Shown: positions 1 through 64,000 of the stretch, piece by piece | Layout of the letters: each line of letters begins with the position of its first letter | Numbering within the stretch: position 1 is the first letter of the stretch | Assembly: GCF_000003815.2 (NCBI RefSeq) | Contig: NC_049989.1 | Coordinates: 13,903,476 to 13,967,475, forward strand | Reading direction: 5' to 3' | Source of the DNA: Branchiostoma floridae | Lineage: Eukaryota > Chordata > Leptocardii > Amphioxiformes > Branchiostomatidae | Length of the DNA stretch: 64,000 nt | Translations under genes and position numbers: made by a program | Notes under the pieces: generated by a model | Database searches by the model: none | What the model saw: the letters and a program-made list of their open reading frames with translations, nothing else | Told to the model about the DNA's origin: nothing

Positions 1-205
1 TGATCTGGAAGAAACTGTTCCGATCAGATCAGATCAGAAACAGATCTGAAAGATCATTTTTTTCCAGATCACTTCAGTGTCACTGACGAAGGTTAGTGGA
101 TACTATCTGAAACGTCTGACCGTTTCCAAATCCATATCCAGTTGCTTGAGTAACTACTTTTTGGCGTATCTTATTACCTGGATGTCTAGTCTTCTTCGAC
201 ATAAG
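1..205 (+). repeat. Interspersed repeat, SINE-like copy
   Basis: The segment begins with GATCAGATCAGATCAG repeats and contains the words AGTGTCACTGACGAAGG, GGATACTATCTGAAACGTCT and CTTATTACCTGGATGTCT. The first half recurs at 62496-62560 and, inverted, near 61395-61435. The second half alone recurs at about 3028-3060 and 21268-21300, always starting near the same internal point. That pattern fits a 5'-truncated SINE or LINE tail family. It lies in and beside the last visible CCDC157 intron. No coding content is seen. Confidence 0.5.
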
Positions 206-217
206 TGTGACACCAAC

Positions 218-6905
<6,688 letters not shown>

Positions 6906-9900
6906 ATGCCAGCCGTTGAAGTACAGTCCCAGGCCCCTCCAGAGGTTAGTTTCTTAATGCCTGATTTCTTATTAGCGTTTCTTTGACCTGATTTATTTCG
7001 CGTCATGTGAGTTGTTAGAGATGCGCAACAACGTGTTTGCGACGTTTCTCGGGTCTGCAAATTTTGTTAGGGACGTTTGCACCTCACGATTGTCTAAAGA
7101 AAATCACGCAACAAGTTGTTTTGCCCTTCCGTTCTTTAGAATATTGTCCGAAATTGTAGGTGCGATATTTCAGGGTGCAAAATACCCACTTCAATTGCAC
7201 ACTTGCACATTGCAACCAAATTATTTTCGGTCAGTCTTTTTACCGGAAAACACAGGAAAACACATTTAAACACCGGAAAACACCGGAAAACACATGAAGG
7301 AGTGTATAATCTACTGAAATACAGTATGTTTTGATGAGTAAACATGACAGGTCGCTATGTTTTGCCACAGAATAATCTACATATGGCCCTGGAATGAAGA
7401 AATCGTCAGAAAATGCATGAGACGACGGGCCGGACCGACGCCACCCGGCGGCCATGTTTGTTTGTTTAGCGGGGTCAGATACTTTCACAACAAGACAGCT
7501 GATATCTACCGAATTTCAGTGCAAAAATCTGTTATATATTGGCATAAATATAATATATATGAATCTACTCGGATTGTGATAAGAATCTATTTTCTGTATT
7601 TCTTAATAAAGCTTGCTTCTTCTAGCCGTCAACGTTACATAATTTTGCACAAGCAGCACGTCCTGAGTCCGCCAAATTACAAATAAAGCGGTGTCCTACG
7701 TGCTTTCAAGAGTGTATATTCATTCCACAGACACACATTTCCCTAAGTGGTTTCTCACTAGATGTGGCAATTATACCCAGTATATCGAAGAAAGAAAACT
7801 ATTATATTGTCTGCTCAATTTCTCCGCGTAGTGTGTACGTTGGGTTCCTGCGTTGGGTCAACAATGGCGGGTTTTCCTACCCAAGCTATACCGTGATGCT
7901 CTAGCGGCCCGACCCGACCCGGGCGGGATTTGAGCGCGAAGTTCTATTCGTGTTGAGGGGAGAGTGCTGATTCGCAAAATGATCGGGTCAGGTCCTAATA
8001 TGCCGTGTCTGCATTTTTTTCGGCGTAAGAACCTGGTCCCTATATGCTGGAAATCGCGAACCTATAATCGCCAGTGCTCGTGGAAGGCCGCAAATCCCTA
8101 AAGAAGTGAGTGTTTACAAACTGATCCGATTGTAAACAAAGGACCCACGCTGGTTGCATTATGCAGATTGGGGCCCCCGGTAATTGGCATCTCAATGGGA
8201 AATATGTAAAAAAAGATAGCCCGACAAATAAGTCAAACAAGAAAGCACTTACCGGTGCGTGAAAAAAAAAAACTGATTGTGGGGCGTGAGTGTGACGATG
8301 TGTTGGGTGCCTTGGGCAATTGACTTGGATTCATAAAAAATAATAAATTTATATTTATATTTCTCATGAGTGCAATTTCCTATTTATGCTGACGTTCTTG
8401 ATGGATGACAAGCATCATCTTATTTGACAAAAATGCATGTTGCTGTTTCCTTGTTAAAAGGATTTCATTACATTGTACCTTTGAAGAACGGCTGGACGGA
8501 TTTCTTGGAGGTATGTATGTCTCGAAATCAGCTTTCCCCTATTAATGTCCCATAAAAAGTGGTCCCAAAATAAGTTCCAATGATCCCAAATTTACGATGG
8601 TCCAAACCAGATTATTAGGAAGTATGTGTCACAACAATAAAGTTAAGACAGTATTTCTGTATAAACTGTCAATAACAATAAACTCAAAATCAACACAGAT
8701 TCAAATGTCTTTATTCAAATGTCATTTATTAGTGAACAACCAGATCTCCGGTGATTAAAGGCAAATTTCCACTGTCTGGAATTACCATAATTACTATTAC
8801 AAAAATACAACTGTTTTCAACAGACAAAGCAAGTGGTCCCTGTACAGGAGTATGGAAGTACCATTATTACTTTTACAAAAATACAACTGTTTTCAACAGA
8901 CAGCAAGTGGTCCCTGTACAGGAGTCTGGAAGTACCATTATTACTATTCAACAGACAAAAAAAACACAACAACTTTCCGTCCAACTTCCACTGGTTACGG
9001 TACTAAATTTACAGCAAGTGGTCCCTGTAAAGGAGTCAGGGAGTACCATTCCCAAAAATACAACTGTTTTCAACAGACAAAAAAAAAAAACTTTCCGTCC
9101 AACTTCCACTTGTTATGGTACTAAATTTACAGCAAGTGGTCCCTGTAAAGGAGTCAGGGAGTACCATTCCCAAAAATACAACTGTTTTCAACAGACAAAA
9201 AAAAACAACTTTCCGTCCAACTTCCACTTGTTACGGTACTAAATTTACAGCAAGTGGTCCCTGTAAAGGAGTCTGGGAGTACCATTCCCAAAAATACAAC
9301 TGTTTTCAACAGACAAAAAAAAACAAAAAAACTTTCCGTCCAACTTCCACTTGTTACGGTACTAAATTTACAGCAAGTGGTCCCTGTAAAGGAGTCTGGG
9401 AGTACCATTCCCAAAAATACAACTGTTTTCAACAGACAAAAAAAACACAACAACTTTCCGTCCAACTTCCACTTGTTACGGTACTAAATTTACAGCAAGT
9501 GGTCCCTGTAAAGGAGTCTGGGAGTACCATTCCCAAAAATACAACTGTTTTCAACAGACCAAAAAAAAAAAAAAAATTTCCGTCCAACTTCCACTTGTTA
9601 CGGTACTAAATTTACAGCAAGTGGTCCCTGTAAAGGAGTCTGGGAGTACCATTCCCAAAAATACAACTGTTTTCAACAGACAAAAAAAAACAAACAAACT
9701 TTCCGTCCAACTTCCACTTGTTACGGTACTAAATTTACAGCAAGTGGTCCCTGTAAAGGAGTCTGGGAGTACCATTCCCAAAAATACAACTGTTTTCAAC
9801 AGACAAAAAAAAAACAGTTACAGAGCACCATTATTACTACATGTATTACATGAAAAGATGAAAACATTTGTATAGGAACAACATGTTTAAAACGTTTTAG

Positions 9901-12900
9901 TTCTGTTTGCCCTTTTGCGGGTGACCTGTCCCTTCTTTTTTCCACCGTGGGAGGGTACCATCACACCTGTTCTCCCATCTGTGCTGATGACAAGCCGCCT
10001 GGGCTTCTTCATCTCCTTACCAAACCGTCGCAGATGGGCCTCCCTCTCCTTCTCTGACAGCGTGCACCAGGTGTCTCGGTGAATTCTGAATCTAGTGAAG
10101 TCATCGGTCAGTTTGTATTCGCCAGTGTTAATGATTGCACGTTCAACTTCCTGATACTGTCCTCTGACTACTTCAGAGAGTTTCTGCACCAGGCCAAGGA
10201 GAGACTGCGGTTTCCATCCCACAGCGACTTTTAGGATGTGATTGGCGGATTCTGCATTGTTGTTTGTCCATTTTGTCTTTATTGGAAAGTCTGTACGCGA
10301 GGTGGTGTTGAAGTTTGACTGTAGTAGGGGCTTGACTTGTTCCCGGAAGTATGGACCAAAGTTCCCTGCATCTGCGAGGTCCTCTGCATGCTGAAGACGC
10401 CCCTCGAAGACTACCCTGCTGGTGGCTGCAGTTATGCCGTTCTTGCCAAAAATTGCATCGATAACTGGTTGTCTTGCGGCATCACTCATCCCAACTTTGC
10501 GTTGCAGATACTCCGAACAGTTTTTGCGGATGTGACGATGGCAGTACAGCTGGTGACATCCCGGCCATGCTCTTCCTATGGCCGTCCGAAGAGCCCTTTC
10601 GTTGTCGCTGCCCACCACTGGCATAGATGGCGGGCTATCTAACACACTACGGATGTGGTCGAAGAATACGCTATAGTCTACGGTCTTGGACCCCCCATGG
10701 ACAAACATTGGGCCAAAGAAAATGGGGTGCTCCCCAGTGTCTCTACGCACTACAGCCAAGTGTTTGAAATTTGTCACAGTCACATGGAATGGTCCAAGAT
10801 TGAATGTCTTGTCCACTCCAAGGACTGTGTTTTCCCCATGGATGCTCGTACAGCAGAATCTCTTCATATCCTGTATTTGCTCATCAAAATACACGATGAC
10901 AACTGTTTCCTGTAAGAGTGAACAGGGGAAAATCCAATAAACAACAGGTATATACTTCACAAAATATGGTCAGCATCTAGAGTACTTGTACAATATACTC
11001 CTGGGTGTGCCTTAAATGTTTTCGATTAGTCCTGTCACCATGTACTAATTTACTTCTTGCACTTATGCATGTACTGTACTTTTAAACCAGTATGACATGA
11101 ATGTGCAATTAAATTTATAATTAAAGAAATATGGTGTCCTACGTCAATGGTCCTCAGGACGTGCAAATATGGCTTACCTTGTTGTAACCCCTGATGACTT
11201 GCCGTGCAAATGGGTGGCCATCTGGTGCCTCCAGTTGCTGCACGTGGTCAGCAACATTCTGTCCGGAGCCAGATGCTGCACCACGCCTCTTCGTGGCCTC
11301 CCTGTACCTCTTGTTCTTAACTTGCTGGATGTTCGTTGGTTGCTCTTGCAATGGCAGTTGATCCTTCAGCGTACGGAATGCTATACTTGGTACAACATCC
11401 CGAGCTGCAGCACCTATGATAATCATACATAAGACGGGCTAATATTAGACAAACAGGGTTTACAGCATGTTTTCTTTCTGCTAGAATCATTAAATGCCTA
11501 CAAAACTAATCTCCATGTTATCTTTATAACAGTGTTCTTCAATAAAAACGCAAAAACAAAGATGACTGGTCTATATCGACCTGAAAGTTTGAATGTTTGC
11601 AAATCTATAAGCAATAAAATATTGGTATATCATTACAGTTGCATCATGTATTGATCTGAACATATTATTTTGTCCTAGCTACAATTGCATAAACGTAGAT
11701 CTAAATGTAAATGTGTGACATTCCTCCACAATCCCAAGTTTCTCTACATGAATCCCTGCAAAATCAAATATAACTCATCTGATAGCTGAACCTACCGATT
11801 TTTTCCATTGTTTCTCCACGGCATCGCACATATACAGAGTCAGGGTCACTTGACTTCCCATGTGGTTGGTCTCCTGGGTAAGTACCTGCAATACAACATT
11901 GTAATTAAGCCACAATCATTCATGGTGTAATAAATATTTGTAAATACATGTTTGTGCTGCATTAAAATTTAAATAGGTGGAGAAAATTGTATACATGTTT
12001 TTCATAGAACTATTAGTAGAGATTAAAAGTTTCTTCACATCTTCACAACTGTATCATGATGTGATTTTGGGTATGCTTACCTGTATACTCGTACAATGCC
12101 ACATGGGGGATGTCTGTGTCTCCGAACGAGTTGAGCCAGGACACTCTTCTCTTGTATGACTCTGATGCTTTCGATGTGCTATAGTTGCGCTGCAGTTCCA
12201 AAATGTCCTCCCCTTGTGGTTGAGGATTCAGTGGCACCGGCTTCCGACGGCCATCTTTGGTCTTTAAAGTACAGTAAAGTCCATCGCTGTTCTTTGTCAC
12301 TATTTGAGTTGAATAGCCGTTATAGAAGAGCAATGTTTTAGGTGATGTCCCCCTCGTCCATGAGCCACAGTCATCCCACAGCTCGCTTTTCTTTCCCGCC
12401 AGACGTCGGTCATGGTTGTCACAGTTGTCAACAAGGAAGGCGACGTCCTCCTTCAGTCCACGAGGTACATACTTTTCAACTTGCCCTGGAGAAAGCAGCA
12501 TAGTAATCAACCTCTCCAAGGACATGAGACTAGGGCTGGGTACCGGTACAGAAAATTTAGGTCCAGGTCCAGTTCAGGTCCAGAGGATCAGGTCCAGGTC
12601 CGGACCTGAACCTGGACCTGATTCATTATGACTCATACCAATGGTCAATTTCATTACAAAGAAATATGTTCGGTGGAGTACTAGACTTACACTGGCGTTT
12701 TGTAATCCTACAACGCTAACTGCACCTGTACGATTGGCTGTAAAACTTGGTAGAAATTACTGTAATTTCTACTCTACTTCACTCTTGTTATTTACTTCCA
12801 CCTGCAAGCGCCAAAACGTGTGAATGCCTGATAAAATAATCTTTTAATTTTCTAACCGGTCCAACATCCGGTTTACCTAATTTTTTCAGGTCCGGTTTTT

Positions 12901-15900
12901 CTGGACCGGTCCAATAAGAAAAACCGGTTTTGTACCGGTACGCTGTACCGATACCCAGCCCTACATGAGACCATTGGGCAGTGGGATGCCACCTTCTGCA
13001 GTTGGTCTGGGCAAAGTAGTAGGATCCACCTCTGTGATGCTGAGTTCGTCTGTAGGCTGGCACTCTTCTTCTGTGATGCTGAGTTCGTCTGAAGGCTGGC
13101 ATTCTGTGATGCTGAGTTCGTCTGTAGGCTGGCACTCTGTGATGCTGAGTTCGTCTGTAGGCTGGCACTCTGTGATGCTGAGTTCGTCTGTAGGCTGGCA
13201 CTCTGTGATGCTGAGTTCGTCTGTAGGCTGGCACTCTGTGATGCTGAGTTCGTCTGTAGGCTGGCACTCTGTGATGCTGAGTTCGTCTGTAGGCTGGCAC
13301 TCTGTGATGCTGAGTTCGTCTGTAGGCTGGCACTCTGTGATGCTGAGTTCGTCTGTAGGCTGGCACTCTGTGATGCTGAGTTCGTCTGTAGGCTGGCACT
13401 CTTCTTCTGTGATGCTGAGTTCGTCTGTAGGCTGGCACTCTTCCTCGGTGATGCTGAGTTCGATTGTAGGTACATGTTCCCGTGTGACGCTGCGCTGTGT
13501 TGTTGCTCTCCTTTTTTTCTTCTGTGCCAACTGCTCTGCTGCTGCTGCTGCACGGGCACTAGGTTTTTTGGCACGCTTGCTCCATCTTGGAGTGGGAGCT
13601 GTGGGTGCTGTGGCTGCTGTGGGAGCTGTGGCTGCTGTGGCTGCTGTGGGAGCTGTGGCTGCTGCTGCACGGGCACTAGGTTTTTTGGCACGCTTGCTCC
13701 ATCTTGGAGTGGGAGCTGTGGGAGCTGTGGCTGCTGTGGGAGCTGTGGCTGCTGTGGCTGCTGTGGGAGCTTTGGCTGCTGCGGCTGCTGCTGCACGGGC
13801 ACTGAGTTTTTTGGCACGCTTACTACATCTTGGAGTTGGAGCTGTGGGAGCTGTGGCTGCTGTGGGAGCTGTGGCTGCTGTGGGAGCTGTGGTGTCTATG
13901 AAGCAATGGGTAGGAGACTTCTGCTGCAGCAGGACAAAGTGGTTTGGGCTGAAAGCAGACAGAAAGAACCAGGTATGAAATTAATGAAAATCATGTCAAA
14001 GGAATACATACTGTACACAAAAAGTTCTGTCAAATGCAACGTAGCCAATTACATGAGGGGCAATACATTTCCAAGACAGGTTTTGAAAAGTTTTCTTTAT
14101 ATGATTAGATTTTTATATAAACACGACTTGAGTACACAATGTAAACTTATAACGTTATACATATTTGTAAATGATGATTGATGATTTGTTAATGCACTGA
14201 TTTTTTAAAACCATAGTACAAGTTGTAAGCTGTAGAATCACATTTTTTTCCACGTGATATCCACAGAAGTAACAATTAATAATGTTTGTTGAATTTTGTA
14301 TGGCCATTAGGTTTTGTTTCTGTGATACTAAAAACCCTCTTGTGTATGTATATGTACATAGAGAGAGAGTGAGAACTATAGATACATTTATTGAGCAGTT
14401 ATAGTTAAGGTTGTTAAAAGTTACCTAGTGCAACATGCCATGCAATTTTACTTCAACTTAATTCAAGCAACATTATACCCTTACTTGAATTGTCTTGAGC
14501 TGTTGGCCACACTTGTTGATGTCCACATCAATGTGAAGGCTACTCCTTTTGATGTTCTGACTCCTCGCCCTGACACTCTACGTGTGTATGGCAGTGACAT
14601 GTACTCCGATGGCACCATGGGGGGGCAGTAGCTTTCAAAGCAAAGTCCCAAAGCAGCACTAGCAGCAAAGATATGCTGCATACAGGACTCTTTTCCTTCA
14701 ATGGCTGCTTCCGGCAGAAGAATGTTGTACTCGGCCAGAAAAAGTCGACTGTCTTTGATGTGGTCCACGTGGTTGGGGTGATGAATATCATGGTGGGCTG
14801 GGTGTTCGGCTATCTCTAGCGCGGTCAGCAGTCGGATTAGGTGGTGATGGTGTTGCACACCATACATTCCCTGCGAGATTGCGCGATAAAGACAGTTTCC
14901 ATCCCCTTGCACCCCTATAGGCCTGTAGTCTTCCAGAAGTGCGGGATGGAAGTTGCGTAGAATCCCAACGGATGTCTCGTCCACCTCCCCAGCTCCGTGA
15001 TTCTCTGTCAGTTGGGGCAGGGTGACCTTGTATGTCTTCAGCAGAAGGCGCTCCTGTTTCACCACAGATCGGAGGTTGATGTTGGTTGTTGCAGCTGCCT
15101 CTGCCACCCTTTAATTGACACAATATGAGGTTTTAGAAGACTTCCAAAAATACAGAAAGCACTGTTAAATAATGACAATGACAATGAAGTTTATTGCATA
15201 TTACAATATTGGATCCTCTATGTTTTCAGGAGGCCCGGTGAATTCAGGAGGCCCGGTAACGCTTAACGGTAAATTCAGGAGGCCCGGTAACGCTTAACGG
15301 TAAATTCAGGAGGCCCGGTAACGCTTAACGGTAAATTCAGTGTTACATTTAGCATAACACTAAAGTAACATTGACGTGCATTCCTATCCATACAACGCTA
15401 GAGTAGTTATATCAATTGCTCAAAATATCCGACTATAGTATAAACCTAAGTAAAAACCCTCATGGTGACTTGGAATGGACTCTAACCGCTAAAATGAGAA
15501 AATATTACGATCTTTTTTAAAAATCAACACTCTGAAAATACAAATGGTATTCTGTATCCATCATTACCCCGAAATAAAATCATTTTCACGCGTTTACGGC
15601 ATCATTATAATGATCCAAATCTGCCACATACGCATAAATAACAGTGAATTTTGAACAAAAATAGTGCGGAAATATGGGCAGAAAAAAACTCTCAATATTT
15701 CGAGGGTCCTGGTTATCAAAGCGCCAATTTTCAAAATAAATGATAAACCTAATGGCCATTACCGTCCAAAATTATAAATCAAAGAACGTACCGGGTGGAT
15801 TTTGCAGCTTAAAAAGATAAATGTCCTGGTACGTTTATTTGGGACATAAGAGTATTTTTTTCTTGGGACTAATTTTTTATCAAAATCGGAAAAAAAATGG

Positions 15901-18900
15901 GTCAGCAAATCCGAGAAGCAAGAAATTAAGTTGGTGTGGCCATAGAGTTAAAGAAAGTAAACTGAAATGTATGATGACACCTGTCTTTCAATGTCAAACT
16001 TTAATTCTGTGCATACTAGATATATTTATCCTTCATATTAAAAACAAGTGTTTTACTTCAATAGGAGCTGGTGGACGCTAGACACACTGGGAGGTATGAG
16101 GTCACCGAACTCTAGAGTGCTTTATAACGTTGAATCAGATATACTTTTCGTTGAATGCTTGACTTTTTTGAAGTGGTTTGTGCCACCGGCCCAGGTTATT
16201 CAGGGGCCAAATGTATGCCTGTCTATCGAGCTAACCTAAATATCACTCCAGTGAAATTTCACCCGGGCTAAACTCCTCGCTGACCATAAATGACATCGGC
16301 GGGCCAACCGTCTTCAGTCGCCGACGAAATCACCTAGCGCAGTCCCGCCAGCGGCCTGGCCAACAGTCTTAGTAAATGCTATCACAGACCTTTTGCAGAC
16401 ATTACCGTTTTACAGGACGACGAGCGCCAAATTTGCATATGAGAGACTTGTTTACCTTGATACCCCCCTCCCCTCATCAATTTATTTCACTGACAATTCT
16501 GAAGTACCTGCGAAGTGTGAAGGGGCGGTACAAGCCCAGCGGGGTCCCCGAACACTTGCCTTTCCCCATGTGCCATGGTTGAAGTAATGAGCAGGACTAG
16601 TGTCTTTCAAACAACCAAATATCCGGAAACTTTGAACGTCAGTACTTGCACCTCTGCGCTCTGGCATCTTACGCAGAACGTAGTATTTATAAATCCGCGA
16701 TCCACTTGACCCAAAGTAGTTCGGGCATAAAGTACTTGTAGTACATTACAGAAAAAGCAATGACTATTCTAGAAGAAACTAAAAGACCCTAAAAGTGTAG
16801 ACCAGCAAACCGAAAACTGATCCACCTCAAAGCTATCTCGGTAAATTAGCAGAGGAAGACTTTAATTTTTGTTTCTTTCCCGGTATATTACTTTGAAATC
16901 ACTTGGTCTCGTGTTCTCTCCCGGTCTTGTTGTATATATCCGCAACCGTATCGGCTCGCAACTATGGCATACACCATAGTTTGCTCCTTTTGCAAGTGTA
17001 CGGTTTGTACGGTTGAACAACTTTGGATGCCATCCATATACAAAAGGTAATAGAGTAAACATGGCCTAAAGTTTTCCTAAGCCACTATTTTTATGTGAAA
17101 CAAGATTACAACCATTATATACAACTACATGTAACAGTGGGGTTCAAGCGTTCTACCTGTTCAACCCGGTGTAAATTGAACTTCATGGTGAGGTTATGTG
17201 GTCTATCAATCGCCGAACGTAGTCAGATCTTCAGATGTACCAATACAGTATCGATAGGCCAAGGTTGTGCTTAGATGCAAATGTTCTATGGTGCCAAAAT
17301 GCACAACATGATTAGTCGTCAATAATTGTTCTTTACAACCGACCTTTTCAAAGCTGCCCTGATGTCGTACGGTCCTTCCCCAGGGGTTGTTGGCTTCACA
17401 CAGCGGGGGCACAAGAACTTGAGATCAGCTGTCTGCCACTCCGCCCATATGGCCGGTGTCATTGGCACGCACTTACTGGATCATGGAATGTAAAAACACC
17501 TTTCAGATACATTGCAGATAGTCTCAAAGCAGATGAATCGGTCAGGGTTATTGCCTCTTTACTTTCTACGTCTTTCTTCCTTGTGCTTTACTTTCACTTT
17601 ACCTGGTCCTAAATTACAGGAACGCTCCAATACTATTAAATGTAATAATCGCAACACATCCTCGCGTGCTAAGTGGGGATGTGACGGAGCAGCTACACAT
17701 TTGTAGTAATTATGAATGCCACCAAAATTGCAAATCTGCCTCACTCACAATGCGCTAATATTATAACATGATACTGTTATGTTAAATCCGGACATCGACA
17801 GACATATAATCGATTAAATGAACGATCATTAAAAGCGCCTTTAAAAACACCCACCGGTGAATCCACTGATCGCACTGATCGCAATTGATCGATGGCGACG
17901 TGTCCGCATCCTGATTGCACTGTCCGCACGGAAACTCTGCCATGTCGTTGATAGGCGCGAAGAGGGAACACTGAAGATACTAAAACTCGTCGGGAGTTTA
18001 GAGATGTTCGTACAGTGAAGATCAAGTCCACTGAATGACCCAGGGTTTGAGAGGTTCGAATTTATATACGCTGTGAAAACGCCTGATTTGCATCCAAGCC
18101 TCCTAATTAACATTATAATTGATTGACATGTTGGACATTGTTTACGTTATGACCTGTACTACACGCGTGCGTCTAATGGCTTACAATAGGCGAAGAGGCT
18201 TTAATCCTCTGTTCATTATAACACAATAAATATATAGTCAACCCATAGCGTGTATAAAGGAAGGGCTTTAAGACTATTTAAAGTACTAAAAGTATTCAAC
18301 AGTGCCTAATGTTCCGTGGATCAGCCAGTGGAAGACCCAGTGTGTTACTCTAGTAGTTATGGACGTAATTTATTGACACAACGAAACTACTGTACATGAC
18401 TCGAACAAAGTTACTATACAAGTACAGATACACAAAAGTCAATACAATGACAAAGGGGCGATAACAAAGTACAAAGAATATATGTATACTAGGGTTTCCA
18501 TTTAGTTCACTTTACCTACTCGGTAACGGCATCTGCCTTACATGCTAGTAGCTTTCGAAACACTTAGAATTCAGAATTACGGGTAACGTTTATTAATGAT
18601 GATAATACCCTTTATTGCACATTCATGCCCTATCGGGATAAATACAGGCATATAAATACGAAAGGTCGTAATACAGTATACACGGTTTGTACGACTAATC
18701 TAAAACATGGGTTCTATTCAAAACTATTCTAATACTTTCACACGGAGTTTGTGGCAGCTGATTCGTAATTTGATGATGGTAGTTCTTTGTCGTTCGTTCG
18801 GAATAATAAAAATTATTGATAAATATAACAATTGGTGTGTCGAGGGCCTCGGTGTGATACTGTAATTTTTAGCAAAATTTCGAGGAAAAAGAAGATTTAA

Positions 18901-21900
18901 ATGTTTGCAGTGGCGGTGATTTACTATGAGAAACTGTATATGTGACGGATCAATCAATAAAAACAACAAGTACTTGATATGTGTGTCATTTTTACAGACT
19001 GGGTGTGAATGGGTCATAAATAACAACGACGGGAAAGTCAACAAACGGGAAATCTAAAGACCGAGGTGCTAACAACAGGCAAATCCGCGCGTGGAGGCTT
19101 TTGTTAGACAATGTCCACGGCGCGTCGGCGGAGTGTCAATAAAGATCATACCTTTGAAAGTCGCTTGTGTCCTGCTACAAAAGACTTAATACCATTCTTA
19201 TTCAAAATTCAATGCCCGTGTGTCGGTACAACACCCAGCTTTGATTGAAACGCTTTGAGCTTGTTTGATAACCTGTAAGTAAAGTAAAGTCTCCACTGCG
19301 CGCGATGCATGGCTGTGAATCTATCCGTTGTTCTTTTTTATGAACATGTTGATATATATCATATGGTCGCATATGTGATTATATATCATATGGTCACATC
19401 GTGATATGAGTGAAAAAAATACAGTAAGATGATGTATCGATTGTACGTTGTAGCTTTATTTTAAAAAAAACAATACAGTTCTTTAGGCTTTTGAAATATA
19501 TGGTTGTGAGAAATGACAGTACCGATTAAAAATATTTCGAAGGTACAAATAAATAACTTTCGTTTAACTAGGTTTGATATAGAGAAGTCTACTTGCAAGT
19601 TCGTGCCCAAAGGCTAATTGCAACTACATAGTATGAACATAGTAGATATACAAGTGACAATGGACAGTTATGAACAATATTCTACTCCAATACTTAAGTG
19701 TTGGCTATTTCTAGACAGGTTGGGTTTGACTTTAATTCCCTAAAACAACAATATGCATGTGTTTTTAAAATAAGATAATGCTTGTCATCCATCAAGAACG
19801 TCAAAATGTACAGGGAGTTACACAATTACGCCGAAAAAAATGCAGACACGGCATATTAGGACCTGACCCGATCATTTTGCGAATCAGCACTCTCCCCTCA
19901 ACACGAATAGAACTTCGCGCTCAAATCCCGCCCGGGTCGGGTCGGGCCGCTAGAGCATCACGGTATAGCTTGGGTAGGAAAACCCGCCATTGTTGACCCA
20001 ACGCAGGAACCCAACGTACACACTACGCGGAGAAATTGAGCAGACAATATAATAGTTTTCTTTCTTCGATATACTGGGTATAATTGCCACATCTAGTGAG
20101 AAACCACTTAGGGAAATGTGTGTCTGTGGAATGAATATACACTCTTGAAAGCACGTAGGACACCGCTTTATTTGTAATTTGGCGGACTCAGGACGTGCTG
20201 CTTGTGCAAAATTATGTAACGTTAACGTTGACGGCTAGAAGAAGCAAGCTTTATTAAGAAATACAGAAAATAGATTCTTATCACAATCCGAGTAGATTCA
20301 TATATATTATATTTATGCCAATATATAACAGATTTTTGCACTGAAATTCGGTAGATATCAGCTGTCTTGTTGTGAAAGTATCTGACCCCGCTAAACAAAC
20401 AAACATGGCCGCCGGGTGGCGTCGGTCCGGCCCGTCGTCTCATGCATTTTCTGACGATTTCTTCATTCCAGGGCCATATGTAGATTATTCTGTGGCAAAA
20501 CATAGCGACCTGTCATGTTTACTCATCAAAACATACTGTATTTCAGTAGATTATTCACTCCTTCATGTGTTTTCCGGTGTTTTCCGGTGTTTAAATGTGT
20601 TTTCCTGTGTTTTCCGGTAAAAAGTCTGACCCAATTATTTTTGCTTGGTGCAACTTACATCTAAACTCAGGTTGCACAGGGTGCAACTTAGATTTTGAGC
20701 CTCAGAACTGGATTTTGTTCCCAATTAACTTGGAAGAAATAAAAGGACTGTCCGACAGAGGCGGCTCCATTTCATATCAGCCAAACATGTATATATTGTA
20801 CCTTTTTTTTTTAGAAATTAGTGGATTGTAGGTGGTGCAACTTGAAATTCAGTTGTGCAACCTAGTTTTTGCCCCAGGTTGCACAGTGTGCAACCTGACT
20901 CAGAAAAGTATTTTGTACACTGTATTTGTGGTCCTGTTTAGCCTGTATTTACTAAGTTTGATCAACTAGATATCAGGACTTCTTGCATCTTTGCAAAGAC
21001 CTTATGAAACAATACATTTTTGTATATGTATCTGTGACATCTTATTAAGTTATGATACATATAAGTTGTTTTACTAGGTTTTAGGAATAAAAGTAAGATA
21101 GAACGAATCCAAGATATTTGCAGCTCTATTTTTTTTTATTGAATAATATCTGAAGATATGAACAAATATGAAAGAAATATTCAGTCACACTAGTATGAGT
21201 ATGACTGTATAATTTCTTATTTCTCAAGCAGCTGAATAGATTTTGCAAACGTTCACTATTTTCTTGGGTATCTTATTACCTGGACGTCTAACCTCCATTG
21301 ACATATTCACAGCAGGGCTAGAAATACCACCTACATATGCAGGTTAGTGCAGGTAAAATTGAAGCTGTGCAGGTATTTCTGGTGTCTACTTGCACCTAAC
21401 CTGCACTGGTCCATGTACTGGGTTTTATACATAAATTTCCTATGATGTAGCTGTATGTGGATTGTTATTAGGTGCATTGATTGTTGCCGCCTATTTGGTA
21501 TAAAATAAAACATAGCAATGGGTCCTCAACAATTTTAATATGAACCATACTTCCTAAATTCAGAGTGGTGCAGGTAAAATTTGTCTGCTGCAGGTAATTT
21601 TCAATGTTACCTGCACCAGTGCAGGTATGCAGAATAAAGTATTTCAAGCCCTGCACAGTAAGTGTTAATCTTACCAACCATGATGTCTGTTGTCCTCCTG
21701 TCTGTAGCCTAATGAACAGCCCCCACCTGAGCCCAAGAAGCCCACAGTGGGTATCATCTACCCTCCGCCCGAGGTCAGGAACATCGTAGACAAGACCGCC
21801 AGCTTCGTGGCCAGGAACGGACCCGAGTTCGAGTCCCGGATCCGACAGAACGAAATCAACAACCCCAAGTTCAACTTCCTCAACCCAAGTAAGATAGTAA

Positions 21901-24900
21901 TAATAGCTTGATTCTGTAAAAAGAAACATGTTCCCAAGCTAGAATACATATTTGTATACAGTGTTTCCGCCAGAGGGGCGTCCACCCGTCCAATGACGGT
22001 CTCATTTCGTTTTGGACGGCTTGAACGCAACCAGAGGCCGTCCTCATAAAACAATTGCGACTCACATTTTGCCGAGAAATCTGTACAAAGTCGATAAATG
22101 TAAACCGCAGTTTTGTGTTTTGTATTGACGCTAGAGGCTTAGGGGACGCCGTCCACAGTCAGAAAGCCGCTCACTGTTTGTTTTGCTATTGTTATGGTTG
22201 TTGACAATGTGTGTCGGCGGCCTTTCGCATACGATAATCTCATTAAAACCCGTTTTTCAAGGTCTCAGTTATGCGAATTTGCCCTGTCACATTTCGAAAA
22301 CTTGGCGGTAGGTCGATCTCGCTATAGTATAACACTACAAACTAAACTTTGTTATTGGGAGAAATAAGACAACATACTAACTTTGTCTAGATTAACAACT
22401 TTAGTCTCTGTTTTCATCGTCAATCATCGTAAACAAAACAAAACACAATCAGAAACATGTGCCCACCGGCCCGGGTGCTCGGCACGGGAAATCCCCGACC
22501 TCGTTCTAGTTCGTTATCGGCAACACAGCGGAAAAATAAAGTGTTCACATAAGAGGTGCTGGACGTAAAAAACATCAAGGATAACTTTGGTTCCTTTTGA
22601 TATGAGTTTTGAGCCCGCAAAATCTTCGAAAACGGCAGAAATTTTCGGGATAAATACGCTCCAATATGGCGCTCGAGAGCTTGTTGTTTATCCTGGCCAA
22701 TCACAGCGCTAGTTTCCCATGACGTCGCTAGCTTTCCCAGATCTCGCGAGAAGTCACCACGGGAGATTGCGGGATTTCGGCCGCCATTATGCACATTGCC
22801 GCCGATAGACGATGTTTTTCGTCATTTCTGAATGCAAATTTCTCGATCTATGGAAGGTTTTAGATGATTTATAAGTATACCACAACATAAAATACAATAT
22901 ATACAAATGTTATTTCTTTTTTGAAAGTCCAAGAACCGTTTCTGGAACTTTTTAAAAGTAGTAGTACCCGTTCGGTGCGGCATACCGGTACGCAGCAGAA
23001 ATCAAAACATCCTTGTTGTTACGGCACTGAACTTTATCGGACGTTAGTTGTTTTGTTTTTTCTTGCGACAGTTAACCGTCAACTTGAATTTTCGCGGTTT
23101 TACAACTGAATTTAATTTTCGCGGTTTTACAATTAAAATTCATTTTCGCGGTTTTTTAATTAAATTTAATTTTCGCGGTTTTCGCGCCCCAAGGTGGACG
23201 GCCTCCCAGCTGAGGTCTGGCGGAAACACTGTTTGTATATAACAAAATGTACAATGGATTTTGTAACAGGCCTTTAAGTTATAATTAGTAGCTCAGTAGC
23301 TGTCACCAAAATTTATGAAGCTATCAGTTCAGTTCATCCATCTGGTGATGCTATGAAGTCCCTCCAGATAACCAGGGGTGCCTACTAGTAAGCATTTGCA
23401 CAAATCCTATGAGATTCGTACGGGCCACCGCCGTTTCAGGTGACATTATATTATGCCATTCGCATAAGGTTTCTGCAAATCGCATAAGGTTCGTACGTTT
23501 TTGCATAGTGATTGGATTCGCGTGATTTTCATTAGGTTCATGCGTCTTCGCATAGTGACTCGTGCGTATCGCATAATGTACGTACGAATAGGGTTCGTGC
23601 AAATGCTCAGGCACCCCTGATAACTCTGTCGCACATGAGAAACAAGAGGTCCCTGTCTTGGAGACAGTGTTTCCGCCAGAGGGGCGTCCACCCGTCCATT
23701 GACGGTCTCATTTCGTTTTGGACGGCTTGAACGCAAACAGAGGCCGTCCTCATAAAAAAAATGCGACCCACGTTTTGCATAGAAATCTGTACAAAGTCGA
23801 TAAATGTAAACCGCAGTTTTGTGTTTTGTATTGAAGCTAGACGCTTGGGGACGCCGTCCAAAGTCAGAAAGCCGCTTACTGTTTGTTTTGCTATTGTTAT
23901 GATTGTTGACAATGTGTGTCGGCGGCCTTTCGCATACGTTTTTCAAGGTCTCAGTTATGCGAATTTTCCCTGCCACATTTCGAAAACTTGGCGGTAGGTC
24001 GATCTCGCTATTACACTACAAACTAATAGTTGTTATTGGGAGAAATAACTTAATAAGAAAACACACTAACTTTGTCTAGATATTAAAAACTTTAGTCTCT
24101 GTTTTCATCATCAATCATCGTAAACAAAACAAAACACGATGATCAGAATCGTGTGCCCACCGGGTGCTTGCACGGGAAATCCCCGACCTCTTTCAAGTTC
24201 GTTATCGGCAACACAGCGGAAAAATAAAGTGTTCACATAAGAGGTGATGGACGTAAAAAACATCAAGTATAACTTTGGTTCCTTTTTATATGAGTTTTGA
24301 GCCCGCAAAATCTCCGAAAACGGCAGAAATTCTCGGGATAAATACGCATCAAAAATGGCGGTCAGTAGCTGTTGTGTATCCTAGCCAATCACAGCGCTAG
24401 TTTCCCGTGACGTCACTAGCTTTCCCAGATCTCGCGAGAAGTCACCACGTGAGATTGCGGGATTTCGGCCGCCATTACGCTCACTGTCTCCGATAGACAT
24501 GTTTTTCGTCATTTCTGAACGCAAATTTCTCGATCTATGGAAGGTTTTAGATGATTTATAAGTATACTACAACATAAAAGAGAATATATACAAATGCTAT
24601 TTCTTTTTTGAAAGTCCAAGAACCGTTTCTAGAACTTTTTAAAAGTCGTAGTACCCGTTCGGTGCGGCATACCGGTACGCGGCACAGATTATAACACTTC
24701 GGCACTGAACTTAATCGGACGTTAGTTGTTTTGTTTTTTCTTGCGACAGCTAACCATTAACTTTTATTTTCGCGATTTTACAATTAAATTTAATTTTCGC
24801 GGTTTTACAATTAAATTTAATTGTTCGCGGTTTTGCAATTAAATTTAATTTTCGCGGTTTTCGCGCCGCAAGGTGGACGGCCTCCCAGCTGGGGTCTGGC

Positions 24901-27900
24901 GGAAACACTGCTTGGAGACCAACATCCTTCTCGATCAACCTCCTAAGGGTCAGGGATCGTCGGCTGCGTCTTCGCTCAAAAGCTATAAACGGGGTTCAAT
25001 TTCTTTCACTAAAAGTTTAACTTTCAGCTCAGAAATTATTTTGACAATAAGTTTTTTCAGAAAATTGTCATGATTCCTTATCATTGAAGATGGAAAGTAA
25101 AGACTGAATATTCTAGAAAGCACCTGTCCACTCTTTGCAAAGGTTTTCATCCATACATACCATACCATTGATACACTGACCTTTTTTTTATTACAGATGA
25201 CCCCTACCATGCCTACTACCAGCACAAGGTCACTGACATCAAGGAGGGCAAAGTTCAGGATTCCATGATCCCCAAGGTCACGAACTTGTCACAACTCCAG
25301 ACTTCCAAGGTTAGTCTTCAAGTTCAAGATTTCATAACATAACCATCCTTTCTATTCCTATGAATTTCTGAATACTGTCATAGCCAAAGCTGTATATATA
25401 GGGCTGATATAAATTAAGGCTTTACCATGGTCAAAGGGGCCATATGTATTGTCATATATATTTTATATGTATCTTTAGAATATAAGATATCTGCTATCCT
25501 TCATAATTCCTTCAAGAGCAATCATTTTACCAATGTTTGCCTTTCCATCTTCCCTGTTCAAAGAGAAAGTTGCTTTACCTTGTTGTCCTTCATTTTGTTG
25601 TACTTTTTTTGGTCACACCTCAGGGAGGGAGCCAAAAGTACTTTTTGTGTTTCTAATGTTATTTTTTTTGTATCCAGCCCTCTCAGCCACAGGTGGTACA
25701 GGAAACGATCGTCCCTAAAGATCCGCCAGCGGAGTTCGAGTTCGTGGCCGACCCTCCCTCCATCTCCGCGTACGACCTGGACATCGTGAAGCTGACGGCG
25801 CAGTTTGTCGCTCGTAACGGCCGCCAGTTTCTGACTAACCTGATGAACAAAGAACAGAGGAACTACCAGTTCGACTTTCTCCGGCCACAGCACAGCCTGT
25901 TTAACTACTTCACCAAGCTGGTAGAACAGTACACCAAGGTAAATATGTGGGTACATTTGATGGGAAAATTGCAACTTGGATGGGTTTCAAACCAAGTTTG
26001 TATTTGTGGTAAAGCAGTCAGTCCTGTAGCTTGTAGCTAGCATTGTTTGAGTGTTGTGACCCCTGCCCTGTGACTTACATGTGTAGTTCTACTTGTACGC
26101 ACCTATGCTGTGTTTCATCCAATGTAGGGGGTGCTTCTTCCTTGTGATCTTTCAAGAATTTTTTAATGTAGAAAAATGATTTGGCTTTAGCTTCGAATAA
26201 TTCTGTAATAGAGGAAAAACTAAAAATAATTTTTTTTCCTCTGAGGATATATTTGCGTGGGGTTACAAATTTAAAAAATTTTTCCCGGGGAGGAAGACTG
26301 ACCCTAATATGGTCATCTTTTCAGTACTTCACGCACAACCTATGTAGACGCAAAGTTGTACCTGACCCTTGCTGCATGGTGACAAAACTCTAGTGAGAAA
26401 CCTATCAGTGTCTTTGTTATATTCACTCTCAAATAAGTCAATACAATGACATAGTTCAATCATGTATTGTAAGTGGTACATGTCAATGATGTAGCTTAAA
26501 CTGTCACCTCTAGGTTCTCATCCCACCCAAGAACCTGATGTCCAAGCTGAAGAAGGAGGGAGACAACCCGAGGGAGATAATGAACCAGGTCAAGTACAGG
26601 GTGGAGTGGGAGAAGTTCCAGGAGCGAGAGAGGAAGAGAGAGGAGGATGAACGAGAGAGGGAGAGGGTCGCCTTCCTGCAGATCGACTGGCATGACTTTG
26701 TGGTGGTGGAGACAGTGGACTTCCAGCCACATGAAATAGGTACAACTGTGTTTCTAGATCAAGTAGAGATGAATAAAAGTGCTTGTACAGTCAAACCTGT
26801 CTATAGCAGCCACTCAAGGGACTGGAGAAATGTATCCACTATAGAGAAAATACTGATCAATTGACCACATGCAATAATGCACATTATTTCAGTACCCACT
26901 AATCTTTCTCACCAAGTAACATTGTCTCGATCGTCTCAAAACTCAACTGACCCTGCCAAAGTCAAATCTACTGACAATGATTGATATTGCAATACGCAGT
27001 GGTAAATTCTCCAAAATGACCCTGTCAGTAACTCCAAATCCTTGCATGTATGGCCGCAATAGGCAGTGTTTCTGTGTCTACGGGACCGGAAATCGTGTGG
27101 CCGCGCTCGCTTTGGGATTTGGAGAGGTGGCCACTATAGACGATTTCTTAATGCTTAGGTCAATGGGAAAAATCCAAGGGACCGAGAAAAAGTGACCGTA
27201 ATGGCCAGTTGGTCGCTATGCAAAGGTGGCCGCTAATACAGGTTTGACTGTATCTCCACAACATAGTGTCTGAAGTAAGATTTTACACCATACATGTAGA
27301 GTCAAAGCTACCCAAGAAGACCACTCATTGCACCTATAATTTCTAGTCTGCATCATGTACGGACAGGTGGTTACTATAGAGAGTTTTCTTAAAACTTGTG
27401 TCCATGGACAAAAATTGAGTTTAGGGGACCACCAAAAAGAAATTACATTGGCCAGGTGCTCTTCATGTAGAGGTGTTTACTTGTATTGCTTTGACTGTAT
27501 CGAAATAATGCATGTCAACTTCCAGCTTCACAAAATAAGACTCTCTGAGTCTATACGACGAAGCATTGTGTTTCATTCAGATACATGTATACTGTACAGA
27601 ACACTTGTATTACAGTGCCACTGAAAATATCAACAAGAGTCTGTGTGTCACAAGAAAAATACTGTAAATGCAGAAATGTTCACGCTGGATTAATGTTCGC
27701 AGTTTTCGCGATGACCACTTCACCGCGAACTTGAAACCACCGCGAACATTTTTCTATTATGGTATTAGACTGCAGTCTATGGTGTTACCGCGAACTTAAA
27801 ACCAGCGCAAAAAGTCCCTTTTCCTGCTACCGCGAAATTAAATCCCCACGAACTTAAATGCATTTACAGTAAGTAAAAGTTGATTAAAACATTTTCACGA

Positions 27901-30900
27901 ATGTTTCCCCCCTCCCCTACAGCTAACCTGCCCCCACCCACGACCCCTGACCAGCTGGGTGCCCGTATGCTGATACAGGAGCGTATGGAGAAGGGACACA
28001 CCGCAGAGCCGTCCGAGGTGGAGATGGAAGTAGAAGATATGGACGAGGCCTCCTCAGAAGACGGTGGGTTTTTTAAAGCTTCCTCCTGGGCAAACATGTC
28101 GTATTAAGGCTACCTCAGATGCTAAATGACCTGTTCAAAGGCTATGTGTTGAACGTGAAACGACACATGTGGCCAATTACTACTACACTTGACACAGTTG
28201 TAATCTCAGGGTAAGAGTAACTCTTCTTTGGGAGTGTTCTTTATTTTTGGAATCAATTAGCTTTATGTCAATGCAGTCTAAGATACTTAGTAATCAGCAC
28301 TACTGTTTTTAAGACCGGTGCAATGGCCAAGTGGGTAGAGTGTTTGCCTTGCATTTGGTAGGTTGTAAGTTTGACCGCTGGCCAAGTCATACCAGAGATT
28401 TAAAAATGTGTTTGCCTTGCATTTGGTAGGTTGTAAGTTTGACCGCTGGCCAAGTCATACCAGAGATTTAAAAATGGTACATGCTCGTTCTCTGCTCGGC
28501 TCTCCGCATTTGGGAAAGAGGATGGAAGTTGAACACACACTTCTACCATTGGACTGCTGTAATGATTGCGCCGCTCCATCAGTCCATGCACCTGATCTGG
28601 CGTGGGAAGGACTTTAACTAACTGAACTGTTTTAAAAAAACATGTTAACAGAAATTGTCTCATTTTTTTCCACAGAAGATGAAGGTCCCCCATTGCCTGG
28701 TACAGCAGACACCACAGAACAGGATATGGATGAAGGGGTATGTACTATGTACTCACTTTGCTTTACTTAACCATATCAAACAGGTTTTGTTTGACAACAG
28801 AAACACCATGGACTACTGTAAACATTGAAATGTTTGCAGTGGTTAAATTTTTGCTGTGTCTTCTTGAAGTCTTAAACACTCCAGTGTGTGTTTTGCATTT
28901 CTACTGCAGTACAGAAATTTTTCAACTGTGAACTTCAAAGTCTGCAAAGACCTCCCAGGCCCCTGTATCGCAGTATTATGTTCTGTGAAATTAAATGAAT
29001 TTACAGTACTTTTTCTTGGGTAGAGTGTTCCTTGTCAATGATTGTTTGATCATTGTAGTTTTCTGTTTTCTTTGCAGGACTCAGATGTGGACGAGGATGC
29101 CCCCACCCCCCCACCACAGCCACCCCCCGAGGAGGCGCTCCCCCAGCCCCCTCCCCTCCCTCCCCAGCCAGAGGAGGTACAGATCAGGAGAGACTACGAT
29201 CCAAAAGGTAAAGTCTTTTTAGTGGAAGTACAAGTTCATCAATCAGTTAATCTTTCAGTCAAACAATCACTGAGTAAATCATAGGTAATATCCTCTCTCA
29301 AATTTCTATCACTTGCTATAGTACTGCCTTATGAGAAAAAATACATGAATTTAAGAGATACTTGATCCCCTCAGTTAATCGATGTATAATGGAAACATCA
29401 GTTTGTAGACCGGCTAATCAATAGTTATGCAGGTCAATTTTTCTGCTCTTGGCAATGAAACTATGAAAATGAAATGCATAATTTTCTTATTCAACAGTAT
29501 ATAGTGAAAAAGAACTTAATTGCACAACAATTGTACATGGTACAATGTAAGGCAACAGTAATAGATCAATTTGTACAATGACACTACATAGATATGTACA
29601 TACTATTAGATATGTAGTGTGGACATGACATTAGTAGATTGAACATTCGTGTGTTTGTCTTTGGCAAGGGTGTACTAGATTTACATGTGATCATATTCAT
29701 TAATTTTTGTCTCTCTGCATTATATGCAGGGCATGTCATCAGAAAATGATATGTCTTCCACTATCTTGACATGAAGGACATTGCCTCTGTTTGGCTGGTA
29801 TATTACGATACCGACCTTTTTCTATTTCCAAGCAGTGTGAACTGATTCTTAATTTGGTTATGTTGACAATAAAAGCTTTTATCCTGTATGTTTCCCCAGC
29901 CGCTCGTATCCAGCCCCCCACCATCCAGGACACGACAGCGCGGGTGGTGTCCCCCATCACGGGGGAGAGGATCCCTGTAGACAAGCTGTAGGAATGACGT
30001 GAAACTGACTATAATATCTTGTACGTTTCCCCAGCCGCTCGTATCCAGCCCCCCACCATCCAGGACACGACAGCGCGGGTGGTGTCCCCCATCACAGGGG
30101 AGAGGATCCCTGTAGACAAGCTGTAGGAATGACGTGAAACTGACTATAATATCTTGTACGTTTCCCCAGCCGCTCGTATCCAGCCCCCCACCATCCAGGA
30201 CACGACAGCGCGGGTGGTGTCCCCCATCACGGGGGAGAGGATCCCTGTAGACAAGCTGCAGGAGTGACATGAAACTGACTATAATATCTTGTATTTTTCC
30301 CCAGCTGCCCGTATCCAGCCCCCCACCATCCAGGACACAACAGCGTGGGTGGTGTCCCCCATCACGGGGGAGAGGATCCCGGTAGACAAGCTGCAGGAGC
30401 ACATGCGCATCAGCCTGCTGGACCCCCGCTGGGTGGAGGAGAAACAGAGCTCTCTCAAGGAGAAACAGTCGCAGGAGGAAGTCTTCGCTCCAGGTCAGCT
30501 TCCAATTCTCTTACTTTTTAACAAACCAGCAGTCTGTTAGCAGGGTTGGACAAGTCAACTAAACCTATCGTCCAGGGCAAGTAAAAGTGCTGATCGGGTA
30601 AGACCTACCACACTTGCCCAATCTGGCAATATGGTAGCCCAATCCGGTAATATGGTAGCACCGGCTTAGAGGCAAGAGAAGCCGTTCGTTCAACGGTTTA
30701 GTTTGCATGGATGCATGGATGGATGCATGGATCGGTCAATTCAACCAAACTCTTCTTATAGCCCTTCTATACGCACGATTACGCAATGGAGTTCGCATGG
30801 CCGAGCGGTCTACTCGCTGGGTGGATTTGCTTTTGCAGCTGTGGATCGTGGGTTCGAAACCCCACTTGTAACAATTTTTTTTGTTAGACAAATCTCATGT

Positions 30901-33358
30901 AATGTTTTTTTAATAGAAGACAGACCAATTCAGTAATTCGATGTTTAGAAACTCTTTTTTCATTTGATTTTGTTTAACATCCAGGCTTTTTCCAAAATAC
31001 GCACCAGCCAGCTTTTTTCAGAAGCTTTCTTGTTTATATACTTCTTACTTTTTACAGACATGTTGTGAAGCATTGGTGAACATAGAAAAATAAAGGCAAT
31101 AATAAGAATTCCATTACTGGAAGTGAATATGCATAATAAAAAGGAAAAATTTGAAATTTTGGGCAAGTGGAAAATTGGTTTGGACAAGTTAATGTTTTAT
31201 ATGCTTGCCCGATAGGACAAGTGAATTTAAGAAAACCCTGTATTAGTTTGTGAAGAATTCAAGGAGGTTGACAATAGCATTTTGTGTGGAATGATTGTGG
31301 GATTTTCAGACTTCAGCCTGTACTTTGTTTTACAGGTTAACCGTTTATCTCCTCTGATTTTGTCTGTTGTCTGCCATATGTCCTCAAAATGGCCCTCATG
31401 ATGAATTGTTCTCTCTTTTTTTTTCTTCCCAATTCTTTTGTTTGGATTCATTTGTGTTCTTTTAGACATTAAGAAGCATAGCTTGAGAAAAATACATGAA
31501 AATAGTGCACAATATTGAGGCAAAAGACGTAGACTGCCTGCATTACCCAAAGCTAACATCAAGTACAAGTACAGGTACAGGTACTGGTACAGAGGTTATG
31601 GTATGGATCCAGTCCTGTCACAAAATAAGCATATACTTGGTGTAGATTAATGCAGCACCGTTACTTTAATGTCCAGTATTTTGGACATATCGAATAGATT
31701 TTTACCAGTTTGCTGCCCATCTGCATTGTGGTTTTCCATGCTAAGACAGTACCTTCACCTGTTTGAAAGTTTACACCACATTTTTATCCCCAGGATCTGC
31801 CATCGACAGCAGCCTGAAGATGCTGGCTGAGCGCCGTACCGATATCTTCGGTGCCGGCGACGAGGAGACGCGCATCGGTCGCAAGCTCGGAGAGGAGGAG
31901 AAGAAGACGACAAAGGTGACGTGGGATGGACACACCGCCAGTATGGAGGCCACGACAAGGGCCGCGCAGAAGAACATCACACTACAGGAGCAGATTGAGG
32001 CTATCCACAAGGCTAAGGGTCTCACAGCTGATGAAGAGAAGGAAAAGATTGGTCCCGCCATCCCCGCCCAGACAACAGTAGAGCCAACCCCCACTACGAG
32101 CACCATGCCCACCAAACCCCCCGTCCCCCTCCCCACTCCCCAGTCAACCACTATTGTCCACACCCCTATGGCGATACCTGTTCCAGCCCCACCCAAACCC
32201 CCCATGCCGCCACAGATGTTACAGCAGCTGCGCCCCCATGTGAACCTCATCCCCCGACCCCCCATGCCACCCCAACCCCCCATGCTCATCGCCCGACCCC
32301 CTATGGTCCCACCCCCTATGGCTCAGATGGCGAGGGCGGCAGGGTTTGCCTTCCCCCCTGGCACCATGCCCACACAGCCGCCCCGCCCGCCCATGTCCAT
32401 GCCACAGTTTGTCCCCGCCCCTCCCCCCGTCCCCGCACCCCCTCGCCCCATCATCCAAGAGCGCCCCCCTGCCACAGAAGAACCGGCAACTAAGAAACAG
32501 AAGACAGAGGACTCCCTGGTCTCAGAGGAGGAGTTCCTGAAGAGAAACAAGGGGCCGGTCACCTTCAAGATCATCGTGCCCAAGATGGACGACAAGAGCG
32601 AGTGGAACCTGAATGGACAGACTCTGACCTTCACCCTGCCTGTTACAGACACTGTGAGTCTTCTGGAAGTTCTTTTTTTTTCTATTGCAAGTAAATTCAA
32701 CTGGTATTAGGACAACTAGCACTACATTTGTTAAACTAATGGTGTTATCTTTTTACTTTGGAACAATTTATAGGAAATTTACTTATTATCGTTTTGACAA
32801 CATTTTCTGGATACAAACTGTAGATGTCTTTAGACAGCTTGGCACAAACCTGAACTTTAAATATCTCATTATCTCAGGTGTCTGTTATCAAGGCTAAGAT
32901 CCATGAGGCTTTGGCAATGCCTGCTGGGAAACAGAAGCTGCAGTATGAGGTAAGATTTTCTCTCTTCCTAACTTCATTCGTGAAAAGCAAAAAGTGTAAT
33001 GCAAAGGTTTACTATAGATGGATATACTTTGCATGGGGCATCGTGGTAAAACATGTTTCCAAACAGCCGAAAAAGCGTTTGTTCAAAACGAAAACTAATT
33101 AAAAAAGACACAAAATATTAAACTTAACAAATGATTTGACTAACATTTCTACTTAACCCTATCATTTGTTTTTATTTCTCTTTACCTTAGAAGAGAGGAA
33201 GGTGATGACAATAATGCATTTGTTGATGTGTTTTTATGTTCTTTTCTTTTACATAGGGAATCTTCATCAAAGATTCCAATACGCTGGCTTTCTACAACAT
33301 GACTCATGGAGCAACTATCCAACTGGCACTGAAGGAGAGAGGAGGAAGGAAGAAGTAG
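6906..33358 (+). CDS. SF3A1: Splicing factor 3A subunit 1 (SF3a120/SAP114), complete
   Basis: Twelve coding exons: 6906-6944, 21708-21888, 25197-25309, 25678-25938, 26514-26739, 27923-28063, 28676-28737, 29078-29207, 30305-30493, 31794-32653, 32878-32949 and 33257-33358. They total 2376 nt (791 codons plus stop) with all phases consistent; human SF3A1 is about 793 residues. SF3A1 is part of the SF3a complex of U2 snRNP and acts at the branch site in the nucleus. Exons 2-3 encode SURP module 1 (VGIIYPPPEVRNIVDKTASF) and exon 4 SURP module 2 (VKLTAQFVARNGRQF). Then follow a charged RERERKREEDERE stretch, a WHDFVVVETVDF segment, an acidic and proline-rich region, and the VSPITGERIPVDK motif. Exon 10 carries a long proline-rich linker and a KKQKTED basic patch. 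Exons 10-12 form the C-terminal ubiquitin-like domain, ending in GGRKK. Oddities: a 13.4 kb transposon in intron 1, three decoy copies of the exon 9 start, and a partial pseudogene copy at 43437-44600. Confidence 0.96.
6945..7218. other. SF3A1 intron 1, segment left of the transposon
   Basis: Donor GTTAGT follows the 39-nt first coding exon. The 270 bp up to the transposon are AT-rich, with GTGCAA/TTGCAC words that also occur right of the element (20642-20895), as expected if one sequence was split by the insertion. No gene seen. Confidence 0.6.
7219..7227. repeat. Left 9-bp target-site duplication of the MULE
   Basis: AATTATTTT immediately outside the left terminal inverted repeat, identical to 20633-20641. 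Confidence 0.85.
7228..8028. repeat. Left terminal inverted repeat of the MULE
   Basis: About 800 bp, reverse-complementary to 19826-20632. It begins with short ACCGGAAAACAC repeats. Homology stops sharply after CGGCGTAA at 8028. An open frame of 109 codons (7357-7686) crosses it, but its right-hand counterpart is the same DNA read inverted, so I do not treat it as a gene. Confidence 0.9.
8029..8750. other. MULE interior with no recognised feature
   Basis: Non-coding stretch between the left inverted repeat and the tandem array; AT-rich after 8330. I see no exon or repeat of note. Confidence 0.5.
8828..9825. repeat. Minisatellite array, about 120-bp unit, nine copies
   Basis: The word CAAGTGGTCCCTGTA starts at about 8830, 8904, 9014, 9133, 9251, 9374, 9496, 9618 and 9741. 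The first two spacings are shorter (74 and 110 bp) and the rest are 118-123 bp. Each unit holds GTACCATTCCCAAAAATACA, TTTTCAACAGAC, a variable poly-A tract, and CTTTCCGTCCAACTTCCAC. Most length variation lies in the poly-A tract. The array lies between the left terminal repeat and the 3' end of the transposase gene. Long open frames on both strands here are by-products of the repeat. Confidence 0.9.
9887..15109 (-). CDS. OTU-type cysteine protease / MULE transposase gene, interrupted by a hAT MITE
   Basis: Minus-strand exons are 15109-14485, 13948-12081 (containing a 433-bp insertion), 11885-11796, 11413-11178 and 10909-9887, and all junction phases agree. Exon A encodes an OTU-like protease: GVQGDGNCLYRAIS gives the catalytic Cys in the DGNC motif. 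The partner His lies in NHFVLL, formed at the start of the next exon. That exon also has Ala/Pro/Thr- and Lys-rich repeats (PRWSKRAKKPSARA) and an 11-residue SITECQPTDEL tandem array. The last exon is a MULE-type DDE transposase: Asp in GVDKTFNLG, Asp in GSDNERAL, the CHRH pair in LYCHRHIRKN, and Glu in NAESANHIL. The protein would cut and join element ends in the nucleus. No initiator ATG was found, because exon A starts at an acceptor and an upstream exon is missing. A TAG created by the MITE at 12961-12963 stops the frame before the transposase domain, so this copy probably makes no full-length product. Confidence 0.85.
12531..12963. mobile_element. Nested hAT-type MITE inside the transposase exon
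   Basis: The ends TAGGGCTGGGTACCGGTAC and its inverted partner (reading GTACCGATACCCAGCCCTA) are flanked by identical 8-bp words CATGAGAC (12523-12530 and 12964-12971), the duplication length of hAT elements. The interior has GGTCCAGGTCC repeats in both orientations. No transposase is encoded. Removing the element plus one duplication restores an open frame (LPNGLM joined to SLERLIT). The added 441 bp is a multiple of three, but the element supplies an immediate TAG. Confidence 0.9.
13025..13465. repeat. Coding minisatellite, 33-bp unit (39-bp variants)
   Basis: On the minus strand the unit encodes SITECQPTDEL; variants at both ends carry two extra Glu residues (SITEEECQPTDEL). There are about 12-13 units. 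The plus strand is also open here. The minus reading is preferred because it joins in phase to the OTU exon upstream and to the transposase exons downstream. Confidence 0.88.
13545..13910. repeat. GC-rich imperfect repeats encoding Ala/Pro/Thr tracts
   Basis: Repeats of GCTGTGGGAGCTGTGGCT on the plus strand read as APTAAT tracts on the minus strand. Three copies of a PRWSKRAKKPSARA-type basic block separate them (the third is PRCSKRAKKLSARA). They are part of the transposase gene's second exon. Other frames give Gln/Pro-rich or Cys/Gly-rich shadows. Confidence 0.75.
15219..15342. repeat. 31-bp tandem repeat, about 3.5 units
   Basis: The unit contains ATTCAGGAGGCCCGGT and AACGCTTAACGGTAA and is repeated from about 15241, with a partial unit before it. 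It is within the MULE, just upstream of the OTU exon. Confidence 0.85.
15345..19825. other. MULE interior upstream of the OTU exon, no recognised gene
   Basis: About 4.5 kb without a convincing exon. It should hold the promoter and any 5' exon of the OTU-MULE gene, because the first known exon opens at an acceptor. Minus-strand open frames at 16482-16667 and 16862-17062 are candidates I cannot support. A short palindromic ATATATCATATGGTC repeat lies at 19350-19400. A TTTATTGCAC-containing stretch at about 18596-18700 resembles a retroelement tail. Confidence 0.4.
19826..20632. repeat. Right terminal inverted repeat of the MULE
   Basis: Reverse complement of 7228-8028. It carries one extra 6-bp AACGTT-type repeat at about 20220 compared with the left copy. 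It ends at 20632, followed by the AATTATTTT duplication. Confidence 0.9.
20633..20641. repeat. Right 9-bp target-site duplication of the MULE
   Basis: AATTATTTT, identical to 7219-7227. Confidence 0.85.
20642..21707. other. SF3A1 intron 1, segment right of the transposon
   Basis: Contains GTGCAACTT/GTTGCAC repeats (20645-20895), which also occur just left of the transposon. It also has a truncated SINE-like word (CTTATTACCTGGACGTCT, about 21270), and a GTGCAGGTAA/TTACCTGCAC inverted-repeat region from 21340 to 21650. No exon until the acceptor at 21706-21707. Confidence 0.5.
21959..23231. mobile_element. Non-autonomous hAT-type element, copy 1 (1.27 kb)
   Basis: The ends CAGTGTTTCCGCCAGA and TCTGGCGGAAACACTG are perfect inverted repeats. 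The flanking 8-bp words TTTGTATA (21951-21958 and 23232-23239) are identical. The interior is shared with the copy at 23665-24910: GGCGTCCACCC near the left end, four TTCGCGGTTTT repeats near the right end, and GTGGACGGCCTCCCAGCTG at the end. No transposase frame. It lies in SF3A1 intron 2. Confidence 0.92.
23373..23619. mobile_element. Small MITE with CAGGGGTGCC ends (247 bp)
   Basis: CAGGGGTGCCTACTAG on the left mirrors GGCACCCCTG on the right, and GCATTTGCAC / GTGCAAATGC extends the inverted repeat. ATAAC lies directly on both sides (23368-23372 and 23620-23624), giving a 5-bp duplication rather than the 8 bp of hAT. The interior has repeated CGCATAAGGTTCGTACG-like words. It sits between the two larger hAT elements. 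Confidence 0.75.
23665..24910. mobile_element. Non-autonomous hAT-type element, copy 2 (1.25 kb)
   Basis: Same inverted ends as copy 1 and same orientation, with 8-bp flanks CTTGGAGA (23657-23664 and 24911-24918). The different duplications show two separate insertions, not a local duplication. Small internal indels separate the copies; neither encodes a transposase. Confidence 0.92.
26786..27252. repeat. Inverted-end repeat with ACAGTCAAACCTGT termini
   Basis: ACAGTCAAACCTGTCTATA at 26786 is mirrored by a TACAGGTTTGACTGTA word ending near 27252. The interior contains GGTGGCCACTATAGACGA and similar words. Related stretches with TACAGGTTTGAC, GGACCACC and TTGGCCAGGTG occur at about 27350-27500, 58680-58860 and 62880-63020, so it is a dispersed family. 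It lies in SF3A1 intron 5. Confidence 0.6.
27662..27869. mobile_element. TA-duplicating MITE, second 208-bp copy
   Basis: CTGTAAATGCAG to TGCATTTACAG with TA on each side (27660-27661 and 27870-27871). Same length and internal layout as 3919-4126, with scattered substitutions. It ends about 53 bp before SF3A1 exon 6, close to the likely branch-point zone. Confidence 0.78.
28312..28620 (+). repeat. tRNA-derived SINE with a 67-bp internal tandem duplication
   Basis: GGCCAAGTGGGTAGAGTG resembles an A-box and GGTTGTAAGTTTGACCGC a degenerate B-box. The segment TGTTTGCCTTGCATTTGGTA through ATTTAAAAATG occurs twice in a row (about 28342-28408 and 28409-28475). The tail runs to about 28620. It is inside SF3A1 intron 6. 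Confidence 0.55.
29900..30304 (+). pseudogene. SF3A1: Three tandem decoy copies of the 5' half of SF3A1 exon 9
   Basis: A 135-bp unit (about 41 bp of intron ending TTTCCCCAG plus about 94 bp of exon) is repeated with starts at 29900, 30035 and 30170. The functional exon begins at 30305. Each copy has its own pyrimidine tract and AG acceptor and would join in the same phase. Copies 1 and 2 end in a TAG after VDKL. Copy 3 continues for Gln-Glu and then meets TGA. Only the fourth copy runs on to EHMRISLLDPRW. None of the first three has a usable donor that I can see. Confidence 0.9.
30541..31239. mobile_element. Possible TIR element with CAGGGTT ends and a nested tRNA-like SINE
   Basis: CAGGGTTGGACAAGTC at 30541 faces an inverted GACAAGTG...AAAACCCTG ending near 31239. 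Words such as GGGCAAGT / ACTTGCCC occur near both ends. I found no clean target-site duplication (TGTTAG against TATTAG), so the boundaries are tentative. It lies in SF3A1 intron 9. Confidence 0.45.
30791..30868 (+). repeat. tRNA-Ser/Leu-like sequence (SINE head or tRNA pseudogene)
   Basis: GCATGGCCGAGCGGTCTACT is a good A-box region of a tRNA with a long variable arm. GTGGGTTCGAAACCCCAC is a near-perfect T-arm and B-box. The acceptor stem does not pair convincingly and no clear anticodon arm is evident. It lies within the larger element at 30541-31239, so I favour a SINE head. Confidence 0.5.
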
Positions 33359-33925
33359 AGCAAAAGCAAAACTTCAAAAGACTTGGTGAAAAGGAAAATG
33401 TTTAATGTCACAGTCCATACTGGAAATTCAACTTCAAGTGTATCCTACCCTCTTTGTACAGTGAGGGGTCCATCCAAATGTGTCTTTGATAAGTCTAAGA
33501 CTGATGGTTGAATACTGCACCTTTTAGGTAATATTTGCAAGACCTTTTCTCCAATTTCTTGCAAAAGTATTCTACAGGATTTCTATACACCAAGGAGCTT
33601 TTACTGATAAAAGCTCCTTGTATACACCAAGCATTTTGTTTCATATCGTAAGCACTCTACCTAACTTGTAAGAAGGTATACTTTTGTTTCTGCAAATGTA
33701 CTGACAAAAAAAGTGCATTGTAAAATATGGATGTTTACTTGACTGATACATATAGTACTTAAGATGTTGTTTATTTCTAAGGAAATTGCATATTCAAAGG
33801 TTTGGCTATTCATATCTTAAAACGTAATGAGAACCTCATGAGTATGATAGTCACAGTTTTAATCTGCATCCATAATCATTGATTGTGTAAAGAACTAAGT
33901 GGAAGGAATAAATGTGTCGACATGT
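33359..33925 (+). other. SF3A1: SF3A1 3' UTR with hairpin and polyadenylation signal
   Basis: After the TAG at 33356-33358 the UTR runs about 560 bp to an AATAAA at about 33907-33912. At 33591-33620 a perfect 13-bp stem (CAAGGAGCTTTTA with its complement) encloses a 4-base CTGA loop. The aligned pseudogene UTR near 44580 lacks this hairpin. Confidence 0.65.
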
Positions 33926-34287
33926 GCTGGTTTTTGAAGTTTGAACACGGCCTTATTACTTCCAATAATAGTTATGAATCTGTGTGAGTGTGTCTGGTAT
34001 ATTACCCGAATATTTCATGGTGTAAATGTTTCTCCCCCTCGATTAACTTAGGCATGAGAAAAGTGTATCCGTGCATGTTTTGTTGCACCCGTAGTTGGTT
34101 TATAGGGCATGATCCTTCCCTAAATGTGTAAAAGAATACTGGAGAACTACCAACAACACGTCAACAAAGTAGAGGAAAGTATTTAGCAGGATATAACTCG
34201 TTACATTCAGTATATGCTGTCGCTGCTACATTTTCATTAGTTATACTTATAGTCTTTTTTTACTCAGCAACATTTTTGGAGGATCTC

Positions 34288-37200
34288 TTAGGGATGTGGA
34301 TGCCTACGGGCTTTCAGAACCATCTGCATACTTTGTAATTGTTGCATGTAGTCCATCGCTCTCTTTTCATCACCCATTTCTGTCCATAGTAATCGTAAGT
34401 TGTTCAGTGTACCAGCAATGCTAGGGTGTGCCGTTGTCTCTCCATATATAGCTTTACGCATCGTTAACGACTGTTCAAAGTAACTTCTTGCTTTCTTCAG
34501 ATCTCCGCATTTAACCCAAGATGTACCAAGGTTGTTGAGTGACGCAGCAATGTCCGGATGTGCCGTGTTGTCTCCATGGATAGTTTTCATCGTCGTTATT
34601 GACTGTTCGTAGTAGCTGATCGCTTTCTTGTGATCACCAAGTTTACTCCAACAACAACCCAAGTTCTGAAGTAACGCAGCAATGTCAATGTCTGGATGTG
34701 CTGTGTTGTCTCCATAGACAATTTTCATCATCGTAAGTGCCTGTTCGTAGTAGCTGATTGCTTTCTTATTCTGAACACCAAGTTTATGCCAAGCTGATCC
34801 CAGGTTGTTCAACGATGCGGCAGTGTCCGGATGTGCCGGGTTGTCTCCATAGATAGTCTTTTCCATCGATAGTGACTGTTCATAGTAGCTGATTGCCTTC
34901 TTATGATCACCAAGATTACCCCAAGACACTCCAAGGTTTCTTAGTGACCTAGCAATGTCCGGATGTGCCGTGTTGTGTCCATAGACAGTCTTTTCCATCG
35001 ATAGTGCAAGTTCTTTGTAGCTGATTGCTTTCCTATGATCGCAGAGTTCACCCCAAGACGATCCCAGGTTGTTTAGTGACGCAACAATGTCCGGATGTGC
35101 CGTGTTGTCTCCATGGATAGTTTTCATCATCGATAGTGACTGTTCACAGTAGCTGATTGCTTTTTTGTGATCCCGGAGTCTACTCCAATATGACCCCAGG
35201 TTGTGAAGTGACTTGGCAATATTCAGATGTGCCGTGTTGTCTCCATGGATAGTTCTCTGCATCGATAGTGACTGTTCTCCGTATTTGATTGCTTTCCTTT
35301 GATCGCCTAGTTTATTCCAAGCTGATCCCAGGTTGGTAAGTAACGCGGCAATTTCCGGATGTGCCGTGTTTTCTCCATAGACAGTTTGCATCATCGCTAG
35401 TGACTGCTTGTAGTACATAATTGCTTTCTTGTGGTCACCGAGTTTACTGCAAGACAATCCAAGGTTGACAAGTGACGAAGCAATTTCAGGATGTACTATG
35501 TCGACTCCATAGATAGTTTTCGTCATGGATATTGATTGTTCGTAGTAGGTGATTGCTTTCTTGTCATCACCGAGGTTACCCCAGGAACTTCCGAGGTTGC
35601 TCAGTGACTTAGCAATGTCAGGATGTGCCGTGTTGTTTCCATAGATAGTTTTCTGCATCGTTAGTGACTGTTCGTAATACCTGATTGCTCTCTTTTCATT
35701 GCCGAGATTACTCCAAGATATTCCCAGGTTGCCAAATGACCCGGCAATGTCCGGATGTGCCATGTTGTCTCCATACATAGTCTTCTGCATCGTTAGACCC
35801 TGTTCGAAGTACCTGATTGCTGTCTTCTGATCGCCGAGTATATGGTAACATATTCCTAGGTTGTCAAGTGACGCAGCAATGTCAGGATGTGCGGTGTTGT
35901 CTCCATAGATAGTTTTCGCCATCGTAAGAGACTGTTCGTAGCAGCTGATTGCTTTCTTCTGATCACCGAGTTGACTCCAAGATGATCCCAGGTTGTTTAG
36001 TGACGCGGCAATGTCCGGATGTGTTGTGTTGTCTCCATAGATGCTTTTGCGTATACTAAGTGACTCTTCCAAAAGTCTAATTCCTTTGGTAATATTGCCA
36101 AAGGAGACCCAGGAGGTTCCCAATATCCTCAGTATTTCCGAACGTTTGGTGTTATCGCTACCGGCATCTGTTAATGCTGCTTCCAAATGGCGTATAGACT
36201 GATCAAGCAGAAACAGGTTTTTTGCTATTCGACCCCTATATTCATGGGAAGTATCGAGGATTGTCCAATTTGGTTGGAGTTCCAAATTGTTCTCAATCAT
36301 GTCTACTATACATTTTTTCAAAGGGATCGCTCTGCAGTAGTATCGAAACAGAACATTTGTGTCTGGAATGTGGAATACCGACCTCAGCGTAGTGTCAGGT
36401 ACGCTTTGCATCTGTTGCTGAAATTTCATTTCGACAAGAGGGGACATGTTGTCTCTTTGTCCCCCGTTGGCCAAGTATGTTCTCAACCGGAGCTCTGCCG
36501 AGATGCTGGTCAGTACCGTAAGGTGGGTGGCATTCTCGTCATTGAACGTTTCTGTTTCTGTTAATTCATTTACAACATCCCACGTGCTAGCAAGGCTGAT
36601 TTGACAGCATAGAGCTAAGACTTCGATGGCTATGTCTGGAAAACGATAGATGTCTTTTTTGACATCTAACAATTGTCCGGTAGGCTCAAAGGTGGAAAAC
36701 TGCTCCATGTTGTCCCGCAAGATTAGAGCAGCAGACAGACGGGATTGCACACGTGAAAGTAGAGCATTTGTTTGGATTTCTTTTAGTTTTCCCATGTACT
36801 CGGTCACAAGGGTTCCATTCCCCACTAAGAAAACCACCCGCCTGAGGATGTCTGACAGGTGGTACCCTTCTGCTAGGGAAACTTCTAAACGCTGAAACTT
36901 TGCCATTTCGATAGGGGTTTGGATAAGACTAACGGGAGGTTTGGTTTTCGTCTGGTCTCTTCCAAATGGTGTCTTACATGCCCAAGGCATGAAGCCGTCA
37001 AAGGCAAATCCACGCGGTGTGACAGAGTCAAAGAACCAGTCTTTCTCTGGGTCCTTGGATTTAAAATCGTTGAGTGACGGGATGGCCATGGCTGGGAGGA
37101 TGGTCTCTCCGAGGTTGATGACTTTCAGGTGCAGGTAGTGTGTGAGGTTGATGAAGTAACTCCTTGTGTCGTCATTGTCTTTCCCGTCCTCAATCAGAAT

Positions 37201-39649
37201 GGCGAACTCCAGGTCAGAGTAGGGCGTGACCAGTTCTGTTGCCTGTGAGCCTAATCCGATGAAAGCATACTTACACGGAGGAGGACCGAGTATGGCTATG
37301 CATTCGTTAACAAGGTCTTGGATAAAAGTCCGTCTATCCTGGGCGATGTTCTTGCATAAAACCTTGACTGCTTCAGCTCGCTCAGCCTCGACTGTTATCA
37401 TGTCTGGGCTATCTTCCTCGTATTGGTACGGGTTGTGTTGTTGATCAATGGCGTCAATTTGTGACTTAGCGCGCATGCGCATCTCTTGTAGTCGCTTCTG
37501 ATGACGTCTGGACGAATCAGGGGAGCCTATCTTGGTGTCTATATTAGCAGTTTGCTGGAGAAACCATTGCTCTGTGTCTTGAAGCCGTTTTATCAACTCG
37601 GCAGTATTTGTGTCCAGTTCAGAGTCTGTTCTTGCCAATGCTGCGTTATACAATGATGCTGCCTGTGTGAAGTTCCTACCTTCTCTTGTTCTCTTGCCTC
37701 GCTGGACGTAGACGTCACCCAGTCTGCACAGGCATTCGGCCTCTTTACATAGATCGGGTTTGTTACAATCTGTATGTAAATAGAATATCTATTAGTCTAT
37801 TAAGTGATCAGCCAGACGGTTTTTCAATGATTACATATGTATATAAATCAATCCAGTATTAAAACATACTAAGTACGGAAATGTCGAATGTGGAATTTCT
37901 TTATTCTTTCAATATTTCTGGTAGCAGTTTGTAGAGATAGCTTTTGACATGATGAATAAAGGCATCCTAAAATCAAACTGCTTACATAGGAATTGTCTAA
38001 TTTTGAAAACCATTACGTTTTCATTGACATAATCAAATGAGATAAAACGATGTACCGTGAATCAGTCTCAGAGCGGACGCAAAGTCCTGTTCCGCCACGT
38101 CAAGCTTCCCATCAGCCAGTGCGCGGTCCCCTGTAGTCAGGTGCTCCTCGTAGGACCTAAAGTGAGGGTGTTACAGGTCTATATAACACCATTTGGCCAT
38201 GGGTTATACCACAGTACTGCGTCATGGATACTATTGATACATAACAATACACTTCAAGGGTCATCTTAATCACAATCAAAGTACAACGGTGGTTATCCAG
38301 GCCAAAGTCAATTGAATTGTATTCATGTTAAAAAGAGGAAAGTTTAGGAAATTGAAATTTGGAATATATCATGGAAATAAAAATGAGAATCTAACAAAGA
38401 AATCGGTGTCTTACGATGGAACTATACTATGACCGTAGAAATAGCAAATTATGCCAACATTTATTTGTCTTCAAGTATTGTAATGGTCAGTCAAGAAATT
38501 TTGCATCTATTTCTTTGTGTCTAGCAGCCATGTTGACCCACCACCGTCTCTCAGTAATAGGGCAATTACCACTCATGTGCTTACCTACTAGTAGACTGTT
38601 GACTGTTTGTGTCACCGATGACACCCGTGTCGGGTGACGTCATTGGAAATTCCCGTTGCACGTGACCCAGTTGCTGTGCTCTGTGTTTTTGATTCTTCAA
38701 TAGTAACATACAGAAGGACAAAATCAGTTATCTTAGCGTCAAAATTTGTCTTTGACAGTAAATAACAATCGACAAAAAAGGACGGGCTGCCTTAACCTTT
38801 CCGATCTTCTTCGTTTCTTGTCTGATTCTTGCCGTGCAAATAAGCGGCTGTGAACTTGACACCCATCCCCATACATTAAGCCCTTTCACACAGTGTGTTT
38901 ATATTAGCTACGGTGTTTACTGTAAGCATCAAAACACAACAAAGGAAAACGTACCTCCTGAATTCTGATTCTTGCCGTGTACTTTAAGCGATGAATTAGT
39001 GCCACTTTGCCTTGAAACTCCTCACACCGTGCCAGTGCAGTGTTGTACAGAGCAGTGGCCTTGGTCAAATTTGTGCTGTCTTTAGTTCTTCTTCCTCTTT
39101 TCAGGTACACGTCGCCGAGACTCTTCAAAGCTTCCATCTCTAACATAGTGTCACCGTTTATGATACCATCTGCCACTAATTTGGTATATTCAATCAGTAA
39201 CAAAGTCTCCTTGTTTCCAACAACAGTCAACTTGCGTTCCAGGTGCAGTAACTTCTCTGCTATGGCGAGCGAAGACAGTTTCTTATCGTCAGTAAGGGGT
39301 TCGTAACTACTTTGAGCTGTTGATCGCTTCCCTAACCTTAATTTCTCTGCATAGTGGTAACGATATACAAGACTTTCTCCCACTTCTGCGTCCTCGCACC
39401 GTATCAGTGCGGTCCTATACAGCATCATGGCTCTGTCAAACTTCTCTGGGTTCTTGTCGAGTCTTCCCTTTTCCAAGTTCACGTCTCCCAAGCTTTTGAG
39501 CACCTCCACTTCCACACACCTGTCCATGTTCGCCCATGTTTGTCCATGTCCATGGCGTCCAACAGGGCACAGAGGTACTCTGTCTCCGTACTCACCAGTC
39601 CTAGTCCCTTACTCTTGGCGTCCACAAGTTTTTTGCAGATTTGCAACAT
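34288..39649 (-). CDS. NTase-TPR protein (GlnD/DUF294-like nucleotidyltransferase plus about 14 TPRs), gene A
   Basis: Exons are about 39649-38955, 38156-38056 (101 nt) and 37769-34288 (a single 3482-nt exon). The first part has LGDVYLKRG...ALYNTALARC modules, a TPR-like repeat seen three times across the exons. The long exon holds an NTase core: GLGSQATE and, ten residues after the GS, SDLEFAIL, matching the hG[GS]...[DE]h[DE]h signature. The following GFAFDGFMPWACKTPFG and DVKKDIYRFPD segments resemble DUF294/GlnD-type helical regions. Then come about 14 TPRs of 42 residues (consensus GDHKKAISYYEQSLTMMKTI). Likely cytosolic; substrate unknown. TPRs suggest a protein partner, so a signalling or defence NTase is possible but unproven. 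Oddities: a 17-bp insertion near 39510-39530, relative to gene C, shifts the frame, so translation may start at the internal ATG at 39527. The phase at the first junction also conflicts (0 against 2), so a small exon may be missing. Confidence 0.8.
38635..38642. promoter_or_regulatory. CRE-like palindrome in intron of gene A
   Basis: TGACGTCA in the context GGGTGACGTCATTGG. It recurs at 42201-42208 (inverted) and 50279-50286, in the matching intron of each gene copy. The adjoining ATTGG is an inverted CCAAT box. It could mark an internal promoter for the NTase-TPR exons; this is inference from conservation among copies. Confidence 0.4.
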
Positions 39650-40061
39650 TTTTTTCACTGGAAAAAATACAAAAACGACGAAGGCCTCAGACATTAAGAT
39701 CAAACAGTAGACGGAACTCGACACTTACACAGTGCAGACAAGCCACAGATCGCTGCCAAGTAACGGCGTACGCACCCATTCTGTCGTGGCCGGGGGTAGT
39801 GCACGGCAAAACAATAAAAGGGTTTCGAGTGTCCAGGTTCGAATTCACGTTGTTCACGGTCTGCTGCTAAAGTACACTAAATAACAATGCAGACTTACGA
39901 AATCAGAAATACGTTCTTTCAAGTAGTTTGTTTGGCGTGAAATTGATGAAAGATGGTTCCGCGTTAAAAGTGACGAACTGTTTTGCCTTTTGACCTTTCC
40001 ATGTTTCACGGTGCCGAGTTTACCAAGGTCACTCAGTTGCAGCTACATAAATTGTGGGCAA

Positions 40062-40590
40062 ATAGTGTCTTTTTACCTTCCCATCATGCAATGCGTGCAT
40101 ATCATTAATATCACTAGCCAAGGAATTGTGCCATGTAATATCATTGTGCCCAAACTTCACCAAACAGCAGTGTTTTTCTGAAAATACTATTGATTGATGA
40201 TATTATGCTACTTGTGCATCAGAAAAACACAAATGCACCAAAAAGCACCCATGGGAAAGTAAATAAAATGATATTTGTCATCAATTANNNNNNNNNNNNN
40301 NNNNNNNNNNNNNNNNNNNNNNNNNNNNNNNNNNNNNNNNNNNNNNNNNNNNNNNNNNNNNNNNNNNNNNNNNNNNNNNNNNNNNNNGCTTTTCCATGGG
40401 TGCTTTTGGTGCATTGTGTTTTGTGAAGCACAAGTAGCATAATATCATCAATCAATAGTATTTTCAGAAAAACACTGCTGTTTGGTGAAGTTTGGGCACA
40501 ATGATATTACATGGCACAATTCCCTGGCTAGTGATATTAATGATATGCACGCATTGCATGATGGGAAGGTAAAAAGACACCACTTGAATT
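40062..40590. repeat. Palindrome with a 100-N assembly gap at its centre
   Basis: The arms 40062-40287 and 40388-40590 are reverse complements. The CATGCAATGCGTGCATATCA word on the left is mirrored on the right, and CCCATGGGAAAG faces CTTTTCCATGGG across the Ns. The Ns run 40288-40387, exactly 100, which usually marks a gap of unknown size. It is either a TIR transposon whose centre failed to assemble or a true hairpin. Confidence 0.75.
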
Positions 40591-41213
40591 GTGGGTAATA
40601 TTTCAAAGATGAAGGTCCGGTAAAATGTTCTAGTCTTGCCCATTGTCTCGATTTACATAACAATATCCGAGCCTGTTTTCTTGTTCATGTCTCAATCTCG
40701 GGTGACTTCAAGGCCTGTGACAATTTTCGTCAAACATGAATTTCGAACCACGTTTATAAGACTTATTGATGTTGAACGTTAAAGATACTGATCTAGTGTT
40801 TATGAAATATCGACATAACCAGATGCGGTTAACAAAAGGGACCCAAGCCAAAGCCGCATATGGTACCGTCCGAACAAGCCTTCGGACCCCCCGGTGTGGA
40901 GTGGCGGGGAAACGGTATTGCTTTCATTTTCCTTCCTGGAGCTCAAATTTTTTTGTTTTATTTACAGGCTTCTTGATGGGCCTTTATTCTGTTTTATTTC
41001 TTTGGTATTGTATTCATCGGAGTAAGTTAGGAAAACACTTGGAAATATTGAAATAGTTGATCTTTGTTCCTTGTGTTGTGACAGAGGGGACAGAGACGTT
41101 TGGAAAGAGAGAGTGGACCTGGTCCGGGCAAGTAGCCCGCGACGATGATAATGATGATGATGTTGTGACAATGTTGTGGCAGAAAGCAGATTTTCTGCAT
41201 TGTAATATAATTA
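40591..41213. other. Spacer with no recognised gene
   Basis: Contains an ATTATCATCATCG-type ATG/GAT microsatellite on one strand (about 41140-41165) and otherwise unremarkable sequence. No supported exon. Confidence 0.4.
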
Positions 41214-42553
41214 AGGGTTAATGACCCGCCCCGAGGTGTATATGGTGTCAAAACGCCTGGTCCTTTGCTATAACCACCGAATAAAACCACCGAGTGAGCG
41301 AAGCGAACGAGGTGGTTTTATGAGACGTGAACTGAGACGGTGACGTGAACTTGGAAAAGGGAAGACTCGACAAGAGCCCAGTGAAGTTTGACAGAGCCAT
41401 GGCGCTGTACAGGACCGCACTGCTCAGGTGTAAAGACGCAGATGTAGGAGGAACTCTTGTACATCGTTACCGCTATGCAAAAAAGTTAAGGTTAGGAAAG
41501 CGATCAACCGCTTATGGTGGTTATAAGCCCCTTACTGATGAGAAGAAAATGTATTTGTTCGCCAAAGTATCAGAGAAGTTCCTACAACTGGACCCAAGAT
41601 CGAAACGTTCTAGGCTCATTGAATATACCAAGTTAGTAATAGAAGGAATCGAAAACGGTGACACTATATTAGAGACGGAAGCGATCAAGAGTCTTGCCGA
41701 CGTGTACTTGAAAAGAGGAAAAGACACTAAAGACACAACATGTTTGACCAAAGCCACTGCTCTGTACAACACGGCACTGGCACGGTGTGAAGAGTTTCAA
41801 GGCAAAGTGGCACTCATTCACCGCTTAAAGTACACGGCAAGAATCAGAGAAAGTACCAGAATTCAGAAGGTGCGTTTTTCTTTTGTTGTGTGTTTGAGGC
41901 TAACAGTAAACACAGTAGCTATAGCTAATGTAAACACACTGCGAAAGGGCTTGTATGGGGACGGGTGTCAAGTTCTTCACAGCAGCTTATTCACATGGCA
42001 AAAATCAAACAAGAAATGAAGACGATTGGAAAGGTTAAGGAAGCCCGTACTTTTTTGTTATGTTGCTTACTGTCACTGAGAACAGCTTTTGACGCTAAGA
42101 TAACCAATATTGTCCTTTTGTATGTTGCTATTGAAGAATCAAAAGCACAGAGACAGAGCGCAACAAAGGGGTCACGTGCAACGGGATCCGAACTTTCCAA
42201 TGACGTCACCCGACAATGATGCCATATTAGGTGACACAAAGAGTCAACAATCTACTAGTAGGTAAGCACATGAGTGGTAATTGCCCTATTACTAAGAGAC
42301 GGTGGTGGGTCAACATGGCTGCTAGACACAAAGAAATAGATGCAAAATTTCTTGACTGACCATTACAATACTTAAATGAAGACAAATAAATGTTGGCATA
42401 ATTTGCTATTTCCACTGTCATAGTATAGTTCCATCGTAAGACACCGATTTCTTTGTTAGATTCTCATTTTCATTTCCATGATATATTCCAAATTTCAATC
42501 AACCAGGCGTTATGACACCATATATACCGAGGAACAGGCGGGTCATTAACCCT
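41214..42553 (+). mobile_element. TIR-bounded segment carrying a captured TPR-gene fragment
   Basis: AGGGTTAATGACCCGCC at 41214 is mirrored by GGCGGGTCATTAACCCT ending at 42553. Inside that, GTATATGGTGTCAAAACGCC faces GGCGTTATGACACCATAT, so the inverted ends are about 45-50 bp long. ATTA lies outside both ends (41210-41213 and 42554-42557). Between the ends, 41341-42498 is homologous, inverted, to about 38350-39487 of gene A (exon, intron and flanking words), and the homology stops at the inner edge of the repeats. This looks like gene-fragment capture by a DNA transposon. Confidence 0.65.
41341..41869 (+). pseudogene. Partial NTase-TPR gene first exon (captured fragment)
   Basis: Open frame beginning VNLEKGRLDKSPVKFDRAM and running through KLRLGKRSTA, LIEYTKLV and LGDVYLKRG-like repeats, ending at IQK before a GTGCGT donor. 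It lacks the first 30-40 residues of the family and all NTase and TPR-array exons. Divergence from gene A is considerable (roughly a quarter of residues by eye), so it is not an assembly duplicate. It is preceded by an ATAAAACCACC...GGTGGTTTTAT hairpin. It has no obvious promoter, so I treat it as a fragment. Confidence 0.7.
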
Positions 42554-43436
42554 ATTATCATATAGCCTACCCACACTGACCCATTTAAGAGTAGAATAGA
42601 GTAGAGTTTCCGGTTGAGTAGGAGCGACAAATTCCTTTATAAAACATACATCTTTTATTCAGTACATAAATTTGAACAGTGAATTTGAACAACATAAAAC
42701 TTGTACGTGAAATGTATTTCTGTTCCAAGGCTTGAAATAAGAACAAAGTCGATTCATATGTCACAAACTGTTGCACGCTCCGTATTTCTCCACTCGCCCA
42801 TTCTCCAGTTTGTCGTTCGTTCGTATCAGGCGCTACATCTCTGCCGGCTTTCCTGAGGCATTCCGGGATCCCTGTGCTTCACAGCTCTTGAGAATCTCGT
42901 TCACTACGAACTCAGACACGTCTTCTCCGAAGAAAGGTAGCATTTTGGTCCTCCAGCGCCATGACCGCTACTCAATGGCGGACCGTGGTGTTATTGTCGT
43001 CTGAACTTGAATGGGCGGGGGTGCAAATAATTCTATTTTCCATTTGTAGTTTAAATTGGACATGACTTGAAATAGATTTTATTGTCTTAAATATTATAGG
43101 TAATTCAATGTTGTTTTAAGACAGCAAATGTTTTCTTTGAACAAAGAAACTCGCACTACCGATGTTAATAGAGGGAGCCATCCCCCCTGCCATGCCTGTA
43201 CTTATTCCCTTATCTTGGCAGATGGACGATTCCTGGATATCTCATTCTGATTGGCCAGCGTCCTGTTTGTCTGTCCTTCTGATTGGTTTAAACTTTCAAA
43301 AGTCATTAATGCACACGTGCAATAATCAAAAATTTAATGCACGGCTGTTACGGCGTCATAACCAGCATGAAATGGGGCCTTCTGATTGGCCCACGTCCCC
43401 TGGCTATATGATAATTGATTTTCATTACTGAAAGAA
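42554..43436. other. Intergenic stretch with clustered CCAAT-type words
   Basis: No supported gene. The word CTGATTGG occurs three times between about 43246 and 43390, each an inverted CCAAT box core. What it would drive is unclear. Confidence 0.35.
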
Positions 43437-44600
43437 AGAGAGAAACAAGGGTTCGGGCACGTTCAAGGTCATTGTGCCCAAGATGGACGACAAGAGCGAG
43501 TGGAACCTGAATGGATAAACTCTGACCTTCACCCTGACTGTTACAGACGCTGTGTGTTTACTTCTTAGAAAGTTGGAAAGGTGAAAGATTCAACAAACCT
43601 CATCTGGTTTATTTTCTTCTGTAATGAATTTGGAAAGGCGCGGAAGATTCGACAAACCTTTTCTGACAGTTTTCCTTTTATGATATAGCGTTATTACTGT
43701 GTGTAAATAAGTAGTAGTTGCAGCTGATGCGATGACATAACCTCTCCCCTGTCACACATGTACACTGTATTTGGACAAATGAAAATATTTACAATGACAA
43801 ACTTAAACTATCATTTTATTTCCCTCAGGTCGACGTCTGTTGTCAAGGTATTATCACGAGGCCATGGCAATGTCTGCTGGGAAACAGGCTGCAGCATGAA
43901 GTGGGACTTCCTCTCTTCCTAACTTCATTTCTACGGATTTGTACAATGCAAGGTGACCACTTCAAGGCAATGAACTAAGCTGATGGATGGTGAAAATTAT
44001 TTTCCTAGGAGACAGACTTGTGAAAATGTGCAACACATGTATGTTTTTAATCAGCCACAGAAGTAGTAGCTCAAAGTTCAAAAGCAAAACCAATGATATA
44101 AATGACACAAAACTACCAACCTAAACAAAGGACTGACATTTTACACAACCCTCACATTTGCTTTCCTTACTTTTAACGTTAACTTAGAAGAAATGGAAAG
44201 TGATGACAACCATTCATTCGTTGATGTGTTTATGTTCTTAATTTAACATAGGGTATCTTTATCAAGGACTCCAATACACTGGCTTTCTATAACATGACCC
44301 ACGGAGCAACTATCCAACTGGCACTGAAGGAGAGAGGAGGAAGGAAGAAGTAGAACAAAAGCAAAACTTCAAAAGACTTGGTGAAAAGGAAAATGTTTAA
44401 TGTCACAGTCCATACTGGAAATTCAACTTCAAGTATATCCTACCTTCTTTGTACAGTGAGGGGTCCATCCAAATGTGTCTTTGATAAGTCCAAGACTGAT
44501 GGTTGAATACTGCACCTTATAAGTGATATTTGCAAGACCTTTTCTTCAATTTCTTGCAAAAGTATTCTACAGGATTTCTATACACCAAGCACTGTTACTT
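43437..44600 (+). pseudogene. SF3A1: SF3A1 3'-end pseudogene with introns retained
   Basis: Homologous to the end of SF3A1 exon 10 (GAAACAAGGGTTCGGGCAC and CCCAAGATGGACGACAAGAG), to exon 11 (about 43845-43900) and to exon 12 (about 44252-44353). The aligned introns and about 250 bp of 3' UTR are also present. A TAA replaces a Gln codon just after WNLNG, and the exon 11 equivalent is rearranged and out of frame. The exon 12 equivalent is still intact and ends GGRKK-stop. Retained introns show a DNA-level segmental duplication, not retrotransposition. It abuts the 3' end of NTase-TPR gene C just as SF3A1 abuts gene A. Confidence 0.9.
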
Positions 44601-44720
44601 GTAGTAAATCGCTCTTTTACATCACTAACTTTTGTCCAAACTAATTACAGATTGCAAAATGCTTGATGTCCCGAGAAAGCACAGATGTGTCTCTCAATAA
44701 TTATATAGTTCTTACCAACG

Positions 44721-47700
44721 TTAATGACTTTTTAAAGTAATTCCTTGCTTTTCTGAGATTTCCGAGTATAAACCAATGTTGTTTAGTGACACAGCAATGT
44801 CAGCATGTGCCGTGTTGGCTCCATAGATAGATTTCCTCATCACCAGTGACTGTTCAAAGTAGCTGATTGCTTCCTTCCAATCGCCGAGTTGATTCAAATA
44901 TAATCCCAGGTTGTGAAGTGACTTGACAATGTCCGGATGTGCCTTGTTGTCTCCATAAATAGTTTTTGTCATCGTTAGTGACAGTTTGAAGTAGCTGATT
45001 GCTATCTTCTATTATGAATCGCCGAGTTGATTAAAACATAATCCCAGGCTGTGAAGTGACTTGACAATGTCAGGATGTGCCGTGTTTCCATAAATGATTT
45101 TTCTCATCGCTAGTGACTGTTCGAAATAGCTGATTGCTTTCTTCTGACCGCCGAGTTGATGCAAACATAATCCGAGGTTGTGAAGTGACCCAGCAATAGC
45201 CGGATGTGCCGTGTTGTCTCCATAGATAATTTTCGCCATCGTTAGTGACTGTTCGAAGTAGCTGATTGCTTTCTTGTGGTCACCGAGTTTACTCCAAGAC
45301 AAGCCAAGTTTGTTTAGTGACTCACCAATGTCAGGATGTGCCGTGTTGTCTCCATAAATAATTTTCGCCATCGATAGTGACTGTTCGAAGTAGCTGATTG
45401 CTTTCTTGTGGTCACCGAGTTTACTCCAAGACAATCCAGGGCTGTTTAGTGACTCAGCAATGTCAGCATGTGCCGTGTTGTCTCCATAAATAATTTTTGT
45501 CATCGCTAGTGACTGTTCGAAGTAGTTGATTGCTTTCTTCCGATCGCCGAGTTGATTCAAACATAATCCCAGGTTGTGAAGCGACTCAGCAATGTGCAGA
45601 TGTGCCGAGTTGTCTCCATAGATAATTTTCGCCATCGTTAGTGACTGTTCGAAGTAGCTGATTGCTTTCTTGTGGTCACCGAGTTTACCCCAAGACAATC
45701 CAAGGTTGTGAAGTGACTCAGCAATGTCAGCATGTGCCGTGTTGTCTCCATAAATAATTTTTCTCATCGCTAGTGATCATGACTGTTCGAAGTAGTTGAT
45801 TGCTTTCTTCTGATCGCCGAGTTTACTCCAAGTCAATCCAAGGTTCTTTAGTGATGCAGCAATGTCAGGATGTGCCGTGTTGTCTCCATAGATAATTTTC
45901 GCCATCGTTAGTGACTGTTCGAAGTAGCTGATTGCTTTCTTGTGGTCACTGAGTTTACCCCAAGACAATCCAAGGTTGTTTAGTGACTCAGCAATGTCAG
46001 CATGTGCCGTGTTGTCTCCATAAATAATTTTTCTCATCGTTAGTGACTGTTCGAAGTAGTTGATTGCTTTCTTCTGATCGCCGAGTTTACTCCAAGTCAA
46101 TCCAAGGTTGTTTAGTGATGCAGTAATGTCAGGATGTGCCGTGTTGTCTCCATAGATGGTTTTCATCATCGTTAATGCCTGTTTGTAGTGGCTGATTGCT
46201 TTCCTCTGATCGCCAAGTTCACTCCAAGACAATCCAAGGTTGTTTAGAGATACAGCAATGTCCGGATGTGCCGCGTTGTTTCTATCGGTAGTTTTCCACA
46301 TCGTTAGAGACTGTTCGAAGTGGCCAATTGCCTTCTTGTGATCGCCAAGTTCACTCCAAGCTGATCCCAGTTTGCAAAGTGACGCAGCAATGTCCGGATA
46401 TCGATGTGCCGTGGTGTTCCCATGGATAGTTTTCAACATCGATACCAAATTTTCTAAGTAGTCGACTGCTTTCTTCTTTTCACCAAGTTGCCCCCATTCT
46501 AATCCCAGTTTGTAAAGTGACCAAGCAATGTCTGGATGTGCCTTGTTTTGTCCATAGATTGTTCTCTCCATCGATAGTGACTGTTCATAGTACCTGATTG
46601 CTTTCTTGTGATTGCCGAGTTTACTCCAAGACGATCCCAACTTGTCAAGTGACGAGGCCATGTCTGGATGCGCCGTGTTGTCTCCATGGATAGTTTTATT
46701 CATCGTTAATGACTGTTCGTAGTAGTTGATCGCTTTCGTGTGATCGTCACGTCTACCCCATGATAACCCCAGACAGTAGAGTGACCGGGCAATGCCCGGA
46801 TGTGCTATATTGTCTCCATAGACGGTTTTCCTCATCGTTAGTGCCTGGTCGTGGTACCTAATTGCTTTCTCGTGATCGTTAAGTTCACTCCAAGCTAATC
46901 CTATGTTATAGAGTGACATGGCGATGTCTGAATGTGCGGTATTGTCTCCATAGATTGTTGTTTGAATCGTTAATGACTTTTCGTAGTAACTGATTGCTTT
47001 TTTTGTGATCACCGAGTTTACTCCAAGATGAGCCAAGATTGTTAAATAATCCGGCAATGTGTAGATGTTGGGTGTTGTCTGCATAAATCGTTTCCATCAT
47101 TTTCATTGCCTCTTCATAGAAGCTTATTGCTTTCTTGTCATTTCCGAGTTCACTCCAAGATTATCCCAAGCTCTGTAATGACCCGGCAATGACCGGATGT
47201 GCCGCGTGATCTCCATAGATGGTTTTCATCATCTTCAGTGCCTGTTCCTGGTAGCTGATTGCTTTCTGTTGATCTCCAAGTACCATCCAATATGATCCCA
47301 TATTGGTTAATGAAGTGGCTATGTCCAGATGTGCTGTGTTGTCACCATAGAGAGTTTTCATCATTGTTAGTGCCTGTTCCTTGTAACTGATTGCTTTCTG
47401 TTGATCACCAAGTTCCATAAAGGAAGCACCCATACTGCTTAATGAAACGGCAATGGCTGGATGTGCCGTGTTGTCTCCATACATACTTTTAGTCATCGTT
47501 AATGCTTGTTCAAAGTAGCTGATTGCCTTCTCATGATCACCGAGTTCGCCCCAAGCTGATCCCAGGTTCTGAAGTAATTTAGCATCGTTTGTATGCGCCG
47601 TGTTTTTTCCACAGATAGTTTTTCTCATCGTTAGTGACTGTTCAAAGTAGCTGATTGCTTTTTCCTGATTGCCTAATCTACTATAACACAATCCCAAGTT

Positions 47701-50700
47701 GCTAAGTGAACCGGCAATGATCTGGTGTGCTGCACTGTCTCCAAAGAATCGTTTGCGCAAGGTTAGGGACTCTTCAAAACGACTAAGGGCTTTTGTAATA
47801 TTGCCATCAAAGACAAAAAGATTTCCCAATTCTTCAAGTATATCCGAGCGTTCAAGTACGTCCCTTTCTGTATCGTTTATTGCTGCTTCGAAATATTCTT
47901 TGGCTCTTCCTGAAAGGTACATGTTTCTAGCAATCTGACCCCTGCATTTGTTGGAGGCATCAAAGATGGTCATTTCTATTGCCCTTTTAGGTTGCAACCC
48001 CAACCTGTTATTTACTATGTCTAGTATATACTTCTTCAAAGGAATAGCCCTGCAGTGGTATCGAAAAAGGACTTCGGTGTTTGGAATGTGGAATACTGCC
48101 ATCAGCGTATGTTGAGATAACTGATGCGTTTGGGGACACATTTGCACAAGAGGGGACATACTGTCTTTTTGTCCGCCGTTGGCCAAATATGTTCTCAACC
48201 GAATCTCAGCAGAGATACTTGTCAGTACCGTGAGGTGGGTTGCATTCTCTTCGTGGACCTTTTTCGTTTCCTTAAGTTCAACTATCACATCCCATGCGCT
48301 AGCAAGGTTAATCTGATAACACAGAGATAGTAGCTCTAAGGCTACGTCTGGAAAACGATAGATGTCGTTCTTGACATTTATCAATTGCCCAGTAGGCTCG
48401 CGGGAGAAAAACTGCCCCCTGTTATCCAACAGTAAGACTAGCATAGCAGATTGACAGGATTGGATGGGCGAAAGTAGGTCATCCGTCATGATTTCACTTA
48501 GTTTTCTCATATACTCGTCTGTCAGACTTTCTTCCCCAGTTAGGAAAGTACACCGCCTGAGGATGTCGGACAGGTGGTACCCTTCTGCTAGGGTAACCTC
48601 TAGCCGCTGAAACTTTGCCATTTCGGCAGGGGTTTGAATTAGGCTAACGGGAAGCTTGGTCTTCGTCTGGTCTCTTCCAAATGGAGTCTTACTGGCCCAA
48701 GGCATGAAGCCGTCGAAGGCAAAGCCACGAGGTGTGGCAGAGTCGAAGAACCAGGCTTTCCCCGGGTCGTCGGATTGAAAATCGTTGAGTGACGGGATGG
48801 CCATGGCTGGGAGGATGGTCTCTCCCAGGTTGATGACTTTCAGGTGTAAGAAGTGTGTAAGGTTGAGGAAGTACCGCCTTGTGTCGTCATTGTCTTTCCC
48901 TTCCTCAATCAGAATGGCGAACTCCAGGTCAGAGTAGGGTGTGACCAGTTCTGTTGCCTGTGAGCCTAATCCGATGAAAGCGTACTTACATGGAGGGGGG
49001 CCGAGTGTGGCTATGCATTCGTTAACAAGGTCATGGATAAAATACTGTCTATCCTTGGCGATGTTCTTGAATAATGCCTTGACTGCTTCAGCTCGCTCAG
49101 CCTCGACTGTTATCATGACCGGATCATCCTCGTCGTATTGGTACGGATTGTGTTGCTGATCAATGGCGTCAAGTTGTGACTTAGCGCGCGTGCGCATCTC
49201 TTTAAGGCGCTTCTGGTGACGTTTGTACGAATCAGGGGAGCCCATGTTGGTGTCTACATTGGCAGTGTACTGGAGAAACCATTTCTCTGTGTCTTGAAGC
49301 CGTTTTATCAACTCGACATTAGATTTGTCCAGCCCTGTTCTGACCAATGCTGCGTTATACAAGGATGCTGCTTGTGTGAATTTTCTACCTTCTCTTGTTA
49401 TCTTGCCTCGCCGAGCGTAAACGTCACCCAGTCTGCACAGGCATTGGGCCTCCTTACACCGATTGGGTTGTTTAGGATCTATGTGCACATAGAACACGTG
49501 TTACATCGTTAAGAGTTTAGTCAGAAGGTTTTTCAATGATTACATATGCATATAAATCAACCCAGTATACTAAGTACGGAAATGTCGAATGTGGATTTTC
49601 TTCTTTCAATATTTCTGGTAGCAATTAGTCTGGTAGAGATAGCTTTTGGTGAATAATGGCATCTAAAATCAAAATGGTTAAATAGAAATTGTCTAATTTT
49701 GAAAACAATTACTTTTTGATTGACAGAATCAAACGATGTACCGTGAATCAGTCTCAGAGCAGACGCAAAGTTCTGTTCCGCCACGTCAAGCTTCCCATCA
49801 GCCAGTGCTTGGTCCCCTATTGCCAGGTGATCTTCGTAAGACCTGTAGGTGTGAGGGTATTAGGAACCTTTTATGTCTCCCAGTTTACGTCATTGAACGT
49901 AAAATATACGTTAGATATCTTAAGCTTCATACAATTCCGTCAGTGGTGGTTTGTTGGCTAAGTTATCGTAGTTGAACTTACAATTATATATAACTATTAG
50001 TAAGTAATCACACTACAAAGCATTGTAATGAAATTCTACGATGACCTACGGATTATTGAATCATCTTATCATTCATCTGTTCTATAAGCGTTTCAACGCT
50101 CCGTCCGTTAACCCAAAACTACACGCCATAAACAAATGGACATATATTCTTGTCAGCCATTCAGATTACGTTGACCCTTGTTAGCGCTATCGACAAAGCA
50201 AACATCACCACCATTATATTGTGCTTACCTAGCTACAGACTGTTGACTCTTTGAGGCACCAATGGCAACAGTGTTGGGTGACGTCATTGGGAAGTCCCGT
50301 GAAACGTGCCCCTGTTGTTGTCGTGCTCTGTGCTTTGAACACTATAATAGTAACGATCAGGAGGATTGAGTAATTTAGAATCTATCCTTATTAGAAAGCC
50401 ATATGACAAGAAACTAACAGTTTCCTATAACATGTGCTACGTCAAACAAAATTTTGTGTATCTTAGTGTGGTTAATTGGAATCATAAAAACAGTAAAATG
50501 CTACAGTGAAGCATATAACAATTTTGTCTGAAGCCTAGTCACATTAAAAGATGGAATCACATCCGAGAGATGTCACTTTGTTCTTTACATAATTCTTATT
50601 CTAGTATTACCCAAATGTTACACAATCAAGTAAATGTTATTTCCTAGAGCAACTGAGTCCCCAGCATTTACATATCTGTTTTCATATCATAGAAATGATC

Positions 50701-51411
50701 ACTATTTACCTGATTTTTTACCGTTTTCGTTCCTTGCCTGATTCTTGCCGTGTACTTTAAGCGGTGAATGAGTGCCACTTTGCCTTGAAACTCCTCACAT
50801 CGTGACAGTGCAGTGTTGTACAGAGCAGTGGCCATGGTCAGATTTGTTGTGTCTTTAGTTTCTGTACCTCTTTTCAGATACACGTCACCCAGACTCTTGA
50901 TCGCTTCCGTCTCCAATATATTGTCATCGTTTACGATCCCTTCTATCACTAACTTGGTACACTCAATCAATAAATACTTCTCGTTGCCACCAACAGTCAA
51001 TTTTCGGTCAAGGTGTTGGAACTTTTCGGCTACTTTGGCAACTGAAGACAGTTTCTTGTCGACAGTAAGGGGTTCATAACTACTCGAAGCAGTTGATCGC
51101 TTCCCTAACCTTAATTTCTCTGCATAATGGTAACGATATTCAAGACTATCATCCACATCTGCGTCTTTACTTCGGAGCAGTGCTGTCCTGTACAACACCA
51201 TGGCCTTGTCGAACTTCTCCGGGATTTTGTTAAGTCTCCCCTTTTCTACATTCACGTCACCCAGAGTTTTGAGCACCTCCACTTCCACCGACCTGTCCAT
51301 GTTCGCCATGGCGTCCAGCAGGGCACGGAGGTAGTCTGTCTCCGTACTCACCAGTCCCTGTCTCGTACTCTTGGCGTCCACTGCGCGAAGTTTCTCACAG
51401 ACTCGCAACAT
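44721..51411 (-). pseudogene. NTase-TPR gene C, TPR region disrupted
   Basis: Exons are 51411-50710 (start ATG at 51411, MLRVCEKL), 49842-49742 (101 nt, as in gene A) and 49478 down to 44721. The NTase core is intact (GLGSQATE, SDLEFAIL, FAFDGFMPW, DVKNDIYRFPD). The frame stays open through about five TPRs to a TAA at about 47161. Further TPRs (consensus GDHKKAISYFEQSLTMAKIIYG) continue in the same frame after that stop. A one-base A insertion near 46995 (in a run of seven) shifts the frame. A 6-bp insertion at about 45777 gives TGA and another at about 45012 gives TAA TAG. Gene A has none of these. If translated, the product would be a truncated NTase with few TPRs; whether that is functional is open. 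Sequencing or assembly error could explain the homopolymer change but hardly all four lesions. Confidence 0.8.
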
Positions 51412-53061
51412 GTTGGGTACTGAATGGTTTTACAGTTAAGATTTTAAATATCTCAGAGTGTGATTAAAGTAGAGTGGCACTACAGACGGCACCGATCTAT
51501 GTTGGAGTAGCAAGCAACATGGCGGACAACTTGCTGCGTAGCAAGCTGGAACAGCACACTTGAGACTTTGACCCCTTGTCACCAGGTTTATTTGCTCTTC
51601 CAGTACACACGTGGCCGATGAGCAGGTAAAGCGTAAGAAAACATTTTGCTCCGAAAACCAACAAACAGTTAGGATCTGATAAGTTCTGCCTGGTAATTCA
51701 GCATGACTGAACAAACCTTATCTGGGTGTATAATTTATAGACCTCGTTCTAATCCCCCAATGCCCTAGCTTCCTTCCTCTTTGGGCACTTCAAACAACGC
51801 AATACATTAACCATGATCTACCCGATACCTTTGACGACTTTTTAAATTTTCGCTTGCAGTTTCACAACCAGCAAACACGCCAAAGCACAAAATTATACAC
51901 TAAGCTTCATTGATTACATTAACATTACATCCCACGTACTTACTTGTGTCAGAGGGGGAGTTACTCTTGGAGTGAGTCCACCCCATTTTGCCATGTTTGA
52001 GAACTGTTGGTGTTAGTTTTGGTGGTAGCAAGGCCATCTTTTGTCCTCCATGAGTAAGTCCGTTTTCAGACCATTGGACTTACTGTGGGTGAAAAGAGGA
52101 CTACGTCGTATGGTCCATAGTAAGTCGTTTATAAGCCCTACCTAAAAGAGATCCGAGCCAAAAAATAAACGGCTGCATGGACGCGTGTTTTTAGCGGTGA
52201 GAAATTTCCTTTTAGCCAGCGGAACTGATCTCAAAAGTTGGTGAAAGCTCGTTTGTAACTGAGGAAATTAGCAGGTAAAGTTTTGCAGCCGCGTGCTAAG
52301 TCGGAGGTACACAGTCCAGGGTTCTGAGTGGTGCGGTTGTACACTCGCAGCGAAAAAGTGCCTTTTGTGGGGATTGACTAATCGTAGTTTGTAGTATAGT
52401 TGACGTTGAAATTTTTTTCCCACGATATAGGGTAAATGTGCTCGACATAGAATGAAAAATCTGCTTACATTTCACGTAGCTTCATTATGAACTCGCCAAT
52501 TTAAAGCAAGAATTATAACAGAAGTCTATGGGAAGAAGAAACTCATCAATGAGACCTTAACGACATGGTGATAAATGGGCGTTTATTTATTTGTCTGGCT
52601 GTACTATCATCCAAGGTTACCCAACTACTAGTGAGTATTGGCTATTTTTAAGGGCTAACCTGGGCAGAGAAATACAATGTTATTACATAGAGCAATAGCT
52701 TATTGCTAACACGCTGGGTAAGTTATGATACAACAAAGTTCACACAGTTCATGTACATACTATATTAACTAGTGACATGGTAAATACTGACACCGTTGGT
52801 GTTATACAGAGAACGGGTCCCCAAAGGAGGTCCGTGCTTTGGTTCTGAATGAATACAGAGAAGCTGCATTACGTGTGTCAGGTGGAAGAGAATTCCACAG
52901 TCGGATGGCTCTGTGGACGAATGCTTTTTGAGTTACAACACTTGGTGGGGGGGGGGGGGGGTACATTGTCATTGACGTAGGGTTTGGTTATCCCAACTTC
53001 CCCACATTGTAGTAGTAGGCATCCTTCCATCTTTGCAGATGATGGTAGCGCTCTGTATCAG
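51412..53061. other. Intergenic region left of the polycystin gene
   Basis: Upstream region of gene C (promoter side, about 51412-51560) followed by about 1.5 kb of AT-rich sequence without a supported gene. A 13-14 bp poly-G tract lies at about 52950-52963. GAATTCCACAGTCGGATGGC (about 52890-52910) resembles retroelement 3' sequence, tentatively. Confidence 0.4.
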
Positions 53062-53062
53062 G

Positions 53063-53275
53063 TCAGGGTGGTTGACAGCGTCTACTGTGGCTCTGTAGGC
53101 CGATCCTGGCATGGCAGTCACGGCCACAGTTTGGACATTGACATTGACAAACGAACAAAAAGCCATTTTCTCTTGAAATCGCAGAACCCACAAATTTTGG
53201 AAAAAGTGGGGCTTTTCGTCTCCCTCTGCTTCCAAAAAAGAAGTCAAAACCAACCTGTTTAGAAATAGCCAACAC
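53063..53275 (-). pseudogene. LINE reverse-transcriptase C-terminal zinc-finger remnant
   Basis: The minus-strand frame ends with CPNCGRDCHARIGLQSHSRR and then a cysteine. This matches the C-x2-C...ARIGL-x-SH-x4-C pattern that, as I recall, closes many non-LTR retrotransposon ORF2 proteins. Nothing resembling the rest of a reverse transcriptase lies upstream, so this is a 5'-truncated relic. Confidence 0.55.
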
Positions 53276-53761
53276 TAGTATTAGAGTAGAGTATTGTTCA
53301 TAACTTTCTATTGTTACTTGACTGTATATCTACAAGTTAAACGCTTGTTACTATGACTTAGACGCTTGTTACAAAATCTACTCATACAGTCTAAACGTCT
53401 TGGTATAGCGTTAATATATCTTTCATATTTCATATTATGCCCACTATTATAAGAAACCTGTACAGTCGATACTAAAGGCCGCTACAATATATACACGTAG
53501 ATATTACTCTCATTACTTGACATTGTATAGTCTCATCGTGCCAGACAACACCTGCAGTATTGTTAACGTCAGATCTGCCACAAGCGAAGGTCGGCATTAC
53601 GCGTGCGAAAGCTTGCTACGTCATAACAACGCTCGACCTTGATCTCTATCTACCAGACTTTATATTTAGAATGGTTGATAAAATGACCTCAGCCTACTAC
53701 ATCATTCTTGGAGATCGCATGATTTCTAAAATAACATGGCATCATTTGACCGATGACAACG

Positions 53762-56700
53762 TCATTTTCTAGGTAATTCAAAAGCCTGATAGTAGCTTCG
53801 CATCACATTCTCTGCGACTTGTCTCTCTTTCATGGCCCGTGTAAGAAGGTCCAGTCGAGTCAAACGATCATTCAATCTCTCCGATGCCAGCATGTCATCC
53901 TCTGTAAACCATCATCATCGCGTCAGGGGGAGACAAATAAACATCACAAGTAGGAATTATACATGGTGACGACGACTTTATCTGCATCCAAATATGAATT
54001 TTATGAGCTAATATGGACACACTAGGATGAGCGCCTTAACCACCTTGGTGTTATCACAGTTTATTGCAATCCCTGCCCTAAGGTTGATTGCCAGTAACAA
54101 TAAAAAGCCAAACAGAAAATCAACAACATTATAACATTTCAATACTCTAGTCTAAATGCTGACTACTACTTCTGCGTGGAGGCTTGACTTACCCTGACTT
54201 GCAGTGTTAGCCAGACCAAGGAAGTTGGCAAGCCTCCTCCACAACTCCTGCAGAATCTCCCTATGTTCCTGAGGCGGCGTGAACCCTCTCATGACCACAA
54301 GTGCATCATTGATGATGGCCACCAGGATGTTGATGATGATGATGAAGACGATGCACAGATAGGCGTACAGGAACAAGGGCCCAATGATTCTACTGGTGCT
54401 TAGTCCTTTCTCAAATTGAAATTCCCCAGTGAACAGAGGAAGAGACTCTTTCCTGAGGTGACAATCGTGGAGTATTCCTGTAAAAGGTATTTCACTCATC
54501 AAGAGTCTTGCGACTGCTCTTCCTTCCCTCCATGATCAGACTAATGGTTGACTTACTTTGTGTCTTTTGACATCGACACTCTTTTATCTTTGTGCTTTAT
54601 GCACTATCTTATTTATTTGCTTTGTCTGCCTAATAAATACAATACAGGGGAAATGATATATATTAGTAAGTTACCGGGCACGCAGTACTGTCCTAATTTT
54701 GGTCCTAACGTTAGAACGTTAAAGGATGTAGACATATGCCAAGTGTCACTGATGATAAAAATACCGTTCCCAAGAAAACGGGAACAAAAAACGGTAATAA
54801 CCTGTCCACACCTGTATTTTCAGTCCGAACACCAAGTGTCCCAGCTGCACGAATGACATAAACAGGAAGGTGAAGTAGACGGCAAAGCCCGCGACCTCTG
54901 GTAACATGCGCCGTAATGACGTCATCAAGACGGACATGAGCGGGTTGAAGCGAAGGAGGCGAAGAAACTTTAAGATGTTGATGAAGGCGACGGTGGCCAC
55001 TGTCCAAACAAACGCCTGGTTCCAGAAGGAAGCAATATCGAAGCTGATGTACTTCGACTCTATAAGAAAGGGAGTAAGAAAAGATTAGAATTGCATCATG
55101 AAATGTACAATATATAATCAACTTTTTAAAAGTTGAACATAGTCTTCTCTACACAGCCACTGTCTAAACAAACACCTGGTTCCAGAAGGAAGCAAGGTCG
55201 GAGCTGATGAACTTCGACGACTCTAAAGAAAGGGGGCAAGAAAAGGTAATTGCATCATGAAATAATTTAATCAACGTTATTGAAAGCTGAACATCGTCAG
55301 TGAACAGACGTTTCAACCGGACGTCGTCTTCATCGGCGCATAATGAACAGTTTTTATCGGTGCTGAGTTTGTGTAAATTTGTCATTAGAGATGGGTTGTG
55401 AACAAAAGAATACTAATTTCAATTATTTTGCCAACTATTTACGAGGGCTTCTTAAAGCTGTCTCATGTCATATATTTTGATGTCCAATGTCATATGATTC
55501 GTCACTAAAGCAAATTAAATGTACAAACTAAAAGTTATTACCATGATGATGAAGCAGTAGCTTGTTGAGGGTACGCCTTGATGTAATGTAGTCTACAGCA
55601 AACACGGCAAAAGCGATGAAAGAAACCAGGATGTTGACAATCTCGAGAAAGTTCCACGGTTGTTGGTAGTACCTTTTCCCTTGTTCCTTCATCATTTTTG
55701 CTTCTCTGTACAGCGTGTACAGGAAACACGCCACGTAAAGGATGTGCAGAACCAGGATTATATACCCTGCTGGGCCCACGAACCGATGTAAGCGGTAGGT
55801 CCGGATAGAACGGGACGGCACCGCCCCTCCCATGTTGAGGAACTCCACCGTGTACGACATCGTGCTGAAGAAGTTGATGTTGGCGTTATAAACCGTGAAC
55901 TCCACGACGACAGCGCGTGTATAGCGGTCAATCCAGTCGGCTTCCTTCAGGTCAGCGATGACACCGAGGGCAGCATCTTTGTTTCTGCCTACTCCGGCAA
56001 CATAACCTCCCGAGCCGTACGTGGCAATGTCTGCCATCACGGGCAGCTCGCCACCAGAGTCGGGGATCTGGTAGGTCCAGGGGGATTGCTCATGGAAATC
56101 TTCGGACGAATTGGAGGAGGAGAGGAGTCTCCATCCGGGTAAAAAGTCTCGCGTTTCCCCGTCTGAGAAGGAGTTACCGCTGTTGCATTCCTGGTTCAAG
56201 AACAGGCTGGTGTAGCGCTGGTGAAAGCCACAGGATCCTTGAAGTGGGCGGAAGAAGATAGCAATTTTTATATTCATGTATTAATATACGTTCTATGCAA
56301 AAAAAATATGGTTTCAGAAAAAAAAATCAATGAAAAAAGATAAAAGGGCTTTGTACCTATTCAGCGTAATCATTTCTTTTTCAATATTTAACGTTGGTTT
56401 CTGAAATATCACTTTACAGAGCAGTCATCAGACCACGCTGACGTGATGAATGTACCTTTACACCGACAGAACGGAACACTAATGCATCCAGCATACCGCA
56501 ATTGATTTAATCACGTTCTGCTAAAGATGAATGCTTACTGGATTTAACTCGTATCTGCTTGAAGCGTGCAGCTCCGATCCTGTAAGAAGCGGCGTCACTG
56601 ATGAAACGCTTCCGTCTCCAACCGACTTTATCACCGTTGTAATGTTGTTCCTGGAAAAGACCCGGAACAAGGACATCGCGCGCCCACGACCAATAGTCAT

Positions 56701-59700
56701 CCGTCGTTTGGATCTGTGAACAAATAGCTATTGTAAGAGTTTTATCTTCGAAAAAGTATCCACGCAGACACATAGTAGAATTATGTGTGTGTGTGCATGT
56801 GTGTTCTGACCTATGCAAGCTTAAGTGGGTATTACATATATATATATATATATATATATGCGCCTTATGATAGAAATAAGGGAATCATAGAATCTGACCT
56901 GAACAAAGTCCGTTTGGAAGATGCCACCTAAAGTGGTGTAGGCGTGGTGAGAGTAGACGTTTGTACCGCCATTAGCCACCACGAGCAGAATCATCACGAT
57001 CACGAAGAAGCCGACAACCTCTTGTATCACATTGTCTGTTTGTCTTCTTGTCTCTTCCTTCTTCTTTCGCTCTATCTGTGATTCTGCATCCGACTTGTGA
57101 TGCTTCGAGAGAGCCATATGTAGCTGCTGTTTAGCCACTAGTACAAATGAAAGATGTACACAGATTTTAGCCAAAGTCATCCCCATATTCACTTCAGTGT
57201 TGATATTGAATAACTCGACACAGATATGAACAAAACAAAATTGCAGGTAGTTCTGATGCCATGCTTTTAGCATCTATCTCATTGTTAGATTAAAACAAAT
57301 GCCAGAACACAAATCGATGATGGCCGAAGTACCTTTTAAGTGCACATACTTCCATGGCGTTTACACAACGTTGACAGGTCTACAAGTACATTGACAGACT
57401 AATCGGGTAAAAACATGAGTCTAATAGAGTAAAAAGTGATTCTACTAGATTCTGTTTTGAACATAATGATATTCAACGTCAATTAACAGCCTCTGAGCTG
57501 GCAGGACTTGGCACCCACGGATTCTGATACTACAAAGTGCTACAAACCTCTCATGGTGGCACGGTGAGATATCCAGGCAAACAGGCCGCCTTCTGACGGA
57601 CTGGAATCCTCCACGTCAACGTGTTGTCTGACGTAGTCGTCCCGCGTCGATACCACCGCGGCTTTCTTACAGATTAAGGACACCAGGGCAGAGACAGCCA
57701 GTATCTGCGGGAGGAGCAAAGACAATGGTGGCGTAAATGTGGTGAAGCCTGCCGTGAACACAGTTCACTGACTAAATAGTAACAAATGAAGTGTGTGGTG
57801 CCAAAAGAATGTTCTAGACAGTTGGACAGATAAAATTGCATGACTTCCTCCTCTTATATGTAGTTTCGTTCCTTTGGGATCCCCCTCAAAATCCCATTAC
57901 AAAAGTTTCTTCTAGGGCACCACATTTACGATGACACATGATCAGGCAGCTCTTACCTTGACTGGCTCAATTACAAAGACATCTTGCACGAAGGACATCA
58001 AGAATGTCTTCAGCCATGCGTTTGCCTTCTCAGGTCCCCACTCCATGCTGTAGAGAATGGTGAAGAATGCCGATACGCAGCAGACAAGGACCAGGACTGA
58101 CCAGGCCACGTACACAAACCCATGGGGAAGAAATTGGGAAGATGACCGTGTTTTCAAATTCAAAGATTTTGCGTCTCCTTTCTCTGCAACATACACTGAA
58201 TTCTTGCCTGTTTGTTTCTTTTCTTTGCACCGATTGAAGAGCTGGATGAGGAGCACGTTTACTGGGAGGACACACAGTGACGTAATCGTGCTGACGTATA
58301 ACTCATGAAGGGTAAAGGAAACTATCCCAAGATTCACCACTGTCGTCTGCTCCACATTGTCTTCCGTTTTGTACCACATGGCGTTGGCAATCATGGTGGT
58401 GTAAATGATACACAGTCCACATGAGAGACGTTGGACCTTACTGAAATGGCTTCCACTGGGGCAGAATAAGGTGGAGAGCCAGATGTGCTCATTTCTAAAA
58501 TCGCGGGCTGCCTTTGTAGTGAAAAGATGGAAGGACGACAGATCGTGCTCTGTTGAAGCAGGAAGAATCCGGTTGATTCTACCGTCCCCGCGGTCCAGTG
58601 ACAGCCAATGGTTACAGAGAAAGCTGTTTCTGTATATTAAAAACAAAACAAAAAGCTTTGAATTCAATGTACGTCAAGGTTGTTGTAAACGACCACCCAG
58701 GGACCGACAAAATCTGGTCCATATGGACAGGTGATCACCTAGGGTGGGATTCTTGATAATGCTTGTGTCAATGGGAAATATGAACTAAGGGACCACCAAA
58801 CATGATCACATTGAGTGTTGAGCTGATCACTTGTACAGGTTTGACCTGTACTTGAACTTTACATGGACTGAACAGGTAAACGTGTTATTTTCATTATTTC
58901 TAATTTGTACGTGCAAATAATGCATTCCGTAAACGTTATTGAAAACTGCTCTCGAAAACATAAATCATATCTCAATTGTACTCACGTGTCTCCTGACTGC
59001 AGATCCCGCACAATGACTTTATCTAGCTTCCAGGCCCTGTCATCGCCGCCCTGGTTGTCGTGCCAGATCTGAAGTCGATGAAGATCACCCAGACTTTCTT
59101 CTACAGCCATCAAGAAGATATCCACGCCACCAGCCTGGAAGGTCTAAGGTAGATAATGGTAAACGCTTAAGGGTGTAAATGGTTGATTTCAAACAAGCTT
59201 GTGGACTTTGGACAATACCTGATGGCCTTGAATTTACTGTAATATAATTCAAGGCCAGCTTAAATATGCTCAACTATCGAAATAAACACATCATGTCAGG
59301 GTACACACAAAGCTTAGAGATGTCGTCACTACTGTGTAATTCTTCCACATATTTCTTTGTCATCTTTATATATTGTGACCTTAGTACCTCATTCGCTGTG
59401 AGGTCGATAAAAAGGAAAAAACTGACCATTCCATGTGATGTCAATCAGGAAAAAAGTCTTAGCAACTATATACGTCTAGCAAACAATATAATCATACAAC
59501 AAACAACATAGCAATGTACATCGTTATGTTGAATCCTTACCTCCGGGCCTTGCTTGAACACCCTGACTCCAGTACTCCCTTTGTCTCCAAATAATGAGAA
59601 CGCCACGTTAGACTTAGTTCCAGACCCTCTACTGTAACTGGTGTAAACCGTTATCTTGTAATAGTATGTGTCCGTGGAGCGGTTGTCCGGTAGACTATGG

Positions 59701-62700
59701 ACAATCAACTGCCAAAGAAAAGGTAACTATTTAGCACGATAAAGCCCTTCGTTAACACACGTCTATTGGTGCAATTGATTACACCAGACTAATTACATCA
59801 ATATCCGATCATGCCACTTCGATGATTGGCTAATATTTCAAATTGTGTATTACATTCTGTTTCGTTTTGTCTCAGATGGTTACGAAAGATCTGTTGATCT
59901 GTTGGATGAAATTAGAATACTAGTGTCTCATTCTCTTCTCATTAAGAGGAGAGTTAACAATGCATTTCTTTATACTCCTACCTTCTTCATCCCCGCTTCG
60001 TCCACTTTCCTTAAAACCATGGCCCCGACAATGTACAGAGCTAATGTCGTCAGCACGGTAGCGAGGACCCCTGCGTTGTTCCCTATGTCCGCGAACTTGT
60101 CAAACACGGTGGTCAGGTCAATCGTGTTTGGCGCGGTGACAAAGCCAGCCCCGAATGCTGTCATGTGATTACAGGCGCAGACAGTCTCGGTTATAGTGGA
60201 GGAAGGATGTACCTGGTGAGACGACATAGATGTTAATGAAAAGTTTGACTTCTCGATTTTTGACCCCGGGGGGCGAGATCACTAGCGTTTTCGCCCCCCT
60301 TTAGCGTTTTCGCCCCCCCCCCCCTAGAGCAGCTGGCTACTACATATTACAGGTGCGCTACCTGGTACTATACTGCACCTGGGGAGTAACGTATATGGTG
60401 TGTTACCTGGTACCTATATGGCACCTTATTACCGTACCGTAAGATGTAATACCTCGAAAGTCGATACTATATTGTTCGGTGCAAACATGACATTGAAATG
60501 AAAAAGACAATTTTTGCAGCTGATGTGGCATAAAAACAGTGCTACTGCGAACGTATAAATCAACACCGTCTATGGTACGGAATACGTCAGCTATATGTTT
60601 TCAATTTGTTACATTGTTTTATTTCTTGTGCTGGAAACATTTCCAAAGCACTAACAAAAACACACGTGAATAATAGTTTCTCATTATAAACACTATCTAC
60701 GCGCAAGTTGATCTAGCTGTTGCTAAATGCTACACAAACACTGGTAAAGTACCAGTCTTAAGAAACACGGGTAAATGCATCAGTTCCTAAAAACTAAAAA
60801 AAACAGTCCTGTTGGAGGTGAAGATATCCCTTGGCCAGGTGCATATACCAAAATGTGCGTTATTCTAATTAATACCTAATATTTGCATAATTAATAAAGA
60901 CATTACATAGTTCTTTTGTGGTCACTTCATGGTAGAGACTTCATATTGGAGATATGTAGGTTGCTTGAGGACAGGTAAATACAATGAAATACATCTTATG
61001 TCAAGACTCAGGTATATGCAATAATAGGAATACAAGGGACCAAACCCTCCTTGTCTGAAACAAGTTCAACTATCTTATTACCATGTAATTACGTTAATAT
61101 TGATACTATGAATGGAGTTATGTATCAAACTCGTGTACTTATATCATTCTGAAACTACATTTTGTGATTTATACCAATCAACTTCTATAATGTCATGTAA
61201 ACCCGTTTTTTTATGGGGGGGGGGGCGAAATCGCTAAAGGGGGGCGAGGTAGGGGGGCGAGATCACTAGCCGGGGAGGGCGAGATCGCTAGTGATTTCGC
61301 CCCGGGGGGGCGAGATCACGGGGGGGGGGGCGAGATCGCTGTCACACCCGGTTCTCTGGTTCTCTTCGGACGTTTTATGTAGTATCCGCTACATTTCGTC
61401 AGTGACACTGAAAAGATCTGGTAGAAACAGCTTTTATCCTTACTATGAATTGATATGCAAATGAGCTTAAGGCAGTTGTTTGGGTTGAGCGCTAATGCCT
61501 AGGTTACACATAGCCGACTTTGGCTCCCGAACACTAGCCGACTCTTAGCCGACCCAAGTCGGCAGTAGTTCGGGAGTAGTCTGACCAGTTTAGGCCACGC
61601 CTATTTTTTAGCGCTGAACATGTCCCGAACACCTCCCGACCGGTAAATGACTTACTCCCGACTGTGTCCCAAATGCTAACTAACCTATCACCAACCAGCC
61701 CGACCTCTAGCCACAGACTGCCTAATCACTCCCGACTGATCCCCAACCGATTGCCGACCCTTTTTCGACTTGAAATAGACATAATCAGCGATTTTCAAAA
61801 GAGTGCCCATTTTCGTTTTTAATCAAGAATGTCCTTTGTTCTATTTGTAAACATCACTAAGAGATCAAATTTAGATCACATATAGCTCCAGTGCGGCATT
61901 TATGAGTCTTTTTGTTTTTAGCTGGATGTCTGTCGTGTGAAGTTCGGGAGTGATTCGTCTACGTTCTGGCAATAGTCTTTTTGCTTGGGAATGAGTTAGC
62001 AGAGATTTGTCTAAGGTCTTGGGGTAAATCATTGGTATGTTGGAAACAAGCTGGGAGTAAATCAGCAATGTTTATGGCGTGGTTAAGATTTAATTTGACT
62101 GCTGACTTACTCCCGAACACCAACCGAACACTAGCCGACCGTGCCGAACACCAGCCGACCACCAACCGACCCATTCCAGAGTTGCCGTTCAGAGCCGAAT
62201 GTTTTGAACATTTCAAAACATTCGGATGGAGCAGCCGAACGCCAGCCGACTCAGCCGAATGCCAGCCGAACGCCAGCCGACTCAGCCGAACGCCAGCCGA
62301 CTACAGCCGACTAGCTCCCGAATCACTCCTAAACCATAGTCGGGAGAGAGTCGGGAGCCAAATTCGGCTATGTGTAACATAGGCATAAATCACAAGTACC
62401 AGAGAGTTCCATGCGTAGGCCTTTTTTCCTGATGAGGATGGGATTGTACATTCTATCATATATATTATTTTGGGTATAAAGCCTGTTTCTACAAAATCTC
62501 TTTAGTGTCACTGACGAAAGATAGTGGATGCTATCTGAAACGTCTGACAGTTTGGCTACTAGGTTGTGAAAGCATTAGGACCGATGAGTGTGTGAGTAAC
62601 GACAACATTGACACAAATGACCATGCCCAAAAGATCTTACTCTACATCAAATCTTACTCTACATCCGTTGGGAAGCCAGCTCTCTGTGTCCTCCGCCCAA

Positions 62701-63782
62701 TAACGACAGCTCAGACGCAGCACCTTCAGGCTGTAGAACTGGGTCCCATTCAGGCTTAAACCGGACTGATCAGCTGGGTCCACAAGAAGCACGCCGTCAT
62801 CGACTGCATCTTGGTAGACATCGTCCACACCTAGGTAGACGTTGGAATTTGAATGTCATGAGGCCTAATTATGTATACAGTGAAACCTGTACAAGTACCT
62901 CTACATAAGGACCACCTGGCCAATGTAACCACTTTGTGGTGATCCCTTAGAGAATTGTTTTCATTGGCATAAGTATAAAGAATCCTGTCAAAGTAACCAA
63001 TTGTCCACATAGACCAGGTTGTTTCAGTCCTCTGAGTGTTCGTCGTGGGCACTCTTTACATGTTGAAGTCTCCTCTTCCTATTGTTACTCTGCATACAAT
63101 AAAGCAATACCAATTCTACGATACACAGGTCATGTAACTGCCACCGTTACCACTATTTATAGATGAATGTGTTTCACACGCCGACCTATTCCTACTAGCT
63201 CTGTCACCCTATTGATCACTCTAATTTGTTCAGCTGATCTTACTACAACAGCCGATCTACCAGCTCAGCTTATTTTGATTAATGTTGTACCAAATATGAG
63301 TTATTCTTACCAGCAACCTCTACTCCGACAGAATACTTTCCGGTATGATTCTTTCCCGACACGAAAAACATGACAGACCGAGACTCAGGAGCGCCATGAT
63401 GGGAGGCAGTCGGTTTCCAGTCCTGCCAGGTCAAACATACTTCACAGTTTTTACTATGGGCCAAGCCACCTCCTCTCCCGAACACGGATATTCTGGAACT
63501 CCTGTTCAGCGCAGTGACTTGGACGACGACAGCATCATCTACGTCTGAGATGTTGAATACATGGTGCAACACGCTCCCATTGTCGGTGGAATCTACTTCA
63601 TGAACCAGTCCGCTGGAAGAGTAGTCTTCATTGGTGGCGATGGTGATCAGGATATCCTCTTCTGTGTCTCTTATTTCCCCGGGGGACATGGTCGATGGTA
63701 CCAGAGAGATGTCGTAGACACCAGAGTTGATGATGTTTGAGTTGTTTCCCCACGTGAAAGGGTTGACATGGTAACAGATGAC
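53762..63782 (-). CDS. Polycystin-1-like protein, C-terminal part (continues off right edge)
   Basis: Thirteen minus-strand exons: 63782-63311, 62830-62658, 60212-59982, 59708-59541, 59143-58986, 58629-57957, 57704-57548, 57137-56899, 56713-56539, 56237-55542, 55059-54802, 54477-54193 and 53901-53762. They total 3825 nt (1274 codons plus stop) with all phases consistent. Order of parts: a REJ/GAIN-type ectodomain segment; a GPS motif split by an intron (CRYWAEDTESWLPNGC, then VCACNHMTAFG); TM1 (VLATVLTTLALYIVGAMVL); a PLAT domain (LQIWHDNQGG, WKLDKVIVRDLQSGDT); and further TM segments (YVAWSVLVLVCCVSAFF, FFVIVMILLVVA). Next come the polycystin (TOP) domain (CGFHQRYTSLF, SYTVEFLNMGG, YRLHRFVGPAGY) and the channel core with LGPLFLYAYLC-like S6 (IIGPLFLYAYLCIVFII). 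The last exon is a short charged helix (ASERLNDRLTRLDLL) ending PRK. Members are membrane or ciliary receptor-channel subunits with GPS autoproteolysis. Which paralogue (PKD1, PKD1L or PKDREJ type) cannot be decided without the N-terminus. Confidence 0.9.
55150..55240 (-). pseudogene. Degenerate duplicate of a polycystin channel exon
   Basis: The minus strand reads SSKFISSDLASFWNQVFV and then a TAG. The true exon at 55059 reads SKYISFDIASFWNQAFVW. An acceptor-like TTTCTTTAGAG precedes it, as in the true exon. Only the first 20 or so codons are duplicated. Inclusion would truncate the channel before its last transmembrane segments. Confidence 0.75.
56836..56860. repeat. (TA)n microsatellite
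   Basis: Simple TA run of about 12 units in a polycystin intron, about 40 bp from the exon 8 donor. Confidence 0.8.
60266..61345. mobile_element. TIR-like element with G/C-run, CGAGATC-rich ends (about 1.1 kb)
   Basis: The left end holds GGGGCGAGATCACTAGCG and TTTCGCCCCCCTTTAGCG followed by a C run. The right end (61207-61345) holds the inverse, GCGAAATCGCTAAAGGGGGG and several GGGGCGAGATC(A/G)C units. The interior is AT-rich and non-coding. Boundaries and a target duplication could not be fixed because the end units are themselves repeated. It lies in the intron between the two GPS exons. Confidence 0.55.
61495..62386. mobile_element. MITE built of AGCCGA/TCGGGAG words, 892 bp
   Basis: ATGCCTAGGTTACACATAGC at the left end is mirrored by GCTATGTGTAACATAGGCAT at the right end. 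The next 15 bp (GACTTTGGCTCCCGA) also pair, with one mismatch. The interior has clusters of CCGAACGCCAGCCGACTCAG repeats (62225-62320) and CTCCCGA words near both ends. There is no transposase and no clear target-site duplication. It lies in the same polycystin intron as the previous element. Confidence 0.7.
62496..62560 (+). repeat. Copy of the interspersed repeat seen at 70-130
   Basis: TTAGTGTCACTGACGAAAGA and GGATGCTATCTGAAACGTCT match the left-edge copy with a few changes. An inverted piece with TTCGTCAGTGACACTGAAAA lies at about 61395-61420. Confidence 0.55.
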
Positions 63783-64000
63783 CTGGAGACAAAGAATTAG
63801 ACGGATGAGAACATATCAGGAAACCGTTTACTTAGTGTCAACGATGTAAATGATATAGCAGCAATTTTGACAAACATTATACTATTTGTTACATGTCGTA
63901 TCGTCTATTTGGACGAAATACGACAGGCGAGGAATGTGCTCAATGTCAGAAGACGGTTCAGGGAATCCATATTGATATAGATATTTTGAAACACATGATG
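63783..64000. other. Polycystin intron, right edge of window
   Basis: AT-rich intronic sequence upstream of the acceptor at 63783-63784; no exon recognised. Confidence 0.5.

What the first reader, a model, noticed from the sequence alone, without database searches (positions are those of the whole stretch)
34288..39649. NTase-TPR fusion protein: GlnD/DUF294-like nucleotidyltransferase joined to about 14 TPRs
The long exon shows the nucleotidyltransferase signature (GLGSQATE, then SDLEFAIL; residues 135-136 and 147/149 of the 34288-37653 frame) followed by helical segments resembling DUF294/GlnD proteins, then about 14 near-identical 42-residue TPRs. GlnD/DUF294 domains are mainly known to me from bacteria, where they modify proteins or sense nucleotides. 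I do not recall a described animal NTase with this TPR array. The family is multiplying locally (genes A and C plus a captured fragment), as innate-sensing families often do. A ligand- or partner-gated NTase is a reasonable but unproven idea.
Basis: partly seen in the sequence, partly recalled or inferred. Interest (0 to 1): 0.82.

Follow-up and report, generated by a model that had tools for sequence, protein, structure and literature searches.

The report
Lancelet AMPylase-like TPR gene family
A lancelet-like animal genome carries well over a hundred genes that join a protein-tagging enzyme fold, known from bacteria, to a long repeat array that looks built to grab varied partners, and their nearest relatives found here are genes of bacteria that live inside other cells.

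The parts
38955..39527 (-). gene A exon 1 (N-terminal region; predicted start ATG 39527; the upstream ATG 39649 is out of frame)
   Evidence: splice model with GT donor, aligned to gene C
38585..38694 (-). gene A exon 2 (predicted)
   Evidence: AG acceptor and GT donor, frame and sequence conserved in gene C
38056..38156 (-). gene A exon 3 (predicted)
   Evidence: AG acceptor and GT donor, conserved in gene C
34288..37769 (-). gene A exon 4: end of N-terminal region, NTase, helical domain, TPR array, stop
   Evidence: open frame 1166 aa stop to stop; Pfam
36877..37389 (-). NTase core (A2 positions 30-200)
   Evidence: DUF294 28.6 bits on the 453-aa segment; fold match DrrA/GlnE
37204..37251 (-). 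catalytic motif G135-S136...D147-L-E149 (G-X11-D-X-E)
   Evidence: G, S and TPYSDLEF invariant in 13 of 13 aligned rows; G, S, D, E kept in 42, 41, 41, 40 of 43 own copies
36997..36999 (-). D219 (A2 D160), candidate third metal ligand
   Evidence: invariant in 13 of 13 rows; 39 of 43 own copies, 4 without an aligned residue; low model confidence there
36277..36876 (-). helical domain, DUF294_C-like (DUF294_C is grouped with HEPN-type C-terminal domains in PMC3710099, passages)
   Evidence: DUF294_C 17.4 bits, below cut-off 22.5; second stretch aligned with DrrA, weak on its own
34297..36153 (-). 14 TPRs, period 44 aa
50710..51411 (-). gene C exon 1 (predicted)
50229..50341 (-). gene C exon 2 (predicted)
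49742..49842 (-). gene C exon 3 (predicted)
47161..49478 (-). gene C exon 4 up to the in-frame stop: NTase plus first TPRs
   Evidence: 70% identical to gene A over 1045 aligned positions; DUF294 29.2 bits
44778..47160 (-). rest of the gene C TPR array, broken by stops and frame changes
41339..42499 (+). gene B: inverted 83% copy of the gene A exon 1-2 region, no NTase
   Evidence: no Pfam hit for its frame 41336-42019 at E<=0.01

Best explanation
Gene A encodes a protein nucleotidyltransferase, most likely an AMPylase, of the GlnE/DrrA branch of the pol-beta superfamily. The TPR array on its C-terminal side binds a target through its concave groove and presents it to the active site, where D147 and E149 (probably with D219) hold the metal-ATP and activate a target Ser, Thr or Tyr hydroxyl. 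The family has expanded to at least 163 places in this genome and diversified its grooves while keeping the catalytic core, as expected of a repertoire facing varied, changing partners such as intracellular microbes or their proteins. Shown: domain architecture, homology, motif, purifying selection on the core, faster change at groove positions as a group, kinship with NTase-TPR proteins of Neochlamydia, Amoebophilaceae and Rickettsiales. Inferred: catalytic activity, AMP as the donor group, protein as acceptor, cytosolic location, immune role, intracellular life of all the bacteria concerned.
Against: No activity or expression data. The two DrrA stretches are weak taken singly (independent E 0.0022 and 0.15); gene A alone finds nothing in the PDB by sequence; SidM_N in gene A is 16.5 bits, under its cut-off of 27. 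Foldseek TM-scores to DrrA and GlnE are only 0.41-0.53, with large rmsd, and the stretch holding D219 has pLDDT under 50; distances could not be measured. The second acidic residue is E where DrrA has D. Two copies are degenerate: L057 (S to L, D and E exchanged) and L020 (E to N). The fold is shared by NTases with other acceptors. Groove selection: at the tightest cut-off (0.06) only 2 repeat pairs were left and there was no difference (p = 1); positions 17 and 31 are as variable as the groove set, so the groove is not the only fast part; pairs are between paralogues and gene conversion was not modelled.
Confidence: 0.6

Rival explanations
1. The NTase modifies RNA or a small molecule (as MNT, aminoglycoside or tRNA-modifying NTases do) and the TPRs only place the enzyme.
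Confidence: 0.15
2. A nucleotide second-messenger synthase like OAS/cGAS/CD-NTase, switched on by ligand binding to the TPRs.
For: Same superfamily (recalled); copy number and groove diversification would suit a sensor family.
Against: No such family among the Pfam hits of the gene A NTase segment (4 families at E<=1); none among the 50 fold rows shown, which alone is inconclusive.
Confidence: 0.1
3. Catalytically idle scaffold: the NTase fold is kept only for structure.
For: Two copies lost motif residues (L057, L020).
Against: Motif residues kept in 40-42 of 43 copies and NTase core median dN/dS 0.116; motif shared with bacteria.
Confidence: 0.1
4. Assembly contamination, decaying copies or passengers of a mobile element, without function.
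For: Gene C array is broken; gene B is a fragment; some places on minor contigs could be second haplotypes.
Against: Intron-bearing models and 163 places on 26 contigs; stops inside the match in only 2 of 119, 4 of 95 and 2 of 102 rows; purifying selection; amphioxus rows form one clade, 95/97.
Confidence: 0.05

Closest known systems
Neochlamydia NEX2 proteins (PMC4209131, section 8 read; here copies on plasmid pS13)
   Same: DUF294 in mid-protein followed by a C-terminal TPR array; 35.1% identity over 82% of the query, E 2e-53; shared blocks TPYSDLEF and LHLKVINLGETILPA; also an expansion (50 proteins reported; 11 copies on this plasmid, one of them split); groove positions variable too
   Different: most NEX2 members have an N-terminal F-box, ten have OTU; none seen in gene A by Pfam; repeats of 42 aa against 44
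DrrA/SidM N-terminal AMPylase domain (Legionella)
   Different: D-X-D instead of D-X-E; DrrA has GEF and PI4P-binding domains and no TPR array is named (PMC12409994, passage)
GlnE, glutamine synthetase adenylyltransferase
   Different: two NTase units and no TPR array (passages, and recall); acts in nitrogen control
FICD/HYPE
   Same: an animal AMPylase with TPRs for substrate recognition (PMC8097203, passage)
   Different: Fic fold, one or two TPRs, a single gene in most metazoans, ER; no Fic family in the hits shown for gene A
Generic DUF294 proteins and GlnD
   Same: PF03445-type NTase core
   Different: match limited to the core: in Bacteroidia genomes other than the seed 20-41 bits, mostly over model positions about 66-146; that these are generic DUF294 or GlnD proteins is inferred

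Membership tests
PF03445 DUF294 | score above the curated cut-off of 21 bits | tested here: met
   gene A 27.1 bits, 28.6 on the segment. All 13 rows of A2 match at E<=1, but L005 as a full protein scores 20.7, just under the cut-off
PF10335 DUF294_C | score above 22.5 bits | tested here: inconclusive
   17.4 bits in gene A, matched at E<=1 in 3 of 13 rows; 22.1 in Neochlamydia P0002
GlnE/DrrA-type AMPylase | motif G-X11-[DE]-X-[DE] | tested here: met
   G135-X11-D147-X-E149; motif as published
GlnE/DrrA-type AMPylase | pol-beta NTase fold with following helical domain | tested here: met
   predicted model only
GlnE/DrrA-type AMPylase | AMP transfer to a protein hydroxyl | not testable with these tools
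   needs an enzyme assay
GlnD (PII uridylyltransferase) | HD and ACT domains (recalled) after the NTase | tested here: not met
   neither is among the Pfam families shown for gene A (25 of 35 shown, the rest weaker) nor among the 4 for the NTase segment
Neochlamydia NEX2 | DUF294 in mid-protein and C-terminal TPRs | tested here: met
Neochlamydia NEX2 | N-terminal F-box (majority of members) | tested here: not met
   no F-box among families shown for exon 4 or for frame 38904-39527; exons 2 and 3 were not scanned; F-box-like present in P0001
Fic AMPylase | Fic domain | tested here: not met
   absent from the families shown (25 of 35) and from the segment scan
TPR proteins | TPR models above cut-off | tested here: met
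   TPR_10 268 bits, TPR_12 260.6 bits
OAS/cGAS/CD-NTase | family profile or fold match | tested here: inconclusive
   no Pfam hit in the segment scan; not in the 50 fold rows shown

The most novel reading that the evidence does not exclude
Amphioxus possesses a third class of animal AMPylases: a germline repertoire of 160 or more TPR-guided enzymes that recognise varied microbial or host proteins through diversified grooves and tag them with AMP as a defence. The same enzyme family is deployed, as F-box/OTU-linked proteins, by bacteria that live inside cells, after gene exchange across domains.
Probability: 0.3. Interest if true: 0.95.

Novelty: new variant of a known kind. Interest (0 to 1): 0.85.

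Why it matters
A 2021 review states that only two classes of metazoan AMPylase, Fic and SelO, had been identified so far (PMC8097203, passages). A GlnE/DrrA-type enzyme present in well over a hundred copies in an animal genome would add a third class and suggest protein nucleotidylation as a diversified recognition system. It also ties an animal expansion to one described in Neochlamydia (amoeba symbionts, recalled), which makes a testable case of weapons shared between hosts and intracellular bacteria. Enzyme activity, targets and expression after challenge can be tested directly.

Tried and rejected
GlnD reading: rejected, see membership test; against this rejection, L021 (16-19 bits) and P0002 (16 bits) weakly match GlnD models, far under their cut-offs. 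Viral origin: no relatives found in viral contigs or phages. PDB phmmer with the gene A segment alone gave nothing up to E 10; the profile was needed. Anti-phage defence library: one generic TPR model for gene A. A UIM-like string in L023 was noticed by eye; Pfam did not call it at E<=0.01, so it is not used. A first groove test reused repeats in several pairs (39 pairs, p 2e-6); I replaced it by the version with each repeat used once. Direction of transfer: the tree, rooted on one very long row (L012), puts amphioxus beside a Bacteroidota+Alphaproteobacteria clade, apart from Neochlamydia; that join (93/94) is not starred and rows L009, L012 and L020 are long, so direction is not claimed. In the smaller tree the corresponding joins had 82/78 and 83/80. 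Whether other animals have the family could not be searched: no eukaryotic collection was on hand. Fold rows for OAS, cGAS or CD-NTase were absent among the 50 shown, which is no exclusion. Literature: the searches listed no paper on an animal DUF294-TPR family that I could recognise from the listings; Kuchta 2009 was not held.
Full report
What is there. On the minus strand, gene A is predicted to have four exons (39527-38955, 38694-38585, 38156-38056, 37769-34288) with GT-AG introns, and 1421 codons before the stop (no transcript was available). The last exon carries an NTase, a helical domain and 14 TPRs with a period of 44 residues. Gene C, at 51411-44778, has the same four-exon plan and is 70% identical over 1045 aligned positions, but its TPR array meets a stop at 47163 and later frame breaks. 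Gene B is an inverted 83% copy of the exon 1-2 region. The ATG at 39649 lies upstream of 17 bases that gene C lacks, so it is out of frame with the rest; I start the protein at 39527.

The organism. The window lies at G000:C11:13903476-13967475 of a 513,431,437-base assembly of 431 contigs. No tool names it.

How big the family is. Searches of the whole genome gave 119 DUF294 matches (150 of 262 candidates scored), 95 rows with the gene A protein (93 of 318 candidates scored) and 102 rows with the protein of another subfamily (94 of 312). The union is 163 distinct places on 26 contigs: 17 of C1-C19 (none on C6 or C10) and nine others; 91 have a neighbour within 50 kb. The scored lists were capped, so more exist; on the other hand a place is a match, not a checked gene, 53 of the first 146 were seen by the DUF294 model alone, and some on minor contigs may be second haplotypes. 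Stops fall inside the match in 2 of 119, 4 of 95 and 2 of 102 rows. In the 30 best copies (including genes A and C) the motif GLGSQATEL[VA]TPYSDLE is kept in 30 of 30; of the 8 other loci, 7 carry GLGS[LMF]AR[EK]E[MT]TP[YF]SD[FLI]E, close to the Neochlamydia form, and L020 is altered. Of 43 own copies read (the 44 fetched loci less gene A itself), G is kept in 42, S in 41, D in 41, E in 40 and the third D in 39; the misses are L055 (assembly gap), L057, L020 and, for the third D, the short frames L018, L019 and L022.

Selection. Among the 30 best copies the NTase core has median dN/dS 0.116 (429 of 435 pairs; pairs with dS at or below 0.05, or at or above 2, were dropped), the helical domain 0.245 (344 of 435). 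Genes A and C: 0.31 in the NTase, 0.40 in the TPRs, 0.50 just before the NTase. Within gene A's 11 in-register repeats, canonical TPR positions 2, 5, 9, 12 and 13, which I recall as the ligand-facing ones, have mean entropy 2.28 against 1.01 overall (permutation p 1.2e-4; three of the 14 repeats were left out as divergent or shifted). Over 250 repeats from the 30 copies the same set is variable (3.03 against 1.55, p 4e-5), but positions 17 and 31 are as variable. Between paralogues, with each repeat used once, dN/dS at the set is 0.214/0.113, 0.215/0.157 and 0.299/0.242 at three divergence cut-offs, against 0.060/0.100, 0.074/0.121 and 0.088/0.168 elsewhere (16, 22 and 39 pairs; Fisher p 0.022, 0.02, 4.4e-6; at cut-off 0.06 only 2 pairs were left, p = 1). 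The 164 Neochlamydia repeats show the same excess of variation (p 0.002).

Relatives. tblastn of gene A's 512-aa segment against plasmids gives Neochlamydia sp. S13 at E 2e-53, 35.1% identity, with 11 places in that record; the six other records are at E 0.05-0.5, five of them annotated as DUF294 proteins and one without a feature. The record's annotation names TPR proteins, and of the two whole copies scanned Pfam finds DUF294 and TPR arrays in both and an F-box in one. These fit the published NEX2 family: F-box, DUF294, TPR, and OTU in ten of 50 (PMC4209131, section 8). The prokaryote scan found 12 relatives among 85 pattern matches, 11 loci, by record title: Amoebophilaceae and Cytophagales, Rickettsia-type and other alphaproteobacteria, one Chlamydiae and one gammaproteobacterium. 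The scan used two patterns only, so absence elsewhere is weak. Class-wide, 16 of 116 Chlamydiia genomes match, five of them with 11-13 scored matches (one of the five, G084, repeats pS13 coordinates and is probably the S13 genome). In Alphaproteobacteria 8 of 289 and in Bacteroidia 16 of 295 sampled genomes match, but full-length matches occur only in the seed genome of each sample. In a tree of 41 rows (16 of the fetched own loci, chosen for spread, plus genes A and C) amphioxus is one clade (18 rows, 95/97), Neochlamydia another (10 rows, 96/94), and Bacteroidota plus Alphaproteobacteria a third (100/100). Several of these bacteria are intracellular by what I recall of their groups; the nine seed genomes are small (0.8-2.0 Mb), but most are MAGs and may be incomplete. 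Direction of transfer is open.

Mechanism. I propose a TPR-guided protein AMPylase, with confidence 0.6. Fold, motif and conservation support catalysis; protein as acceptor rests on the two closest solved relatives; AMP as the group is the default of both. The repertoire idea rests on copy number and groove diversification; no expression or challenge data exist here. FICD is an animal precedent for TPRs serving an AMPylase, on another fold (PMC8097203, passages).

Novelty. The 2021 review knows two metazoan AMPylase classes, Fic and SelO (abstract and passages); a 2025 review names FICD and SelO as the eukaryotic AMPylases in the passages I saw (PMC12409994). My nine library searches listed no paper on an animal DUF294-TPR family. 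Since enzyme fold and architecture are known from bacteria, I file it as a new variant of a known kind. The mending of this report changed facts of detail but none that moves the odds.

Noticed in passing
41339-42499 (+): Inverted 83% copy (1187 bp) of the gene A exon 1-2 region, without NTase.
   Followed up: partly
40288-40387: Run of 100 N, an assembly gap, between gene A and gene B.
   Followed up: no
9887-10969 (-): MULE transposase domain (PF10551, 34.4 bits).
   Followed up: partly
14481-15110 (-): OTU-like cysteine protease segment (25.1 bits, cut-off 23.3).
   Followed up: no
55528-56280 (-): Polycystin domain (99 bits).
   Followed up: no
13030-13892: Minisatellites of 33 bp and about 117 bp.
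   Followed up: no
L057 and L020: Own-genome copies with altered catalytic motifs (S to L with D and E exchanged; E to N), candidates for idle NTases.
   Followed up: partly
L023 (N-terminal part of the frame): N-terminus that looks acidic and disordered, with a string that resembles a ubiquitin-interacting motif (recalled, by eye); Pfam does not call it at E<=0.01.
   Followed up: partly
L004, L006: Relatives sit in open frames of about 2700-2800 aa in a MAG titled Rickettsia typhi; the title looks doubtful to me.
   Followed up: no
literature: PMC12314368 (passages) and PMC4209131 (section 8): A second parallel: TPR-CHAT families are expanded in Acropora corals and, as PEX2, in Protochlamydia, mirroring NTase-TPR in amphioxus and Neochlamydia.
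   Followed up: no
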